A stretch of DNA of 64,000 bases from Bugula neritina (lineage: Eukaryota; Bryozoa; Gymnolaemata; Cheilostomatida; Bugulidae). Of the stretch, positions 1 to 64,000 are shown one piece after another. Below the pieces are notes generated by a model. That model worked only from the letters and a program-made list of their open reading frames with translations. It had not been told where the DNA came from and ran no database searches. The stretch lies in the NCBI GenBank assembly GCA_964035545.1, contig CAXIUT010000205.1, positions 1 through 64,000 of the forward strand. The letters run 5' to 3'. A program made the translations under genes and the position numbers. How positions within the stretch are numbered: position 1 is the first letter of the stretch; every line of letters starts with the position of its first letter.

Positions 1-1884
1 AGTACAATACAAATGTATTTTTTAAATAGAAAGGAATACACTTTTGATGTTTTACTTTCTATTAAAAGTAAAGAAAAAACGAGTTTAAATAGTTACAATA
101 CTATATTGTTTTTATTATTAGTGATTAAGAACATAAAAAAACAAGTTTTTTTAAAAGAACACTTGTTGGTTTTTAAAAAAGAAAAAAAACACATATTGTC
201 TTCTTTTTTAAAAAGAGAACCTTTTTCAAAGAATCAATATTTATTTAAGAATAAAACTGTACACTTACTATCAGATAATACGAAGTTTTTATCTAATAAT
301 ACCTCGGTAACTGCTACTAAGCAGGTGCGTTTTATACTTAGCTTTTTAAAAAAGTACCATTTCTTAAAAAATTATTTATCGTTTAAATCATGAAACTGAT
401 TTAATTACTTATCATTTAATAAATTAAAATTAAAAATGAGACTGTTTTTTTTTATTAATAGTTTCCAAAGTACAGTCAATAAAAGACTAAGATTATTTTT
501 TTTAAAAATAAAAAACAAGTTTTTTAATTTTTTAAATAGGTGAGCGAACACGAACCCAAAAATAATGCCTTTTCATAGACGGGCGAAGCTGTTTGCACAT
601 TTTAAAGGTTTTATAAGACATTTAAAACACCTATATGTTTCGAGATTAAATAATAATACTGGAAAAAAAAAACCTTCTTTAAATAGGTATCATACTTTGT
701 TTAACACCCATTTAAAATTCAAGTTTCTATCTATTTTAGGTAAAAGAAAATTATTAAAAGAATTAACTTTTCTCCATACAAGAAAAAAAATTTTAAAAAT
801 GTTCTTGAAAATCTATTATAATATTAATTATAATACTTTTTTCTACTTTATAAGAAACTTAAAGTATAAGCTTAATATAACAAAGATAAAAGACTTTGTG
901 TTTTTTTTGGAATATAAATCAAATATCTTTTTAAAAAAGTACTTTTTTTTAAATCTTAACGAGATAGAGAAGTTATACCAGAATAATTTTTTTAAAAAAA
1001 AACATTTGTCTAATTGCTTATTAAATATAGGTGATATAATTTATCTAAATAGGCATAGAACTAATTTAAATTATAAAAAGTTTATGTTATTTTTAAATTT
1101 TATTTTTTTTGTAGATCCTTTTAGATTAAAAAAAAAAAAACACATTTTAAATTCGTTATATAATTTTGTATATAACTCTTTGTCTTTTAATAAACTAAAA
1201 AAACATAATGTCTTTAAATCTACTAAAGCTCTTAATTTAAATACTATTAATAATTGATATGTTAATCTTTTTTCTAAGATATTACTTTTTAATAAAAAAG
1301 AAGCGCCTTACACTTTTTATAAAAGTGTAATTTGATTTTACAATCAAAATTATGAAATTAACAAAATAAATTCTATATCTACTAGTAGGACCAATCATTT
1401 ATATTTGAAATATTTGTTACCTCTTTTTTCAAGAACAAACTCTTATATACGATACAATCTTATTTCTTTTTGTAAAAAAGCAAATTTCAGTAACATATAT
1501 AGCCCCACTGGTGAGGTAAAAACATATATACTAAATAATAAATACTGAAAATTTAAAGACTGATTGATTAAGAATAAAAAAAATGTAGTAAAACACCTTT
1601 TAGTGAATAATCATAAAAAAAGTGTTTTTTCTAATTGACGTAGGTATAATAATCATTTTTATAGATGATCTAAATATAGTTATTATGTGAATAGACGTAA
1701 TACATTAAAAAATATTTTTTTTTCTAAAAAAAGATCTGTGTCTAAAAACTATATTATAAATAACAAATTAAGTCCTTATATAAAAGATACAACTTTTTTA
1801 CCATTAAATTATTATAAATTAAATCTATTAAAACACATCAATTTTTTTAATAATAAAAAAAGTAAATTGAAATCCATAATATAA
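1..1884 (+). CDS. rps4: Rps4-like ribosomal protein, 5' end cut by window start
   Basis: This is the 3' part of the large ORF complete at 57611-60001; see that entry for the reasoning. The frame is open from base 1 to TAA 1882-1884 with several in-frame TGA (Trp). Residues such as NIGDIIYLN near 1030-1060 resemble the end of an S4 RNA-binding domain. The gene name is tentative. Confidence 0.45.
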
Positions 1885-1888
1885 TTTG

Positions 1889-2815
1889 ATGTTTTTATAT
1901 AGTACCACACATTTTTTTATAAAAAAACATTGTTTTTTTATATATAAAAACGCCACACTTATTAGACACAAGCGTCTTTTTAAGGGGGTTAGGTCGTTAA
2001 TAAGACAGTTATTGGTACATTTGTTTGATTTGTATAAAAAAACTTTAAATAATTACAATGTTTATTTGAATACAATAAATTTAAAAAACAAATCTAACCA
2101 TAGTTATAATAACACTATTATAAAATTATTTTTGTATAGTTATTCTTTAATGTCTAATTTGAATGTCTTCAAAAAAGCTTTAAATAATTATGTCTTCTCT
2201 TTTTTTAGTATTTATTTAAATTTAAAGAATGTAGTATTTTTAAATAAAAAAACTTATTTATATAAGTTGTACATTTTTGTTTTTTTATATTATTTCTTTA
2301 GTGATTTAAAAGATACAAACTTTTTCGTATTAAACAAATTATATCTGTGTTTTAATTACTATTCTATAATAAATAGTTTTCATGACTCTTTAATAAAATG
2401 TTACTCCACTAATCTGAAGGTAGACTCATTGAACACTGATTCTATATTTAATAATAGTAACAATAAAATGTTTTATTTTTACCTGTTTAAAGTGCTTCGT
2501 TTTAAACATTTCAATTTTAATACGCCTTCGAGAACAACTGCTTCTTTTTATATATCATATAAATCCTCTTATTTAAATATATTTATTATGAGACATTTTT
2601 ATAGTAATTATAGGTCTTTTATGACACATTTTAAATATTTTTTATATGGATATAAAAAATATTTTTATACTTCTATGTATCTGTACTCCTCATGACGGTT
2701 TTTTTTTAGATACAGTTATGCTCGTTACTTAAATAGTCTAAATATAACAGCAAGATTAGATACAACAAAATCAAAAAAGTTAAAAAACGTTTTAAAACTG
2801 AAGTTTGTATTTTAA
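1889..2815 (+). CDS. Unidentified ORF, 308 aa, upstream of rpl16
   Basis: ATG 1889 to TAA 2813-2815, with an in-frame TGA at 2693 read as Trp. The protein is rich in Lys, Asn, Phe, Tyr and Ser. It starts with a basic stretch (about residues 15-40, RHKRLFKGVRSLIRQ) and ends with a basic tail (RYLNSLNITARLDTTKSKKL), which suits an RNA-binding or ribosomal protein. It lies 5 bp before rpl16, where bacteria and many mitochondria have rps3, but a clear rps3 is at 24585. I do not recognise it. It could be a divergent ribosomal protein. The frame could start three bases earlier with TTG, but ATG is preferred. Confidence 0.6.
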
Positions 2816-2820
2816 AATAA

Positions 2821-3222
2821 ATGAATAACATAAAAAAACCTTTTTTTAATAAAAGCATTAATATAAAAAATAGAGTGTTTTTCAACGATAATAGTTACTA
2901 TGTTATTGCAGGAGATACTTGTTTTTTGTCTAAAAAATGTATAGACTCTTGTCTTAGAATAATACGTTTTTATATTAGAAGAGCCACAACAAAAAAGAAT
3001 AAAAAAGTTATTACTTGTTTACAATTAAATATACCTGTTACCAAAAAAAGTAAAAAGACCAGAATGGGTGCAGGTAAAGGTAAAGTCAAAAAATTACTTT
3101 CTAAAGTGTACATGAATAGTATAATGTTTATTTTTAAAAACGTAAAACCTTTTATAATGTATAAAGTCTTTAAGTATTTAAAATACCATATGCCTATAAA
3201 GATATTAATATATAAAACATAG
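2821..3222 (+). CDS. rpl16: Ribosomal protein L16
   Basis: A 133-aa large-subunit protein that binds 23S rRNA near the A site. The glycine- and lysine-rich motif TRMGAGKGKVKK (about residues 80-91) is the L16 signature, preceded by a basic helix with IRRATTKKNKK. Length is normal for the family. The start ATG 2821 lies 5 bp after the preceding stop. Rpl14 follows after 2 bp, keeping the bacterial rpl16-rpl14 order (rpmC and rpsQ are absent). A second copy is at 60938. Confidence 0.9.
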   Translation: MNNIKKPFFNKSINIKNRVFFNDNSYYVIAGDTCFLSKKCIDSCLRIIRFYIRRATTKKNKKVITCLQLNIPVTKKSKKTRMGAGKGKVKKLLSKVYMNSIMFIFKNVKPFIMYKVFKYLKYHMPIKILIYKT

Positions 3223-3224
3223 AG

Positions 3225-3593
3225 ATGGTTTTAGTAGGTACACAATTACTTGTTTCAGATAATTCGGGGGCTATTTCAGTAAACTGTATAAAAATATTAG
3301 GTTCTAGTTTCTGTAATCACACTTATGTGGGTGATAAGTTAATAGTTTCAGTAAGAACTACATTTACAAGAGCGAAAACCTTACTACGTAATGTTTATAA
3401 GAGTGTTTTAATTAGACAAAAAACTTATACATATAGAAAAAGTGGTTTACGTATATGTTTTTCTTCAAACAGTGTTGTTCTTATAAAAATACGTAATGAA
3501 CCAATAGGTACTCGAGTAGTCGGATGTACTTTACAGGAATTAAGGTATAAAAAGTTTTTAAAGATAATGTTACTTTCTTGGAAAACCATATAG
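3225..3593 (+). CDS. rpl14: Ribosomal protein L14
   Basis: A 122-aa large-subunit protein and one of the best conserved here. It has the typical N-terminus with LVSDNSGA, a central VGDKLIVSVR strand, RKSGLRICFSSNSVVLI and a C-terminal PIGTRVVG. Length and motifs match bacterial L14. It is spaced 2 bp from rpl16 and presumably co-transcribed with it. Confidence 0.95.
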   Translation: MVLVGTQLLVSDNSGAISVNCIKILGSSFCNHTYVGDKLIVSVRTTFTRAKTLLRNVYKSVLIRQKTYTYRKSGLRICFSSNSVVLIKIRNEPIGTRVVGCTLQELRYKKFLKIMLLSWKTI

Positions 3594-3601
3594 CTTGTGA
3601 T

Positions 3602-4138
3602 ATGTTATTTTATAAAGATTACAATAGTTTTATTTATTTTTTAAATATAAAAGAGAAAGTACATTTTTTTTACAATAGGTTTAAGCAATGAACGAGCATA
3701 ATACAACTTTTAATACACCGTATTAAAATAAAATATACTATATTGCCTTCTATAGATAACAATATTATCTTTTCTAACAATAAATTATTTTTTAATAATT
3801 TATTTTTTAATACGTTTTTTAATAACAATAAAAATACTAAATATAATACATATTTTTTAAATATAAAAATAACATTGCTATTTAATAACCATTACTATAC
3901 ATTAATTAATATTATGAATAATACGTTTTATAAAAAAATATATATGGAAAAAACAAGATCACATATTAATTTCTTAAAACAAATTACAATTCATAATAAT
4001 AATATATATAAAGTCTTTAATAATGTGTTTTTACAATTAAAAAAAATTAAACCTATGTGTTATATATACTTCTTTTTTAATACAAACAATTATTTTTTTA
4101 ATAAATTAATACTAAGTCATTTGTTTATAAACATTTAA
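3602..4138 (+). CDS. Unidentified ORF, 178 aa, position of rpl5
   Basis: ATG 3602 to TAA, with one in-frame TGA (Trp, about residue 30). It is extremely rich in Asn, Phe, Ile, Lys and Tyr. In the bacterial order rpl16-rpl14-rpl5 this would be rpl5, and rpl5 is not found elsewhere in the window. The sequence shows no L5 motif I can point to, so the positional guess stays weak. It starts 8 bp after rpl14. Confidence 0.5.
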
Positions 4139-4141
4139 GAT

Positions 4142-5716
4142 ATGATGCTGCATTTATTTAAAACAAAACAAGTAGAAACAAAGAACGAATATATAGAGGG
4201 GTGATGTCGACTTATAGTCTCTAATGGTACCACATCTAGAGAAACAACTGAGCCTAATGAAATTTTAAACAACACAAAACGTAATGTATTTAACAATAAA
4301 GCTAAAGGACTTTTTAGAAGAACAGAGGTAATATTCAAGGCTAATAGATACTATTCTACATCTACTCACCTAAAAGAGAGAAAGTTTTGTCTTGACGTGT
4401 TTTCCAAAGATTGTCTTGACTTGTTGTCCAATCTAACAAATAATCTTGTAACACAGAAGAGATTATTTGTTAGAGGTACTTCTAATTTTAATTATTTTAA
4501 TTATTCTTATAAATCGAATAGGTATTTTAAATGAAATAGCTTATCTTATGAAAAAATGATTAAACTATTTTCTTATGAATTTAAAGAACTTAATAATGCC
4601 GTGCATATTTTTTTCTTTTCTTCTCTTTTAATTAAATATTTAGTATGTATATCTAAAAATAAAATATTTTTATTATTCAATGAATTTATATTTTTTAAAT
4701 TAAAGAATCTATTAAATATAATTTTTAAGAATTCTTTTAATAAGTTATTTAATTTAAATTATATAGAATATTTTTATATTTTTAATTACATCTACAAAAG
4801 AAAACATGATTTGTTTCTGTATAAATCCGAAGTAAAGAATTTATACAATAATGAGAAAGTACTTAGCTCTTTAAAAAAGAATTTACTTAATAAATTCTTT
4901 AGTAAGTATTGATTAAGAGGTAGTTACGTACATACATTTGTAATGAAATATATGTTACGCTTTTATAGAAACTTTTCTTCTAAAGAAGGTAAATATGTAA
5001 GACGTTCTTTTAAGAGATATAGCTTTCGTAAATTATTTGAACTAAATGCGAAGAATAATTGATTGGATAACATTTATAAGCCTTCTTCTAATAACAATTT
5101 AGAAAAAAAAATATTTCGTTACAAAAGTCTTTATAAAAAATATAAGTCTTTTTATAATACTTCTAATGTATCAGTCTACCGAGAAAATGGAATGGATAAA
5201 AGCCATTTGAAAAAAAAAATATTTCAGAAAAGATCTTTTAACAAACAAATATTTATTTATCAAATAAAAACATTATTTCACTTAAGTAAAAGTAATTTAA
5301 GAAGAAATCTCTTTTTGAATAATATACTAAAAACAAATTTTATTTTTAAACATAATAATTTGAAAAAGACTCTTATTAAAAAGTGTTTGACTAATTGATA
5401 TTGAGAGAAAACAACAAATGCTATGAAAAAAAATAAGAGATTTTTTTTTAAAAACAATACTTATTTAAAAAAAAATATGAGATATGCTTCTTATTATTTT
5501 AATTCTTTTTTTAAATATGAAATAAAAATAATAAATTATTTTTATTTATATTTAAAAAAAAGTTTATTTTATTTAAAAAGTACGGATATTTTTTCTATGT
5601 TCAAACAGTATATTTTCATTTATAAGTTCGATTGTACAAATATTAATATAGATAATTTAAATAAATTGTCTATCAACTTTTTTTTAAATTATAACGTAAA
5701 CTTCTTAAAAAGTTAA
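4142..5716 (+). CDS. Unidentified basic ORF, 524 aa
   Basis: ATG 4142 (a second ATG follows at once) to TAA, with several in-frame TGA (Trp). The protein is Lys/Asn/Phe/Tyr-rich. A basic patch around residues 275-305 (KYVRRSFKRYSFRKLFELN) vaguely recalls ribosomal proteins, but rps14 is clearly elsewhere (36813), so that identity is excluded. The first 100 residues have a less extreme composition than the rest. It starts 3 bp after the previous stop and ends 23 bp before cox3. Function unknown; a divergent ribosomal protein is the default guess. Confidence 0.55.
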
Positions 5717-5739
5717 CTTTTTTTTTTATAAAAACAAAT

Positions 5740-6624
5740 ATGTTCTCTAAAAATTATAGACCTCGTCATTATTATAATAATATTTTATTTACTCCTTGAC
5801 CTTTTTTTATCGGTGTTTGTTTATTTCAAATAATATTTGTATTTATATTCTTATTAAATAAATATTATTTATTTAGTTATACAATAACTTATCTAATTTT
5901 TTTTATTACATTATATATAACTATAGAATCAATAATACAATGATTTATGGAAATAGTTGAAGAATCTTTTTTTGGTAAGTATACAAAAAAACTTAGAGCA
6001 GCTCTTTCTTTTGGTTTTATGCTATTTCTAATTTCAGAAATAATGCTTTTTGGATCATTCTTTTGAGTGTTTTTTGATAGAATTTTTCATACTTCTTATG
6101 TAACAGGTTTTTTAACAGTACCTACAAGTATAGAGGCTATCAGATGATTTAAAGAACCTTTGTACGCAACAATTATATTAGTTGCATCAGGTTATACAGG
6201 TAATTACTCTTGTTATCTATATAAATCAAGGAAAATAGTATTAGCTTATCTGTTTAGTATTTTAACGAATCTATTAGGTATGTTTTTTTTATATATACAG
6301 TATAGTGAATATACTCATTTAGAATTTAGTATATCTGATAATGTGTACTGTAGTATTTTTTTTTTATTAACAGGTTTTCATGGGATTCATGTAATAGTAG
6401 GTAATATATTTTTATTTACACAATATCTGTTAAAGTTTTTTTATATTGATAATAAAGTATTTGGTTTAACATTAGCTTTAATATATTGACATTTCGTAGA
6501 TGTAATATGAATATTTTTGTTTGTATTTGTTTATGTCTTTAATAACATAGATTATCTGTTCTTAAAAGGAGAAGCACTTCTTTATTATAGTGAGAACTTC
6601 ACTTACTTTTTAAATAGCAGATAA
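5740..6624 (+). CDS. cox3: Cytochrome c oxidase subunit 3
   Basis: A 294-aa integral membrane subunit of complex IV. It shows the N-terminal RPRHYYNNILFTPWPF region, the TM3-4 segment SFGFMLFLISEIMLFGSFFW, FHGIHVIVG, and the C-terminal YWHFVDVIWIFLF motif with Trp from TGA. Length fits the family. TAA ends directly at the nad6 ATG (zero spacing). The first 144 bp are repeated at 63857-64000. Confidence 0.97.
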
Positions 6625-7236
6625 ATGTTATTTAATTATATTTACATATTTTATATACTTATAATATTTTCTTCTTTTTTAATGATAGTTTCAAATAATC
6701 CAATACATTCTGTATTTTTTTTTATATCTATATTTCTTAATAGTTCAATAATTATTATTTTGCATAATATAGATTTTTTAGGATTCTTACTTCTAATAGT
6801 TTATGTAGGTGCAATAGCGATACTGTTTTTATTCGTAGTTATGATGACTAATATAAAGAGAATTGAAAACGATACGACAATCCATTTTTTTATAGGTATT
6901 TGTGTTTTTTTAATATTTGTTGTACAGTTCTTTTATATTTTTTATAATAATATTGTTTTTTACATACCTAATAATTTATTAATAAACATAAATGATTTTG
7001 AATTTATTAACTATTTAAATGTGTCAGACGAGTATAACAGAACCTACTTAATTAAACAAATAGGTGTTCTTTTGTTTTTAAAGTATTATTTGTTTGTATT
7101 TTTTACCGGTTTATTACTTTTAGTAGCTTTAATAGGTTGTATACACTTAACGAATTTTAAAAAAGGTTACTCTATGAGGAAACAATATAATCAATATTTT
7201 AGAAAGTATAATTTAATAAACATACAAACTTATTAA
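6625..7236 (+). CDS. nad6: NADH dehydrogenase subunit 6
   Basis: A 203-aa membrane subunit of complex I. About five hydrophobic helices are visible, with the family motif FLGFLLLIVYVGAIAILFLF in the middle, followed by VVMMTNIKR. It is abutted by cox3 upstream and starts directly after that stop. Rps2 follows 2 bp downstream. Confidence 0.95.
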   Translation: MLFNYIYIFYILIIFSSFLMIVSNNPIHSVFFFISIFLNSSIIIILHNIDFLGFLLLIVYVGAIAILFLFVVMMTNIKRIENDTTIHFFIGICVFLIFVVQFFYIFYNNIVFYIPNNLLININDFEFINYLNVSDEYNRTYLIKQIGVLLFLKYYLFVFFTGLLLLVALIGCIHLTNFKKGYSMRKQYNQYFRKYNLINIQTY

Positions 7237-7238
7237 GT

Positions 7239-8318
7239 ATGAAAAAAAAAATCTTAAACGTCTTATATTTATATAATATACATATCGGTCATAATTACAA
7301 TTATAATACAGAGTTAAATAATTATATTCTAGGTAAACGATTAGGCTTTTATATAATCGATTTATCAAAATCTTTTATATTATTAAAGAAAGCTTTGTTT
7401 TTTGTACATAATTTATCGTTAAAACATTGTAGCTTCTTATTTTATTATAGCCAATACCCTAAAATGGAACTTTGATATAGATGTTTGTTATTAAGTTTAA
7501 TAAAGAAACACTCTCAATCAATTGTAATACATAATTGAATTTATGGCTCCATTAGTAATTATTATTTTACTTTTTTTCATTTAATAAAAGAAATACATGA
7601 TACGTGATTAAATCATAATATTTATTTGTCTCCGAAGAAACATTTAAATAAGCATATTTATACCTATTATAATAGTAACAGTGAAGAATCTCTTTATTCT
7701 TTTTTTCATTATAAATTTTTATTACTAAAACATAAAAATAAAAGTAATACCCATCTAAAGAGTTTTAAGTGGTATAGGCATTGGTTAAGAAAACAAAACC
7801 AATATAGAGTCTGGAAGTTAAAAAAAGTGTCTAGTTACTACTTTAATTTTTTAAAAAAATTATTTTTCAATGATATTTACAATGTATTTAAAAAAAAAAC
7901 ACATTTTAATTTCAAATACTTGTTTTTAAAATTATTTTATTTTTTAAATCTAAAAAAAAAAGATTATTTTTTTTGGGATTCGGAAGTAGAATTAAAAAAA
8001 AAAAATTATTATATACATAACAAATTTAAAATATACTGACGACTGATATTATATTTTAAATATTTTAATAATTTTTTTCAATTACCAGAAGCCTTTTTTT
8101 GTATTTTTCCGGATACGAATGATAACCCTTTGCGAGAATATAGTAATGCAGGGTTAAATTCTATTGGCTTAGTCGATACAAATAACAGTTTAGATAATAT
8201 TAATTATCCTATTATAAGTAATGATGATTCTATTGTTATAATTTTTTTTTATTATTCATTAATTTCAAATATATTATCTAAAAATAAATTATATTTCTAT
8301 AAACTTTTTTGTAGATAG
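7239..8318 (+). CDS. rps2: Ribosomal protein S2
   Basis: A 359-aa small-subunit protein. The N-terminus carries IHIGH, then NNYILGKRLGFYIIDLSKS, which matches the S2 N-terminal block. The C-terminal part has SIGLVDTNNSLDNINYPIIS followed by NDDS, the S2 'DTN...YPIPxNDD' signature. Between them lies a Lys/Phe/Tyr-rich insertion of roughly 100 residues, as in other ribosomal proteins here. Trp is encoded by both TGA and TGG. Confidence 0.92.
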
Positions 8319-8399
8319 ATTACTTATGTATACTTGCTTACCTATTTTATACTTGCTTACTTGAGATCTTAAAGTTTTAAATATATATAATAATCTATT
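8319..8399. other. Spacer with short direct repeat
   Basis: 81 bp between rps2 and nad11. The 12-mer ATACTTGCTTAC occurs twice, separated by about 6 bp. No RNA gene is seen. Confidence 0.6.
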
Positions 8400-9038
8400 A
8401 TGTTAATAAATAATAAGAATATTACTTTTTCTTTAAAAAAATATAATATACAAAATTATATATTTTTAATAATAACGATTCTAGATGCTTTGGATATAGC
8501 ATTACCTAGATTCTGTTACCATGACCAATTAACTACCAGTGGTAATTGTAGAATGTGTCTTGTAGAATTAGAAGGTTCAACCGTGCCTTTAGTGTCTTGT
8601 TCTACTATTTACACGAACAATATGGTACTATATACACATACCTCTTTTTTAAGACAAAGTCAAGAATACATAATTGAATTTATATTATTAAATCATCCTT
8701 TAGATTGTCCTATTTGTGACCAATCTGGTGAATGTGATTTACAAGATATATCTTTAATATTTGGATCTGATAAAAGTAGATTATATCATGTCAAGAAATC
8801 TATAATTAATAAATATTTAGGTTATTTGATAAAGACAGAGATGAATAGATGCATTTATTGTACTAGATGCGTTAGGTATACTTTTGAAATAAACAATATC
8901 TATACATTTAATACTTTAGGTAGAGGGGTATATACTGAAGTGTCCAATTATTATGGTAATAATAATTCTTTTTATACGAGCTATATAAATGGTAATGTTA
9001 TTGATTTATGTCCAGTGTCTACTATAATTAATTATTAG
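8400..9038 (+). CDS. nad11: NADH dehydrogenase subunit 11, N-terminal Fe-S part
   Basis: 212 aa. Carries the complex I 75-kDa subunit iron-sulfur domain: the 2Fe-2S Cys set (CYHDQ...GNCRMC...LVSC), the His/Cys site HPLDCPICDQSGEC, and the 4Fe-4S set CIYCTRC...CP. The reading frame ends just after GNVIDLCPV with a short tail STIINY and TAG. In intact nad11 the motif continues as GAL.SKPY, which here begins the next ORF (9040). Thus only the electron-input half is in this ORF. Confidence 0.95.
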   Translation: MLINNKNITFSLKKYNIQNYIFLIITILDALDIALPRFCYHDQLTTSGNCRMCLVELEGSTVPLVSCSTIYTNNMVLYTHTSFLRQSQEYIIEFILLNHPLDCPICDQSGECDLQDISLIFGSDKSRLYHVKKSIINKYLGYLIKTEMNRCIYCTRCVRYTFEINNIYTFNTLGRGVYTEVSNYYGNNNSFYTSYINGNVIDLCPVSTIINY

Positions 9039-9039
9039 T

Positions 9040-10524
9040 ATGGGTGCATTATCCTCTAAACCGTATCTATTTAAAAATAAGACTTGAGAGCTCTTTAGTA
9101 TAGAGTCTGTAGACATTTTTGATAGTCTCTGTAATAAAATACAGTTTCATGTTAAAGATAACGTTATCGAGAGGGTGTTACCTAGAATAACATTACATTT
9201 AAGTGATGATTGGATAACTGATAAAATACGCTTTTGTTATGATGGTTTTTATAAGCAACGATTATCATTACCTGGGTATAACTATAAAAGACTATGTGTT
9301 GGTATTTCTTATTTATGACATTTAATGCTGTGTAGTTGACATTTGTGCTTTGATAAAATAAAAATAAGTTATTATTTATACTTTAATAAGAGTATGAATA
9401 ATTACCATTTTTATAGTGGGCACTTAATAGATACTTTTAGTTTATATTCGTTAAAACAACTATCTTCTTTTATTGGGTTTCATAATATCAATATAAATTT
9501 GAACTTTAATATCGATTTGAGGAAATATTTTATTTTTAATAATAATATTAATAATTTTGATTCTAATAATCTTTTCTTAATATTAGGTACTAATCCTAAA
9601 GTAGACACACCTATTTTGAACATTAAAATCAGGAAAATAAAATTTTATTTCAATAAAAAAATAGACATTTTTTATATAGGAAATAAAATGCTTATTAATT
9701 ATTCTATGATACATTTAGGTATTACAAATAAAAGTTTTACTAGTATATTATTAGGTAAAAGTTTCTCTTGTTATAGTATTCTTAAAGTTTGTAACATACT
9801 TTGTTTGTTTAGTATAAGTTTTAATTTAATAAAAAGTCATCTTATGTTGTTAACGTTAGATAACCTTTCTTTTTTTTTAAAAAAACAGAACTTCATTTAT
9901 AACTATATAACATTGTTTTCAAGTGATGTATCTATATATGAATTAGGTCTGAATTCGTATTACTACTCTAATAATTTATATATTAATAGATCTAAATTGA
10001 ATTGAATATACTTATTAGGAGTAGATTATACGAAGCATATGTTTTTCAAATTAAAAAAAGTTTTCTGTATATATCATGGACATCATGGTGATAATGGTAT
10101 TTCTAGTTCGAATATTGTTATTCCTAGTAAAATGTTTATTGAAAATACAAGTTATTTTCTAAACTGTGAGGGACGTTTTTTTATTACAAATACTATTATC
10201 AATAGCGAGAAAAAAGAAAATTCGAATGAATCTATTTTATATAATTTATTTACTTATATAAGTAAGAAGTTAATTAAATACATAAAATTAAAAAACTTAT
10301 TTACAGTGTTTTTTTATAAGTTACCTGTTTTTTTTACAAAATATAAATTTGTTTTAAAAAAGCATATAAAATGTTTTTTTAATTTACCTAATAAGTTGTT
10401 TAAGTGTTTTTTTTTTAATAATGTTTGAAATTACTATAATTTAGACGTAATAAGCAAGAATTCTTTTTACTTATCTTTTATACGTAATACAAACTTTTTT
10501 ATTTATAATTTCATACGTGTCTAA
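9040..10524 (+). CDS. nad11: NADH dehydrogenase subunit 11, C-terminal part (separate ORF)
   Basis: 494 aa, read in a different frame from the preceding ORF. It begins MGALSSKPYLFKNKTWELF, which continues the conserved nad11 motif interrupted upstream at CPV. The rest corresponds to the molybdopterin-oxidoreductase-like domain and diverges strongly, with a K/N/F-rich C-terminal half that still contains ILGTNPK. ATG 9040 is 1 bp after the TAG of the Fe-S ORF. The 3' end overlaps the possible GTG start of orf256 by 8 bp. Confidence 0.9.
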
Positions 10525-11287
10525 TTCATTTAAAATTATATCTGTTATATCTGTAATATCTATTGTACTTCTTTTATGATTAATAAAACTCATAATATTT
10601 GTACTTTTATGTGTGTTACATTACATTTCAATTTCTTTTTTCTACAATAGAGAAAAGTTTTTAGGGGCCATACATAAACTAAAAGTAGAACTCTACAGCA
10701 AAAAAGCTTCTTTTTTTTACGCTTCTAATATAAAGTCAATAACTCAACACAAAAAGTGTTTTACTTATATCCATGCAGCGGCTCTTGAGAATAGTTTTGA
10801 CGCGTTTATTATAAGAGGTTCTGCTGCTCATGTAATTTACCACATGACTGATTATATTAGAACTTACATTCATGATAAAATGAGACTTGTTCATCCAGGT
10901 AGGTATTCATATACTACGTTTGAATCACTTATGAAAGTGGACCTGGCTATTTTAAAGAGAAATTTGACTACTAGGGATAGATCACATCCATTACATTTTG
11001 CATTTCTTGTACTTAACGCGTTAGACGAACATCGTTGACTAACTAATTTACGTTTTGATAGGTGGTCTTTGTTATTAGACCGCATTTGAAACACTTGTGT
11101 CTCTGAAGTATTTAGAGTGTATTATGGGCTTTCAGGATATTTACATTTACAATATGCACCATTTATGTGGCCATTCTTAGAGTTTGAAAGTTTACCATTA
11201 TGCTATTTCGAGTCTTTGCCATTCTCCACTTTACAAGTGATAATAGAAACTTCTCATAGTGATTGAGGAAGTTATAGTGATTTATAA
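10517..11287 (+). CDS. Unidentified conserved-looking ORF (orf256) with N-terminal membrane anchor
   Basis: The frame is open from 10454 to TAA 11285 and has no ATG near the N-terminus. GTG 10517 (overlapping nad11 by 8 bp) is the likeliest start, GTG 10613 an alternative. About 35 hydrophobic residues at the N-terminus form one or two membrane segments, followed by about 210 soluble residues with balanced composition, unlike the K/N/F-rich ORFs (for example FDAFIIRGSAAHVIYHM; end SDWGSYSDL). It lies just before atp3-atp6, so an ATP synthase b-type (atp4) role is conceivable, but I see no motif to support that. Confidence 0.65.
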
Positions 11288-11453
11288 TATTTAAAACTGT
11301 TTATACGATTATTCTTATATTTCCGATGATTATTATACGGTATCTGAAATAAAGCACAATAAGCTTATAAATATAAGCGTTACTTTCTAACTGAAACACA
11401 AAATAGGGATACACTTGAGTACCTGTTTTTTAGTTGAGACTTTAAATTACGAA
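11288..11453. other. Spacer before atp3 with small hairpin
   Basis: 166 bp between orf256 and the chosen atp3 start. It holds a 6-bp hairpin GCTTAT-AAAT-ATAAGC around 11364-11380. The last 39 bp are open in frame with atp3 from TTG 11415. Confidence 0.4.
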
Positions 11454-12266
11454 ATGAATTATAAATTAGCTAATGACCTTCGTTTGAGATATTTTAAAAT
11501 ACATAAAATTTGTAAGTCGATTGAACTAGTGACCTTATCGTTATTACATCTTTACAAAAAAAAACAAGAAACGGTCTTTTTTATAATTAGATTACTAAGC
11601 TGTTCTAATATATTACCTTTACAAATATCCAACTTTGTAAGTTTAAAATATTTATTAGTACCTTTTTTAACAGACAAAAGTTGTAGTGGTATACTTAATC
11701 ATTCAGTGTGGCACAAATCTAAAAACATATTTGACTTTTTTAATTATAAAAATATAATAGTACATATACATGGTACGAGTTTAAAATTTAAAAAATATAT
11801 AAATCTTTTTTCTTTAAATAAATACAGTATAGGTAATATTTTATTTTTATCAGATGAGAGTGTAAGTTATTATATGTCTTATGTCTTATTTAAATCAGTA
11901 ATGCATTTAAAGTACAGTCTATTTATTTTAATATTTAATGAGTGTTTAAACATCTATAGTCAATCGACAAATTATTATATTTTTTTGTCTTTATCTTTGT
12001 TTTTAAATATAATTATATTAGATAGATTTTTTTTATTAAGCAATAAAAAAATTTTAAAAAACTTATATTTTTATATAAACACTATAACGTTGTTAGATCT
12101 ATTACAAAATAATTGGTTTAGTGAGTTAGGCAGCAGAGCTACTTCAATGAAAAATTCTATTACCAATTCCAAAGAAAATCTGGATCGTTATACTTTGTTA
12201 TATAACCGTTTTAGACAATCTAAAATAACTAATGAAATAATTGAGATCATATCTTCTTTATTATAA
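11454..12266 (+). CDS. atp3: ATP synthase F1 gamma subunit
   Basis: 270 aa. The C-terminal block ATSMKNSITNSKENLDRY followed by YNRFRQSKITNEIIEIISS is the diagnostic end of F1 gamma (bacterial: AMDNA...N..R...IT.EI.EI..GA). The N-terminal helix (NDLRLRYFKIHKICKSIELV) fits the 'lkxRIxSixxtxkIT' start. The frame is open from 11391 and TTG 11415 is possible; ATG 11454 is preferred for family length. The rotor subunit is rarely mitochondrial-encoded. The neighbour atp6 starts 3 bp after the stop. Confidence 0.9.
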   Translation: MNYKLANDLRLRYFKIHKICKSIELVTLSLLHLYKKKQETVFFIIRLLSCSNILPLQISNFVSLKYLLVPFLTDKSCSGILNHSVWHKSKNIFDFFNYKNIIVHIHGTSLKFKKYINLFSLNKYSIGNILFLSDESVSYYMSYVLFKSVMHLKYSLFILIFNECLNIYSQSTNYYIFLSLSLFLNIIILDRFFLLSNKKILKNLYFYINTITLLDLLQNNWFSELGSRATSMKNSITNSKENLDRYTLLYNRFRQSKITNEIIEIISSLL

Positions 12267-12269
12267 TTT

Positions 12270-13070
12270 ATGTTTTTTGAATATATTAATCTTTTTATTT
12301 ATAATAACGTCAATAGTTTGAGTATACTATTTTTTAATGCCTTTGAGGGGTTTAGTATTGAGTACATAGATTTATGCTTTTTATGAAATAAAAATATGTT
12401 TTATTTCTTATTAACTTTTGTATTACTAAGGTTTAGTTTAATGTTTGTTTTATTTAATAATAACATATTAATGTCTCTAGTATGTGTTAACTATATACAT
12501 GAATTTTTTAAATTCATTTTTAATTTAATATTAAATTATGTTAAATACAGAATTAATATTTTTTATTATTTTATTAGTTATATATTTTTTATTATTTTTT
12601 TTAATAATGTTATTGGTTTACTACCATTTAGTAGTACAATTAATAGTCATTTTAATATAACTATCATATTATCATTCATCTGTTGATTTGGAATTATGTT
12701 AATAGGTTTTGCTAATTTTGGCAGAAATTTCATTTCTCTTTTTTGTGTATCAGGTATACCTGGTGTATTAGTACCGTTTTTAGGTGGTATTGAAATATTA
12801 TCTTATTTTTTTAGATTTGTAAGTTTATCACTTCGTTTATTTGCTAATATAGTAGCAGGCCATGTCTTATTAGAAACCATATATGTGTTTACTTTTTTTT
12901 TTCTACTAAATTATTATAGTATCACTTTTCTAAATTTTATATGTTTTTTATTTCCTTTACAATTTCTTGTAATATTAATAATGTTTGAAACAGTAATCTC
13001 TTTTTTACAAGCTTATATTTTTGCAGTGTTATCATTGATTTACTTAAAAGATTCGTTATATTTACATTAA
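12270..13070 (+). CDS. atp6: ATP synthase subunit a
   Basis: 266 aa, Fo proton-channel subunit. The catalytic helix motif SLSLRLFANIVAGHVLLE (with the essential Arg) is clear, preceded by VPFLGGIEILSYFFR and an earlier NVIGLLPFS segment. About six membrane helices. TAA is one base before the cox1 ATG. Confidence 0.97.
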
Positions 13071-13071
13071 T

Positions 13072-14235
<1,164 letters not shown>

Positions 14236-16194
14236 GGTTTCGCTGATTCCGGAAAAACTTGTTTTCCTATTACTGATCTAATAAAGGAAATTAATATGTA
14301 TATAAGGCTCAAATTTGTCTTACAAGTATTATATGTATTAACGGAGGTTGCTACTATAATTTACATGAACGGTCACATAATGAACTTGTCTCTTATGTGT
14401 TTAGGTATGACCCCCTTGAGCGTGTGTTTTTACTTTCATATACACCTTTTTATGATAAGAACTAATTTTTGTTATAAATCGAAATATAAAGTGACAGTAC
14501 ATAAAGTACTCATAGACTATGTAGTTAGTTTAAATCGATCAGTAGTGCTTTTTATATATAAATATATAGGGGTGAACTACGATAGTAGCAGACTCAATAC
14601 AAAGGTGAGTTTTTTTGCAGGGCAGCTTTATAAAAATATAAATAAAGAAATACAATGAATTGATTTCTTTCTCTTGAGAAAACTTATTTATTTTTTTATA
14701 TTGAGAATATATGCGATGGACTGAGACGTATTAACAATATTGTCGAATAAGATTTTTTTAATTTTTTTAAAGATTAATTCTTATTTCCTTAGTGTATATA
14801 GCGGGTATAATATAGCTTCAATAGTTTGTTTCAGAAGACGTGATTTTTTCATTGATGAAAAGTTTAACAATGATAAGTTATCATCTATTATAAACACTCA
14901 CATATCTAATAATACATGACCTATGAAAGATAGTTTCGTCAGTTCTAGAATTAGATTATTTATTATTGCTTTGAAGAGTCATATAGCGGTATTAACAAGG
15001 CAAGATTTGGTTAAAGAGAGAATATCTTTAAGTAATTACTATTCCTTTCATTTATATAATAGATTGTACTCTATACAATCTATTAAAAAGACTAGCCACA
15101 TTAACGATGAAGAGTGCTTAAATTTGTTAAATAAAACAAGATATATTCATTTTATAAAATACAATGTACAACTAGGTATTGTTAATATTATAGATCTAGT
15201 TTTGCAGAAGATGCTTCTTAACATCATAGAACCTTTTTACGAAGCATCTTTTAAAAAAATAGCAAACCACGCGTTTTTCTGTGTTAGCTCTGCTGTACAG
15301 AAAGTGTTTGAGTTATTAGGAGAGACGAACAAGGTTTTTATACATTTAGATCTACGTGATAGCTTTAATAGTATTTCTAGAAAGCGTTTATTAGGTATAT
15401 GAGTACCTACACCTTTTAAAAAAGCAGTGATATATTGGTTTCACTCATCTCTAAATGTGCCTTCTCATTATAAAAAAAGTAATCTAGGTCCACTTTTTTG
15501 TAGTATACTGTTACAAAAAATATCCAAAAGTGTTTATAAAGAATCTCCTTATTTTCACTCAATAGGTGTGAAAAGCCCTTATACACATTGCATTTATTGT
15601 GCAGAGTCTTTAACACTGATATTTAATGTAGGGTGTAAATATGTGGTATTAAAAAAAACTTACGAGTATCTCGATCGGCTTTTTTTAAAAAAAACTACTA
15701 TATCTCTTATCAGAGATAGGACAACTGTCTTTTCTAATTGGAGTAAAAGCCTAAAAATAAATTATTTAGGCTTTACTTTTAATTATAACCCGTCTTTACT
15801 TTTTGTGAATAAATCTCTATCTTTTTATCAGAGAGAGGGTACTTGCTATAAATTGAGAATATCTGTTTTAATGTCTTGTTTGAACACCCATAAATCTAAA
15901 ATAAAAAAACTAATTAGAAAAAACTATCATAGTCGTGTAACGAAATTGATACGTTTGTTAAACACTATAATAAGTAGGTTTTTAACTTATTATAAGTTTT
16001 TCCCTCAATTAAGGAATGTTTTTTCATATTTAGATACCTTTGTGCATTCTAGAGTACTTATATTTTTAAAAAAAAAATATAAAAACACCCCTATTAATAA
16101 AGTGATAAAAAAACATTTTATTATCAAGTCTTGAACTTTTACAGATGGTTTTGGGGTCAAAGCAATTCGCTTAATAAAACATAGTAAGTCTTAA
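14236..16194 (+). CDS. Intron-encoded reverse transcriptase/maturase, RT site degenerate
   Basis: A 652-codon frame continuous with cox1 exon 1, ending TAA 16192-16194, with in-frame TGA as Trp. RT-like blocks are seen: [12 protein letters not shown] (for EPxFxxxSxGFR), [13 protein letters not shown] (RT block 3), and [12 protein letters not shown] where active enzymes have YADD, so the catalytic Asp pair is lost. A domain-X-like region is present ([13 protein letters not shown] ... [15 protein letters not shown]). The likely role is splicing helper without reverse transcription. The first about 230 residues overlap intron domains I-III, as in fungal exon-fused intron ORFs. Confidence 0.8.
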
Positions 16195-16448
16195 AAAACC
16201 TTTTTATATCTTTTTTTTGTTTTAATATACTTTTTTTTAATGGTTTTTTCTCTAAATATTCAGATATTAAGAAGAATTAAATAAAACCTGACTTATTCCT
16301 CTGTCTTTCTCGCAGGAATTTCTCTGTCTTTATCGCAGGGAATAGAACATGACGTTTTCCTCTGTTCTTCTCGCAGAAGCGAGTTTTTTTTCTTTTTAGA
16401 AAGAAGAAAACTTTTTTAAAAAACGACTTTTTTTTATTAAAATAACTT
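16195..16448 (+). repeat. Spacer with three copies of a CTCTGT..CTT.TCGCAG repeat before atp9
   Basis: Three imperfect copies of a ~20-bp unit (CTCTGTCTTTCTCGCAG-like) at 16297-16317, 16321-16341 and 16358-16377, all just upstream of atp9. Long T-runs flank them. These repeats are GC-richer than their surroundings. They may be processing or promoter elements for atp9, or simple slippage products. Confidence 0.75.
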
Positions 16449-16667
16449 ATGGTTGCAGAATTCAAATTTTTAGGTGCAGGTATAGCAACAGTAGCTCTTT
16501 CGGGTGTAGGTAACGGTATAGGTTACATTTTCAATGGATTATTAAATGCTGTAGCAGTTAATCCAAGTCTTACTAAAGTATTGTTTAATTACGCAATTAT
16601 CGGTTTTGCTTTAACTGAAGCAATTGCGTTATTTACTTTAATGATTGTTTTTTTAATTTTGTTTTAG
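16449..16667 (+). CDS. atp9: ATP synthase subunit c
   Basis: 72 aa, Fo ring subunit with two membrane helices. It shows [20 protein letters not shown], the polar-loop region [10 protein letters not shown] and the proton-carrying Glu in [10 protein letters not shown]. The gene is complete and lies inside the cox1 intron, between the maturase ORF and domain V. Confidence 0.98.
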
Positions 16668-16935
16668 TATTGTATGGTTCTTAGTATTTAGTAATATTAA
16701 GTTATCAGATAATCCAAGATGCACTGTGAAATTCTTTCCTTCTTTGTATTATTATTTATAAATAATAGCAAGTGATAGTAAAGTGCAATTAGAACAAGTA
16801 TTGTATATTCCAAAATATCAAGTAATACTTAGAGATATTCTTATGTAAATAATTTTCTGAAATAATATAAATATGATGTAAATATTATTTCATGCAATTT
16901 TTTATACTTTAATTAAATGTAAAAGTACACGTAGA
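16668..16935 (+). other. Intron 3' non-coding segment (after atp9, before domain V)
   Basis: 268 bp with no ORF. It presumably combines the atp9 3' UTR and the 3' flank of intron domain IV. Its composition is AT-rich and I see no strong hairpin before domain V. Confidence 0.5.
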
Positions 16936-16969
16936 GAGCGTAGTACTAGGCGACTGGTTTGCTGTGTTC
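16936..16969 (+). ncRNA. Group II intron domain V
   Basis: Exactly 34 nt, the canonical length. The 5' strand starts GAGC and the 3' strand ends GTTC. A nine-pair lower stem, a two-nucleotide bulge (16959-16960), a five-pair upper stem and a GCGA (GNRA) tetraloop at 16950-16953 all fall at standard positions. The catalytic AGC triad is at 16937-16939. Confidence 0.93.
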
Positions 16970-17016
16970 GGAGGGAGTTTAGTAAACAGATATGTTTTTG
17001 TAAGAACTATCCCAAT
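16970..17016 (+). ncRNA. Group II intron domain VI and 3' splice site
   Basis: The GGGAG strand (16973-16977) pairs with CTATCCC (17007-17013). The unpaired A 17009 is 8 nt from the intron end and is the predicted branch point. The intron ends with AT at 17016, followed by cox1 exon 2. Confidence 0.8.
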
Positions 17017-18084
17017 TATGTTGTTGCTCATTTTCACTATGTATTATCAATGGGTGCTGTGTTTGCTATCTTTTCTGGTTTTTATTATTGATTTGGTAAA
17101 GTAACAGGATATCAATATTCTGAAACTTTAGGTAAATTACATTTTTGACTTACTTTTATAGGTGCTAACATAACCTTTTTTCCAATGCACGTCTTAGGGC
17201 TTTCAGGAATGCCTAGAAGAATACCCGATTATCCAGATATGTATGCAGATTTAAATATACTTTGTTCGATAGGTTCTTTGATAGCTAGTTTAGGGTTGTT
17301 GTTATGGTTCTATGTAATAATAGATGCGTTTTTTAATCAAATAAAATGTGCTAGTAATCCTTGACAGATCTATCCTTCTTATGAGGAATTTTTAATTAGA
17401 GTGTGAAAAGTGTCTAAATACTTAGATAGCTCTTTCGACTTAAATAGTACTTCTAATTACATTTCAGATAAAAATACACTAATATCTTCTTTAAAAAGTA
17501 AAAAAGTTGATCTTCAAACGTTATCTCATTTGATTTTAAAAGATAATCTATTTGATATTAGTAATGGTGTATTACATATATGAATGAGATTACATAATAG
17601 GTATAAATATACTTTAGAATTTAATTCTAAAAGTTACAAAGTAGATACGTTAGAGTGAACACTCACATCACCTCCAGCATATCATACTTTCACTAAACCT
17701 ATAAAAATAATTATAACTGCAGAGAAGTACAATACATTTAAATTTAAAAATAATAAAAAAGCTTATATTGATTACACTTCTTCTATAGAAGGTAACTATT
17801 TTAATAGTTTTATATTTTCAGGTAATATTTTAAGTACTATTTATATGTCTTATAATAATAAAAATATAGATACCAATATAACTAAAGATTATGTTGTAAA
17901 AAAGAAAAATGTCTGCAATACATCTAAATCTAATTTATACGTTTCTTCGTATATGTACAAGTTGGACCATAGATTATTCTCTAATTTCTTAAGGAACAGA
18001 GCTATAAATTTAAGTTTTTTAAAAGATAATGAAAGATTATCTGATTTGTTCTTTAAAAAAGTATTAATTGATAGTTTAAAATAA
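17017..18084 (+). CDS. cox1: Cytochrome c oxidase subunit 1, exon 2
   Basis: Continues exon 1 in phase: [19 protein letters not shown] with the heme and CuB His ligands, then [19 protein letters not shown] and ASNPW. Between NPW and the conserved [15 protein letters not shown] there is an extra segment of about 95 residues. A further ~115-residue hydrophilic tail follows to TAA 18082-18084. Joined to exon 1 this gives 743 aa, versus about 520 in most species. Confidence 0.95.
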
Positions 18085-18136
18085 GTCTCTTAGCAGAAAA
18101 ATTCCTTTTTTTCTTTTGTTTATAAAGTTTGTTATT

Positions 18137-18197
18137 TCCGGTCTTTTGGTAAAAGTTATCATCTCAGATAGAGTGAGTTCGAATCTCATTGCCGGTC
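18137..18197 (+). tRNA. tRNA-like element, truncated D arm
   Basis: A perfect T arm is present (GTGAG-TTCGAAT-CTCAT), and the acceptor 3' strand TGCCGGT pairs at five positions with TCCGGTC. The anticodon stem TTATC/GATAG is perfect but encloses only six bases (ATCTCA), and the D arm is very short. If functional, the anticodon may be UCU (Arg), though this is uncertain. It may equally be a tRNA relic used as an RNA-processing signal after cox1. Confidence 0.45.
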
Positions 18198-18207
18198 ATT
18201 TTGTTCT

Positions 18208-18235
18208 TTTAACTGTACTTGTTAGTACAGTTAAA
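18208..18235. terminator. Hairpin between cox1 and nad7
   Basis: A perfect 12-bp inverted repeat (18208-18219 with 18224-18235), core ACTGTAC...GTACAGT, loop TGTT. Because it sits between convergent genes it could end or stabilise transcripts from both strands. Confidence 0.65.
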
Positions 18236-18289
18236 CTTAACTTCTTTTAAACTTAAAATGTGTAAAACTTAATGTTTTTTCTAGAGATT

Positions 18290-19465
18290 TTATCTATCTA
18301 CCTCACCAAAAACAATGTCTTGGGTGCCTATAATAGTTACTAAATCTGAAATCATATGACCGTTTGACATATGATTTAATGCCTGTAAATGCATAAAACC
18401 AGGTGTTCTTATTTTACATCTATAAGGTCTATTTGACCCATCAGAAATCATATATATACCAGTTTCCCCTTTTGGTGCTTCCACACATCTATAAATATGT
18501 CCTTTCTTTACATATAACCCCTCACTGTATATTTTAAAGTGATGTATAAGCGCTTCCATAGACTGTTGCATCTTCTTTCTTGTTGGATTGGTAATTTTAT
18601 TATCATCTACTTTTATTAAACCTGCAGGTAGGTTTTGAAGACACTGCATAATGATATTGATACTTTGCCTCATTTCGAGTATACGTATTAGATATCTATC
18701 ATAGCAATCACCATTTTTACCTAATGGTACCACAAAGTTTAAATGCTTATACATTTCATAACCATACTTTTTTCTAATATCTCAATCTAAACCGGAACCT
18801 CTACATAAAACGCCTGTGAGTCCTAGATCGATAGACTCTCTATAATTTATTTTTGCTACATCAACCAATCGTTGTTTTCAAATTCTATTATTTGTTAAAA
18901 GTTCTTCTACCTCATTAATTCTAGAGTTAAACTGATTTACAAATAAATAAATCTCTTGTAACATACCAAAAGGTATATCAAAGTTAACACCACCAGGTCT
19001 AATATATGCAGCATGCATTCGAGACCCAGAAACTCTTTCATAAAATTCCATAATCTTCTCTCTTTCCTCAAAAGACCATAGTAATGGCGTTAATGCACCT
19101 ACATCTATTGCGTGTGTCGTGATCGATAGTAAGTGGTTTAAAATTCTAGTTAATTCTAAAAAAATAACTCTTATATATTTCGCTCTATAAGGTATATTTA
19201 TTTGTATTAAGTTTTCCACAGTATATGAATATAGATGTTCTTGTGCCATCATAGACACGTAATCTAATCTATCAAAATATGGTAAAGCTTGTAAATAAGT
19301 TTTATATTCAATTAGTTTCTCAGTACCTCTATGTAGTAATCCTATATGTGGATCTGCTTTAATTATTATTTCACCATCTAATTCTAATATTAATCTTAAA
19401 ACCCCATGCGCTGAGGGGTGTTGTGGTCCAAAATTTAAAATAAAATGTTTTATTTTTTTAAACAC
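18290..19465 (-). CDS. nad7: NADH dehydrogenase subunit 7
   Basis: 391 aa, 49-kDa peripheral subunit of complex I. It shows [20 protein letters not shown] at the N-terminus, [39 protein letters not shown], and the C-terminal [16 protein letters not shown] codes Trp, including in [12 protein letters not shown]. It is the only protein gene on the minus strand. Its 5' end faces rpl11 across a 212-bp spacer. Confidence 0.98.
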
Positions 19466-19677
19466 TTTTTGTAATGTATAACTTTTTTTTATCTTTCTTA
19501 AAAACTACAATAGTTTGTATTTGCTTTTTTATTTTTTTCTTTATTTACTTACTTTATTATAATTCTATTTATTGTAATGTAACTCTTCTTTATTTATATA
19601 ATAAAATATATTAAAATTATGGTATACAATCTGAAAATTATACATTATAATTTAATTTTTTTAACTTTTCTGAACAA
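19466..19677. promoter_or_regulatory. Divergent spacer nad7/rpl11
   Basis: 212 bp, extremely AT-rich, between the only divergent gene pair in the window. Both directions need a transcription start or a processed precursor, so this is the best-placed bidirectional promoter candidate. No specific promoter motif is recognised. Confidence 0.4.
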
Positions 19678-20145
19678 ATGTCTTTAAAAAAAAAGCCAAT
19701 TGATTTTGTATTACAACTATATTTATACTCTGATGTAAAAATGTTTGACTCTAAAATAAAAACAGCTCTAAGTAAAAAACGTATTTCTCATCATGATTTG
19801 ATGGACATATTTAGATATAAGATCAAATATTTAAATATCAATACAGTTTTAAAATTGAATGTCTTTGTTTATTGCTTTACAGATGGTACTTTTATTGTTT
19901 ATATAAAGTTACCTTCTCTTTATAATTTATTGAGCCGCTCTATAAATTTAAAGCAAAATTTTAAAATACCTGGAAAGATGTTAACTTATAACAATAACTT
20001 TTATATCTTAACACCTTATATAGTTTATGAAATAGCAAAATTTAAATATCAATATGAAAGTTTTACAAATGTACCTTTTATTGATTACTATAAAAGATGT
20101 GTAAATGGCTTTAAAAGTAATGGTCTTCTTTTGTATTTATGTTAG
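19678..20145 (+). CDS. rpl11: Ribosomal protein L11
   Basis: 155 aa, GTPase-centre protein. Weak N-terminal similarity; the diagnostic middle has FTDGTFIVYIKLPSLYNLL (for DxSFxFxxKxPPxxxLL). The C-terminal rRNA-binding domain shows ILTPYIVYEIAKFKYQ (for IT...vyeIAxxK). It overlaps rps13 by 7 bp. Mitochondrial rpl11 is retained in few lineages. Confidence 0.85.
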   Translation: MSLKKKPIDFVLQLYLYSDVKMFDSKIKTALSKKRISHHDLMDIFRYKIKYLNINTVLKLNVFVYCFTDGTFIVYIKLPSLYNLLSRSINLKQNFKIPGKMLTYNNNFYILTPYIVYEIAKFKYQYESFTNVPFIDYYKRCVNGFKSNGLLLYLC

Positions 20146-20690
20146 ACCTTTCAATACCTTATGATCAAACTAATATATATAAAAAATCGTTTAATCAAAT
20201 AAACATAGCTTATTTTTTTTTTAATAAAAAAGTACATTTTATACATAGTGACACTTATAAAAAACATAAGTACTATCAATGTTGAACAAATAACTTAAAA
20301 TGCTTTTTTGGTTATAATAAAAAGTTATTATTTTTTTTACTACCTATATTTGGGTATAATAAAAACATACTTTTTACAAATGTAGATGAATATTATTTCA
20401 CATGTTTTAAGTATTTGTTAAGATATTATGGATATTATTTTACTTTAAGTTGGTATTTACTTTATTTAAAGCAAAGACATTTCATACTACCTTTATTGTC
20501 TAAAGGTATACGTTTTTACAAAAAATATCCTTGCCGGGGGCAACGTACACATACAAATTATAAAACAACAAGGAAAGTAAATAAAAACATAACATTAAAA
20601 CTCTTTAAAAAAAAATTAAATAAAAGATTTATTACTAAATTTTTCCCTAGTTATAATGAAATGAACTTGTTTTATTATCATAGATTTTAA
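20139..20690 (+). CDS. rps13: Ribosomal protein S13
   Basis: 183 aa. The C-terminal signature YPCRGQRTHTNYKTTRK is the S13 'xRGQRTxTNaRTrK' motif, preceded by LKQRHFILPLLSKGIRFYKK. The N-terminus is divergent and the length exceeds the bacterial ~120. ATG 20139 lies inside the end of rpl11 (ATG-TTAG overlap). Confidence 0.9.
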
Positions 20691-20698
20691 TTATTTTT

Positions 20699-21586
20699 AT
20701 GTTTTTGCAATCGAATAATAATCATGATAGAGATATATACAAAAAATTTATTCTTTTTTATAATATAATTAACACTTTATTTTTTAATAAAGACATTTGA
20801 GTATACTTCTTGTTACCTAACTTTTTATACTTTTTAAAAAAAAAAATCAAATCGTTAAATTGAACTTGTAATATACAAAATGTGTTACACACATTTGTTA
20901 CAAAAAACGTCTTTTTAAAAAAAGACGTTTTTATATATAACTTTTTAAAAAAAATTATTACACTCTTTAAGACTTATTTATGAAGTATACACTTAAAGTG
21001 TTTTAATAATTTTTTTTATTTAAAGACGTCTGCCTTTTTTAATTTTAAATCAAAGTATAAGTGTTTTGATTTATCAAATAATTATTTTTATTATATGAGA
21101 AAACAAAGTATCTTATATAGTAAATTTAAATTTTTTTTTGATAATAGTATTACACCATTTATGAACTTCAACAAATTGTCGAATTGTCTTTTTTTAAAAA
21201 AAAAAATAGCATTACATAATATACTACATAATCTATTGAATGATACTTATTTTTTATATTCTGATATAAATACTTTTTTCAACAATAAAACACTTGCTAT
21301 AAATAGACCGATTCGTTATTTTAAAATATTTAATTCTATAATCTTTTCTAATAGAAATGTGTTTTTTAAAAATATAATCAGTTATAATTTGAAAGACTTT
21401 TTTTATATAAAAGACAATTGTCTTTTTAAAAAAAAAAGCTCTTTTAATAAAAACAAATTTAATCTACTTTTACTAAATAAAAAAATTTTTTTTTTATTAA
21501 AAACAATATTTTTTTATCTAATAAGAAGTGATCTTTTCTTTCTAACTATTATTATAAATTGTTTATTAACTACAAAACGTCTTTAA
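20699..21586 (+). CDS. Unidentified ORF, 295 aa, between rps13 and rps11
   Basis: ATG 20699 to TAA, with several in-frame TGA. The protein is Lys/Asn/Phe/Leu-rich with a hydrophobic C-terminus (IFFLLKTIFFYLIRSDLFFL). No family is recognised. Bacteria have nothing between rps13 and rps11, so it is either a divergent ribosomal protein or lineage-specific. Its 3' end overlaps the open frame of rps11. Confidence 0.5.
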
Positions 21587-21675
21587 CAGTTTTTTATAAA
21601 TTATATAATAGAAAGAAAAAACACAGTCTTTTATTTAAAAATTTTTTTTTACATAAAAAATTGAACTATTACAGT

Positions 21676-23526
21676 ATGTTAAGTGCTAAAACAGACAACA
21701 AACATAATCTAAATACATTCTTTAGTACGGGCAATAGAAACAACATTTCATTTAAAACACATTTATCTTATAGGTCTAAGGTTTTAAAACTTAAGAAACC
21801 TTTTTTTAAGAAGTATGTGTATTTACAAAAAAAAAATAAAATGTTTTATTTTTTTAAAAAAATAAAACACTATAAATACATTAACTTTATTTGTTTTTAT
21901 ATGTATTATTATTCTATTAATTCTAGATATTCTATTTTCTTATTAAAAAAGAGTATCTCTAGATGCATTACCTTTTTTAAAATATTCACCCTTTATTTGT
22001 TTAATAAGAAGTTGTTTGTAAAAGAAAGCACTTCTTTTATAAACAAATATAAAAAAACGTTTGTTTTTAAAAAAAATTTATTATATAGTAATAGTATTAA
22101 GTTTAATAGGAAACATAATAAAAACACATGTTCTTTTCTACTTAATAGTCTAGATTCTAAATACCTATCTAAATATCGTAATAAGAAACATAAAAATACA
22201 TTGTACAGTAATAATTTTTTTCTAAATCAATTTAAACCTTTGTTTTCTTATTTCTCAAAAAACAAAACGTTTTTAAAAAATAAATTATCGATTTTTTTAC
22301 TTTTAGATAATAAGGATAAGTACAGTAATAGAACATATGATAGAGTTAGTAATAGGCGTTTTAACACTATGTTAAAACGAAAATGATTTAAAAGTGTAAG
22401 ACCTCATAAAAGAATAGACTTGAGTCCTTATAAAAGAAGAGCTTATAAAAGAATAAATAGAGTAGCTTGTAATAAAGAATTATTCAGTACTTTTTCAAAT
22501 AAAAATATTAAACAATTGAAAAGCTATTTTAACTCATATATAAAAAGATCTTTTTTTAAAAGCTCAATGATTTTAAAAAAAAATCTTTTTTTTAATAAAC
22601 ACTGAATTAGTTCTAAAAAACTTTATAATACAAAGTTGATCTCTTTGTATAAAAATGTTTTTTATTTTAGACCTCATTACAGTTCTCTGTTTTCTAAGGT
22701 GGGTACTCTTTTTAAAGGATTAAAACTAGTATTTGACAAACATGACTTTTATCCAGTTGAGAAATTGAAAATGTTTTTAAAAATGTATAAGATGTACAAT
22801 GTTTATAATATTAGGTACTATATAAAGAAATTACATTTATATTTATTTTTTAAATATTTTAAACACAACATAAGCCACCATTTCTTTTCAATTTTTTTTA
22901 CTAAAATAAATAGTTATCTAAAAGAGCGTGTTAAGGTTAAAAATATAGTATCTTATCGTTATAATTTTGTCCATAGAGGTACCATCGTGTTTAAAAATGT
23001 ATTAAAGAATGTTTTTTTGACTTTAATAGATTCTAAAGGCAATACTTTATACACTATGTCTTCAGGTAGTTTGTCTTTTAAAAATCATGCACGGTATAAA
23101 AACAGTCATTATATAACGATTGAACATTTAACTAAGAAATTTTTTAAAAATATTAGACTTATCATCAAAGCTCTTAAAATTAGATATTTAAATATTTTTA
23201 TAAAAGGTTCATTATTTAATAATAATTCTTTTTTTAATAGTATAAAACAAATACTTCGTTATCATTATAGTTTTTATAAAAAATACAGTCTCTTATTTAA
23301 AAAATATTATATTTTTTTTAAATCTTATTTTAAATTTTTTAAAAGAAATTTAATGATAAATAGAGAGACTGTGTGTATAAACATTAATAATTATTTATAC
23401 AATATATATAAATTATTAGTAGTTATGAAATTTCTTACAAAGTATATTAAATCAAAAAGATTAAAGATACTATTTATAAAATATAAATTAAAAAGAAAAA
23501 ATATTTTTCAAAATGAAAAAATATAA
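21676..23526 (+). CDS. rps11: Ribosomal protein S11 with very long N-terminal extension
   Basis: The S11 domain is confined to the last ~200 residues: HRGTIVFKNVLKNVFLTLID, SKGNTLYTMSSGSLSFKNHA, and a C-terminal RYLNIFIKGSLF. Upstream are about 400 Lys/Phe/Tyr/Asn-rich residues with no similarity, all in one open frame with TGA as Trp. The frame is open from 21427; the first ATG is 21676 (TTG 21559 possible). The end overlaps rpl2 by 14 bp. Bacterial S11 is about 130 aa, this one about 616. Confidence 0.8.
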
Positions 23527-24334
23527 GAGTATTACAAATTCAATGAGACATGTTTTATTATTGAATCAAAAAGATTTATCAAATAAAAAAAAAATTCTTA
23601 GCTTATCAAAAATAAAAAAGAAACACTCCGGTCGTAATAACACAGGTAAAATAATGATTCGTTCTAAGTCTTCTAAAAATACACATAAGAACTTTTATAG
23701 AATAATAGACTATAAAAGGTTAATGAACTCTAATATACCAGGTAAAATCTGTAGATTTGAATATGATCCAAATAGGTCTTCTTTCATTACATTAGTTAGG
23801 TATTGGAATAATATATATTGTTATATAATAGGTATTTCTAATTTATCTTTAAATAATGTTATATATTCTTATAACTATAATATTTTAAATACGAAAACTT
23901 ATAATTTAGGTGACAGTAATAGTCTTATCTACTTACCTAAAGGTTCCATTATAAATAATATAGAATATATACCTAACCATGGTAGTGTTTATGCACGTTC
24001 TGCAGGCACTTATGGTATATTACTTAAAAAATATATAAATATAAATAAAGCCTTAATAGAATTACCTTCCAAAGTGCAACTCTATATCTCTATTTATAAT
24101 AAAGCTACTTTAGGTGTTATATGTAATAGTTTATATAGTAAGATATCTTTAGGTAAAGCAGGTAGAAATAGGTGATTAGGTCGTAAATCTATTGTTAGAG
24201 GTGTTGCTAAAAATGCTATAGATCATCCCCATGGTGGTGGTGAGGGTAAAAAAAATAATCCTGCATTACAAAAAAATCCTTGAGGAAAAGCTTTGAAATG
24301 AAATTTAAGAAATAAAAAAAATGTTTTATATTAA
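23513..24334 (+). CDS. rpl2: Ribosomal protein L2
   Basis: 273 aa. N-terminal [16 protein letters not shown] and [12 protein letters not shown] match the L2 start. The middle has [13 protein letters not shown] and [13 protein letters not shown]. The C-terminal [14 protein letters not shown] is the peptidyl-transferase-centre loop with its conserved His. It overlaps rps11 upstream (14 bp) and rps19 downstream (14 bp). Confidence 0.97.
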
Positions 24335-24584
24335 TAAAAATCTAATAAAACTATACCATAAAAAACAATTAAATAACGTTTATACTAAAGATAAATCTGT
24401 TGTTATTACAAAAGATGCCATTAATAAGACATTTTTTGTATATAATGGTAAAACGTTATTAGAAAAAGAGATGAATAATTTTTATTTGATAGGTAAAAAG
24501 TTAGGTAGCTTAAAAAATATAAATACTAAAAAAATGAGTGTATATAGATCAAAAAAGAAAAAAAAAAGTTCAAAAAAAAAATAG
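24321..24584 (+). CDS. rps19: Ribosomal protein S19
   Basis: 87 aa. Motifs are VVITKDAINKTFFVYNGKTL and IGKKLGSLKNINTKK (for MVGHKLGEFxxTR), with a Lys-rich tail. It starts inside the end of rpl2 and ends directly at the rps3 ATG, keeping the bacterial rpl2-rps19-rps3 order. Confidence 0.92.
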   Translation: MFYINKNLIKLYHKKQLNNVYTKDKSVVITKDAINKTFFVYNGKTLLEKEMNNFYLIGKKLGSLKNINTKKMSVYRSKKKKKSSKKK

Positions 24585-27500
24585 ATGTCGATGTCTAATA
24601 CTATATCTCTAAGACAGTTTTTTATATGAAATTCTAATTGATTTTGTGATTTTAATTATTATAATTTAGTTTTTGAGGATATCAAGATCTCTAAATATTT
24701 GAATGATATATTTTATAATTTTGGGTTACCTACAAGTAATTTTATTATAAAAAGATATATTAATCAAATGATTATACAATCGAATATACATTTTAATTTT
24801 TTATATAAAAAAGTACATCTTAAGATTCAAAGATTAAAATATCTTTTTAGAAGACATAAAAAATTTTCATTAAATAACTTTCTATTAAAAAAAAACACTT
24901 TTTTTATTTTTAGAGAATATTTACATTTTTTTTTTGAATTTTTTTTTTTAAAATCAAAATCTTTAAGTTGAAACATTAAAGATTTTTTTAATTTTAACTT
25001 TGTTTATTTTAAGTTTAAAAAAAATAAAGTTATAGATTTGTTTTATAATTCTTTTTGTAATAAAAGAAAGAAATTAAAAAAACTATTTTTTGATTCTTTA
25101 TTAAAATTAAAGACTCTTAGAAATAGTAAACAAATTAGATTTTTTGTTTTGAAATATATATTTCTTTTAAAAAACCATTCCGACTTTTCAGAAAAAAGTA
25201 TTCAAGTACAAAACAAGTCTAAAAGACGTCTTAAAGTGTTTAATACTAGTCTTGTTAGAAACCAGCTAAAAAACACGACTTATTTCTTCGACTTTATTCC
25301 TTATACCGATTATACTATTCTTCGAACACCTATTAAAAGTTTCTCTGTTAATTTCGATATAAAGTTGAAAGATATTCTATTTGAACCTTTCCAATTAAAA
25401 GAGACTATTTTAGTTAATAGCAGGTTGTTTTTTAGTAATAAGTTATTATTTAAACACAACGATAAACCAAATAACAATTACAAGGTACATAGTACAAATA
25501 AATCAAATAGCAGTTATAAAGCATATAACAATAATACGCAAACACATTCTTTTAAAGGAGATAATAGGTACAATAGAAAAAACCACTTCAAAGCTAGACG
25601 GTATAAACGTAAGTTTATACCTGCTACTCGTCAGCATAATAATGATAACAAGTATAAAACGTTTAGTGCTTTTAAAAAAGCAGTAGATAATATATTTAAT
25701 AATAAAATAGATCTATTAAAGAGACTAATACGTAATAAGTCTAAGTACAATCAGTTATTTCTAAAAAAACCAAATACTCATAAAACTTTTTTCAATTGAA
25801 AAAAAATGAAAACGCCGGCGTTTTTATCTTTTTTCAATTATACTTCTAAAAAGAGTGTCTTTAAAAGTACAAATAACATATTGTGTTCTCTTCTAATATC
25901 AGTATTACTTTTTTTCTTTATATATTCAAAAAATGAAAGCTCTAATTTAAGAGCTTTCCAGAGAGTATTTAATAACTATAAACAGTTTATAGTAACTTAT
26001 ATAAAATCTAATAGTGTATTTTACTTAAAAAAACCTTCTCACTTTTTAAAATATTATAATACTTCAAATAAACACTTCCACAGAAAAAAATTATCAAAAA
26101 ATAAAAAGGTACAATTACCTTTTTATTTTTTTAAAAGATATTACAATTATGTTATGACATTGTGTGCACTTGACACGAGTATAAAAAAAACATTTTATTA
26201 TAAATATGTTTTCAATGTACAAGATTTGTTATACTTATATAATGATAATACCTTTTATATACAGAAGAATATCGTTTTCTTTAATAGTGCTCTTAGGCAC
26301 TTTATTTTATCTATGAATTTAGATAATGTGTATTACACAACTCTTATTTTTTTTTTTAAAAAAAAATTTAAATTATTTAAAAAACCTCTTTCTATAAAAT
26401 GTTATTTTTTAAAATATCTAAATTCTTATATGAATAATACTAATTTGTTAATGTTATTATTAGTCATGGATAATTTAAAGAACGTACATGTTTATAAAAA
26501 CATTCTTTTATATAAACGTTTTAAAAATAATGTATATATAACATATAAGTACTCTAACTCTATTAAGAACAACTCGGTGGATAAAACAATGTGAAAGTTT
26601 CACGCAAGGTATACTATTTTTAATAAATATGTACATATTAACAATGCTTATTTAAAATTACTTGATTTTAAAACCACATTTGCGTTTTTTCAAGATTTAA
26701 CAACGTATTTAAAAATGAATATAAATTGGATTTTTAATAAGAACAAATATTTTTCTTATAGTATAAATTTATTAAATAATATAGTTATACACAAAACAAC
26801 TAGTAATATCTCTAGATTAGACAGTAATGTGTTTTATAAAGAAAATTCGTTCAAAAGATTTAACTATTTTAATAGCTTTATAATAAACAACAACCTTTTC
26901 GAATCCATGTATAAGCACTTTCGACCTTGTTCTGAAGACAAGTTTAGTGCTAGTACTTTAGATAAGTACAACTATTTGATATACTTGTTTAGTACTCATG
27001 GCTCTTTGAATACACATTTAAAAAAAGTAATTGTGTTTTTTAAAAAAAATACATTACTTTTTAATTGGTTTAATAAGATAATAGTAACAAACATCTTTAA
27101 AAATGTTTTTTATGTATTTAAAAATGTATTATTTTTAACTTTAAAAAAAATGAAAATTAATAGGAATATATTTTATAAAAACAATGTCTTATTAATTTTC
27201 AACTATTTTATTAATAACTATATTGTTAATAAGGTTATACACAGATATTATAACAACTACAACCTATTTAGTAGTATATATTTATGTTATAATAGTAATT
27301 TCAATTTTAAAAATTATATAGAAGATATAACATTACTATTTACAATGAAAAACAATACCTTTTCTTATTATTATTTAAAATATATAACTTTAAATTTGTT
27401 TTATTTTTTTTATAGTCTTGAATCTACTATTTCTATTTATAGTAATCAAAATTGTTTTTTACTATTAATATATAATTTTAAAACTATAAATTTTTTTAAT

Positions 27501-27914
27501 AGTGCTAAAATATTATGTGAATTTATTACACTACATTTAAAAAAGAAAATGACAATTAGAAAAGTGTTTTTTTTTATAAAAAAAAAACAGAGGTCTGAAA
27601 TGTATCGAAAAAATACACTCATTAGAGATAGAAAGAACAAATTTGTTAAAAACTTTTTTATAAATTATAGATTTCCTTTAAAAGGTATACGTGTCTTATA
27701 TTCAGGTAATCTAAAAAAAGCTAAAAGAAAAAAAAAAATTAGTTATTTTGTATGACTATCAAATATATTGTATAGTGGTAAAATGCCTTTTAGACAATTC
27801 AAATATTATATTGATTATCATAAAAGATCAGTTTTCTTAAAGAATGCTAGTGTAGGTATTAAAGTATGGTTGTTGTATAATATTTATAAAAAAAAAAACA
27901 TAGATGTCGAATAA
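24585..27914 (+). CDS. rps3: Ribosomal protein S3, giant form (1,109 aa)
   Basis: A single frame with TGA as Trp. Residues 1-110 match the S3 N-terminus (IWNSNWFCDFNYYNLVFEDI then YLNDIF). The last ~90 residues match the C-terminus: FPLKGIRVLYSGNLKKAKRK, GKMPFRQFKYYIDYH and SVGIKVWL. About 900 Lys/Asn/Phe-rich residues separate them, against ~230 aa for all of bacterial S3. No stop or clear intron boundary is seen in the insert. The start is fixed by adjacency to the rps19 stop. The end overlaps rps8 by 11 bp. Confidence 0.85.
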
Positions 27915-28287
27915 CTCTTTTATAAGTTCATTTAATATAGGTACACTTTCAAATAAACTGTTTATAAATATTCGTTTAAATAGTAGAAATATAAGATTAT
28001 GTAAATCCTTATATTTAAATAATCTTATTAGTTCTTATAACTATAATTACAAATCGAAACAAATGAGATTATGTTTTAACCCGATTATCTTTCATAATAA
28101 AATGAGTACTATTAAACAAGTCTCTAAAGCGAGTAGAAAAGTTAATATATCAATAAAACAATTAAACAGATGAAAATATAGTAAAAGTCGTTTTTTTATA
28201 TTATCTACTGACAAAGGTATTTTAACAAGTAGTGAAGCATTAGCTTATGGTATTGGGGGTGAGTTACTTTTTATATTTAAATATTAA
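27904..28287 (+). CDS. rps8: Ribosomal protein S8
   Basis: 127 aa. The C-terminal half has VSKASRKVNISIKQL, RFFILSTDKGILTSSEALAY and GIGGELLFIF, matching the S8 end (iST..Gi.t..eA...giGGe.l). Normal length. It overlaps rps3 by 11 bp and shares one base with rpl6 (TAATG). Confidence 0.88.
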
Positions 28288-28787
28288 TGTTTAATTATTA
28301 TTTATTTAATAAAAATGATTTTTTTTTTTATAAAGAAGCTAATGTTTTCTTATTTTACACTCGTTTAGGAATTGTTAAAATAAAAAAACATGAGTTAATG
28401 AATATGTTTATTAAAAACTATTTTTACTATCTATATAATTTGTCTCTTTTTACATTTAATTTTTTTAAAAGTTTCATAAAAACTATTAATTTCGGACACA
28501 TTAATAAATTAAAAATGGTAGGTATAGGTTATAAACGTTTCTACAATAATAATTTCGTTACTTATAAACTAAGATATAGTCACTTAATATATAAAACAAT
28601 ACCGTTTAATCTCCTAACATTTAAGAAAAAAAAAAAAAGAAAGTGAACTTCTTTCTTTAGTTTGAATAAAGAAATTAATAATACTTTTTTTTATAAAGTT
28701 TTATTATATAGAGTTTCAAACGTCTATACTAAAAAAGGTTTTTTTAAAATACATCAAAAAGTGAACTTTAAAAAAGCCATTCTTTAA
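28287..28787 (+). CDS. rpl6: Ribosomal protein L6
   Basis: 166 aa. Recognised by KLKMVGIGYKRFYNNNFVTY and LRYSHLIYKTIP, the L6 'lxGvGYrax...l.lGySH' motif. It lies after rps8 as in bacteria. The start shares one base with the rps8 stop. Confidence 0.82.
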
Positions 28788-28798
28788 CGAAAATAACT

Positions 28799-29206
28799 AT
28801 GTCCGAAGAGAACATTATTCAAACTATATCATATATTAACAGTATCAATACTAATGGCTCCACTTCATGTATTTTAAAAAAAAAAAAAACTTTCTTTTTT
28901 CATTATGATGGTAATTTTTTAAATTGTACCTTTTCCAGTGTAACATCTAAGACATTATCTTCTTTAACAAAAGATACCTTTTTAAAAAGCTATATGTACT
29001 TTTTGCCATTTTCTTCTATGACTATTGCCGAGTACCACTACTTTTCTACACATATCGCTTCTATATTAAAAAACGTATGCCTTTTTGAAAAAAAATTTCA
29101 TTTATTTTTAAATTATACATACGGTTTCATTGAAAGTAATTTTCAAAATTTAAATAATATTATTTATTATAAAAATATTTTAATATCTGATATTTTTTTT
29201 TATTAA
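28799..29206 (+). CDS. Unidentified ORF, 135 aa, between rpl6 and rps12
   Basis: ATG 28799 to TAA. It has no long hydrophobic stretch and no family recognised. It sits in a ribosomal protein block, with 11 bp before it and 1 bp before the next ORF, so it is probably a divergent ribosomal protein. Confidence 0.5.
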   Translation: MSEENIIQTISYINSINTNGSTSCILKKKKTFFFHYDGNFLNCTFSSVTSKTLSSLTKDTFLKSYMYFLPFSSMTIAEYHYFSTHIASILKNVCLFEKKFHLFLNYTYGFIESNFQNLNNIIYYKNILISDIFFY

Positions 29207-29207
29207 T

Positions 29208-29693
29208 ATGTTAATTAAAAAAAGAATAAAGTTAATTAATTTTTTATACAACGATAAAGTACAATTCATTAGTTTTCTTTCTTTGTGCAATGATAAAAAA
29301 AAGGTTAAAACTGTTTTTAATCTTTTTACTGTTCCAGAATTGGTATTAAAACATCATAGTTGATTATACCTTATTATAGGTAAAAATGAATTATTTGATT
29401 ATAATTTTATAATAAAACATTTAAATCTATTAAAGTTATATAAGGACTCTATTTTTTTTTATAAATCTAAATATTTATTTACTTTTAAATTCTTTAAAAA
29501 TGATTTAAAAAAGAATTTAAATTTTTTTTTATTTATTACTAAAACAGTAATGTACTGTAATTTGACATTTTTTAAAAAATTGAGGGATTTTTTACTTTTT
29601 TTTTTTTACAAATGAAAGTTATATGTGTTGTTTTTTTTTTTAAATGCATGTTTTTATAAATTATTTATTTATTATAATGTCTTTTTTATCTAA
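29208..29693 (+). CDS. Unidentified ORF, 161 aa, before rps12
   Basis: ATG 29208 to TAA 29691, with TGA read as Trp twice. The N-terminus is basic, the C-terminus Phe/Leu-rich and hydrophobic. The region FTVPELVLKHHSWLYLIIGK loosely suggests an L10-type N-terminus, but too weakly to name. It ends 6 bp before rps12. Confidence 0.5.
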
Positions 29694-29699
29694 ATAACT

Positions 29700-30098
29700 A
29701 TGATTACTTTCAGACAATTAATAATGAGATATAAAAGAGTTCCTAAGAAAAGAAAAAGTTTAGTACCTGCATTAGAAAGATGCCCTCATAAACTCGGTAC
29801 GGTTCAAGATAGTTTAATTGAAAATCCTAAAAAACCTAATTCTGCTAAAAGATGTGTTTTTCGTTTAAAATTAAAAAATAATCGAATTATCAGAGCTCAT
29901 ATACCTGGAACTTATAAATTATATAAGAAACAAAAAAAACTTAATAAATTTGGTGTAGCTTTAGTTAGAGGTGGTAGAACACAGGACTTAATAGGTATAC
30001 GTTATAAATTAGTGTTATCTAAATTTGATGTGCCAGGTATATGAAAAAGAAGGACTCGAAAAACTAAATTTGTTCGAGATCCATATAGTCCTTGGTAA
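29700..30098 (+). CDS. rps12: Ribosomal protein S12
   Basis: 132 aa, decoding-centre protein. Shows RCPHKLGTVQDSLIENPKKP, NSAKRCVFRLKLKN, HIPGTYKLYKKQKK, VRGGRTQDLIGIRYKLV and LSKFDVPGIWKRRTRKTK. Normal length. The C-terminus has TGA-coded Trp in PGIW. It is the last gene before the anomalous 30-32 kb island. Confidence 0.97.
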
Positions 30099-30277
30099 AA
30101 TAATATTCAATAATTGCTTTTATTTTTATTTGTTGTAATAATCTTACTTTTTATTTGTTGTAATTCTCTTACTTTTTTAAGTATTAATTCGTTATATAAT
30201 TGGTACCATAAAAAGATAATGGACTGTTATTCTTTACTTGACCATTTATTTATACAATTTTTTATATCACTTCCTAT
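30099..30277. other. AT-rich spacer with direct repeat
   Basis: 179 bp after rps12. An element TTTTTATTTGTTGTAAT followed by CTTACTTTTT occurs twice between about 30120 and 30180. Nothing coding is seen. Confidence 0.5.
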
Positions 30278-30425
30278 AACGTAGTATAAAGTTAGGGAGA
30301 GGAGTGCCTCTCTACATTAGTGTAGACCCCTCCCTAACTTTATACTACGTTAGGCACGAATAAAATTAGGGAGGGGTCTACACTAATGTAGAGAGGCACA
30401 CCCCTCCCTAACTTTATTCGTGCCT
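30278..30425. repeat. Double-hairpin element
   Basis: Two adjacent large inverted repeats. Hairpin 1 arms are 30278-30299 and 30330-30351 (22 of 22 pairs). Hairpin 2 arms are 30352-30376 and 30401-30425 (24 of 25). Their loops are themselves complementary (30304-30326 with 30377-30399, 23 pairs), so 30304-30342 can also pair with 30361-30399 as one long stem. The element is GC-rich (CCCCTCCCTAAC core repeated). It resembles hairpin elements known in fungal and algal mtDNA, or an origin or processing structure. Confidence 0.9.
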
Positions 30426-30451
30426 AGTATAACACATCTTAAAATAAAAAA

Positions 30452-30679
30452 ATGATAATGTTAATCACTTATATTCTTTATTGTTGTAGACCTTCTAATG
30501 GGGGTAGCAGAGAACTATCTCTGTTTTGCCGAGTTATCTCCGCAAGTGACATCTGTATATTGTTTACAAAGGTTTATAAGCTTTTAAAACAATATCAAAT
30601 GTTTATTAAAATCTTTGTAAAACTTCTTCTTTATTTTTTTTTATTAGTTCTTTTTTATAATTACAATTATGGATTTTAA
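30452..30679 (+). CDS. Small ORF of 75 aa, doubtful
   Basis: ATG 30452 to TAA, overlapping the next ORF by 11 bp. The C-terminal ~25 residues are hydrophobic (IFVKLLLYFFLLVLFYNYNY). Its DNA contains perfect short hairpins like the following ORF (for example CAGAGA-ACTA-TCTCTG). It may be part of the same element or a chance frame. Confidence 0.3.
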   Translation: MIMLITYILYCCRPSNGGSRELSLFCRVISASDICILFTKVYKLLKQYQMFIKIFVKLLLYFFLLVLFYNYNYGF

Positions 30680-31904
30680 AGTACTGTTCTTATTTTTTAT
30701 AATTATACCTTTTATATCGAACATGATATATATATGTACTTTTATTCGATATGAGTACATTCTTTTGGTTCACGGTAACGTGGTTGAATACCCGTTACTA
30801 TGTTGTACCATAACATTTGTTACATTCTTACTTCTAGTATTACCCTATTTTATCTATACACACAATGGTAGATTCTTATATTGAACACTCTTTGTGTGTA
30901 ATTTGATAATATACGTAGTATTGACATTATTATTTGTCAAGCTACATTTAAGTAACGTAGGTCCTATTTCCCTATTAGGGGGGGAAATAGTACTTATTAA
31001 GATAATACCTTTGGAACATAAAGTGAACTACGTATTCTCTTATTTAGAGACACGTAGTACACAATTAATTGTTCAAAATGATATAAAAGCGTCAAGCTTT
31101 TATGTTGATATATCACCTAAACAATTCATCTATTGTTTAGGTTTAAATGATTTAGATGAGATTAAGAAATCTATTGATATCTTCACTAGTGAAGATATCA
31201 ATAGATACCTTGATCGCTCTGAAGCAGATTACGCTTCAGAGAACACTTCTTTGTTATCTGTGTTCTCAGATAACTTAGAATCATATAAAATGACATTTTC
31301 GTCTTGAGATACAGATGTTAAACTGTTACTCATTATGAGTGCAGTTACATTTGTAACATTCTTAGCGTACCTTTACGTACGCTCTGATGGCTCTCATGGC
31401 TCTCATGAAGACAAAACCTGTTCCGAACCAGTAATTCGTTCGGAACCAGTTATTAGTTCGGAACCAGTAATTGGTTCGGAACAGGTAAAGAATATTAGTT
31501 TAAATGGTGACCCTATGGATACTCCTCTTGATTCAGAAACTATTGAGTTTCTAGAGAGTGAGTATCATAATCTTCAAGAGGAAACTGGTATTTCAAATAT
31601 CAGTATTGAAGAGGGTATAATTGCGGAGCATCAAATGCTCCGTGATAGCCATGTTCCATTCATCAAGGAATTCCTTGATGGAAAGGGGGACCCTACTAAG
31701 ATGAAGCAACTCTTAGAGTTGTGGGAAACTTGTGGGGGGTCTTTGGAAAACATCTACTATCCTCTTAAGAGGGAGATGTTTTTTCTAAGTTCAGATATCT
31801 CTGCTAAGCAGGAATGTCTGCTAAGCAGGAATGTCTGGATAACTACCAACCCTTGAGTCCCCCTGAAGGGTTATCAGAAGACCTGGTGAGCCAGGATATG
31901 ATAA
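30669..31904 (+). CDS. Unidentified membrane-protein ORF packed with inverted repeats (orf411)
   Basis: ATG 30669 to TAA 31902 with TGA as Trp. Three N-terminal membrane segments (about residues 1-25, 40-60, 75-95), a soluble part, a fourth membrane segment near residue 222 (LLLIMSAVTFVTFLAYLYV), then an acidic region with SEPVIx repeats. Composition is more balanced than neighbouring K/N/F-rich ORFs. The last 20 or so codons follow a 17-bp tandem duplication that shifts the frame; without it the frame would run on to 32005. The DNA holds a perfect hairpin about every 50-80 bp. No family recognised. Confidence 0.6.
31170..31205. repeat. Perfect 36-bp palindrome inside orf411
   Basis: The 18 bases 31170-31187 are the exact reverse complement of 31188-31205, with no loop and ACTAGT at the centre. 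It is one of about 20 inverted repeats in this ORF. Confidence 0.9.
31416..31486. repeat. SEPVI tandem repeats bounded by 15-bp inverted repeat
   Basis: Four imperfect 18-bp units encode SEPVIR, SEPVIS, SEPVIG, SEQV. The block is flanked by complementary 15-mers (31416-31430 with 31472-31486, TTCCGAACCA type). Confidence 0.85.
31800..31833. repeat. 17-bp tandem duplication
   Basis: TCTGCTAAGCAGGAATG occurs twice in a row (31800-31816, 31817-31833). Seventeen is not a multiple of three, so the frame entering from orf411 differs from the one leaving it. Confidence 0.95.
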
Positions 31905-32005
31905 ACGTTCTGACATTGGATAAGGCAATCTTATCTTATACAGAACGTTTAGATAAAATAAACATGTTATTAGAAATTCTGGGAACTATCTCAGACTTAT
32001 TTTAA
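31814..32005 (+). pseudogene. Displaced C-terminal part of orf411 (out of frame)
   Basis: Frame 31814-32005 (63 codons) repeats SAKQECL from the upstream frame, then continues DNYQPLSPPEGLSEDL and ends ILGTISDLF. It is joined naturally to orf411 if one copy of the 17-bp duplication is removed. It has its own ATG at 31814, so independent translation is possible. The same DNA carries an 11-bp inverted repeat (31902-31912 with 31941-31951). Confidence 0.6.
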
Positions 32006-32055
32006 CTGTTTGTTTCTTCACGTTTAAACTATATATATTTGTCGTCGTAGAAATG

Positions 32056-32126
32056 ACTCCTATAGCTTAAAGTAAAAGCAACATACTTTACATCTGTAGA
32101 TAGTGGTGCGAAACCACTTGGGAGTA
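32056..32126 (+). tRNA. tRNA-like gene, possibly tRNA-Val
   Basis: All seven acceptor pairs form (ACTCCTA/TGGGAGT), with TA at positions 8-9, D stem GCTT/AAGC and T stem AGTGG/CCACT. The T loop is TGCGAAA instead of TTCGA(A/T)T and the D loop lacks GG. The anticodon stem is imperfect. Loop TTTACAT would give anticodon UAC (Val), a register shifted by two would give UUA. No other tRNA-Val is seen, but identity is unsure. Confidence 0.55.
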
Positions 32127-32248
32127 ATACTAAATCTAAATACTAAACTTCATATAAAATGTCTCTTTATAGATATTAATTACCTCTTTAATAAAGAGAA
32201 GAATAAGATAAGGTAAAAAGACTATAAAGTAAATAATTCAAATAAAAT

Positions 32249-32617
32249 ATGTTTAAATATATATTATATACTTATATAAATGTATTTGTTTTTATGGTGT
32301 TGTCTTTAGGTCTATCTTGCATTTTCGTAGGTATTTGTTACTTCTTATCTAAGAGTAGATATAATTTTGAAAAGATCACAAGCTATGAGTGTGGGTTTGA
32401 TCCTTTTTCGGATACAAGAGAGCCTTTTGAAATTAAATTTTATTTAATAGCGATTCTATTTATTATTTTTGATGTAGAGATAATCTTTTTTTTACCATGA
32501 ATTGTTTGTCAAAAACAATTATTATTATTTGGGTATTATACAATGTATATATTTTTTATAATTTTAATAATTGGATTCTTCTATGAATTTAAAAAATGTT
32601 CTTTAGATTGAAATTAA
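32249..32617 (+). CDS. nad3: NADH dehydrogenase subunit 3
   Basis: 122 aa. Motif YECGFDPFSDTREPFEIKFY then LIAILFIIFDVEIIFFLPW is typical for nad3 with three helices. Stop TAA 32615. The nad1 frame begins inside its end (ATG 32596) or 2 bp after it (ATG 32620). Confidence 0.97.
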
Positions 32618-32619
32618 GT

Positions 32620-33597
32620 ATGTGTGTGTTTTTTTTTCTAGAAAAATTAAGTTTTTTTTTTATAACAATAATATTTGTTTTATTATGTATCGCGATATTT
32701 ACCTTGGTAGAAAGGAAAGTAATGGCGAGTGTACAAAGAAGAAAAGGCCCGAATATCACAGGTCTATTCGGATTCCTTCAACCCTTTGCAGATGGATTAA
32801 AATTATTATTAAAAGAAATAATAATACCGTCTAACAGTAATATATTTGTTTTCCTAATATCCCCCATTTTAACTTTATTTTTTACAATTTTTTTATTTTT
32901 TATGGTGCCTTTTTCTCCAGGTTATATTGTTTTAGAATCGCCCTTTTCAATACTGTTTTTATTAGCAATATCATCATTAAGTGTACATGGTATCATATTT
33001 TCAGGTTGGTCAAGTAATTCTAAATATGCCTTTTTAGGTAGTATTAGATCAGTATCTCAAATGATTTCATATGAAATTTGTCTAAGTACTATATTTATAG
33101 GTGTTATATTATTAAGTGGTTCTTATTCATTAATAGATCTAGTATACTATCAAGAACATGTTTGGTTTATAGTACCTCTATTCCCCTTATGGGTATTATT
33201 TGTGATTGTTTCTTTAGCTGAAACCAATCGTGCACCTTTTGATTTGCCTGAAGCCGAAGCCGAATTAGTAGCTGGTTATAATGTAGAATATTCTTCTATT
33301 TTGTTTGCAATGTTTTTTTTAGCAGAATACGGTAATATTTTAATAATGTGTTCTTTATCGACTATATTTTTTTTAGGTGGATGAAATAGCATTTTTTTTT
33401 TTAGTACTTATTTTTCTTTTGCTTTAAAAGTAAGTTTTCATGTTTTTTTGTTTTTATTAGTTAGATTCGCGTATCCAAGATATAGATACGATCAATTAAT
33501 GAAAATATGTTGAAAAACGATACTCCCATTATCTTTTTTTTTTATCCTCTTAGAAGCATCTGTAATGCTTGCTTTTAATATTTTTCCACATATATAA
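32620..33597 (+). CDS. nad1: NADH dehydrogenase subunit 1
   Basis: 325 aa. Shows FTLVERKVMASVQRRKGPNI, GFLQPFADGLKLLLKEIIIP, SLAETNRAPFDLPEAEAELV and AGYNVEYSS. An in-frame ATG at 32596 would overlap nad3 by 22 bp; 32620, 2 bp after the nad3 stop, is preferred. Eight hydrophobic segments. TAA at 33595. Confidence 0.97.
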
Positions 33598-33600
33598 TTG

Positions 33601-34563
33601 ATGCTTTTAAAAAGTATTTATAATTGTTTATATTATTCGAGTCAAAATAGAGAACTCTTTACTGTTATTTGTACTTTGGGCTCTTCTAAGAAGAATAAAG
33701 AAATACTTAATTACATATTTTTTTATATATATTCCAATGCAATATTATTAAAGTACCTCACTGATAAAGAAGATGAGAATAAAGTAAAGTATTTCAAAGA
33801 CCCTTTTTTATTGGGTAATGCGATTAGTAATAACGTAGTATTTTTGAATTTTGATATACAGCTTAAAAATAATTATTTTTTTTGACATTTCTTTTCTAAT
33901 GATTATTTAATTAGATCTTTTCTAAATGTAATTATGAATAGTGGTAAAAAGTACAACACTTATAATATAATCTATAAATCGTTTTATTTTATAAAAAAGC
34001 TAATAGGTATTCAACCTATATTACTTTTAAAAAAATTTCTATATAAGTACAGGTTTTTATTTAATATACACTACATAACTTTAAAATACAAAGTTATAAC
34101 TTTACCTAAATTACTTTCTGTAAAAAGTCAAATAAATAGATCAATAAAGTATATACTTAACACTTTGAAGTTCAAAAGTTTAAAAATAAAAAGTAACAAC
34201 AAGCACATATCTTTCTATAAAAGAATAAGTTATTTAGTATTGAATTTTTTTCTAAATAACTTTGTTTTTAAAAAAACAATTCAAAGACAAAGAGAACAGT
34301 TATTGAGAAATAAATATGTATTCTTCAAAGAAGAACATAAAAATAAATATATTACTAATGATGAGATTAATTCTAAAAAACCAAGATTATTTAAAATGAG
34401 AAAAACTAAATTCAGACAACGTTCTATAAATAAATCTTATAAAATAAAAAATAATAGAATAAAATATTTAAACACACCTTTTTTGATAAAAAATGATTTT
34501 TTAATAACAAATCATCAAATACATATATTATCAAAAAAAAAAATAAAATCGAAATGAATTTAG
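33601..34563 (+). CDS. rps7: Ribosomal protein S7
   Basis: 320 aa. The S7 core is in the middle: LIRSFLNVIMNSGKKYNTYN (for kfinxlMxdGKKxxA) and NIHYITLKYKVITLPKLLSV (for vev...YxvPvxv). The N-terminal ~95 residues are extra and the C-terminus is a Lys/Arg/Asn-rich extension. ATG 33601 is 3 bp after nad1. Ends KSKWI with TGA as Trp, then TAG. Confidence 0.85.
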
Positions 34564-34587
34564 CTCTTCAAAATTAACAATATTATT

Positions 34588-34643
34588 ATTTATTTTATTT
34601 TAATTTATTTTAAGTTCTTAAAATAAATTAAAATAAAATAAAT
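34588..34643. terminator. 26-bp perfect A/T hairpin between rps7 and nad9
   Basis: Arms 34588-34613 and 34618-34643 are fully complementary with loop GTTC. The stem consists only of A and T (TTATTTTATTTTAATTTATT type). It could be a processing or termination signal, or a replication structure. Confidence 0.85.
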
Positions 34644-34668
34644 TAAAATAAATAAATTAATTAACAAA

Positions 34669-35265
34669 ATGATTTATTCTTACCTCTCACAAATATATCC
34701 AAAATCTTTTTTAAAACATGTAAATTCTTTTAATACAAATCTTAATTTATTTACAAATAAAAATGTAGTTATTAAGAATAGTAAAACAAATCTTTACATA
34801 AAACACACTATTTTAAATAATTTTTTATATTTTTTATCTAAACATATGAATACCTCTTTGACACTATTTGTAGATTTGAGTGCGTCAGATTATCCTAATA
34901 GTATATATAGGTATTTATGTGTTTATAATTTATCATCTTTCTTTTATAATATGAGAGTTACTTTAAAAGTACCATTAAAAAAAAATTACATACATTCTAT
35001 AACCCATTTATACCATTGTGCGTCTTGATTTGAAAGAGAATGTTGAGATTTATTTGGTATTTTTTTTTTGAATAACATAGACTTACGTCGTTTATTATGC
35101 GATTATGGCTTTTCAGGGCATCCATTGAAGAAAGATTTTCCGCTTAGTGGCTTTTTTGAAATATATTTTTCATTATCTTCTAATTTAGTAGATTATAAAT
35201 ATATAAAAATGATCCAAGAATTTAGATTTTTTAATAACCAGTCTCCTTGGAAATACTATATATAA
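34669..35265 (+). CDS. nad9: NADH dehydrogenase subunit 9
   Basis: 198 aa, 30-kDa subunit of complex I. Diagnostic motifs: WFERECWDLFGIFFLNNIDL, RRLLCDYGFSGHPLKKDFPL and SG. The C-terminus ends QSPWKYYI. TGA codes Trp in the signature region. Length is normal. Confidence 0.97.
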
Positions 35266-35312
35266 ATATTAATATTTAAATATTCATAGTACAAGGCAAT
35301 TATATATTAGTG

Positions 35313-36812
35313 ATGTTGAATTTTATTTTTTTTATACCTGAATTTTTTTTTTTCTTTTCTGTATTATTAGTTTTAATTTACAGTATAAGTTATTCATTAT
35401 CTAGTTTTTTAAAATATCCAAATTTATATAAAAATATAATATATTTATCTATTTTATTTCTAGTATATACACTTTTTTTATTTCTTAATCAAAAAGGTGT
35501 GTTTTACTTCAATATAAATGTGCTATATAAACATAAAGGTAATATACTGTTAGAAACATTTTTTGTATTAATAACAATATTAATATTATTAACAACTTAT
35601 AATTATAATACAAATTATAAATTAAACTCATTTGAATATGTGATTCTTTTGTTAATTACTTTAGGTAATTCGTTTCTTTTTGTTAACTCTATGAACTTAG
35701 TTTTTTTATTTATATTGTTGGAATTACAAAACATCAGTATTAGCATTTTAATTGCTCTTAGTAGGTATAGTAGGTATTCTATAGAGGCAAGTATAAAATA
35801 CTTTATACTATCTTCTTTCTCTTCTTTATTATTATTATTCGGTATTTCTATACTCTATGGATGTACTGGCTTTTTATCAATACATGATGTATTTCTACTT
35901 TTAAACTCTTTTAATTCTATAGAAAATTCTTTAGTAATAATTAGCATAAACTTAAGTGCTCTATTTTTATTAATAGGTCTTTTATTTAAGATGTATAGTG
36001 TACCATTTCATTTATGGGTACCTGAAGTATACTCTTCCACTACAACAAATGTATTAATATACATTTCAACAATACCATTAATAGTTATGATTTTTTTTTT
36101 TTTAAAAATATATTTTTTTATTTTCTCAGACCTATTCGAATTAAAAAGTTTAATTTTTAATCTGATAGGTATTCTCACATTATTCATAGGTACAATAGGT
36201 ACTTTGTGACAAACTAATATAAAAAAACTCTTAGGTTATAGTACTATTACTATTAATGGTTTTTTTATATATTCATTGACCTTTTCAAATATGGAGTTGT
36301 TAGAATTAAGTATAATGTATATTTTAGTATATATACTAACTGTACTTTTATTTCTTGTGTTACTTTTAAATACACGATTGTGTAGTGTTAATACACAAAA
36401 CAAACAACATAGCAGTAATACTATCAATACTATTTATGATCTTTTCGATTTAAAATCATACAATAAAAGACTTTTTAATTTGTATTTATTAAAAATATTT
36501 TCACTTTCTGGTATACCACCTTTCATTGGTTTTTTAAGTAAATTATTTTGATTAAAATTATTTGCAATAGAATATTTTATATTTTTTTTTATTTTCATTT
36601 TTGTCTTTTTAATAAGTTTCTATAATTATATCAGATTATTAAAAAATACAACATCGAAATCAAATAAGAGTAAATTTAAATATCTTTCATTTAATCATAA
36701 CATATTCTATCTTTTTTTTATTGTACAATATTTTTTAATATACTGTATTTTTAATAGTGACTTTTTAATGGCTTTTATTAAACTTATTTTCTTTTCTACT
36801 ATCTTGATATAA
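35313..36812 (+). CDS. nad2: NADH dehydrogenase subunit 2
   Basis: 499 aa, antiporter-like membrane subunit of complex I. Shows LLELQNISISILIALSRYSR, YFILSSFSSLLLLFGISILY, FKMYSVPFHLWVPEVYSSTT and LSGIPPFIGFLSKLFW. About 14 hydrophobic segments. ATG 35313 is preceded in frame by GTG 35310. The TAA abuts the rps14 ATG with no gap. Confidence 0.96.
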
Positions 36813-37091
36813 ATGGTATACTCTTTAAAAAAAAGTATTAAATACAGACTTTTGTATAATAATGTAGAGAAGACTAAGTTTTTTAAGAATATTGTATTAA
36901 AAAATACATTTTTTTTTTTTGATATTTATAAATTTAATAAATTAAAAAATTATATCTCTATTTCTAAAATAAGAAATAGATGTGTCATTAGTAATCGTGC
37001 GCGTAGCACGTTTAAAAAGTTAAGAGTTTCTAGGTTTGTTTTTAAAGAGTATTCCAGTAATGGTCTATTCAATGGTATAAAAAAAAGTTAA
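36813..37091 (+). CDS. rps14: Ribosomal protein S14
   Basis: 92 aa. The C-terminal half is a clear match: IRNRCVISNRARSTFKKLRV and SRFVFKEYSSNGLFNGIKKS (for RNRCxxTGRxRgvxRxFrlSR..fRe.a..G.l.G..kaSW). It lacks the final Trp. It starts directly after nad2. Confidence 0.92.
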   Translation: MVYSLKKSIKYRLLYNNVEKTKFFKNIVLKNTFFFFDIYKFNKLKNYISISKIRNRCVISNRARSTFKKLRVSRFVFKEYSSNGLFNGIKKS

Positions 37092-37477
37092 TTTGTTTCT
37101 ATATAATCTAAACTATATCTGTGTAACATGATATTAATGTTATCTGAATTGAGTCTAAATATTGGGGTATCACTTTAATAGTTTTAATTCCCTCTAATAG
37201 TTTAAAGATAGTATCTTCTTTTATTAAGTTTTATTAAGTTTTATTAAGTTTTACTACGTTTTATAGAACGGCTAGTTTTATTAAGTTTTATTAAGTTTTA
37301 TTAAGTTTTACTACGTTTTATAGAACGGCTACTTTTTGTCTATTACCTAAGCAGATAATTCTCCTCCGTTCTTTTAGGAGGAGGAGGGGATTAAATGTAA
37401 AAAATACACATTTTAGGTATATATATTTCTACTTATACCTAAAATGGCACAACTAAGTTGTGACGGTTAAAAGAAGT
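37092..37477. repeat. Non-coding region with 57-bp tandem repeat and hairpins
   Basis: 386 bp without a gene. Two copies of a 56-bp unit (37219-37274 and 37276-37331) each contain three TTTTAT(T)AAG units, then TACTACG and ATAGAACGGCTA. Downstream hairpins: CTCCTCC/GGAGGAG (about 37361-37383), TAGGTATA/TATACCTA (about 37415-37442) and CACAAC-TAA-GTTGTG (37448-37462). It is the largest purely repetitive spacer and a candidate control region. Confidence 0.8.
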
Positions 37478-37957
37478 ATGATGTCTATAGTAAATAGTTT
37501 TGTTTTAGAGTTTTTAAAAGGGTTGCACACTACCTACACTTATTTATTTCATAGTAAAGTAACGTTAAATTATCCTTTTGAAAAAGGCCCTGTTAGTACT
37601 CGTTTTAGAGGTGAGCATTGTTTAAGACGTTATTCGACTGGTGAAGAGAGATGCATAGCTTGCAAATTATGTGAAGTGGTTTGCCCTGCATTAGCAATAA
37701 CGATAGAATCGGAATCTAGGTTTCTAGATAACAGTAGAAGGACGACGAAGTATGATATTGATATGACTAAATGTATATATTGTGGTTTTTGCCAAGAGGC
37801 TTGCCCTGTAGATGCCATCGTAGAAGGACCTAATTTTGAGTACTCTACAGAAACACATGAAGAGCTCTTATATAATAAACATAAGTTGTTATACAATGGC
37901 GATAAATGAGAATCAGAAATAAATGTGTCCTTGTCTAAAGAGTTATTTTTTAAATAA
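37478..37957 (+). CDS. nad8: NADH dehydrogenase subunit 8 (TYKY, two 4Fe-4S)
   Basis: 159 aa. Both ferredoxin-type clusters are intact: [16 protein letters not shown] and [20 protein letters not shown], followed by [30 protein letters not shown] precedes them, as in bacterial NuoI. ATG 37478 (or 37481) chosen; the open frame starts earlier with GTG. Composition is less AT-biased than the neighbours. Nad8 in mtDNA is found in few lineages. Confidence 0.97.
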
Positions 37958-38038
37958 TTCTGATAAATTATTATTATAACTATTAAAAAAGAGTCTGAGA
38001 AACTTCTCTTATTCTAAAGTGTTAACAATTTTCAAGTC
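37958..38038. other. Spacer nad8-nad4L
   Basis: 81 bp, AT-rich. I see nothing specific in it. Confidence 0.4.
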
Positions 38039-38311
38039 ATGATGTGAATAAATTTATTTTTTTCATTTAATTTATTTATAATAGGTATATTTGGTGTCCT
38101 TTTAGCTAGAAAGAATTTAATATTAGTAATAATGTCTTTAGAGCTGATGTTATTATCTATAAATCTTAATTTTATTTTTTTTTCTATTTACACAGACACT
38201 TTAGCAGGTCAGCTAGCTTCATTTTTTCTACTTGCAGTAGGAGCTTCAGAATCTGCAGTAGGGTTATCATTTATTGTAATCTATTACAAAGGTTATAGAT
38301 TTTACTATTAA
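38039..38311 (+). CDS. nad4L: NADH dehydrogenase subunit 4L
   Basis: 90 aa, three membrane helices. Shows GIFGVLLARKNLILVIMSLE, LMLLSINLNF and FLLAVGASESAVGLSFIVIY. It begins with two ATG codons followed by TGA (Trp). Two bp separate it from nad5, the usual nad4L-nad5 pair. Confidence 0.96.
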
Positions 38312-38313
38312 AT

Positions 38314-40416
38314 ATGTATTTACTTCCTATTTATTTTTGTATATCCTCTTTTTTATTTTCTTTTTTTTTCGGGAGATGTATTCTTAAAGAACACTTTTTA
38401 TTATTAATTATAATAAATTGTTATTTATCTTTTTTTATTTCTGTGTATATATTTAATGAAGTTTGCTTCCATCATATAAATACATATATCTTTATCTTTC
38501 CTTGATTAAAAATAACAACTCTAAATATATATTGATCTTTTTTATTCGATCCTTTATCAGCAACCATGTTAGTGGTGATAACATCAATATCACTTTGTGC
38601 CAATCTATATTCTATAGAATATATGTTTTATGACCCTCATAAAGTCCGATATTTCACATATTTATCTGTTTTTACATTTTCTATGCTGATGTTAGTAACA
38701 TCAAATAATGTACTTCAACTGTTTTTTGGTTGAGAGTTTGTAGGTATTTCTTCTTATTTATTAATAAACTTTTGATATAGTAGGATACAAGCAAATAAAT
38801 CCTCTATCTTAGCAGTAATGGTAAATAAAATAGGTGATATATTTTTATTATATACCTGTTTCATTTTACAAAAAACGTTTTCTAGTTTAGATTTTAATGT
38901 AATCTTTTTATGTCTGAATTCTTATGATTCTTATATAAATGTGTTCTTTTCTTGTATAGAAAATTCTATTTGTTATGAATTAATGTGGAACAATAACTGT
39001 ACTACATTAAGCTATATAGTCTTCTATAAAAACTTATTAGAAGAAATGTTCTTATATGATATTTCTAATAGTATTTCTTCTACGAATTTCTTATTTTATT
39101 CTAATTTAATATGTATTTTTGTTTTTATAGCCTCTATATGTAAATCAGCACAATTTGGTTTTCATTTTTGACTTGCAGAAGCAATGGAAGGTCCTACACC
39201 TGTATCTTCGTTATTACATGCTGCTACCATGGTGACTGCAGGTATTTTTTTAACTATAAGGATGAGCTTTTTATTTGATTATAGTACATATGTACCTATT
39301 TATATAATCTTTCTAGGTTCAATAACCACGTTTTTTAGTTCTATCATAGGTGTCACACAAAATGATATAAAAAAAATAGTAGCTTATTCAACTTGTAGTC
39401 AACTTGGTTATATGTATTTAAGTACAGGTATTTTTGCTTATAGCAATAGCATGTTTCATTTATTTAATCATGCTTTTTTTAAAGCACTTTTATTTTTATC
39501 TTCAGGTTATTTGATTCATTCTTTATCGAATGAACAAGATCTCAGAAAGATGGGGGGTTTAATAAAACTCTTACCTTTTGGTTATTTTTCTTTACTAATT
39601 GGTTCAATGTCTTTAATGGGAATACCTTATTTTTCAGGTTTTTTTTCTAAAGATATGATAATAGAAAATTTTTATAGTACTTTTGTAGTAGATCTAAATA
39701 ATATAAATAAATACCCTATTATTTATTTTTCTCAACTAATAGCACTAATATCTGTTGTTTTTACAATAGTATATAGTTTAAAAATAGTATTTTATGTTTT
39801 TCTTAATAGTTATAGTGGTTTACGCTATTATATAAACAATATCCACTTCTCTACATATTATATAATATTACCTGTGTTTTTTTTAGCACTATTAAGTATG
39901 ACTAGTGGTTATTTAACGAATGATTTGATGATTGGTACTGGTACGACTTTTTGGGGTAATTCAATAAATACTTCTAGTATGGTAGGCCTTTTTAGTAAAA
40001 AACATTATTATATAATATTATTTTGTGAATTTAAAAAATATACTTACTATTTAATTTTTTTTTTTAGTATTTATTATTTAACTTTATTTATATATTTTTT
40101 TTTTTTTGTTTCTAATTTATTTAAAATAAAATACTTAAATAAGTTATTCGTACATTTAAATAATAAAGTAATTTTTTTTAATAAATTGCTTATTTCTTCT
40201 ATCTTATATTCTATCTATTATATGTCTTATAATGTCTTTTATAAATTAGTAGATAAAAAGATCTTTGATTTCTTTTCTTCATTTAGCATAATATTTTATA
40301 TAAAAAATATAACTCTATTATTAAAAAAAAAAAAATTAAATATTATATATAACCCTATAGGAAGTATAATATTTTCTTTAATATTTTTTTTTATGTTTTT
40401 TATAATCATTATATAA
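38314..40416 (+). CDS. nad5: NADH dehydrogenase subunit 5
   Basis: 700 aa. Antiporter-like subunit with FDPLSATMLVVITSISLCAN, FFGWEFVGISSYLLINFWY, EGPTPVSSLLHAATMVTAGI, QNDIKKIVAYSTCSQLGYM and HLFNHAFFKALLFLSSG. An insertion of about 70 residues lies between NKIGDIFLL and the conserved KSAQFGFHFWL. TGA Trp codons occur at conserved sites. Stop 40414-40416, one base before cox11. Confidence 0.97.
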
Positions 40417-40417
40417 T

Positions 40418-41170
40418 ATGTATTTCTCTCTTTTAGAGAGTAAGTTAAAGAAGTACAATAACAAACCTTCTTTAATGAGAATAAGTTTTTTTTTATTAAT
40501 TGTAATGTGAATTAATTTTTTTTTTTATTCCTTGATCACAATAACTATCTATAAGTTATTGTGTTTTAATGTGGACTACTTTATATTTAATGTATATAAA
40601 TTAAATAAAAATATTAATGTTTTTTATAGTTTAACTGGTTTTTTAGAAACTTGTTTAAGTTACAACTCGGTAGAGAGTTATAGTTATAACAGTTACTCTA
40701 TAAGCAATTGTTTAAAACCATTTAATATTTTTTATATATTAGATGTAGTCGAATTCAAATACTTATATTTAATAGATAAAGAAGATTTAAATATGAATAA
40801 TAATATAATGTTTAATAATCTTATATATTTAAATTTTTATATAAGATCAAGTAACTTCTTATGGGTAGATGTGATATCACTACAAAAAACATTGATTATT
40901 AACATAGGTGAAACCGTTTTATTTTTTTTTAGGATGTTTAACCCTACACATTTCAATTTGAAATTGATTACTATATATATAGTACATCCTAATGAAACCT
41001 CTCTGTATTTAAATAAAATACAGTGTTTTTGTTATAATTTAATGTTTTTATATCCATTGGAGCTAATCGATTTACCAGTGTTGTTATATATTGATAGCCT
41101 TTATATATATTTTTATGATTTGAAGTTGTATAATACATTCTTTGTGTACTATATAACTTTCTTCAATTAA
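40418..41170 (+). CDS. cox11: Cytochrome c oxidase assembly protein Cox11
   Basis: 250 aa. One N-terminal membrane helix followed by an intermembrane-space domain. The C-terminal part carries the Cox11 copper motif YLNKIQCFCYNL (for FnKIQCFCFeeQ), then LELIDLPVLLYIDSLY (for vdmPVfFyIDPe) and YNTFFVYYITFF. Cox11 delivers copper to CuB of cox1. Mitochondrial-encoded cox11 is known from very few eukaryotes (jakobids). Upstream nad5 ends 1 bp before. Confidence 0.92.
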
Positions 41171-41187
41171 CTTTTTTACTATATGTG

Positions 41188-41259
41188 GTCAGTGTAGCCA
41201 AGTGGTAAGGCATTGGTTTTTGATTCCAAGATACGGAGGTTCGAATCCTCCCACTGGGT
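41188..41259 (+). tRNA. trnQ: tRNA-Gln (UUG)
   Basis: Cloverleaf with D stem GCC/GGC, anticodon stem TTGGT/TCCAA with loop TTTTGAT (anticodon TTG), and T stem GGAGG/CCTCC. Acceptor GTCAGTG/CACTGGG mispairs at position 1 (G.G). Confidence 0.9.
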
Positions 41260-41305
41260 CTATGTTAAAACCTATTAAAATATAATTTTACTTGGCCTTT
41301 AAAGG

Positions 41306-41377
41306 TAGCCCATAACTCAATGGTAGAGTATTTGCTTGATAAGCAAAAGGTTAGTGGTTCGATTCCACTTGGGCGTA
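41306..41377 (+). tRNA. trnI: tRNA-Ile (GAU)
   Basis: D stem ACTC/GAGT, anticodon loop with GAT, T stem AGTGG/CCACT. Acceptor TAGCCCA/TGGGCGT mispairs at positions 1 and 2; the other five pairs are good. Confidence 0.9.
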
Positions 41378-41649
41378 TCGAACTTCTGGCTTCAAGTAGT
41401 ACGATACCACTTGTCGACCCCCCTTCCGGGTAATCCACATTATAACAAATCTTAAAAGTCTTTAATATAACAAATAAAACGACTTTCTTAATAATAATTC
41501 TTTAGTTGAATGAAAACATTGTTTTTTTCTCTACGGTCTATGAGGAGTAGATAGTAAAGATTCTAAAATACAAAGATATGAGGTATCAAATCCTTTTAAG
41601 AATGATATATACTTAGATCTATTCAAGGTTAATGTCTTTAAAGCTCTTA
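41378..41649. other. Spacer trnI to rns
   Basis: About 272 bp. A GC-richer start contains complementary CAAGT/ACTTG around 41394-41415, and a CCCCCCTTCC run follows. The rest is AT-rich leader of the small rRNA. No gene recognised. Confidence 0.45.
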
Positions 41650-43533
41650 ACCGATTAAGTATTGGGTTTGATTCTGGCTCGGAGTGAACGCTTAGCTCAT
41701 ACTTTACACATGCTAGTCAAACATATATATTACTGTGTGCTTATTCAAAATGAACACACAATGGTACCAAATAGTTTATTATTATTGATTTTATATATTT
41801 ATGTGGCGTATTGGTGAGTACAATGTATAAAAAGTTATCTTTTTGCTAGGAATGTTTATTTTTATTAATTCCTAATAACTTTATTTAATATAAAGAGATA
41901 AAGGTTGATAAATCGCAATGAGGTATTTGTATGTAGTTTTAGGTAGTTGGTCCTATTAAAAGAGTACCAAGCCAATCATGCTTAGCTGCGCTTAGAGGTA
42001 GTCCAGTCACATGGGAAAGGAGGTTATTTCCTACTTTTTTAGAAGAGCTGCAGTGAGGAATCTTGGGCAATGAGTTAGCGCTTGACCCAGTAATGTTCGA
42101 AGTGTGAATAAAGTATGTTGACTGTAAAACACTATAGCACAATAACAAATAATGATCTTGTCGCTACATAGCACCGGCTAATCTCCGTGCCAGCCGCCGC
42201 GGTAATACGGAAGGTGCCAGTGTTACTCTTCCTAACTGGGCGTAAAGGGTAGGTAGGCGATAATTTAAGTTTTATATTAAATTCCAATCTAATTGTAATC
42301 TATTCTAAACTATTTTATTTGAGTAGTATAAAAGTTCTTGTTATTTGAAGTTTAGGTCTAATAGTCTTTAGATTTCGTAGTAATTCCAAAGGTTAAGACA
42401 TAGTTCTATTTACTACTGACGCTGATTTACTAAAGTATGGGTATCGAACGGGATTAGATACCCCTGTAGTCCATACCGTAAACGATGAATATTAAATGTT
42501 TAAAAACAATGAATTAAATTAATATTTATTATAATTTATTTTTTTATGTTTTTTTATGTTAAAGCTAACGCGTTAAATATTCCGCCTGATTAGTATGATC
42601 GCAAGATTCAAAGTTAAAGAAATTGACGGAGGTTATTTTAAAGCAGTGGAGCATGTGGTTTAATTCGATACACCGCGAGGAATCTTACCAATTTTTGTAT
42701 AGTGTATTAAATAATAAGATATAATAAAGAGATCTTTATTATATATATAATATATTATTTTATAAAGTATTATAAGTAGTACTTTAATTATGTTAAAATG
42801 GTTGTTAAACTTTTAAAAATCATATTAAAAAATAATCACTTTCATATATATACAAAAAGGCTCCCCACCTAAAAAGTAGGGAGTAACTACAGGTGTTGCA
42901 TGGCTGTCGTAAATTCGTGTTGTGAAATGTTTTCTTTTTCCTATACTATCTTAACGAATAAAACCCTGGTATTTTTTAGTTGTCTTTATGTTCTTTAGAT
43001 TGCACTTGGTTAAAAGTGATCTACTATACACATAAAAGTTAAAATTCTAAATATTATTTTATATTTGTAGTATTTAATAAAAATATCATAGTATTATATA
43101 TTTTTATATGAAGCAAATTTAAATATGGGATCACTACAAGTCAATATGGCCTTTATAAATTGGGCTACACATGTGCTACAATGGTAATTACAAAAAGTTG
43201 CAAATATGTAAGTATGAGCAAATCTATAAAAATTATCTTTTAATTCGGATTGTTCTTTGTAACTCAAGGACATAAAGTAGGAATTGCTAGTAATCGTATA
43301 TTAGTGTGGTACGGTGAATATTTTATATAACCTCGTACATACCGCCCGTCACGCTAGAGGTTACCGTATTATTGTTTAAGTTGTTGTACTTTTTTTATTA
43401 TTTTATTTTTTTTATATGTTTAAAGCGTTTAGATCAGATAAAAATATCTTTAGTATTTTACCAATATAGTATTGTTGACTTTAGTGAAGTCGTAACATGG
43501 TAGTTGTAGGGGAACCTGTTGCTGGAAAAATGT
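41650..43533 (+). rRNA. rns: Small subunit ribosomal RNA
   Basis: Bacterial-type 16S of about 1.88 kb. 5' TTTGATTCTGGCTCGGAG, the 530 loop CAGCCGCCGCGGTAATAC (near 42190), GGATTAGATACCCCTGTAGT, CACCGCGAGGAATCTTACC, TACCGCCCGTCACGC (near 43345) and the 3' GGGGAACCTGTTGCTGG. There is no CCTCC anti-Shine-Dalgarno tail. Some variable regions are enlarged and AT-rich. Ends estimated. Confidence 0.95.
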
Positions 43534-43807
43534 CATTTACCTAAAATACTTTTTATTCTATTCTAACTTGCGAAATATAAAGTTCTAATTAGTATATCTT
43601 TTAAATATCATAAGTAAAGATACTTACATTAATAGTTTAATACTTTTTTAAAAAACTATAATAAGGACCCTAGTCTTAAGTTTTTAGCTCTATTCGCCAG
43701 ACCGCGCCATAGAGTTTTTTTAGATAGAAGCGTTATAACTTGACGAAGTTGTAGGAGAGCTGTAATCCTGGGTGTCAGAACCTTTAAATCTGTGTTTTTC
43801 CCTATGG

Positions 43808-43860
43808 AACTACCCCAAGGTAGTTACCTATGGTACCATAGGTAACTACTTGGGGTAGTT
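43808..43860. repeat. 26-bp near-perfect palindrome
   Basis: Arms 43808-43834 and 43835-43860 are complementary with a single bulged G (43819), centred on GGTACC with no loop. The arm contains ACTACCCCAA...GTAGTTACC. Confidence 0.9.
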
Positions 43861-43918
43861 AACGGTAGGGTGAGTCCTAAGACGGAGCGGTCCAACGCCT
43901 TCTAGGTTTTTAGTGGGT

Positions 43919-44015
43919 GTAGCAGTTTAGTTTAGTTTACACTCGGGTGGTTAGGTGGGTACGGGTGTAGGTAGCAGTTTAGTTTAGTTTACACTCGGGT
44001 GGTTAGGTGGGTACG
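43919..44015. repeat. 45-bp direct repeat, two copies
   Basis: Identical 45-mers at 43919-43963 and 43971-44015 (begin GTAGCAGTTTAG, end GGTGGGTACG), separated by GGTGTAG. A shorter CTCGGGTGG recurs at about 44027. Confidence 0.9.
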
Positions 44016-44054
44016 AAATTAAGCAGTCTCGGGTGGTAACCCCGTTAGTATTAG

Positions 44055-44126
44055 TGCGGTATAGTTTAATTGGTAGAGCGTCAGGCTCATAATCTGAAAG
44101 TATGAGTTCGATTCTCATTGCCGCTA
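44055..44126 (+). tRNA. trnM: tRNA-Met (CAU), copy 1
   Basis: Anticodon stem TCAGG/TCTGA with loop CTCATAA. T stem ATGAG/CTCAT. Acceptor TGCGGTA/TGCCGCT pairs except position 1 (U.U). A mispaired first position is also an initiator feature, so it could be initiator or edited. Its 3' half is duplicated at 56545-56623. Confidence 0.9.
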
Positions 44127-44156
44127 AATGTAAAATTTAATAGCGTACTTACTTGT

Positions 44157-44228
44157 ACGCGAGTAGCTCAATGGTAGAGCATATGGCTGTTAACCATAAT
44201 GTTATGGGTTCGAATCCCATCTTGCGTT
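44157..44228 (+). tRNA. trnN: tRNA-Asn (GUU)
   Basis: Complete cloverleaf. Acceptor ACGCGAG/CTTGCGT fully pairs, D stem GCTC/GAGC, anticodon loop CTGTTAA, T stem ATGGG/CCCAT. Confidence 0.92.
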
Positions 44229-44251
44229 GGGTATCTTTACTATATATAAAG

Positions 44252-44323
44252 TGGAGTGTAGCTCAGTGGCAGAGTATCGGTTTGTGGTACCGAATGTCGT
44301 GGGTTCGAGTCCCATCACTCACC
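44252..44323 (+). tRNA. trnH: tRNA-His (GUG)
   Basis: Anticodon loop with GTG, T arm GTGGG-TTCGAGT-CCCAT. Acceptor TGGAGTG/CACTCAC mispairs at positions 1 and 2. Discriminator is C, as in bacterial His. Confidence 0.88.
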
Positions 44324-44331
44324 TAGTACTA

Positions 44332-44403
44332 GGTGAGATAGCTTAATGGTAAAGCCTCAAATTGCTAATTTGAAAGATATGGGTTCGAACCCTATTCTCA
44401 CCA
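44332..44403 (+). tRNA. trnS: tRNA-Ser (GCU), short variable loop
   Basis: Acceptor GGTGAGA/TCTCACC perfect, anticodon stem TCAAA/TTTGA with loop TTGCTAA. The variable loop is only five bases (AAGAT), unlike the long arm usual for tRNA-Ser. Confidence 0.87.
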
Positions 44404-44446
44404 ACTAACAAAAAGCTATATAGTTTTCAAGTCCAAATATGCCGCT

Positions 44447-44519
44447 TAACGCTTGGTGGAACGGTAGACACAGCAGACTTAAAATTTGTACATTGCAGGT
44501 TCGACTCCTGCAGCGGGTA
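44447..44519 (+). tRNA. trnL: tRNA-Leu (UAA), short variable loop
   Basis: D-arm TGGTGGAA..GGTAGACAC is Leu-like. Anticodon loop CTTAAAA (UAA), T stem GCAGG/CCTGC. Acceptor TAACGCT/AGCGGGT pairs at positions 4-7 only; positions 1-3 all mispair. The variable loop is five bases. Confidence 0.85.
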
Positions 44520-44534
44520 TACCCCGGGGTATAC
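44517..44534. repeat. Perfect 18-bp palindrome between trnL and trnF
   Basis: GTATACCC then CGGGGTATAC: a loopless palindrome (GTATACCCC | GGGGTATAC) overlapping the last three bases of trnL. Confidence 0.9.
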
Positions 44535-44535
44535 A

Positions 44536-44606
44536 TACCGTATAGCTTAGTGGTAAAGCAAAAGACTGAAAATCTTTGGACAGTGGTTCGATTCCATTTA
44601 TGGGCA
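44536..44606 (+). tRNA. trnF: tRNA-Phe (GAA)
   Basis: Anticodon loop CTGAAAA, T arm AGTGG-TTCGATT-CCATT. Acceptor TACCGTA/TATGGGC mispairs at positions 1 and 2. Confidence 0.9.
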
Positions 44607-44612
44607 TTAGAT

Positions 44613-44675
44613 TAGCGTTTTTTGATTGTTACCCATAGCTCAATAGCGTTTTTTGATTGTTACCCATAGCTCAAT
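44613..44675. repeat. 31-bp tandem duplication covering the 5' part of trnK
   Basis: TAGCGTTTTTTGATTGTTA followed by CCCATAGCTCAA occurs twice (44613-44643, 44644-44674), so an orphan acceptor/D-arm half precedes the full trnK. Confidence 0.9.
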
Positions 44676-44732
44676 TGGTAGAGTAGTCGGCTTTTAACCG
44701 ATATGTTGCAGGTTCGAGTCCTGTTGGGTGTA
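44660..44732 (+). tRNA. trnK: tRNA-Lys (UUU)
   Basis: Anticodon stem GTCGG/CCGAT with loop CTTTTAA, T arm GCAGG-TTCGAGT-CCTGT. Acceptor TTACCCA/TGGGTGT mispairs at position 1 only. Confidence 0.9.
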
Positions 44733-44745
44733 ATGTTTTTTGCAA

Positions 44746-44776
44746 ATTGGAGATGGTCTAAATTGGAGATGGTCTA
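44746..44776. repeat. 15-bp duplication at the 5' end of trnP
   Basis: ATTGGAGATGGTCTA at 44746-44760 and again at 44762-44776. The second copy is the true trnP 5' end. Confidence 0.88.
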
Positions 44777-44835
44777 ATTTGGTATGACAATTGCTTTGGA
44801 AGCAATTAATGTGAGTTCGAGTCTCGCTCTCCAGA
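44763..44835 (+). tRNA. trnP: tRNA-Pro (UGG)
   Basis: Anticodon stem ATTGC/GCAAT, loop TTTGGAA (UGG). T arm GTGAG-TTCGAGT-CTCGC. Acceptor TTGGAGA/TCTCCAG pairs throughout with a U.G at position 1. Confidence 0.88.
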
Positions 44836-44849
44836 GCGTTTTTTTTAAA

Positions 44850-44923
44850 ACGTGAGTGCCAGAGTGGTCTAATGGGACAGTTTTGAAAACTGTATGCCGT
44901 GAGTTCGAATCTCACCTCATCCC
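44850..44923 (+). tRNA. trnS: tRNA-Ser (UGA), short variable loop
   Basis: Anticodon stem ACAGT/ACTGT, loop TTTGAAA (UGA, reads UCN). T stem GTGAG/CTCAC. Acceptor ACGTGAG/CTCATCC mispairs at positions 1 and 2. Variable loop ATGCC, five bases. Confidence 0.87.
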
Positions 44924-44973
44924 AAACAAGTGAGTTTGGGTATACCTAACATATTACGTGTGTTTTTTTTATG

Positions 44974-45044
44974 GCCCCTTTCGTCTAGTGGTAGGACATC
45001 ACTTTTTCAATGTGAAGGCATGAGTTCGATTCTCATAAGGGGTA
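44974..45044 (+). tRNA. trnE: tRNA-Glu (UUC)
   Basis: Glu-type D arm TCGTCTAGTGGTAGGAC, anticodon loop TTTTCAA, T arm ATGAG-TTCGATT-CTCAT. Acceptor GCCCCTT/AAGGGGT pairs throughout. Confidence 0.92.
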
Positions 45045-45088
45045 TTTCGTAGGTAGTGTAATGGCATGATTATATTCTCATAAGGTAC
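45045..45088 (+). pseudogene. Truncated trnE-like fragment
   Basis: Between trnE and the next trnM, the pieces GGTAGTG, GGCATGA and TTCTCATAAGG repeat parts of trnE in order but without an anticodon arm. Probably a decayed tandem copy. Confidence 0.55.
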
Positions 45089-45092
45089 ACTT

Positions 45093-45164
45093 GCACCCGT
45101 AGTTCAGTGGTAGAACGTTTCCCTCATAAGGAAGGTGTCGCGGGTTCGAATCCTGTCGGGTGTA
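45093..45164 (+). tRNA. trnM: tRNA-Met (CAU), copy 2
   Basis: Anticodon loop CTCATAA with stem TTTCC/GGAAG. Acceptor GCACCCG/CGGGTGT fully pairs. With its paired position 1 it is the better elongator candidate; a lysidine-modified Ile (reading AUA) is also possible. Confidence 0.88.
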
Positions 45165-45165
45165 C

Positions 45166-45248
45166 TCAGAGATGCCAGAGTGGTCTATTGGGGTGGACTG
45201 TAAATCCACTAGTGTATGCTATCATAGGTTCGAATCCTATTCTCGCTA
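45166..45248 (+). tRNA. trnY: tRNA-Tyr (GUA), long variable arm
   Basis: Anticodon stem GTGGA/TCCAC, loop CTGTAAA. A 14-base variable arm (TAGTGTATGCTATC) can form a short stem. Acceptor TCAGAGA/TCTCGCT mispairs at positions 1-3 and pairs at 4-7. Confidence 0.9.
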
Positions 45249-45280
45249 TTTTTTAAAAAGTTTTCTTCAAAAACCCCGCT

Positions 45281-45353
45281 TGCTTCGTAGCTCAATTGGT
45301 AGAGCAATAGTCTTCAAAATTATAGGTTATAGGTTCGAGTCCTATTGAATGTG
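45281..45353 (+). tRNA. trnW: tRNA-Trp (UCA), reads UGA and UGG
   Basis: Anticodon loop CTTCAAA gives UCA, matching use of TGA as Trp. T arm ATAGG-TTCGAGT-CCTAT, discriminator G. Acceptor TGCTTCG/TGAATGT mispairs at positions 1-3. Confidence 0.92.
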
Positions 45354-45377
45354 TTTATCCTCTTATATAAACACCCA

Positions 45378-45542
45378 ATGCAAGTGAGTGAAGTAAAACC
45401 ACGTCTGAACTTCGTACTCTTCTACTTATTTCTTAAATGGTTTCTTAGAGGACTTACTTTTTTAGATATAACTCTGATTAAAAAAAGTAACATAGCATAT
45501 AACGGTCTTATAACTACAAATAATGAGATAAGACGCAATTAA
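45378..45542 (+). CDS. Small ORF of 54 aa, doubtful
   Basis: ATG 45378 to TAA between trnW and rnl. It has one hydrophobic segment (LNFVLFYLFLKWFL). No homology recognised. It may be chance. Confidence 0.25.
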   Translation: MQVSEVKPRLNFVLFYLFLKWFLRGLTFLDITLIKKSNIAYNGLITTNNEIRRN

Positions 45543-45591
45543 AAAAAAGATACCAGGCTTGTCTTAGTATCTTTTTTCTAGTACTAAGATA
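45543..45591. repeat. Competing hairpins upstream of rnl
   Basis: AAAAAAGATAC (45543-45553) pairs with GTATCTTTTTT (45567-45577). The latter's AGTATCTT can alternatively pair with AAGATACT downstream (about 45584-45591). They are placed just before the large rRNA, so they are candidates for rRNA precursor processing. Confidence 0.75.
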
Positions 45592-45614
45592 CTTCAGTGT
45601 ATATCAATTCAGTT

Positions 45615-48213
45615 TTTGTTCACATATATACAAATATATAATGGATATCTAGGCATTCAGAATAATAACGTTATGAAGACGAAACAAAATACTGAAACTC
45701 ACAGTTGTTTATGATTTATTTTAAATTGCAATAATTATATTTTTATAATATTGTAAATGTTTTTTTTATTTATAGATAGCGAATTAAAACATTTTATTAG
45801 CTATTTAAAAGAAATATAAATTAGAAACCGATATTAGTGGCGAATGAATTCGGTGTTAAGTATAATTTGAAACTAGTAATAATTAAATAATAGAGAATGT
45901 TAACCATAGAAGGTTAAAGTCCTTTCTAAAATTATTATTCATTAAATATACTTATATAAAGGCAATCAATTACTTTTGTCTTTACTTATAGTAAACCCAC
46001 TTACTTAACTTAATTAAATCTGTATGACCGATAGTGAACAAGTAGCGTGAGTGAAAGATGAAAAGAACCTTGTTTAGAGACCTTAAAAGATAGATTTTGA
46101 AATTGTATATTTATAAGTATTTGTAGTGACTTTCTCTTAACTAGCATCTCTTTTAAAAAAAGAAGAGTTACAAAGTTGTGACTTTATATTATAAATATAG
46201 TATAAAGTCACGGAAAGAATCACAATGTACCTTTTGTATCATGGGTGAGTTAGTATACTTAAATAGCAAGCTTAAATGTTTAATTGTATGCATAATTATT
46301 GTAAGTATTAACAATACTATAGTTATTTAAGTATGACCCGAAACCAAGTGATCTAATCTTGATCAGGTTGACGATTTAGAAGTATAAAACTTCTAGAGAA
46401 AATCTGAGGACCGTACTCGTGTATGTGCAATATACTGAGGTGAATTGTGATTAGGGGTGAAAGTCCAATCAAACTTGGTATAGCTGGTTTTCCACGAAAT
46501 CTATATAAGTAGAGTATTATATAATTAAAACTTTTACATAAAATGTAAAGCACATTATTTGCAATGGGAAGTAACATTTTACTGCGCACTATATAACTTA
46601 TAATTTTTATGATTTAAATGTATAATAAACGGAATATATGCGAAAAGGTATATATTCGATAGAGAAACAACTCTTATCGTAAATTAATATTTTTAATTGT
46701 TTTTTTAGTGTGTTAATAAAATTAAATTTAATTACGACTAAAATGTAGGAATGGGGGCCGCCATCATTTAAAGAGTGCGTTTAAGCACATTAGTTTGAAT
46801 AAATTTATGTTTTTTTAAATGTATTGAATCTAAAAAAAGTTAATTTAAGTTACGAATTTTTACTAAAATAGTAGTGGAATATTCTGTATTGTATTAATGA
46901 TTTTAATATTCTTATCAGAATTAATAATTCTTATATCAGTAACAATAAAAAATGTGAGAAACATTTTCACTGAAAATCTAAAAGGTTTTTCTTCATAGGT
47001 TATCTAGAACAAGTTAATCGTTTCTAAGAAATAAGCCAACGCTTTTTTCTAAGATAATATTTTACATATTAATTTATGATTATTTATTATAACAATAACT
47101 AAACAAATATATCTATAGAATAATTTATAAAATATTTTGTTTATTTATTCAGGAAAAATTAATTAATTATATTTTTATAAAAAAGCTCTTATCTGTTAAA
47201 AAACAGATAAGTTAAATATTAGTTAAATAGCTAAATTTGTAAAAAAAAATTGTTTCAAAATCAACGTACCTAAACTAACACTAGTAGATTGGTATAGAAT
47301 ACTAAAGTGATTAAGATAATAATGTTAAAGGAACTCGGCAAAATAACTCTGTATCCTCGGTATTAAGAGTATTAAGTAGATAATATATTATTTATTTAAT
47401 GGCAGAAAGCAGAAAGGGGCGACTGTTTAATAAAAACACAGGATTCTGCTAAATTTAAAAAATGATGTATTGAATCTGACACTTGCCCAGTGCTGTAGTA
47501 ACATAAAAAAGTTAGATCTATTTAAATAGTTTTAACTTTATAAATGCTCAGCAAACGGCGGCTGTAACCATGACGGTCCAAAGGTAGCGAAATTTATTGT
47601 CATTTAATTGTTGACCTGCATGAATAGTGTAACGACTTCTTTACTGTCTCTAACAATATCTTAGTGAAATTAAATTTTCTGTGAAAATTCAGAAATAATA
47701 CAGCAAGACGGCAAGACCCTATGAACCTTTACTATAATTATATAATATAATTTTGTAAACTCTTTGTTTAGACTTAGACTTATATTGTTTAAAATGTTTC
47801 TGAAAAAAAGTTCTCTGTATAGTTTCATTATTATGTTTAATGTATTACAATACATATTTAATATATATTATTAATGTTTTTTTACTTATATAATGGTTAG
47901 TTTTGTTGGGGCAACAACCTGCTAAAAAGTAACGCAGGTGTACTAAGGTAGTCATTCAACTGTATTAATACAAGTTTGAATATTTAATGGTATAATACTG
48001 CTTTACTGTTAGATATACATATCAATCAGTAATATTATATAAGATATCATTTACAATGTAATATATTGGTCATTTTATGACCCATAGATGATGTCTTATA
48101 TATATTGGTCATAGTGACCCAGTAATTTATAGTGGAATAATTATTGATCAACGGATAAAAGGTACTCTAGGGATAACAGGCTTATTACTCTTGAGAGCTC
48201 TTATCAACGGAGT

Positions 48214-48247
<34 letters not shown>

Positions 48248-48620
48248 AGAGCTGAAGGTGGTTCTAAGGGTTTAGCTGTTCGCTAATTAAAGTGGTACGT
48301 GAGCTGGGTTTAGAACGTTGTGAAACAGTTTGGACGCTATCTGCTGTATTGTTAAAAAAATAAAATATTTTTTTTTTTTAGTACGAAAGGAACAAAAAAA
48401 GCAAATCTATGGTTGACCAATTATTTATATTTTAAGTACTGTTGGGTAGCTACATTTGATAAAATAATTGCTAAAAGCATATTTATAGCAAGAAGTTTAA
48501 ATATTTTTATTTTTTAAGAAAGGGGTTGTATATTACAACTGTATAGGTTAGAAGTGTATTTATAGTGATATATTTTGAGCGAACTAATACTAACTCTGTG
48601 ATAATATGTGAAACTGTAAA
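45615..48620 (+). rRNA. rnl: Large subunit ribosomal RNA
   Basis: Bacterial-type 23S of about 3 kb. 5' ATGGATATCTAGGCATTCAG, GTAACCATGACGGTCCAAGG-like block near 47570, GATAACAGGCTTATTACTC, CACCTCGATGTCGGCTCATC, the sarcin-ricin loop AGTACGAAAGGAAC near 48380, and a 3' end with GAGCGAACTAATACTAA. Many variable domains are AT-rich. Ends estimated from conserved blocks. Confidence 0.95.
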
Positions 48621-48944
48621 CTTTTATTTTTTTTTCTCTCTTATTCTTAAATGTGTTTTTTTTACTTGCCTTTATTATATAATTATGTATGTGCTTTTTT
48701 TTACTATACTAGTAATCTTAAATATCAAGTAAGAGTCAGACTTTCTTGTTTTATATATAAAGAATGTTCTCCATCTCTTTTACTTAAAGAATATTACTCT
48801 ATTTATTTTTTAAAAAATAAATAGAACAATAGTTGTTCTTCGCAACTCTGTAGATGAATAATACTTCTTTCAAAAACAAAATAAGTGTTTCTTTTAAATG
48901 AATTCTTATTATTAAAAAATATTTTTAACAATTTAAGTAATTTA
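48621..48944. other. Spacer rnl to cob with palindrome
   Basis: 324 bp, AT-rich, no gene. A perfect palindrome of 28 bp (48798-48825, CTATTTATTTTTT arm) overlaps a second hairpin AGAACAA-TAG-TTGTTCT (48823-48839). It may mark the 3' end of the rRNA transcript. Confidence 0.75.
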
Positions 48945-50120
48945 ATGATTAGATATCCCTTATCGAAAAATATAGGTTACATGTGAAATTTTGGTTCTAT
49001 TTCTGGTGCCTTCTTAGCAATTCAAATAATAACAGGCATCTTTTTAGCAATGTTTTATATTCCAGATATAAATTTAGCTTTTTCTAGTGTAGATTACATA
49101 ATGCATAATGTAATGTACGGGTGGTTCGTAAGATTAATACATTTAAATTCAGCATCTTTTTTTTTCTTATTTATTTATATACACATGTTAAGAGGTTTGT
49201 ACTATAAATCGTATCAATTTCCAAGAACGAATACTTGAATAACAGGTGTAACAATATATGTCTTACTGATGGGTACGGCTTTTTTAGGATATGTTTTACC
49301 TTGAGGTCAAATGAGTTTTTGAGCAGCAACTGTTATAACAAATTTATTAACAGTTGCTCCTGTAATAGGAGATGATTTAGTATCTTTTATTTGGGGAGGT
49401 TTTTCAATAAATCGTAACACTTTAAATAGATTTTTTTGTTTACATTATTTATTACCTTTTATAATAAGTGCTATCGTAATGATACATATAGTAATGCTTC
49501 ATCAAACAGGATCGAATAATGAATTGAAATTGAAATTATCCAAGACTTATAACATAGTATTTACCCCTTTTTTTAGTGCGAAAGATTTATTTTCAGTATT
49601 TCTTATTTTAATAACATTTTTTTTTTTTATTTCAATAACACCAGAGTTATTAAATCATAATATTAATTATATACATGCTAATCCAATAGTAACACCAGTA
49701 CATATAGTACCTGAATGGTACTTTTTACCTTATTACGCTATTTTGAGGTCTATTTTACAAAAAGAAATAGGTATAATATATATGTTTTTGTCTATTTTTT
49801 TATTGTTTTTATTACCAATACTAGATTCTAAAACAAATAGATTAGTAGTACATTTTTCGATTTATAAAAAAATGTTTTGGTTTTTTTGTTTCAATTTTAT
49901 TTTTTTGGGATTCTTAGGCAGTCAAACAGTAGCTTTTCCATGTATTGAGCTAGGTTTATTATGTACATGACTTCACTTGTTCTACTTTCTTATTTTTATT
50001 CCTTTTTTAAATGTTTCTTATGAGAACATGCATACGTTTTTTAAAAACGATGAGTTTTTAAAAAACGATAAACGAAATTTATTAGAGTACTTCAGAGGAA
50101 TATATGTTTACTTGGTCTAA
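48945..50120 (+). CDS. cob: Cytochrome b
   Basis: 391 aa, complex III. Shows [20 protein letters not shown], the first heme His pair with [40 protein letters not shown], and Qo-site [14 protein letters not shown]. Trp often TGA. The 3' end (TAA 50118) overlaps nad4 by 17 bp. Confidence 0.98.
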
Positions 50121-51750
50121 TTTGACTTTGTTTTTATTGATTCATGCTCTCTGAAAAGCTAGTACTCTAATAAATATAGTCTTTAAGGTCTTCTTCGGGA
50201 TGAGCGTATATTCTAAAATACGACTAGAATGTTTATATATATGAACGTTAGTATTAACGTTAGTATTAACGTTGCTAGATATTCTGGTTGGCGAGCCAGT
50301 AACACTTAAAAGAATAAGAGAATCTTTGTTTAATTGTTACAGAGAAATTATTATTTTTATAAGTCTGAATATATTTTTTTTTTGTATCTTTTTTTTTTGT
50401 ATATTTGAATTAGATCATATAGGTTTTAGGTGAGTTTGAAAATTAACTTTTCAAAGTTTTAACTTCTATATAGGTATCGATGGAATATCCTTAATGTTTA
50501 TTTTTTTAACGACTTTGATAACACCTTTGTGTTTGATATTTAGTTGGTATAATAACACAAATGTACTTAACCATAGGTTTTATTTTTTAAATATATTGTT
50601 GCTAGAAATTTTAATTTTGGCAGTGTTTCTTGTTTTAGATATCGTAGCATTCTATATATTATTTGAATTGATATTAATACCTTTTTATGTATTGGTAACG
50701 TTATATAATTTTAAGAATTATAAGAGTGTTAGCTCCTCGAATAGGAAGATGCATGCGTTCTATTTATTATTATTTTACACCTTATTTGCCTCTTTAGTTA
50801 TGTTTACGGCAATACTGTTACTGTATATAAATACAGGAACCACTAACCTTCTATTGTTGTGGTACTGTAATATGCCTTTGTTCTTAGAAAAGTTTTTATG
50901 ATGGTGCTTTTTTTTGTCTTTTAGTGTGAAGGTACCTATCATGCCTTTTCATTTATGACTACCTGAAGCACATGTCGAATCTCCTACAGAGTGTTCCGTG
51001 TTATTGGCGGCATTACTATTAAAGGTTGGAGCATACGGCTTTCTAAGAGTCTTAATTACTATTTTTCCAAATGCAACAGTGTCTTATAATATATTTGTGA
51101 TAGTTTTTTGTACCGTCTCAAGTCTCTATACTTCCATGTGTGCAATGGTTCAAATTGATATTAAACGTATTATCGCATATGCTTCAATAGCACATATGAA
51201 TATCTGCATCTTGGGTATAATGACTTTTGAAGTAGAGTCCATTCTTGGAAGTGTTGTACTGTTATTTGGACATGGTTTGGTTTCAGCAGGTCTATTTTTC
51301 TCAATAGGAATGTTATATATAAGGTATCATACCAAAAATCTAAAAATGTTTAGTGGTATGGTTTTTCAAATGCCCTACCTATCTTTTTTATTTTTTTTTT
51401 TTATAATTAGTAACTTTTCTTTTCCTGGAACAGTTAATTTTGTAGGTGAGTTTCTGATACTATTTAGCTTTTTTAAAGAGGAATTAAGTTTTTTCTATCT
51501 TGTTTTTTTCATATGTATTATAATTACAACTACTTATAGTCTTGTGTTATATAATAAACTCTTTTTTGGTTTGCCACAAAAGTTTAGTTTAAATAAACCT
51601 AAGAAAGATTTACTTAAATATGAGCAGTTCATATTATTTTCTTTACTAGGTCTGATTATATTTTTTGGAATAGAGCCATCGTTTTTTTTTAATCATATAA
51701 CATCCGATTTAAAAAGATTGTTCTTTATATTGTTTACATCGGGTCTCTAA
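50104..51750 (+). CDS. nad4: NADH dehydrogenase subunit 4
   Basis: 548 aa. Shows FNFYIGIDGISLMFIFLTTL, FYILFELILIPFYVL, KVPIMPFHLWLPEAHVESPT, IDIKRIIAYASIAHMNICIL and LFGHGLVSAGLFFSIG. Start ATG 50104 is inside the end of cob. A 12-bp unit (ACGTTAGTATTA) is repeated in tandem near 50245-50275, coding LVLTLVLT. TAA 51748. Confidence 0.97.
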
Positions 51751-51932
51751 GTTTTGACATCCTAATATACATCTAAAAGTTCTCAGGTTTGACCACTTTA
51801 TGGGATACCTGCGGTATCTATCCTTTTTATATATGTTGTTAACTTCTCGTGTAGCGTGGTTACCGTGGTTACCTTAAAATCTATATAAGCATTCCCTCTT
51901 CCCTCTAATCTATATAGCCCTCCCCCTATAAT
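51751..51932. other. Spacer nad4-atp1
   Basis: 182 bp. Small hairpin GATACC-TGC-GGTATC near 51803-51818, tandem GTGGTTACC x2 near 51857-51875, and CTCTTCCCTCT/CCCTCCCCC tracts. No gene. Confidence 0.55.
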
Positions 51933-53603
51933 ATGCTAGGACGTAATGATCTGTTTATTGGAAAAATCACAAATTTGATGGATAATATAATTATCGGTAG
52001 TACCACTGTTTCTCCCTATACAGGGGAGAAAGTTATCTTCTATAACAATGTATCTAGGTATGTTGAATGTGAAGCCTGTGTGTTCGAAATACACAATGGA
52101 CGTATAAAGATGTTACTTACGAAAGGTAAGCAAGAGAACCTGTTCGTTGGTTATAGTATCTTTAGAACTAATCAAACGATGACATTGTCTTTAGATTGAA
52201 ATATCTTAGGTACAATCATAACACCTTTTGGAAAAAAATTAAACTCTATTAATATAGACCTTGATGAGCATTTAAGTCTAAATTCCAATTTTTTTTCTTT
52301 CGAATACAAAGAAATCCATGCAGAATCGCCTGATATCATTAGTAGAAAACTAGTAAGTAAACCGCTATTAACAGGTCTAAATGTAGTTGATTGCTTGATA
52401 CCTGTGGGTTTTGGACAAAGACAGCTGATAATAGGTGATAATAATACGGGTAAGAGTTCGTTAGCAATAACAGTAATTCTTAATCAAAATCAATTTAACA
52501 AAGACTATTCGTCTTTTTTAAAAAAAAAAATATTTATTCCTTTTTTTAAACCTTGTATATATGTGTCTATTGGGCAGAAACGTTCTGAGGTAGCGAGGCT
52601 TCAAGCCGTGTTACGTAATAATGATAGTAGTTGATATACTTGTATATTGTTTACTAGTTCGGATGACTTACCAGTTATTCAATATTATGCACCTTATTCT
52701 GGATGTACTATAGGAGAATGGTTTATGTATAAAGGATATGATTGTCTACTTGTATTTGATGACCTATCACAACATTCTGTGGCTTATAGGCAAATGACCT
52801 TATTATTACGTAGACCACCTGGTAGAGAAGCTTTCCCAGGAGACGTTTTTTTCTTACATTCACGTTTGTTAGAAAGGTCAGCTCAATTAGCGGATTATAA
52901 AGGAGAAGGTTCTTTAACATCTTTACCTATTATTGAAACTTTATGTGGTGACGTATCTTCTTATATACCTACTAATGTAATTTCTATTACAGATGGACAA
53001 CTTTTTCTTTCCAAAAATTTATTTAATAGAGGGGTAATACCTGCTGTTAATTTAGGATTGTCAGTAAGTAGAGTGGGTTCGTCTGCACAATATAGCTCCA
53101 TGATAACAGTCTCAAAAACCATAAAAGCGCATTTATCATTATATAATCAATTTAAAGATGCGGAGTTATTAGGTAGCAGTTCGAATCACTTAGTAGGTAA
53201 ATATATAAAGAGAGGGCAGCGTCTAACTTTATTTTTTACGCAACCACTGTATGGTACACAAAGGTTTTTTAAACAGATAGTATACTTATATTGTTTGGGG
53301 GAGGGTTTTGCGGATGACCTAGATGTTAGACTAACGAAATTTTTTTTAGCTTCACTGTTTAATAGGGAATATAATTCTTATATAGATTTAAAGGGAACCT
53401 ATATCTCATTTTTTTTGAATGATTTACACTTTGAGAATTATTTAAAGTCTTTTGGTTTAAATAAGCATCTCAAAACGTTACTATCTGACTGGTTATTATG
53501 CTTTAAAACCTTTTTTTCAAACATGGTCTTGCCTATGGTTAAAGCTTTTGAAAATCAAACTTATATCTGATCTTTAATATCAGATTATCAAGACTCTTTT
53601 TAG
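51933..53603 (+). CDS. atp1: ATP synthase F1 alpha subunit
   Basis: 556 aa. Walker A is GDNNTGKSSLA (usually GDRQTGKTA), followed by YVSIGQKRSEVARL, YAPYSGCTIGEWF, LLVFDDLSQHSVAYRQMTLL, LRRPPGREAFPGDVFFLHSR and LLERSAQL. The C-terminal TNVISITDGQLFL and GLSVSRVGSSAQ are typical. A short insertion follows Walker A and the tail is extended. TAG is followed directly by ATG of the next ORF. Confidence 0.97.
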
Positions 53604-54008
53604 ATGTTTTTTTTTAATATTTATTTTGTTATTCTTTTTATAGAATATTTTATAATTTTAAATAATTCTAAAAGTATTATTTTTTTTTATATATTTTTTT
53701 TAATAATCTATTTTTTTTCTAAAATGTTCTATTATTATAAGAGCACGAACTTTTTAAATACAAAAAGGACCTTCTCTAGCTCTAATACTTACATACATTT
53801 AAGCACCTCTTATTTCTTTTATATCCAACTTAAAGCAGCCTCTTTATATCTTTTGTATAAAATAATAACGTTTTCTTTTTATAATTTTTATTTGAAAGTA
53901 AAACAAGTAATTAAATTAAATCTAAATTACTTTCTTATAAGTATTTCAAACCTAAAAAGACGGTTACTGTTGTATAAAAATGTATGTGTCGGACACATAC
54001 ATTTTTAA
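53604..54008 (+). CDS. Unidentified membrane ORF, 134 aa
   Basis: ATG directly after the atp1 stop. Two or so N-terminal hydrophobic segments (IYFVILFIEYFII, IIFFYIFFLIIYFFS), then a basic soluble part. No family recognised. Its last codons form one arm of a strong hairpin. Confidence 0.5.
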   Translation: MFFFNIYFVILFIEYFIILNNSKSIIFFYIFFLIIYFFSKMFYYYKSTNFLNTKRTFSSSNTYIHLSTSYFFYIQLKAASLYLLYKIITFSFYNFYLKVKQVIKLNLNYFLISISNLKRRLLLYKNVCVGHIHF

Positions 54009-54041
54009 TTTTAAAATCTTCTAATCTTTTTAGAAGATTTT
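53975..54041. terminator. Two adjacent hairpins between orf134 and rps10
   Basis: Hairpin A: 53975-53989 with 53993-54007, 15 perfect pairs, loop CGG, covering the stop codon of orf134. Hairpin B: 54013-54023 with 54031-54041, 11 pairs (AAAATCTTCTA arm), followed by T-run, 13 bp before rps10. The layout resembles 3'-end or processing signals. Confidence 0.8.
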
Positions 54042-54054
54042 TTTACGTCTAAAT

Positions 54055-54753
54055 ATGTTAGCTAAAAAAAATACTTTTTTTAAGTATAAGAGTCTTTTAT
54101 CTTTCTCTAGTTTTAATAATAACAGCATAAACAGTTATGTTTGAAATATACGTCGGACAGTAGCGTTCTTGTTCTTCTTTTTATATAAAAAAAGCTACTT
54201 TTTAAAAATATATTTCAAATATAACTTTCTGATATATTGTATTATATTAAAAAGTAAATTCGCTGGCCATTATTGTAATAATATTTCTGTTATTAAAGAT
54301 CTTTACATTAATAAATATTGCTTTTTTATAAACAAGTTGTATTTCGATACAATTTTTAATCTAAAAAGAACTTCAACCATATTTTTTCTAATGTCCTCAA
54401 GAGTGTCTCTCTTTCTTAGTAACGTTACGTATCTAAGAAAATATAATTATTTTTATAATTTATTTAATTACTATAATAATAATATATTTCTTACAATGGT
54501 TTGATTATATAATCTTAAACTGTCTACTTTTTTTAATATAAATATTAGTAGTTTACCTCATAAGTTAAAGAAGTTTATAGTTTTAAAATCACCTCATACA
54601 GACAAGAAATCTAGGGAGAAATTTAATATAAAAAGGATTAAAAAAACCTTATTTTACCCTTCGATATTCAATACTACATCTAATTTTTTATTTGTTAATT
54701 TTATTAATGAAAATCTATTAATAAAAAATTTAAATAATAACAAAGTATTTTAA
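54055..54753 (+). CDS. rps10: Ribosomal protein S10
   Basis: 232 aa. The S10 signature is VLKSPHTDKKSREKFNIK (for SPHvdKkSREQFE) at about residues 168-187. The N-terminal part is longer than the bacterial protein and is K/N/F/Y-rich. In-frame TGA (Trp) twice. Confidence 0.85.
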
Positions 54754-54755
54754 TT

Positions 54756-55070
54756 ATGTATTTAAGAAAGGTAGGTCTCATAAAGAATTATTATAATAAG
54801 TTATTTATGGATAATGTTTATCCATATCCAAAATCGCGTAATGGTTTATATTTGAAAAAAAAAAAATTAATTCATAGAACGTTTCAAGTGATGTACCCTA
54901 TTTTTAATAAAAACACATCTTTTTTTTCTTTATATTGCAGTCTAATAACACATAAAAACACTAAAATAAAAAATAATTTAAATCAATCTATTCTTTTCGA
55001 AAGTTATATTTCAAATAATAAATTGTTTTTAAATGTACCATTATCTTCTCTTTTTATATTGGTTAAATAA
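54756..55070 (+). CDS. Unidentified ORF, 104 aa
   Basis: ATG 54756 to TAA, 2 bp after rps10. Basic N-terminus (MYLRKVGLIKNYYNKLF, then KKKKLIHRTF), so possibly ribosomal. Not recognised. Confidence 0.5.
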   Translation: MYLRKVGLIKNYYNKLFMDNVYPYPKSRNGLYLKKKKLIHRTFQVMYPIFNKNTSFFSLYCSLITHKNTKIKNNLNQSILFESYISNNKLFLNVPLSSLFILVK

Positions 55071-55080
55071 AACACCAAAA

Positions 55081-55371
55081 ATGCCACATATTGATATATT
55101 TTTATTAGTTAGTCAATCCATATATATATGATATTTATTCATATTTTATTTTTTCTATACAAAAGTAGCATGTTTTTTATATACTTTTTCATCGTTTGAA
55201 TTACTTTTTTTTCTAAAAGGTTTTTTTTTCAGTAAAATAAAAACTTTCATATACATGTCTAGTTGGATGTGCAACAAAACTATTTTAATAACCATTTTTC
55301 TTACCCTTATGAAGGAGTACTCTTTCTTATTAGGTGTTCTTTTTTTTTCTAAAAATACTTTTCAAATATAA
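55081..55371 (+). CDS. atp8: ATP synthase subunit 8
   Basis: 96 aa. N-terminus MPHIDIFLLVSQSIYIWYLF is the atp8 MPQLDxxx...W pattern with one membrane helix and a basic tail. TGA codes Trp 17. The stop shares one base with the cox2 ATG (TAATG). Confidence 0.85.
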
Positions 55372-56450
55372 TGCTTCTAATGAGTCTGATTATTGCTATG
55401 TTTTTTTTGTCATGGTCTTTTAAAGACTATATATTAAATGTATTTAATTCTAATATATCCTTCGTAAAACCATTAAATTCTAGTCTATCTGAAATATTAG
55501 AAAATAGTAGTTCCGCTTCTTACATGAAGGTATCTCTAAGTACCTTTTTAAATGTTTCAGATGTTTATGATGATTACCAACCATACTTATTTGGTTTACC
55601 ATTACCTGCTTCAGAAACGATGAATAGTTTAGTTGATTTATATACAGAAGTATATACTTTGATCGTATGCGTTTTTGTTGTTGTGTTCTTTCTTTTTGTT
55701 GAGACTATTGTGAAGTATATGCATAAGCAGTTTGATCCGGCCACTAACCGCTATTTCTATATTTACCCTATACCTTTTTCAAATGAAGAAGAACATTTTA
55801 TAGACACTTTAGTTATAATTATACCAACATGAATAGTATTACATATATTAGCACCTTCATTAGGTTATTTATATAATGAAGAAGTTAAGTTTTATGACGT
55901 ATGTCTATCATTTGATGTGAATGTTATTGGATGTCAATGATACTGAACATATGAATATGTTATAGAGATATTTACGAATGTGTGTTATTCTGAATGAAAT
56001 CCGTACGTGAGAGACGACTCTCACTCTCACTGTACTCAATTTATTTTTTCTTTTGACTCTATTATAAATCTTGAAGACCCTGAAAAAAGACTCCTTTCTG
56101 TGTATGAGCCTTTAGTTTTACCTGTAAATACTAACATATTATTATCTTTTACATCTAGAGATGTAATACACTCTTGAGCATTACCTCAAATGGGTATTAA
56201 AGTGGATTGCGTACCTGGCAGAATTACACATGCTATATTTTGTAGTTACTCTATGGGAGTTTTCTATGGTCAGTGTTCCGAACTGTGTGGGGTGTTTCAC
56301 GGCTTCATGCCTATATGTGTTGAAGTTGTAACATTTGATCACTTTTTTATATGAGCAGTAAACACTTATTTAATATCGTTGTTTGAACATAGTAGTACTG
56401 AAGTAGTAGGTTTTTTTTTTGAAAAAATAAAACAATTCTTGAAAAGGTAA
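55371..56450 (+). CDS. cox2: Cytochrome c oxidase subunit 2
   Basis: 359 aa. Two N-terminal membrane helices, then the CuA domain: QWYWTYEY, DVIHSWALPQMGIKVDCVPG and GQCSELCGVFHGFMPICVEV with the Cys and His ligands. Longer than usual (about 260), with an N-terminal insertion, an insertion around the aromatic loop and an extended C-terminus. Confidence 0.97.
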
Positions 56451-56544
56451 GTAATTAATTAATAGATATGTCTATTAGTGCTCTAAACAAGAAAAATAAT
56501 AATTAATTTCTTGTAAGAGGTTACTTTTATTAAAATTATATCCG

Positions 56545-56623
56545 AGCGGTATCGTTTAAAAATTGGCAGAGCGAGCGTTAGGTTAATAATCTGAAAGTAT
56601 GAGTTCGATTCTCATTGCCGCTA
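56545..56623 (+). tRNA. Duplicated trnM derivative, anticodon AAU, possibly pseudogene
   Basis: The last ~41 bases equal trnM copy 1 (44055), including AATCTGAAAGTATGAG and the whole T arm. The 5' half differs: the D loop is longer, four bases (AGCG) are added before the anticodon stem, and the loop is TTAATAA, giving AAU (Ile). The acceptor AGCGGTA/TGCCGCT pairs fully, unlike the parent. Could be remoulded tRNA-Ile, a pseudogene, or a processing marker between cox2 and tatC. Confidence 0.6.
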
Positions 56624-56752
56624 AATTAGTCTAACTTTGGTTAGTTAGTATTATAAATAAGAATCTATTTGTGGTGTGTTTATTTTTACTATATGTCGTT
56701 TTTTTTTTTTTACTTTTTACTGGTTTAATGTTTATTTACTTAATATATAGAG
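56624..56752. other. Spacer before tatC
   Basis: 129 bp AT-rich, no feature seen apart from a T-run. Confidence 0.4.
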
Positions 56753-57550
56753 ATGTATAATTTCACAAATTACACGGTCTTATTTTTATCAGAAATAAAA
56801 ATAAGACTTTTTTATATTTTTATGGACCTTTTTATTACTTTTTTTTTTCTAATCTGTAATTTTAATAATTTTATATTATTTTTACTACAACCATTAGAAA
56901 CATTTAATTTAGATTTAAATTATAATAATGTGAGTTGTTTGTTATATAACTTTTTAAATTTAAATTATGATGACTTTATAGACTCTGATAACCTATTGTT
57001 TTTTAAATATAATAATTCATTTGATTTGTATACCTCTTTAGAAATAAATATATCTAATACAAATTGTTTATATTTAAAACTAATATTTTTTTTTGTAGTA
57101 ATAATAATATTACCTATAATTACATATCAAATATACTTATTTATTCTACCTAGTTTATATAAACATGAATTAAAGACAAAAGCTTTTTTATTCTTTTTTT
57201 ATTATTATATATTTTTTGTTCTAAAGTTTAATTATTTGTTTTCTACTATTCTGAACTTTAACTATAATAATTATCAAGAATTTCAAAATTATGAATTTGA
57301 TATTGAATTTATCTTTTATGATTATTTTATATTATATTTGAAAACGTTTTTTTTATTTTTATTAAACGTATATCTTTTATTTTGATATATAAATTATTTT
57401 ATTAATAAGAAGCTTTTTCATGTTTTTTATGTTTTCGTAAATATAATATTTTATACTAATTTATTTATATTTATATTGTTTTATATAAGCCTGTTTATAT
57501 TTGATTATAAAAAGCATATAGGTTTATATGAACACATAATAAAAACGTAA
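56753..57550 (+). CDS. tatC: Twin-arginine translocase subunit TatC
   Basis: 265 aa with about six hydrophobic segments. N-terminus LFLSEIKIRLFYIFMDLF fits the TatC 'HLxELRxR' start. The segment LPIITYQIYLFILPSLYKHE (for P...yq.w.Fi.PgLy..E) is the other family hallmark. A divergent loop (residues 45-105) is enlarged. Confidence 0.88.
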
Positions 57551-57610
57551 CATAAGTTTAAGGTATCACTGTGATATAGACTTTGACAAATAACTTAACA
57601 AAACTAATAA

Positions 57611-60001
57611 ATGTATATAAGAAACCCCTATATAACCAAATTTAAAGAAATACATTATGAAATACCAAATTTAATTTACTTTTACAATATCAGAGGTGAT
57701 AGGAAACAAAGTTTCTTTTATCTAACTGATTTCCTTATTAAATTATCATATAAATATTGTTTTAAAATGTTATGTATCCTGCTATTAAAACGTTTTTTAT
57801 TTATGTCTTTTTTTAAATATACTTTAAATTGAAATAGGTACAATTTAAAAACATTAGATATTTCAAGTGTTAAAAACTTATTTGAAAAAAAAACCTTAAT
57901 AAGAAAAAATGTTGTTACATTGTTACAGTTTAAAATAAAAAATTTATTTTCTTTTATATTTAATTATTCTTATTTTTTAAATATATATACATATAAACTA
58001 AAAAAATATTTGAAAACATTATCGATAAAGGATGTTTTCAAATATTTTTTTATTTATAATAAGTGTAAATTAAGTATATATAAATTAATAAACAAGAATA
58101 GTAAATCTATTTTTATTAGTACAATACAAATGTATTTTTTAAATAGAAAGGAATACACTTTTGATGTTTTACTTTCTATTAAAAGTAAAGAAAAAACGAG
58201 TTTAAATAGTTACAATACTATATTGTTTTTATTATTAGTGATTAAGAACATAAAAAAACAAGTTTTTTTAAAAGAACACTTGTTGGTTTTTAAAAAAGAA
58301 AAAAAACACATATTGTCTTCTTTTTTAAAAAGAGAACCTTTTTCAAAGAATCAATATTTATTTAAGAATAAAACTGTACACTTACTATCAGATAATACGA
58401 AGTTTTTATCTAATAATACCTCGGTAACTGCTACTAAGCAGGTGCGTTTTATACTTAGCTTTTTAAAAAAGTACCATTTCTTAAAAAATTATTTATCGTT
58501 TAAATCATGAAACTGATTTAATTACTTATCATTTAATAAATTAAAATTAAAAATGAGACTGTTTTTTTTTATTAATAGTTTCCAAAGTACAGTCAATAAA
58601 AGACTAAGATTATTTTTTTTAAAAATAAAAAACAAGTTTTTTAATTTTTTAAATAGGTGAGCGAACACGAACCCAAAAATAATGCCTTTTCATAGACGGG
58701 CGAAGCTGTTTGCACATTTTAAAGGTTTTATAAGACATTTAAAACACCTATATGTTTCGAGATTAAATAATAATACTGGAAAAAAAAAACCTTCTTTAAA
58801 TAGGTATCATACTTTGTTTAACACCCATTTAAAATTCAAGTTTCTATCTATTTTAGGTAAAAGAAAATTATTAAAAGAATTAACTTTTCTCCATACAAGA
58901 AAAAAAATTTTAAAAATGTTCTTGAAAATCTATTATAATATTAATTATAATACTTTTTTCTACTTTATAAGAAACTTAAAGTATAAGCTTAATATAACAA
59001 AGATAAAAGACTTTGTGTTTTTTTTGGAATATAAATCAAATATCTTTTTAAAAAAGTACTTTTTTTTAAATCTTAACGAGATAGAGAAGTTATACCAGAA
59101 TAATTTTTTTAAAAAAAAACATTTGTCTAATTGCTTATTAAATATAGGTGATATAATTTATCTAAATAGGCATAGAACTAATTTAAATTATAAAAAGTTT
59201 ATGTTATTTTTAAATTTTATTTTTTTTGTAGATCCTTTTAGATTAAAAAAAAAAAAACACATTTTAAATTCGTTATATAATTTTGTATATAACTCTTTGT
59301 CTTTTAATAAACTAAAAAAACATAATGTCTTTAAATCTACTAAAGCTCTTAATTTAAATACTATTAATAATTGATATGTTAATCTTTTTTCTAAGATATT
59401 ACTTTTTAATAAAAAAGAAGCGCCTTACACTTTTTATAAAAGTGTAATTTGATTTTACAATCAAAATTATGAAATTAACAAAATAAATTCTATATCTACT
59501 AGTAGGACCAATCATTTATATTTGAAATATTTGTTACCTCTTTTTTCAAGAACAAACTCTTATATACGATACAATCTTATTTCTTTTTGTAAAAAAGCAA
59601 ATTTCAGTAACATATATAGCCCCACTGGTGAGGTAAAAACATATATACTAAATAATAAATACTGAAAATTTAAAGACTGATTGATTAAGAATAAAAAAAA
59701 TGTAGTAAAACACCTTTTAGTGAATAATCATAAAAAAAGTGTTTTTTCTAATTGACGTAGGTATAATAATCATTTTTATAGATGATCTAAATATAGTTAT
59801 TATGTGAATAGACGTAATACATTAAAAAATATTTTTTTTTCTAAAAAAAGATCTGTGTCTAAAAACTATATTATAAATAACAAATTAAGTCCTTATATAA
59901 AAGATACAACTTTTTTACCATTAAATTATTATAAATTAAATCTATTAAAACACATCAATTTTTTTAATAATAAAAAAAGTAAATTGAAATCCATAATATA
60001 A
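57611..60001 (+). CDS. rps4: Rps4-like ribosomal protein, 796 aa
   Basis: One open frame from ATG 57611 to TAA 59999-60001 with TGA as Trp. Residues about 395-510 resemble the S4 core: KFLSILGKRKLLKELTF (compare KLSxFYG), LNLNEIEKLYQNNFFKKKHL (ARQLIxHxxxxVN) and LLNIGDIIYLN (vxxGDIIxl). It carries ~360 extra N-terminal residues and a long Trp/Arg-containing C-terminal extension, as plant mitochondrial rps4 has. Internal ATGs at 58553 and 58682 are possible starts. The identification rests on weak similarity. Confidence 0.5.
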
Positions 60002-60005
60002 TTTG

Positions 60006-60932
60006 ATGTTTTTATATAGTACCACACATTTTTTTATAAAAAAACATTGTTTTTTTATATATAAAAACGCCACACTTATTAGACACAAGCGTCTTTTTAA
60101 GGGGGTTAGGTCGTTAATAAGACAGTTATTGGTACATTTGTTTGATTTGTATAAAAAAACTTTAAATAATTACAATGTTTATTTGAATACAATAAATTTA
60201 AAAAACAAATCTAACCATAGTTATAATAACACTATTATAAAATTATTTTTGTATAGTTATTCTTTAATGTCTAATTTGAATGTCTTCAAAAAAGCTTTAA
60301 ATAATTATGTCTTCTCTTTTTTTAGTATTTATTTAAATTTAAAGAATGTAGTATTTTTAAATAAAAAAACTTATTTATATAAGTTGTACATTTTTGTTTT
60401 TTTATATTATTTCTTTAGTGATTTAAAAGATACAAACTTTTTCGTATTAAACAAATTATATCTGTGTTTTAATTACTATTCTATAATAAATAGTTTTCAT
60501 GACTCTTTAATAAAATGTTACTCCACTAATCTGAAGGTAGACTCATTGAACACTGATTCTATATTTAATAATAGTAACAATAAAATGTTTTATTTTTACC
60601 TGTTTAAAGTGCTTCGTTTTAAACATTTCAATTTTAATACGCCTTCGAGAACAACTGCTTCTTTTTATATATCATATAAATCCTCTTATTTAAATATATT
60701 TATTATGAGACATTTTTATAGTAATTATAGGTCTTTTATGACACATTTTAAATATTTTTTATATGGATATAAAAAATATTTTTATACTTCTATGTATCTG
60801 TACTCCTCATGACGGTTTTTTTTTAGATACAGTTATGCTCGTTACTTAAATAGTCTAAATATAACAGCAAGATTAGATACAACAAAATCAAAAAAGTTAA
60901 AAAACGTTTTAAAACTGAAGTTTGTATTTTAA
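60006..60932 (+). CDS. Second copy of unidentified 308-aa ORF
   Basis: Same predicted protein as 1889-2815; part of the map overlap, probably the same physical gene. Confidence 0.6.
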
Positions 60933-60937
60933 AATAA

Positions 60938-61339
60938 ATGAATAACATAAAAAAACCTTTTTTTAATAAAAGCATTAATATAAAAAATAGAGTGTTTTTC
61001 AACGATAATAGTTACTATGTTATTGCAGGAGATACTTGTTTTTTGTCTAAAAAATGTATAGACTCTTGTCTTAGAATAATACGTTTTTATATTAGAAGAG
61101 CCACAACAAAAAAGAATAAAAAAGTTATTACTTGTTTACAATTAAATATACCTGTTACCAAAAAAAGTAAAAAGACCAGAATGGGTGCAGGTAAAGGTAA
61201 AGTCAAAAAATTACTTTCTAAAGTGTACATGAATAGTATAATGTTTATTTTTAAAAACGTAAAACCTTTTATAATGTATAAAGTCTTTAAGTATTTAAAA
61301 TACCATATGCCTATAAAGATATTAATATATAAAACATAG
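60938..61339 (+). CDS. rpl16: Ribosomal protein L16 (overlap copy)
   Basis: Same predicted protein as 2821-3222; probably the same gene seen again after one full circle. Confidence 0.9.
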   Translation: MNNIKKPFFNKSINIKNRVFFNDNSYYVIAGDTCFLSKKCIDSCLRIIRFYIRRATTKKNKKVITCLQLNIPVTKKSKKTRMGAGKGKVKKLLSKVYMNSIMFIFKNVKPFIMYKVFKYLKYHMPIKILIYKT

Positions 61340-61341
61340 AG

Positions 61342-61710
61342 ATGGTTTTAGTAGGTACACAATTACTTGTTTCAGATAATTCGGGGGCTATTTCAGTAAA
61401 CTGTATAAAAATATTAGGTTCTAGTTTCTGTAATCACACTTATGTGGGTGATAAGTTAATAGTTTCAGTAAGAACTACATTTACAAGAGCGAAAACCTTA
61501 CTACGTAATGTTTATAAGAGTGTTTTAATTAGACAAAAAACTTATACATATAGAAAAAGTGGTTTACGTATATGTTTTTCTTCAAACAGTGTTGTTCTTA
61601 TAAAAATACGTAATGAACCAATAGGTACTCGAGTAGTCGGATGTACTTTACAGGAATTAAGGTATAAAAAGTTTTTAAAGATAATGTTACTTTCTTGGAA
61701 AACCATATAG
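61342..61710 (+). CDS. rpl14: Ribosomal protein L14 (overlap copy)
   Basis: Same predicted protein as 3225-3593. Confidence 0.95.
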   Translation: MVLVGTQLLVSDNSGAISVNCIKILGSSFCNHTYVGDKLIVSVRTTFTRAKTLLRNVYKSVLIRQKTYTYRKSGLRICFSSNSVVLIKIRNEPIGTRVVGCTLQELRYKKFLKIMLLSWKTI

Positions 61711-61718
61711 CTTGTGAT

Positions 61719-62255
61719 ATGTTATTTTATAAAGATTACAATAGTTTTATTTATTTTTTAAATATAAAAGAGAAAGTACATTTTTTTTACAATAGGTTTA
61801 AGCAATGAACGAGCATAATACAACTTTTAATACACCGTATTAAAATAAAATATACTATATTGCCTTCTATAGATAACAATATTATCTTTTCTAACAATAA
61901 ATTATTTTTTAATAATTTATTTTTTAATACGTTTTTTAATAACAATAAAAATACTAAATATAATACATATTTTTTAAATATAAAAATAACATTGCTATTT
62001 AATAACCATTACTATACATTAATTAATATTATGAATAATACGTTTTATAAAAAAATATATATGGAAAAAACAAGATCACATATTAATTTCTTAAAACAAA
62101 TTACAATTCATAATAATAATATATATAAAGTCTTTAATAATGTGTTTTTACAATTAAAAAAAATTAAACCTATGTGTTATATATACTTCTTTTTTAATAC
62201 AAACAATTATTTTTTTAATAAATTAATACTAAGTCATTTGTTTATAAACATTTAA
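61719..62255 (+). CDS. Unidentified 178-aa ORF (overlap copy)
   Basis: Repeat of 3602-4138, the positional rpl5 candidate. Confidence 0.5.
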
Positions 62256-62258
62256 GAT

Positions 62259-63833
62259 ATGATGCTGCATTTATTTAAAACAAAACAAGTAGAAACAAAG
62301 AACGAATATATAGAGGGGTGATGTCGACTTATAGTCTCTAATGGTACCACATCTAGAGAAACAACTGAGCCTAATGAAATTTTAAACAACACAAAACGTA
62401 ATGTATTTAACAATAAAGCTAAAGGACTTTTTAGAAGAACAGAGGTAATATTCAAGGCTAATAGATACTATTCTACATCTACTCACCTAAAAGAGAGAAA
62501 GTTTTGTCTTGACGTGTTTTCCAAAGATTGTCTTGACTTGTTGTCCAATCTAACAAATAATCTTGTAACACAGAAGAGATTATTTGTTAGAGGTACTTCT
62601 AATTTTAATTATTTTAATTATTCTTATAAATCGAATAGGTATTTTAAATGAAATAGCTTATCTTATGAAAAAATGATTAAACTATTTTCTTATGAATTTA
62701 AAGAACTTAATAATGCCGTGCATATTTTTTTCTTTTCTTCTCTTTTAATTAAATATTTAGTATGTATATCTAAAAATAAAATATTTTTATTATTCAATGA
62801 ATTTATATTTTTTAAATTAAAGAATCTATTAAATATAATTTTTAAGAATTCTTTTAATAAGTTATTTAATTTAAATTATATAGAATATTTTTATATTTTT
62901 AATTACATCTACAAAAGAAAACATGATTTGTTTCTGTATAAATCCGAAGTAAAGAATTTATACAATAATGAGAAAGTACTTAGCTCTTTAAAAAAGAATT
63001 TACTTAATAAATTCTTTAGTAAGTATTGATTAAGAGGTAGTTACGTACATACATTTGTAATGAAATATATGTTACGCTTTTATAGAAACTTTTCTTCTAA
63101 AGAAGGTAAATATGTAAGACGTTCTTTTAAGAGATATAGCTTTCGTAAATTATTTGAACTAAATGCGAAGAATAATTGATTGGATAACATTTATAAGCCT
63201 TCTTCTAATAACAATTTAGAAAAAAAAATATTTCGTTACAAAAGTCTTTATAAAAAATATAAGTCTTTTTATAATACTTCTAATGTATCAGTCTACCGAG
63301 AAAATGGAATGGATAAAAGCCATTTGAAAAAAAAAATATTTCAGAAAAGATCTTTTAACAAACAAATATTTATTTATCAAATAAAAACATTATTTCACTT
63401 AAGTAAAAGTAATTTAAGAAGAAATCTCTTTTTGAATAATATACTAAAAACAAATTTTATTTTTAAACATAATAATTTGAAAAAGACTCTTATTAAAAAG
63501 TGTTTGACTAATTGATATTGAGAGAAAACAACAAATGCTATGAAAAAAAATAAGAGATTTTTTTTTAAAAACAATACTTATTTAAAAAAAAATATGAGAT
63601 ATGCTTCTTATTATTTTAATTCTTTTTTTAAATATGAAATAAAAATAATAAATTATTTTTATTTATATTTAAAAAAAAGTTTATTTTATTTAAAAAGTAC
63701 GGATATTTTTTCTATGTTCAAACAGTATATTTTCATTTATAAGTTCGATTGTACAAATATTAATATAGATAATTTAAATAAATTGTCTATCAACTTTTTT
63801 TTAAATTATAACGTAAACTTCTTAAAAAGTTAA
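62259..63833 (+). CDS. Unidentified 524-aa ORF (overlap copy)
   Basis: Repeat of 4142-5716. Confidence 0.55.
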
Positions 63834-63856
63834 CTTTTTTTTTTATAAAAACAAAT

Positions 63857-64000
63857 ATGTTCTCTAAAAATTATAGACCTCGTCATTATTATAATAATAT
63901 TTTATTTACTCCTTGACCTTTTTTTATCGGTGTTTGTTTATTTCAAATAATATTTGTATTTATATTCTTATTAAATAAATATTATTTATTTAGTTATACA
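63857..64000 (+). CDS. cox3: Cytochrome c oxidase subunit 3, 5' part (overlap copy)
   Basis: Repeat of the first 144 bp of cox3 (5740-5883), cut by the window end. Confidence 0.97.

Follow-up and report, generated by a model that had tools for sequence, protein, structure and literature searches.

Organisation of the locus

A mitochondrial cox1 gene is interrupted here by a group II intron of 2,781 bp, and a complete atp9 gene lies within that intron. The window, which is the whole stretch of DNA that was analysed, is 64,000 nucleotides long and corresponds to bases 1-64000 of a contig of 65,006 bp (C196). All parts of the locus lie on one strand, in the order exon 1, maturase, atp9, domains V and VI, and exon 2. 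The features are the following, with positions counted in the window.

13072..14235, + strand: cox1 exon 1, 388 codons, ending in IALHDTY; Pfam COX1 E=3.4e-117, profile positions 1-341 of 436; open under code 4
14236..17016, + strand: group II intron, 5' GGUUUCG to AAU 3'; placed by codon phase and the spanning homologues, with domain V at the 3' end
14236..14883, + strand: intron start, in frame with exon 1 (codons 1-216); presumed to hold domains I-III
14605..14610, + strand: candidate EBS1, GUGAGU; pairs at 6/6 positions (one G-U) with IBS1, ACUUAC, 14230-14235
14884..16194, + strand: degenerate reverse transcriptase and maturase domain X, without endonuclease domain; from NCBIfam TIGR04416, Pfam GIIM and an LtrA alignment
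16195..16448, + strand: spacer, 254 nt; a 22-nt direct repeat in three imperfect copies (16295, 16318, 16356), and a hairpin, then U8, at 16370-16391
16449..16667, + strand: atp9, 72 codons from ATG to TAG, complete; Pfam ATP-synt_C and NCBIfam PRK07558
16668..16935, + strand: AT-rich spacer, 268 nt; presumed 3' part of domain IV, from its position only
16936..16969, + strand: domain V, stems of 9 bp and 5 bp, GCGA tetraloop, UU bulge and AGC triad
16970..17016, + strand: domain VI region, with candidate branch A at 17009, 8 nt from the 3' end; from the RF00029 alignment
17017..18084, + strand: cox1 exon 2, beginning YVVAHFHY, 355 codons and stop; Pfam COX1 E=3.5e-32, profile positions 341-436

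Genome context and source

The contig repeats after 58,117 bp, and the 6,889-bp overlap is perfect, the pattern that a circular molecule gives when its sequence is continued beyond the starting point. The DNA in the window is mitochondrial and circular, and UGA encodes Trp in it. Its gene names rest on Pfam matches as interpreted here and comprise the cytochrome genes cox1-3 and cob; nad1, nad3, nad4L, nad5, nad6, nad7, nad9 and nad11 (two ORFs); two further Proton_antipo_M proteins, read as nad2 and nad4; a nad8-like ferredoxin; the ATP synthase genes atp1, atp3, atp6 and atp9; and tatC, a CtaG/Cox11 gene and ribosomal proteins. rRNAs and tRNAs are also present. On the + strand the order is atp3, atp6, cox1, and the DNA has a GC content of 24%.

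The assembly of 215.8 Mb also contains an ATP5G-like gene on a contig of 35.6 Mb, which is interpreted here as an intron-containing animal nuclear gene. Since the assembly holds this animal-type gene as well, the mitochondrial DNA of the window is taken to be that of a companion protist. A second protist mitochondrial DNA (C65) was found in the same assembly. Chlorarachniophyte origin was considered and rejected, as the mitochondrial DNAs of this group are reported to be intronless, with GC contents of 42-50% (available text of PMC4757882).

Intron boundaries

The break in cox1 falls between the codons TAC and TAT, and the two parts of the protein meet there: the match of exon 1 to the Pfam COX1 profile stops at position 341 and that of exon 2 resumes at 341. 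The comparison set consisted of the best 80 of at least 593 relatives (genome contigs, with cox1 exon 1 as query), nearly all of them bacterial. The junction was spanned by 79 of these 80 Cox1 loci, all 79 gap-free and showing variants of HDTY[Y/F]VVAHFHY, so that the twelve residues around the junction were continuous in every spanning locus and the residue after it was always Tyr or Phe. For this reason the boundaries were set at 14235/14236 and 17016/17017. Other junction phases, examined by hand, gave a wrong residue or ill-fitting intron ends; a boundary at TACG/AT, for instance, was rejected because it would place Asp where all the spanning homologues have Tyr or Phe. The claim of the preliminary description that the cox1 codons are split by about 2.8 kb was thus confirmed, with its coordinates.

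One contig of the Cox1 set (L012) was read as mitochondrial, and its cox1 is uninterrupted at this site, as is that of the second protist mitochondrial DNA. No relatives of cox1 exon 1, nad7 or the maturase were found in scans of viral contigs.

Ribozyme signatures

Domain V, in the last 81 nt of the intron, has all the standard elements, in agreement with its earlier designation as a textbook example. A strict 34-nt pattern (9+5 bp, GNRA, AGC) occurs at this one site on both strands of the 58-kb circle and in 0/20 first-order resamples. Rfam RF00029 matches 16934-17016 with 35.4 bits (E=1.5e-4 in a search of 3.3 kb), which is below the gathering score of 40, and the match was not reported in either Rfam scan of the whole window. 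The fold of domain V has a z-score of -2.54, with 5/200 shuffles as good. A second group II intron elsewhere was considered and rejected: no other strict domain V was found, and a looser scan added a single site, at 52450, with 1.05 expected by chance.

The domain VI that had been claimed beside it is only plausible. The RF00029 alignment covers domains V and VI through the last base of the intron and the candidate branch A lies 8 nt from the end, where a bulged A is expected at 7-8 nt, but this A, although unpaired in the centroid structure, is paired in the minimum free energy structure. The final AU of the intron fits the AY expected at the 3' end.

The 5' end of the intron, GGUUUCG at 14236, differs from the GUGYG consensus, and no GUGYG was found within 33 nt downstream of it. 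The group II consensus is described as only "mostly" GUGYG (PMC10012718, in the text available) and altered 5' sites have been reported (PMC4424553, likewise); hence the non-canonical end was not treated as excluding a group II intron. The candidate EBS1 is weak evidence, since 446/1000 resamples of the region contain such a hexamer, which is chance level. An inverted repeat (14344-14357/14582-14595) lies just upstream of it.

In the longest of the 40 listed bacterial matches (best E 2e-4), the maturase begins to resemble group II reverse transcriptases at residue 211-217, leaving about 650 nt at the start of the intron. This is the usual room for group II domains I-III. Rfam gave no match to such domains there, even at E values as high as 10, and 14236-14960 folded no better than shuffled sequences did (z -0.90, 3/20 shuffles as good). 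GC3 is higher at the intron start (0.282) than in ten segments of reference genes (0.186; binomial p=6e-4). This agrees with a structural role, although the rest of the maturase is raised too (0.227, p=0.03). Several candidate pairings were discarded as evidence: the best long-range helix in 14236-14885 was reached by 4/40 resamples, a domain IV closing stem from 14760-15010 by 29/200, one from the spacer behind the maturase by 160/200, and a pairing of the atp9 flanks by 59/100.

The maturase

One open frame, 13048-16194, runs through exon 1 into the intron, where it continues in frame for 652 codons; the maturase ORF had already been described as fused to exon 1, and the continuous frame and its domain content bear this out. 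Domain X is kept, as shown by the match of residues 550-627 to Pfam GIIM (E=9e-11, 42 bits against a cut-off of 23). The reverse transcriptase part is degenerate. NCBIfam group_II_RT_mat (TIGR04416) matches residues 312-614 with E=8.7e-15 and 54.7 bits, under its cut-off of 300, and LtrA of Niallia matches residues 250-628 with 22.5% identity (E=9e-7). In this single pairwise alignment the maturase has YCAE where the Niallia protein has YADD, and both the TPQGG block and a C-terminal endonuclease-like region are absent. The YADD motif and endonuclease domain that mark a mobile retroelement are therefore both missing. A search of the PDB with the maturase gave three weak matches (best E=0.005), one with its C-terminal part gave no match, and a search of a phage collection returned only distant retron-type reverse transcriptases.

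The nested atp9 gene

The distance from the stop codon of the maturase to domain V is 741 nt, made up of the 254-nt spacer, atp9 and the 268-nt spacer. The encoded protein matches Pfam ATP-synt_C (E=1.4e-9, 38.5 bits against a cut-off of 24) and, over residues 3-72 of 72, NCBIfam PRK07558 (E=1.5e-16, 60.3 bits, under the cut-off of 85). It retains the glutamate of helix 2, within a stretch of ten residues; we take this glutamate to be the proton-binding site. The GC3 of atp9 (0.167) is like that of the reference segments (0.186). The gene is intact and lies between maturase and domain V on the same strand. The central claim of the preliminary description, a complete atp9 nested inside a cox1 group II intron, is supported.

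A search of the whole assembly located atp9 in three places, namely the nested locus, the animal-type nuclear gene and the second protist mitochondrial DNA. The nested gene is the only copy found in the 58-kb mitochondrial genome; the cox1-atp9 region was found once in the assembly, with no second copy or rearranged half.

Large inserts in such ribozymes are normally found in domain IV. The earlier assignment of atp9 to this position is drawn only from the order maturase, atp9, domain V, since no closing stem exceeded chance. Pairing of the 268-nt spacer with sequences on the 5' side was not significant. The 22-nt repeat of the other spacer occurs nowhere else in the window when up to 3 mismatches are allowed.

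Probable splicing of the cox1 transcript

As atp9 lies whole inside an intron of an essential gene, the cell must remove the intron and still read atp9. From the sequence, the locus is best read as a group II intron that no longer moves, is spliced in cis with the help of its maturase and carries a housekeeping gene in domain IV; to this reading we assign a probability of about 0.75. A transcript of the + strand would cover cox1, the intron and neighbouring genes, and the intron would be removed from it in cis. The maturase would be made from unspliced RNA by reading exon 1 straight into the intron, and would aid folding of the intron. The intron would no longer move, since the reverse transcriptase motifs have been lost and there is no endonuclease. 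As the second cargo gene in the domain IV loop, atp9 could be translated either from the precursor before splicing or from intron RNA that has been released or processed. Since the nested atp9 is the sole copy found in the mitochondrial DNA, precise loss of the intron would remove it, and intron and gene would hold each other in place.

The preliminary description had set cis-splicing of a nested arrangement beside a bipartite, trans-spliced intron. These are the right alternatives, but they are not equal. In the bipartite arrangement a first transcript, with exon 1 and the maturase, would end within the spacer upstream of atp9, and a second, beginning in that spacer, would carry atp9, domains V-VI and exon 2; the two halves would then come together for splicing in trans. 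The break would then fall in domain IV, the usual split site of trans-spliced group II introns (PMC4424553, in the text available), and split or trans-spliced cox1 genes are reported from Isochrysis galbana (PMC9551565), Chroomonas placoidea (PMC5910586) and Marophrys (PMC6425028), the available account of the last stating that no intron motif was detected. At the locus itself, the hairpin with U8 and the three repeats lie just upstream of atp9, and one terminator-like site occurs in 16150-17050 where 0.2 were expected. Of all the features, only the hairpin-U8 might speak for two transcripts; if transcription ended there, cis-splicing would fail. Terminator-like sites also exceed expectation in two of the three 20-kb stretches (8 vs 2.3 and 12 vs 4.8), so that some may be real in this genome, but in the first 20 kb, which hold the locus, they are at chance (3 vs 2.5 expected), as are promoter-like sites in 16150-17050 (5 vs 4.6 expected). 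The pieces of the intron are adjacent, on the same strand and at one locus, not at distant loci. Cis-splicing is the simpler explanation because the halves are collinear, on one strand and 741 nt apart, with no second copy or rearranged half in the assembly, and it is preferred because nothing in the DNA demands two transcripts; trans-splicing is accordingly considered improbable.

Still less probable is that cox1 is no longer spliced, its parts being translated separately, or that the intron is dying while a functional cox1 or atp9 is nuclear. The non-canonical 5' end and the unrecognised domains I-III would fit such a state, and a nuclear copy would be possible given that the nuclear genome of the protist was not located in the assembly. 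Against it, the frame of exon 2 (from 16882) has no ATG before a conserved stretch of 11 residues, although unusual starts are possible, and no stops interrupt the two exons, atp9, domain V or domain X, all of which are conserved; an in-frame maturase of 652 codons would probably not last unused in DNA of 24% GC. The least likely explanation, and one to which we give very little weight, is that atp9 was placed into the intron by an assembly error. The locus is carried by a single contig and lies outside the duplicated overlap, but the ends of the contig overlap perfectly by 6,889 bp, and the atp9 or cox1 region of this organism was found on no other contig.

Comparison with known systems

As a rule a group II intron encodes no protein but its own, and in yeast introns of the aI1/aI2 type the maturase ORF is fused to the 5' exon. 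We know of no housekeeping gene beside the maturase in these yeast introns, in MatK or in Oceanobacillus O.i.I2. Diphylleia rotans is said to show group II trans-splicing. Degenerate maturases such as MatK and that of O.i.I2 have lost YADD or other reverse transcriptase motifs and kept domain X (PMC4424553, in the text available), and in this they resemble the maturase described here.

Nested genes are known from group I introns. The nad5 intron of hexacorals (ND5-717) carries nad1 and nad3, and up to 16 genes, and is still spliced (PMC6545197). It is alike in that housekeeping mitochondrial genes lie in a peripheral segment of the catalytic intron of another essential gene; it differs in being a group I intron, with another ribozyme and other genes, and in Corallimorpharia it is removed by back-splicing, according to the available text of that report. 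Similarly, rps3 lies within an rnl intron of filamentous ascomycetes, which is of group I in hypocrealean fungi (PMC4570212); a ribosomal protein gene is nested in a mitochondrial intron there too, but the intron is a group I intron of an rRNA gene. In Chroomonas placoidea, cox1 consists of exon 1 with an IEP-maturase and a separate exon 2, with 13 genes between them, and is listed as a gene fission (PMC5910586). It shares the maturase fused to exon 1 and the mitochondrial genes before exon 2, whereas here only one gene is enclosed, and the 2.8-kb intron still has its domain V. The split cox1 of Isochrysis galbana is trans-spliced and has a group II-like segment adjoining exon b; unlike in the present case, its exons are at separate loci, and the available part of the report contains no nested single gene of this kind (PMC9551565).

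The statement that no standard case of this arrangement was known therefore needs qualification, in view of the genes nested in group I introns (PMC6545197, PMC4570212) and the close case of Chroomonas cox1 (PMC5910586), as far as these sources were available. What appears to be new is that a compact group II intron, with its maturase and domain V retained, contains an entire ATP synthase gene. Among the listed titles and abstract openings of the openly licensed literature, no housekeeping gene inside a cis mitochondrial group II intron was found, which is no proof of absence.

Implications

The arrangement raises the question of how one RNA serves as both the precursor of cox1 and the message of atp9. 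A speculative and rather doubtful answer is that a single precursor RNA is common to complexes IV and V: unspliced, it would yield the maturase and the c subunit, and spliced, the cox1 mRNA, so that intron removal would set the Cox1:Atp9 ratio and the nested gene would make the intron impossible to lose. If the cis-spliced reading is true, a housekeeping gene in domain IV would be a simple route for a selfish intron to become permanent, because its deletion would cost an essential gene. It could also, plausibly, represent an intermediate between introns spliced in cis and split genes of the kind seen in the cox1 of Chroomonas.

Organization of the mitochondrial genome

Positions 1-5883 of the window recur perfectly at 58118-64000, so that the start of the contig is also its end, with a period of 58,117 bp. 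This end-to-start repeat is that of a circular mitochondrial genome read beyond its own origin and, because the contig was read past the origin of the circle, genes close to either end are counted twice. Two further mitochondrial genes were recorded:

11391-12266, atp3 (ATP synthase gamma)
40406-41170, gene for a CtaG/Cox11 protein

The top solved-structure match of the atp3 product was 6ynw_g, which we take to be the Tetrahymena enzyme. Both atp3 (PMC9551565, PMC5910586) and cox11 (PMC6425028) are uncommon in mitochondrial DNA.

Unusual reading frames, tRNA and repeats

It was observed that nad11 (8394-10524) consists of two overlapping ORFs in different frames, one for the iron-sulfur part and the other for the molybdopterin part, which represent either a split gene or a frameshift. 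An rps3-like ORF of 1,109 codons, far above the usual length of rps3, is located at 24585-27914, and its only match, which at 24.7 bits stayed below the cut-off of 34.1, was to the C-terminal domain of S3. In Cox1, the C-terminal part of which comprises about 250 residues (17329-18081), the ...NPW and [15 protein letters not shown] stretches, normally adjacent in this protein, are set apart by a long insert.

At 32056-32126, ARAGORN reported a tRNA with a UUA anticodon. Such a tRNA would decode UAA, yet 25 of the 31 window ORFs checked end in this codon; the anticodon is probably mis-set. Upstream of atp9, a 22-nt repeat is present in three imperfect copies (16295-16377), and no further copy was found in the window with up to three mismatches allowed. 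The array is a possible processing or recombination site.

Other mitochondrial sequences

The assembly also holds a second, distinct protist mitochondrial genome (C65, loci L005-L011) with 17.5% GC, which looks ciliate-like; its cox1 is uninterrupted at the intron site (14235/14236 in the window) and has an in-frame insert. Among the best 80 of at least 593 relatives matched by cox1 exon 1, one contig (L012; 30% GC) is filed under a Zoogloea MAG, where it is a probable contamination; its cox1, with 65% identity to the window cox1, and its nad4L look mitochondrial.
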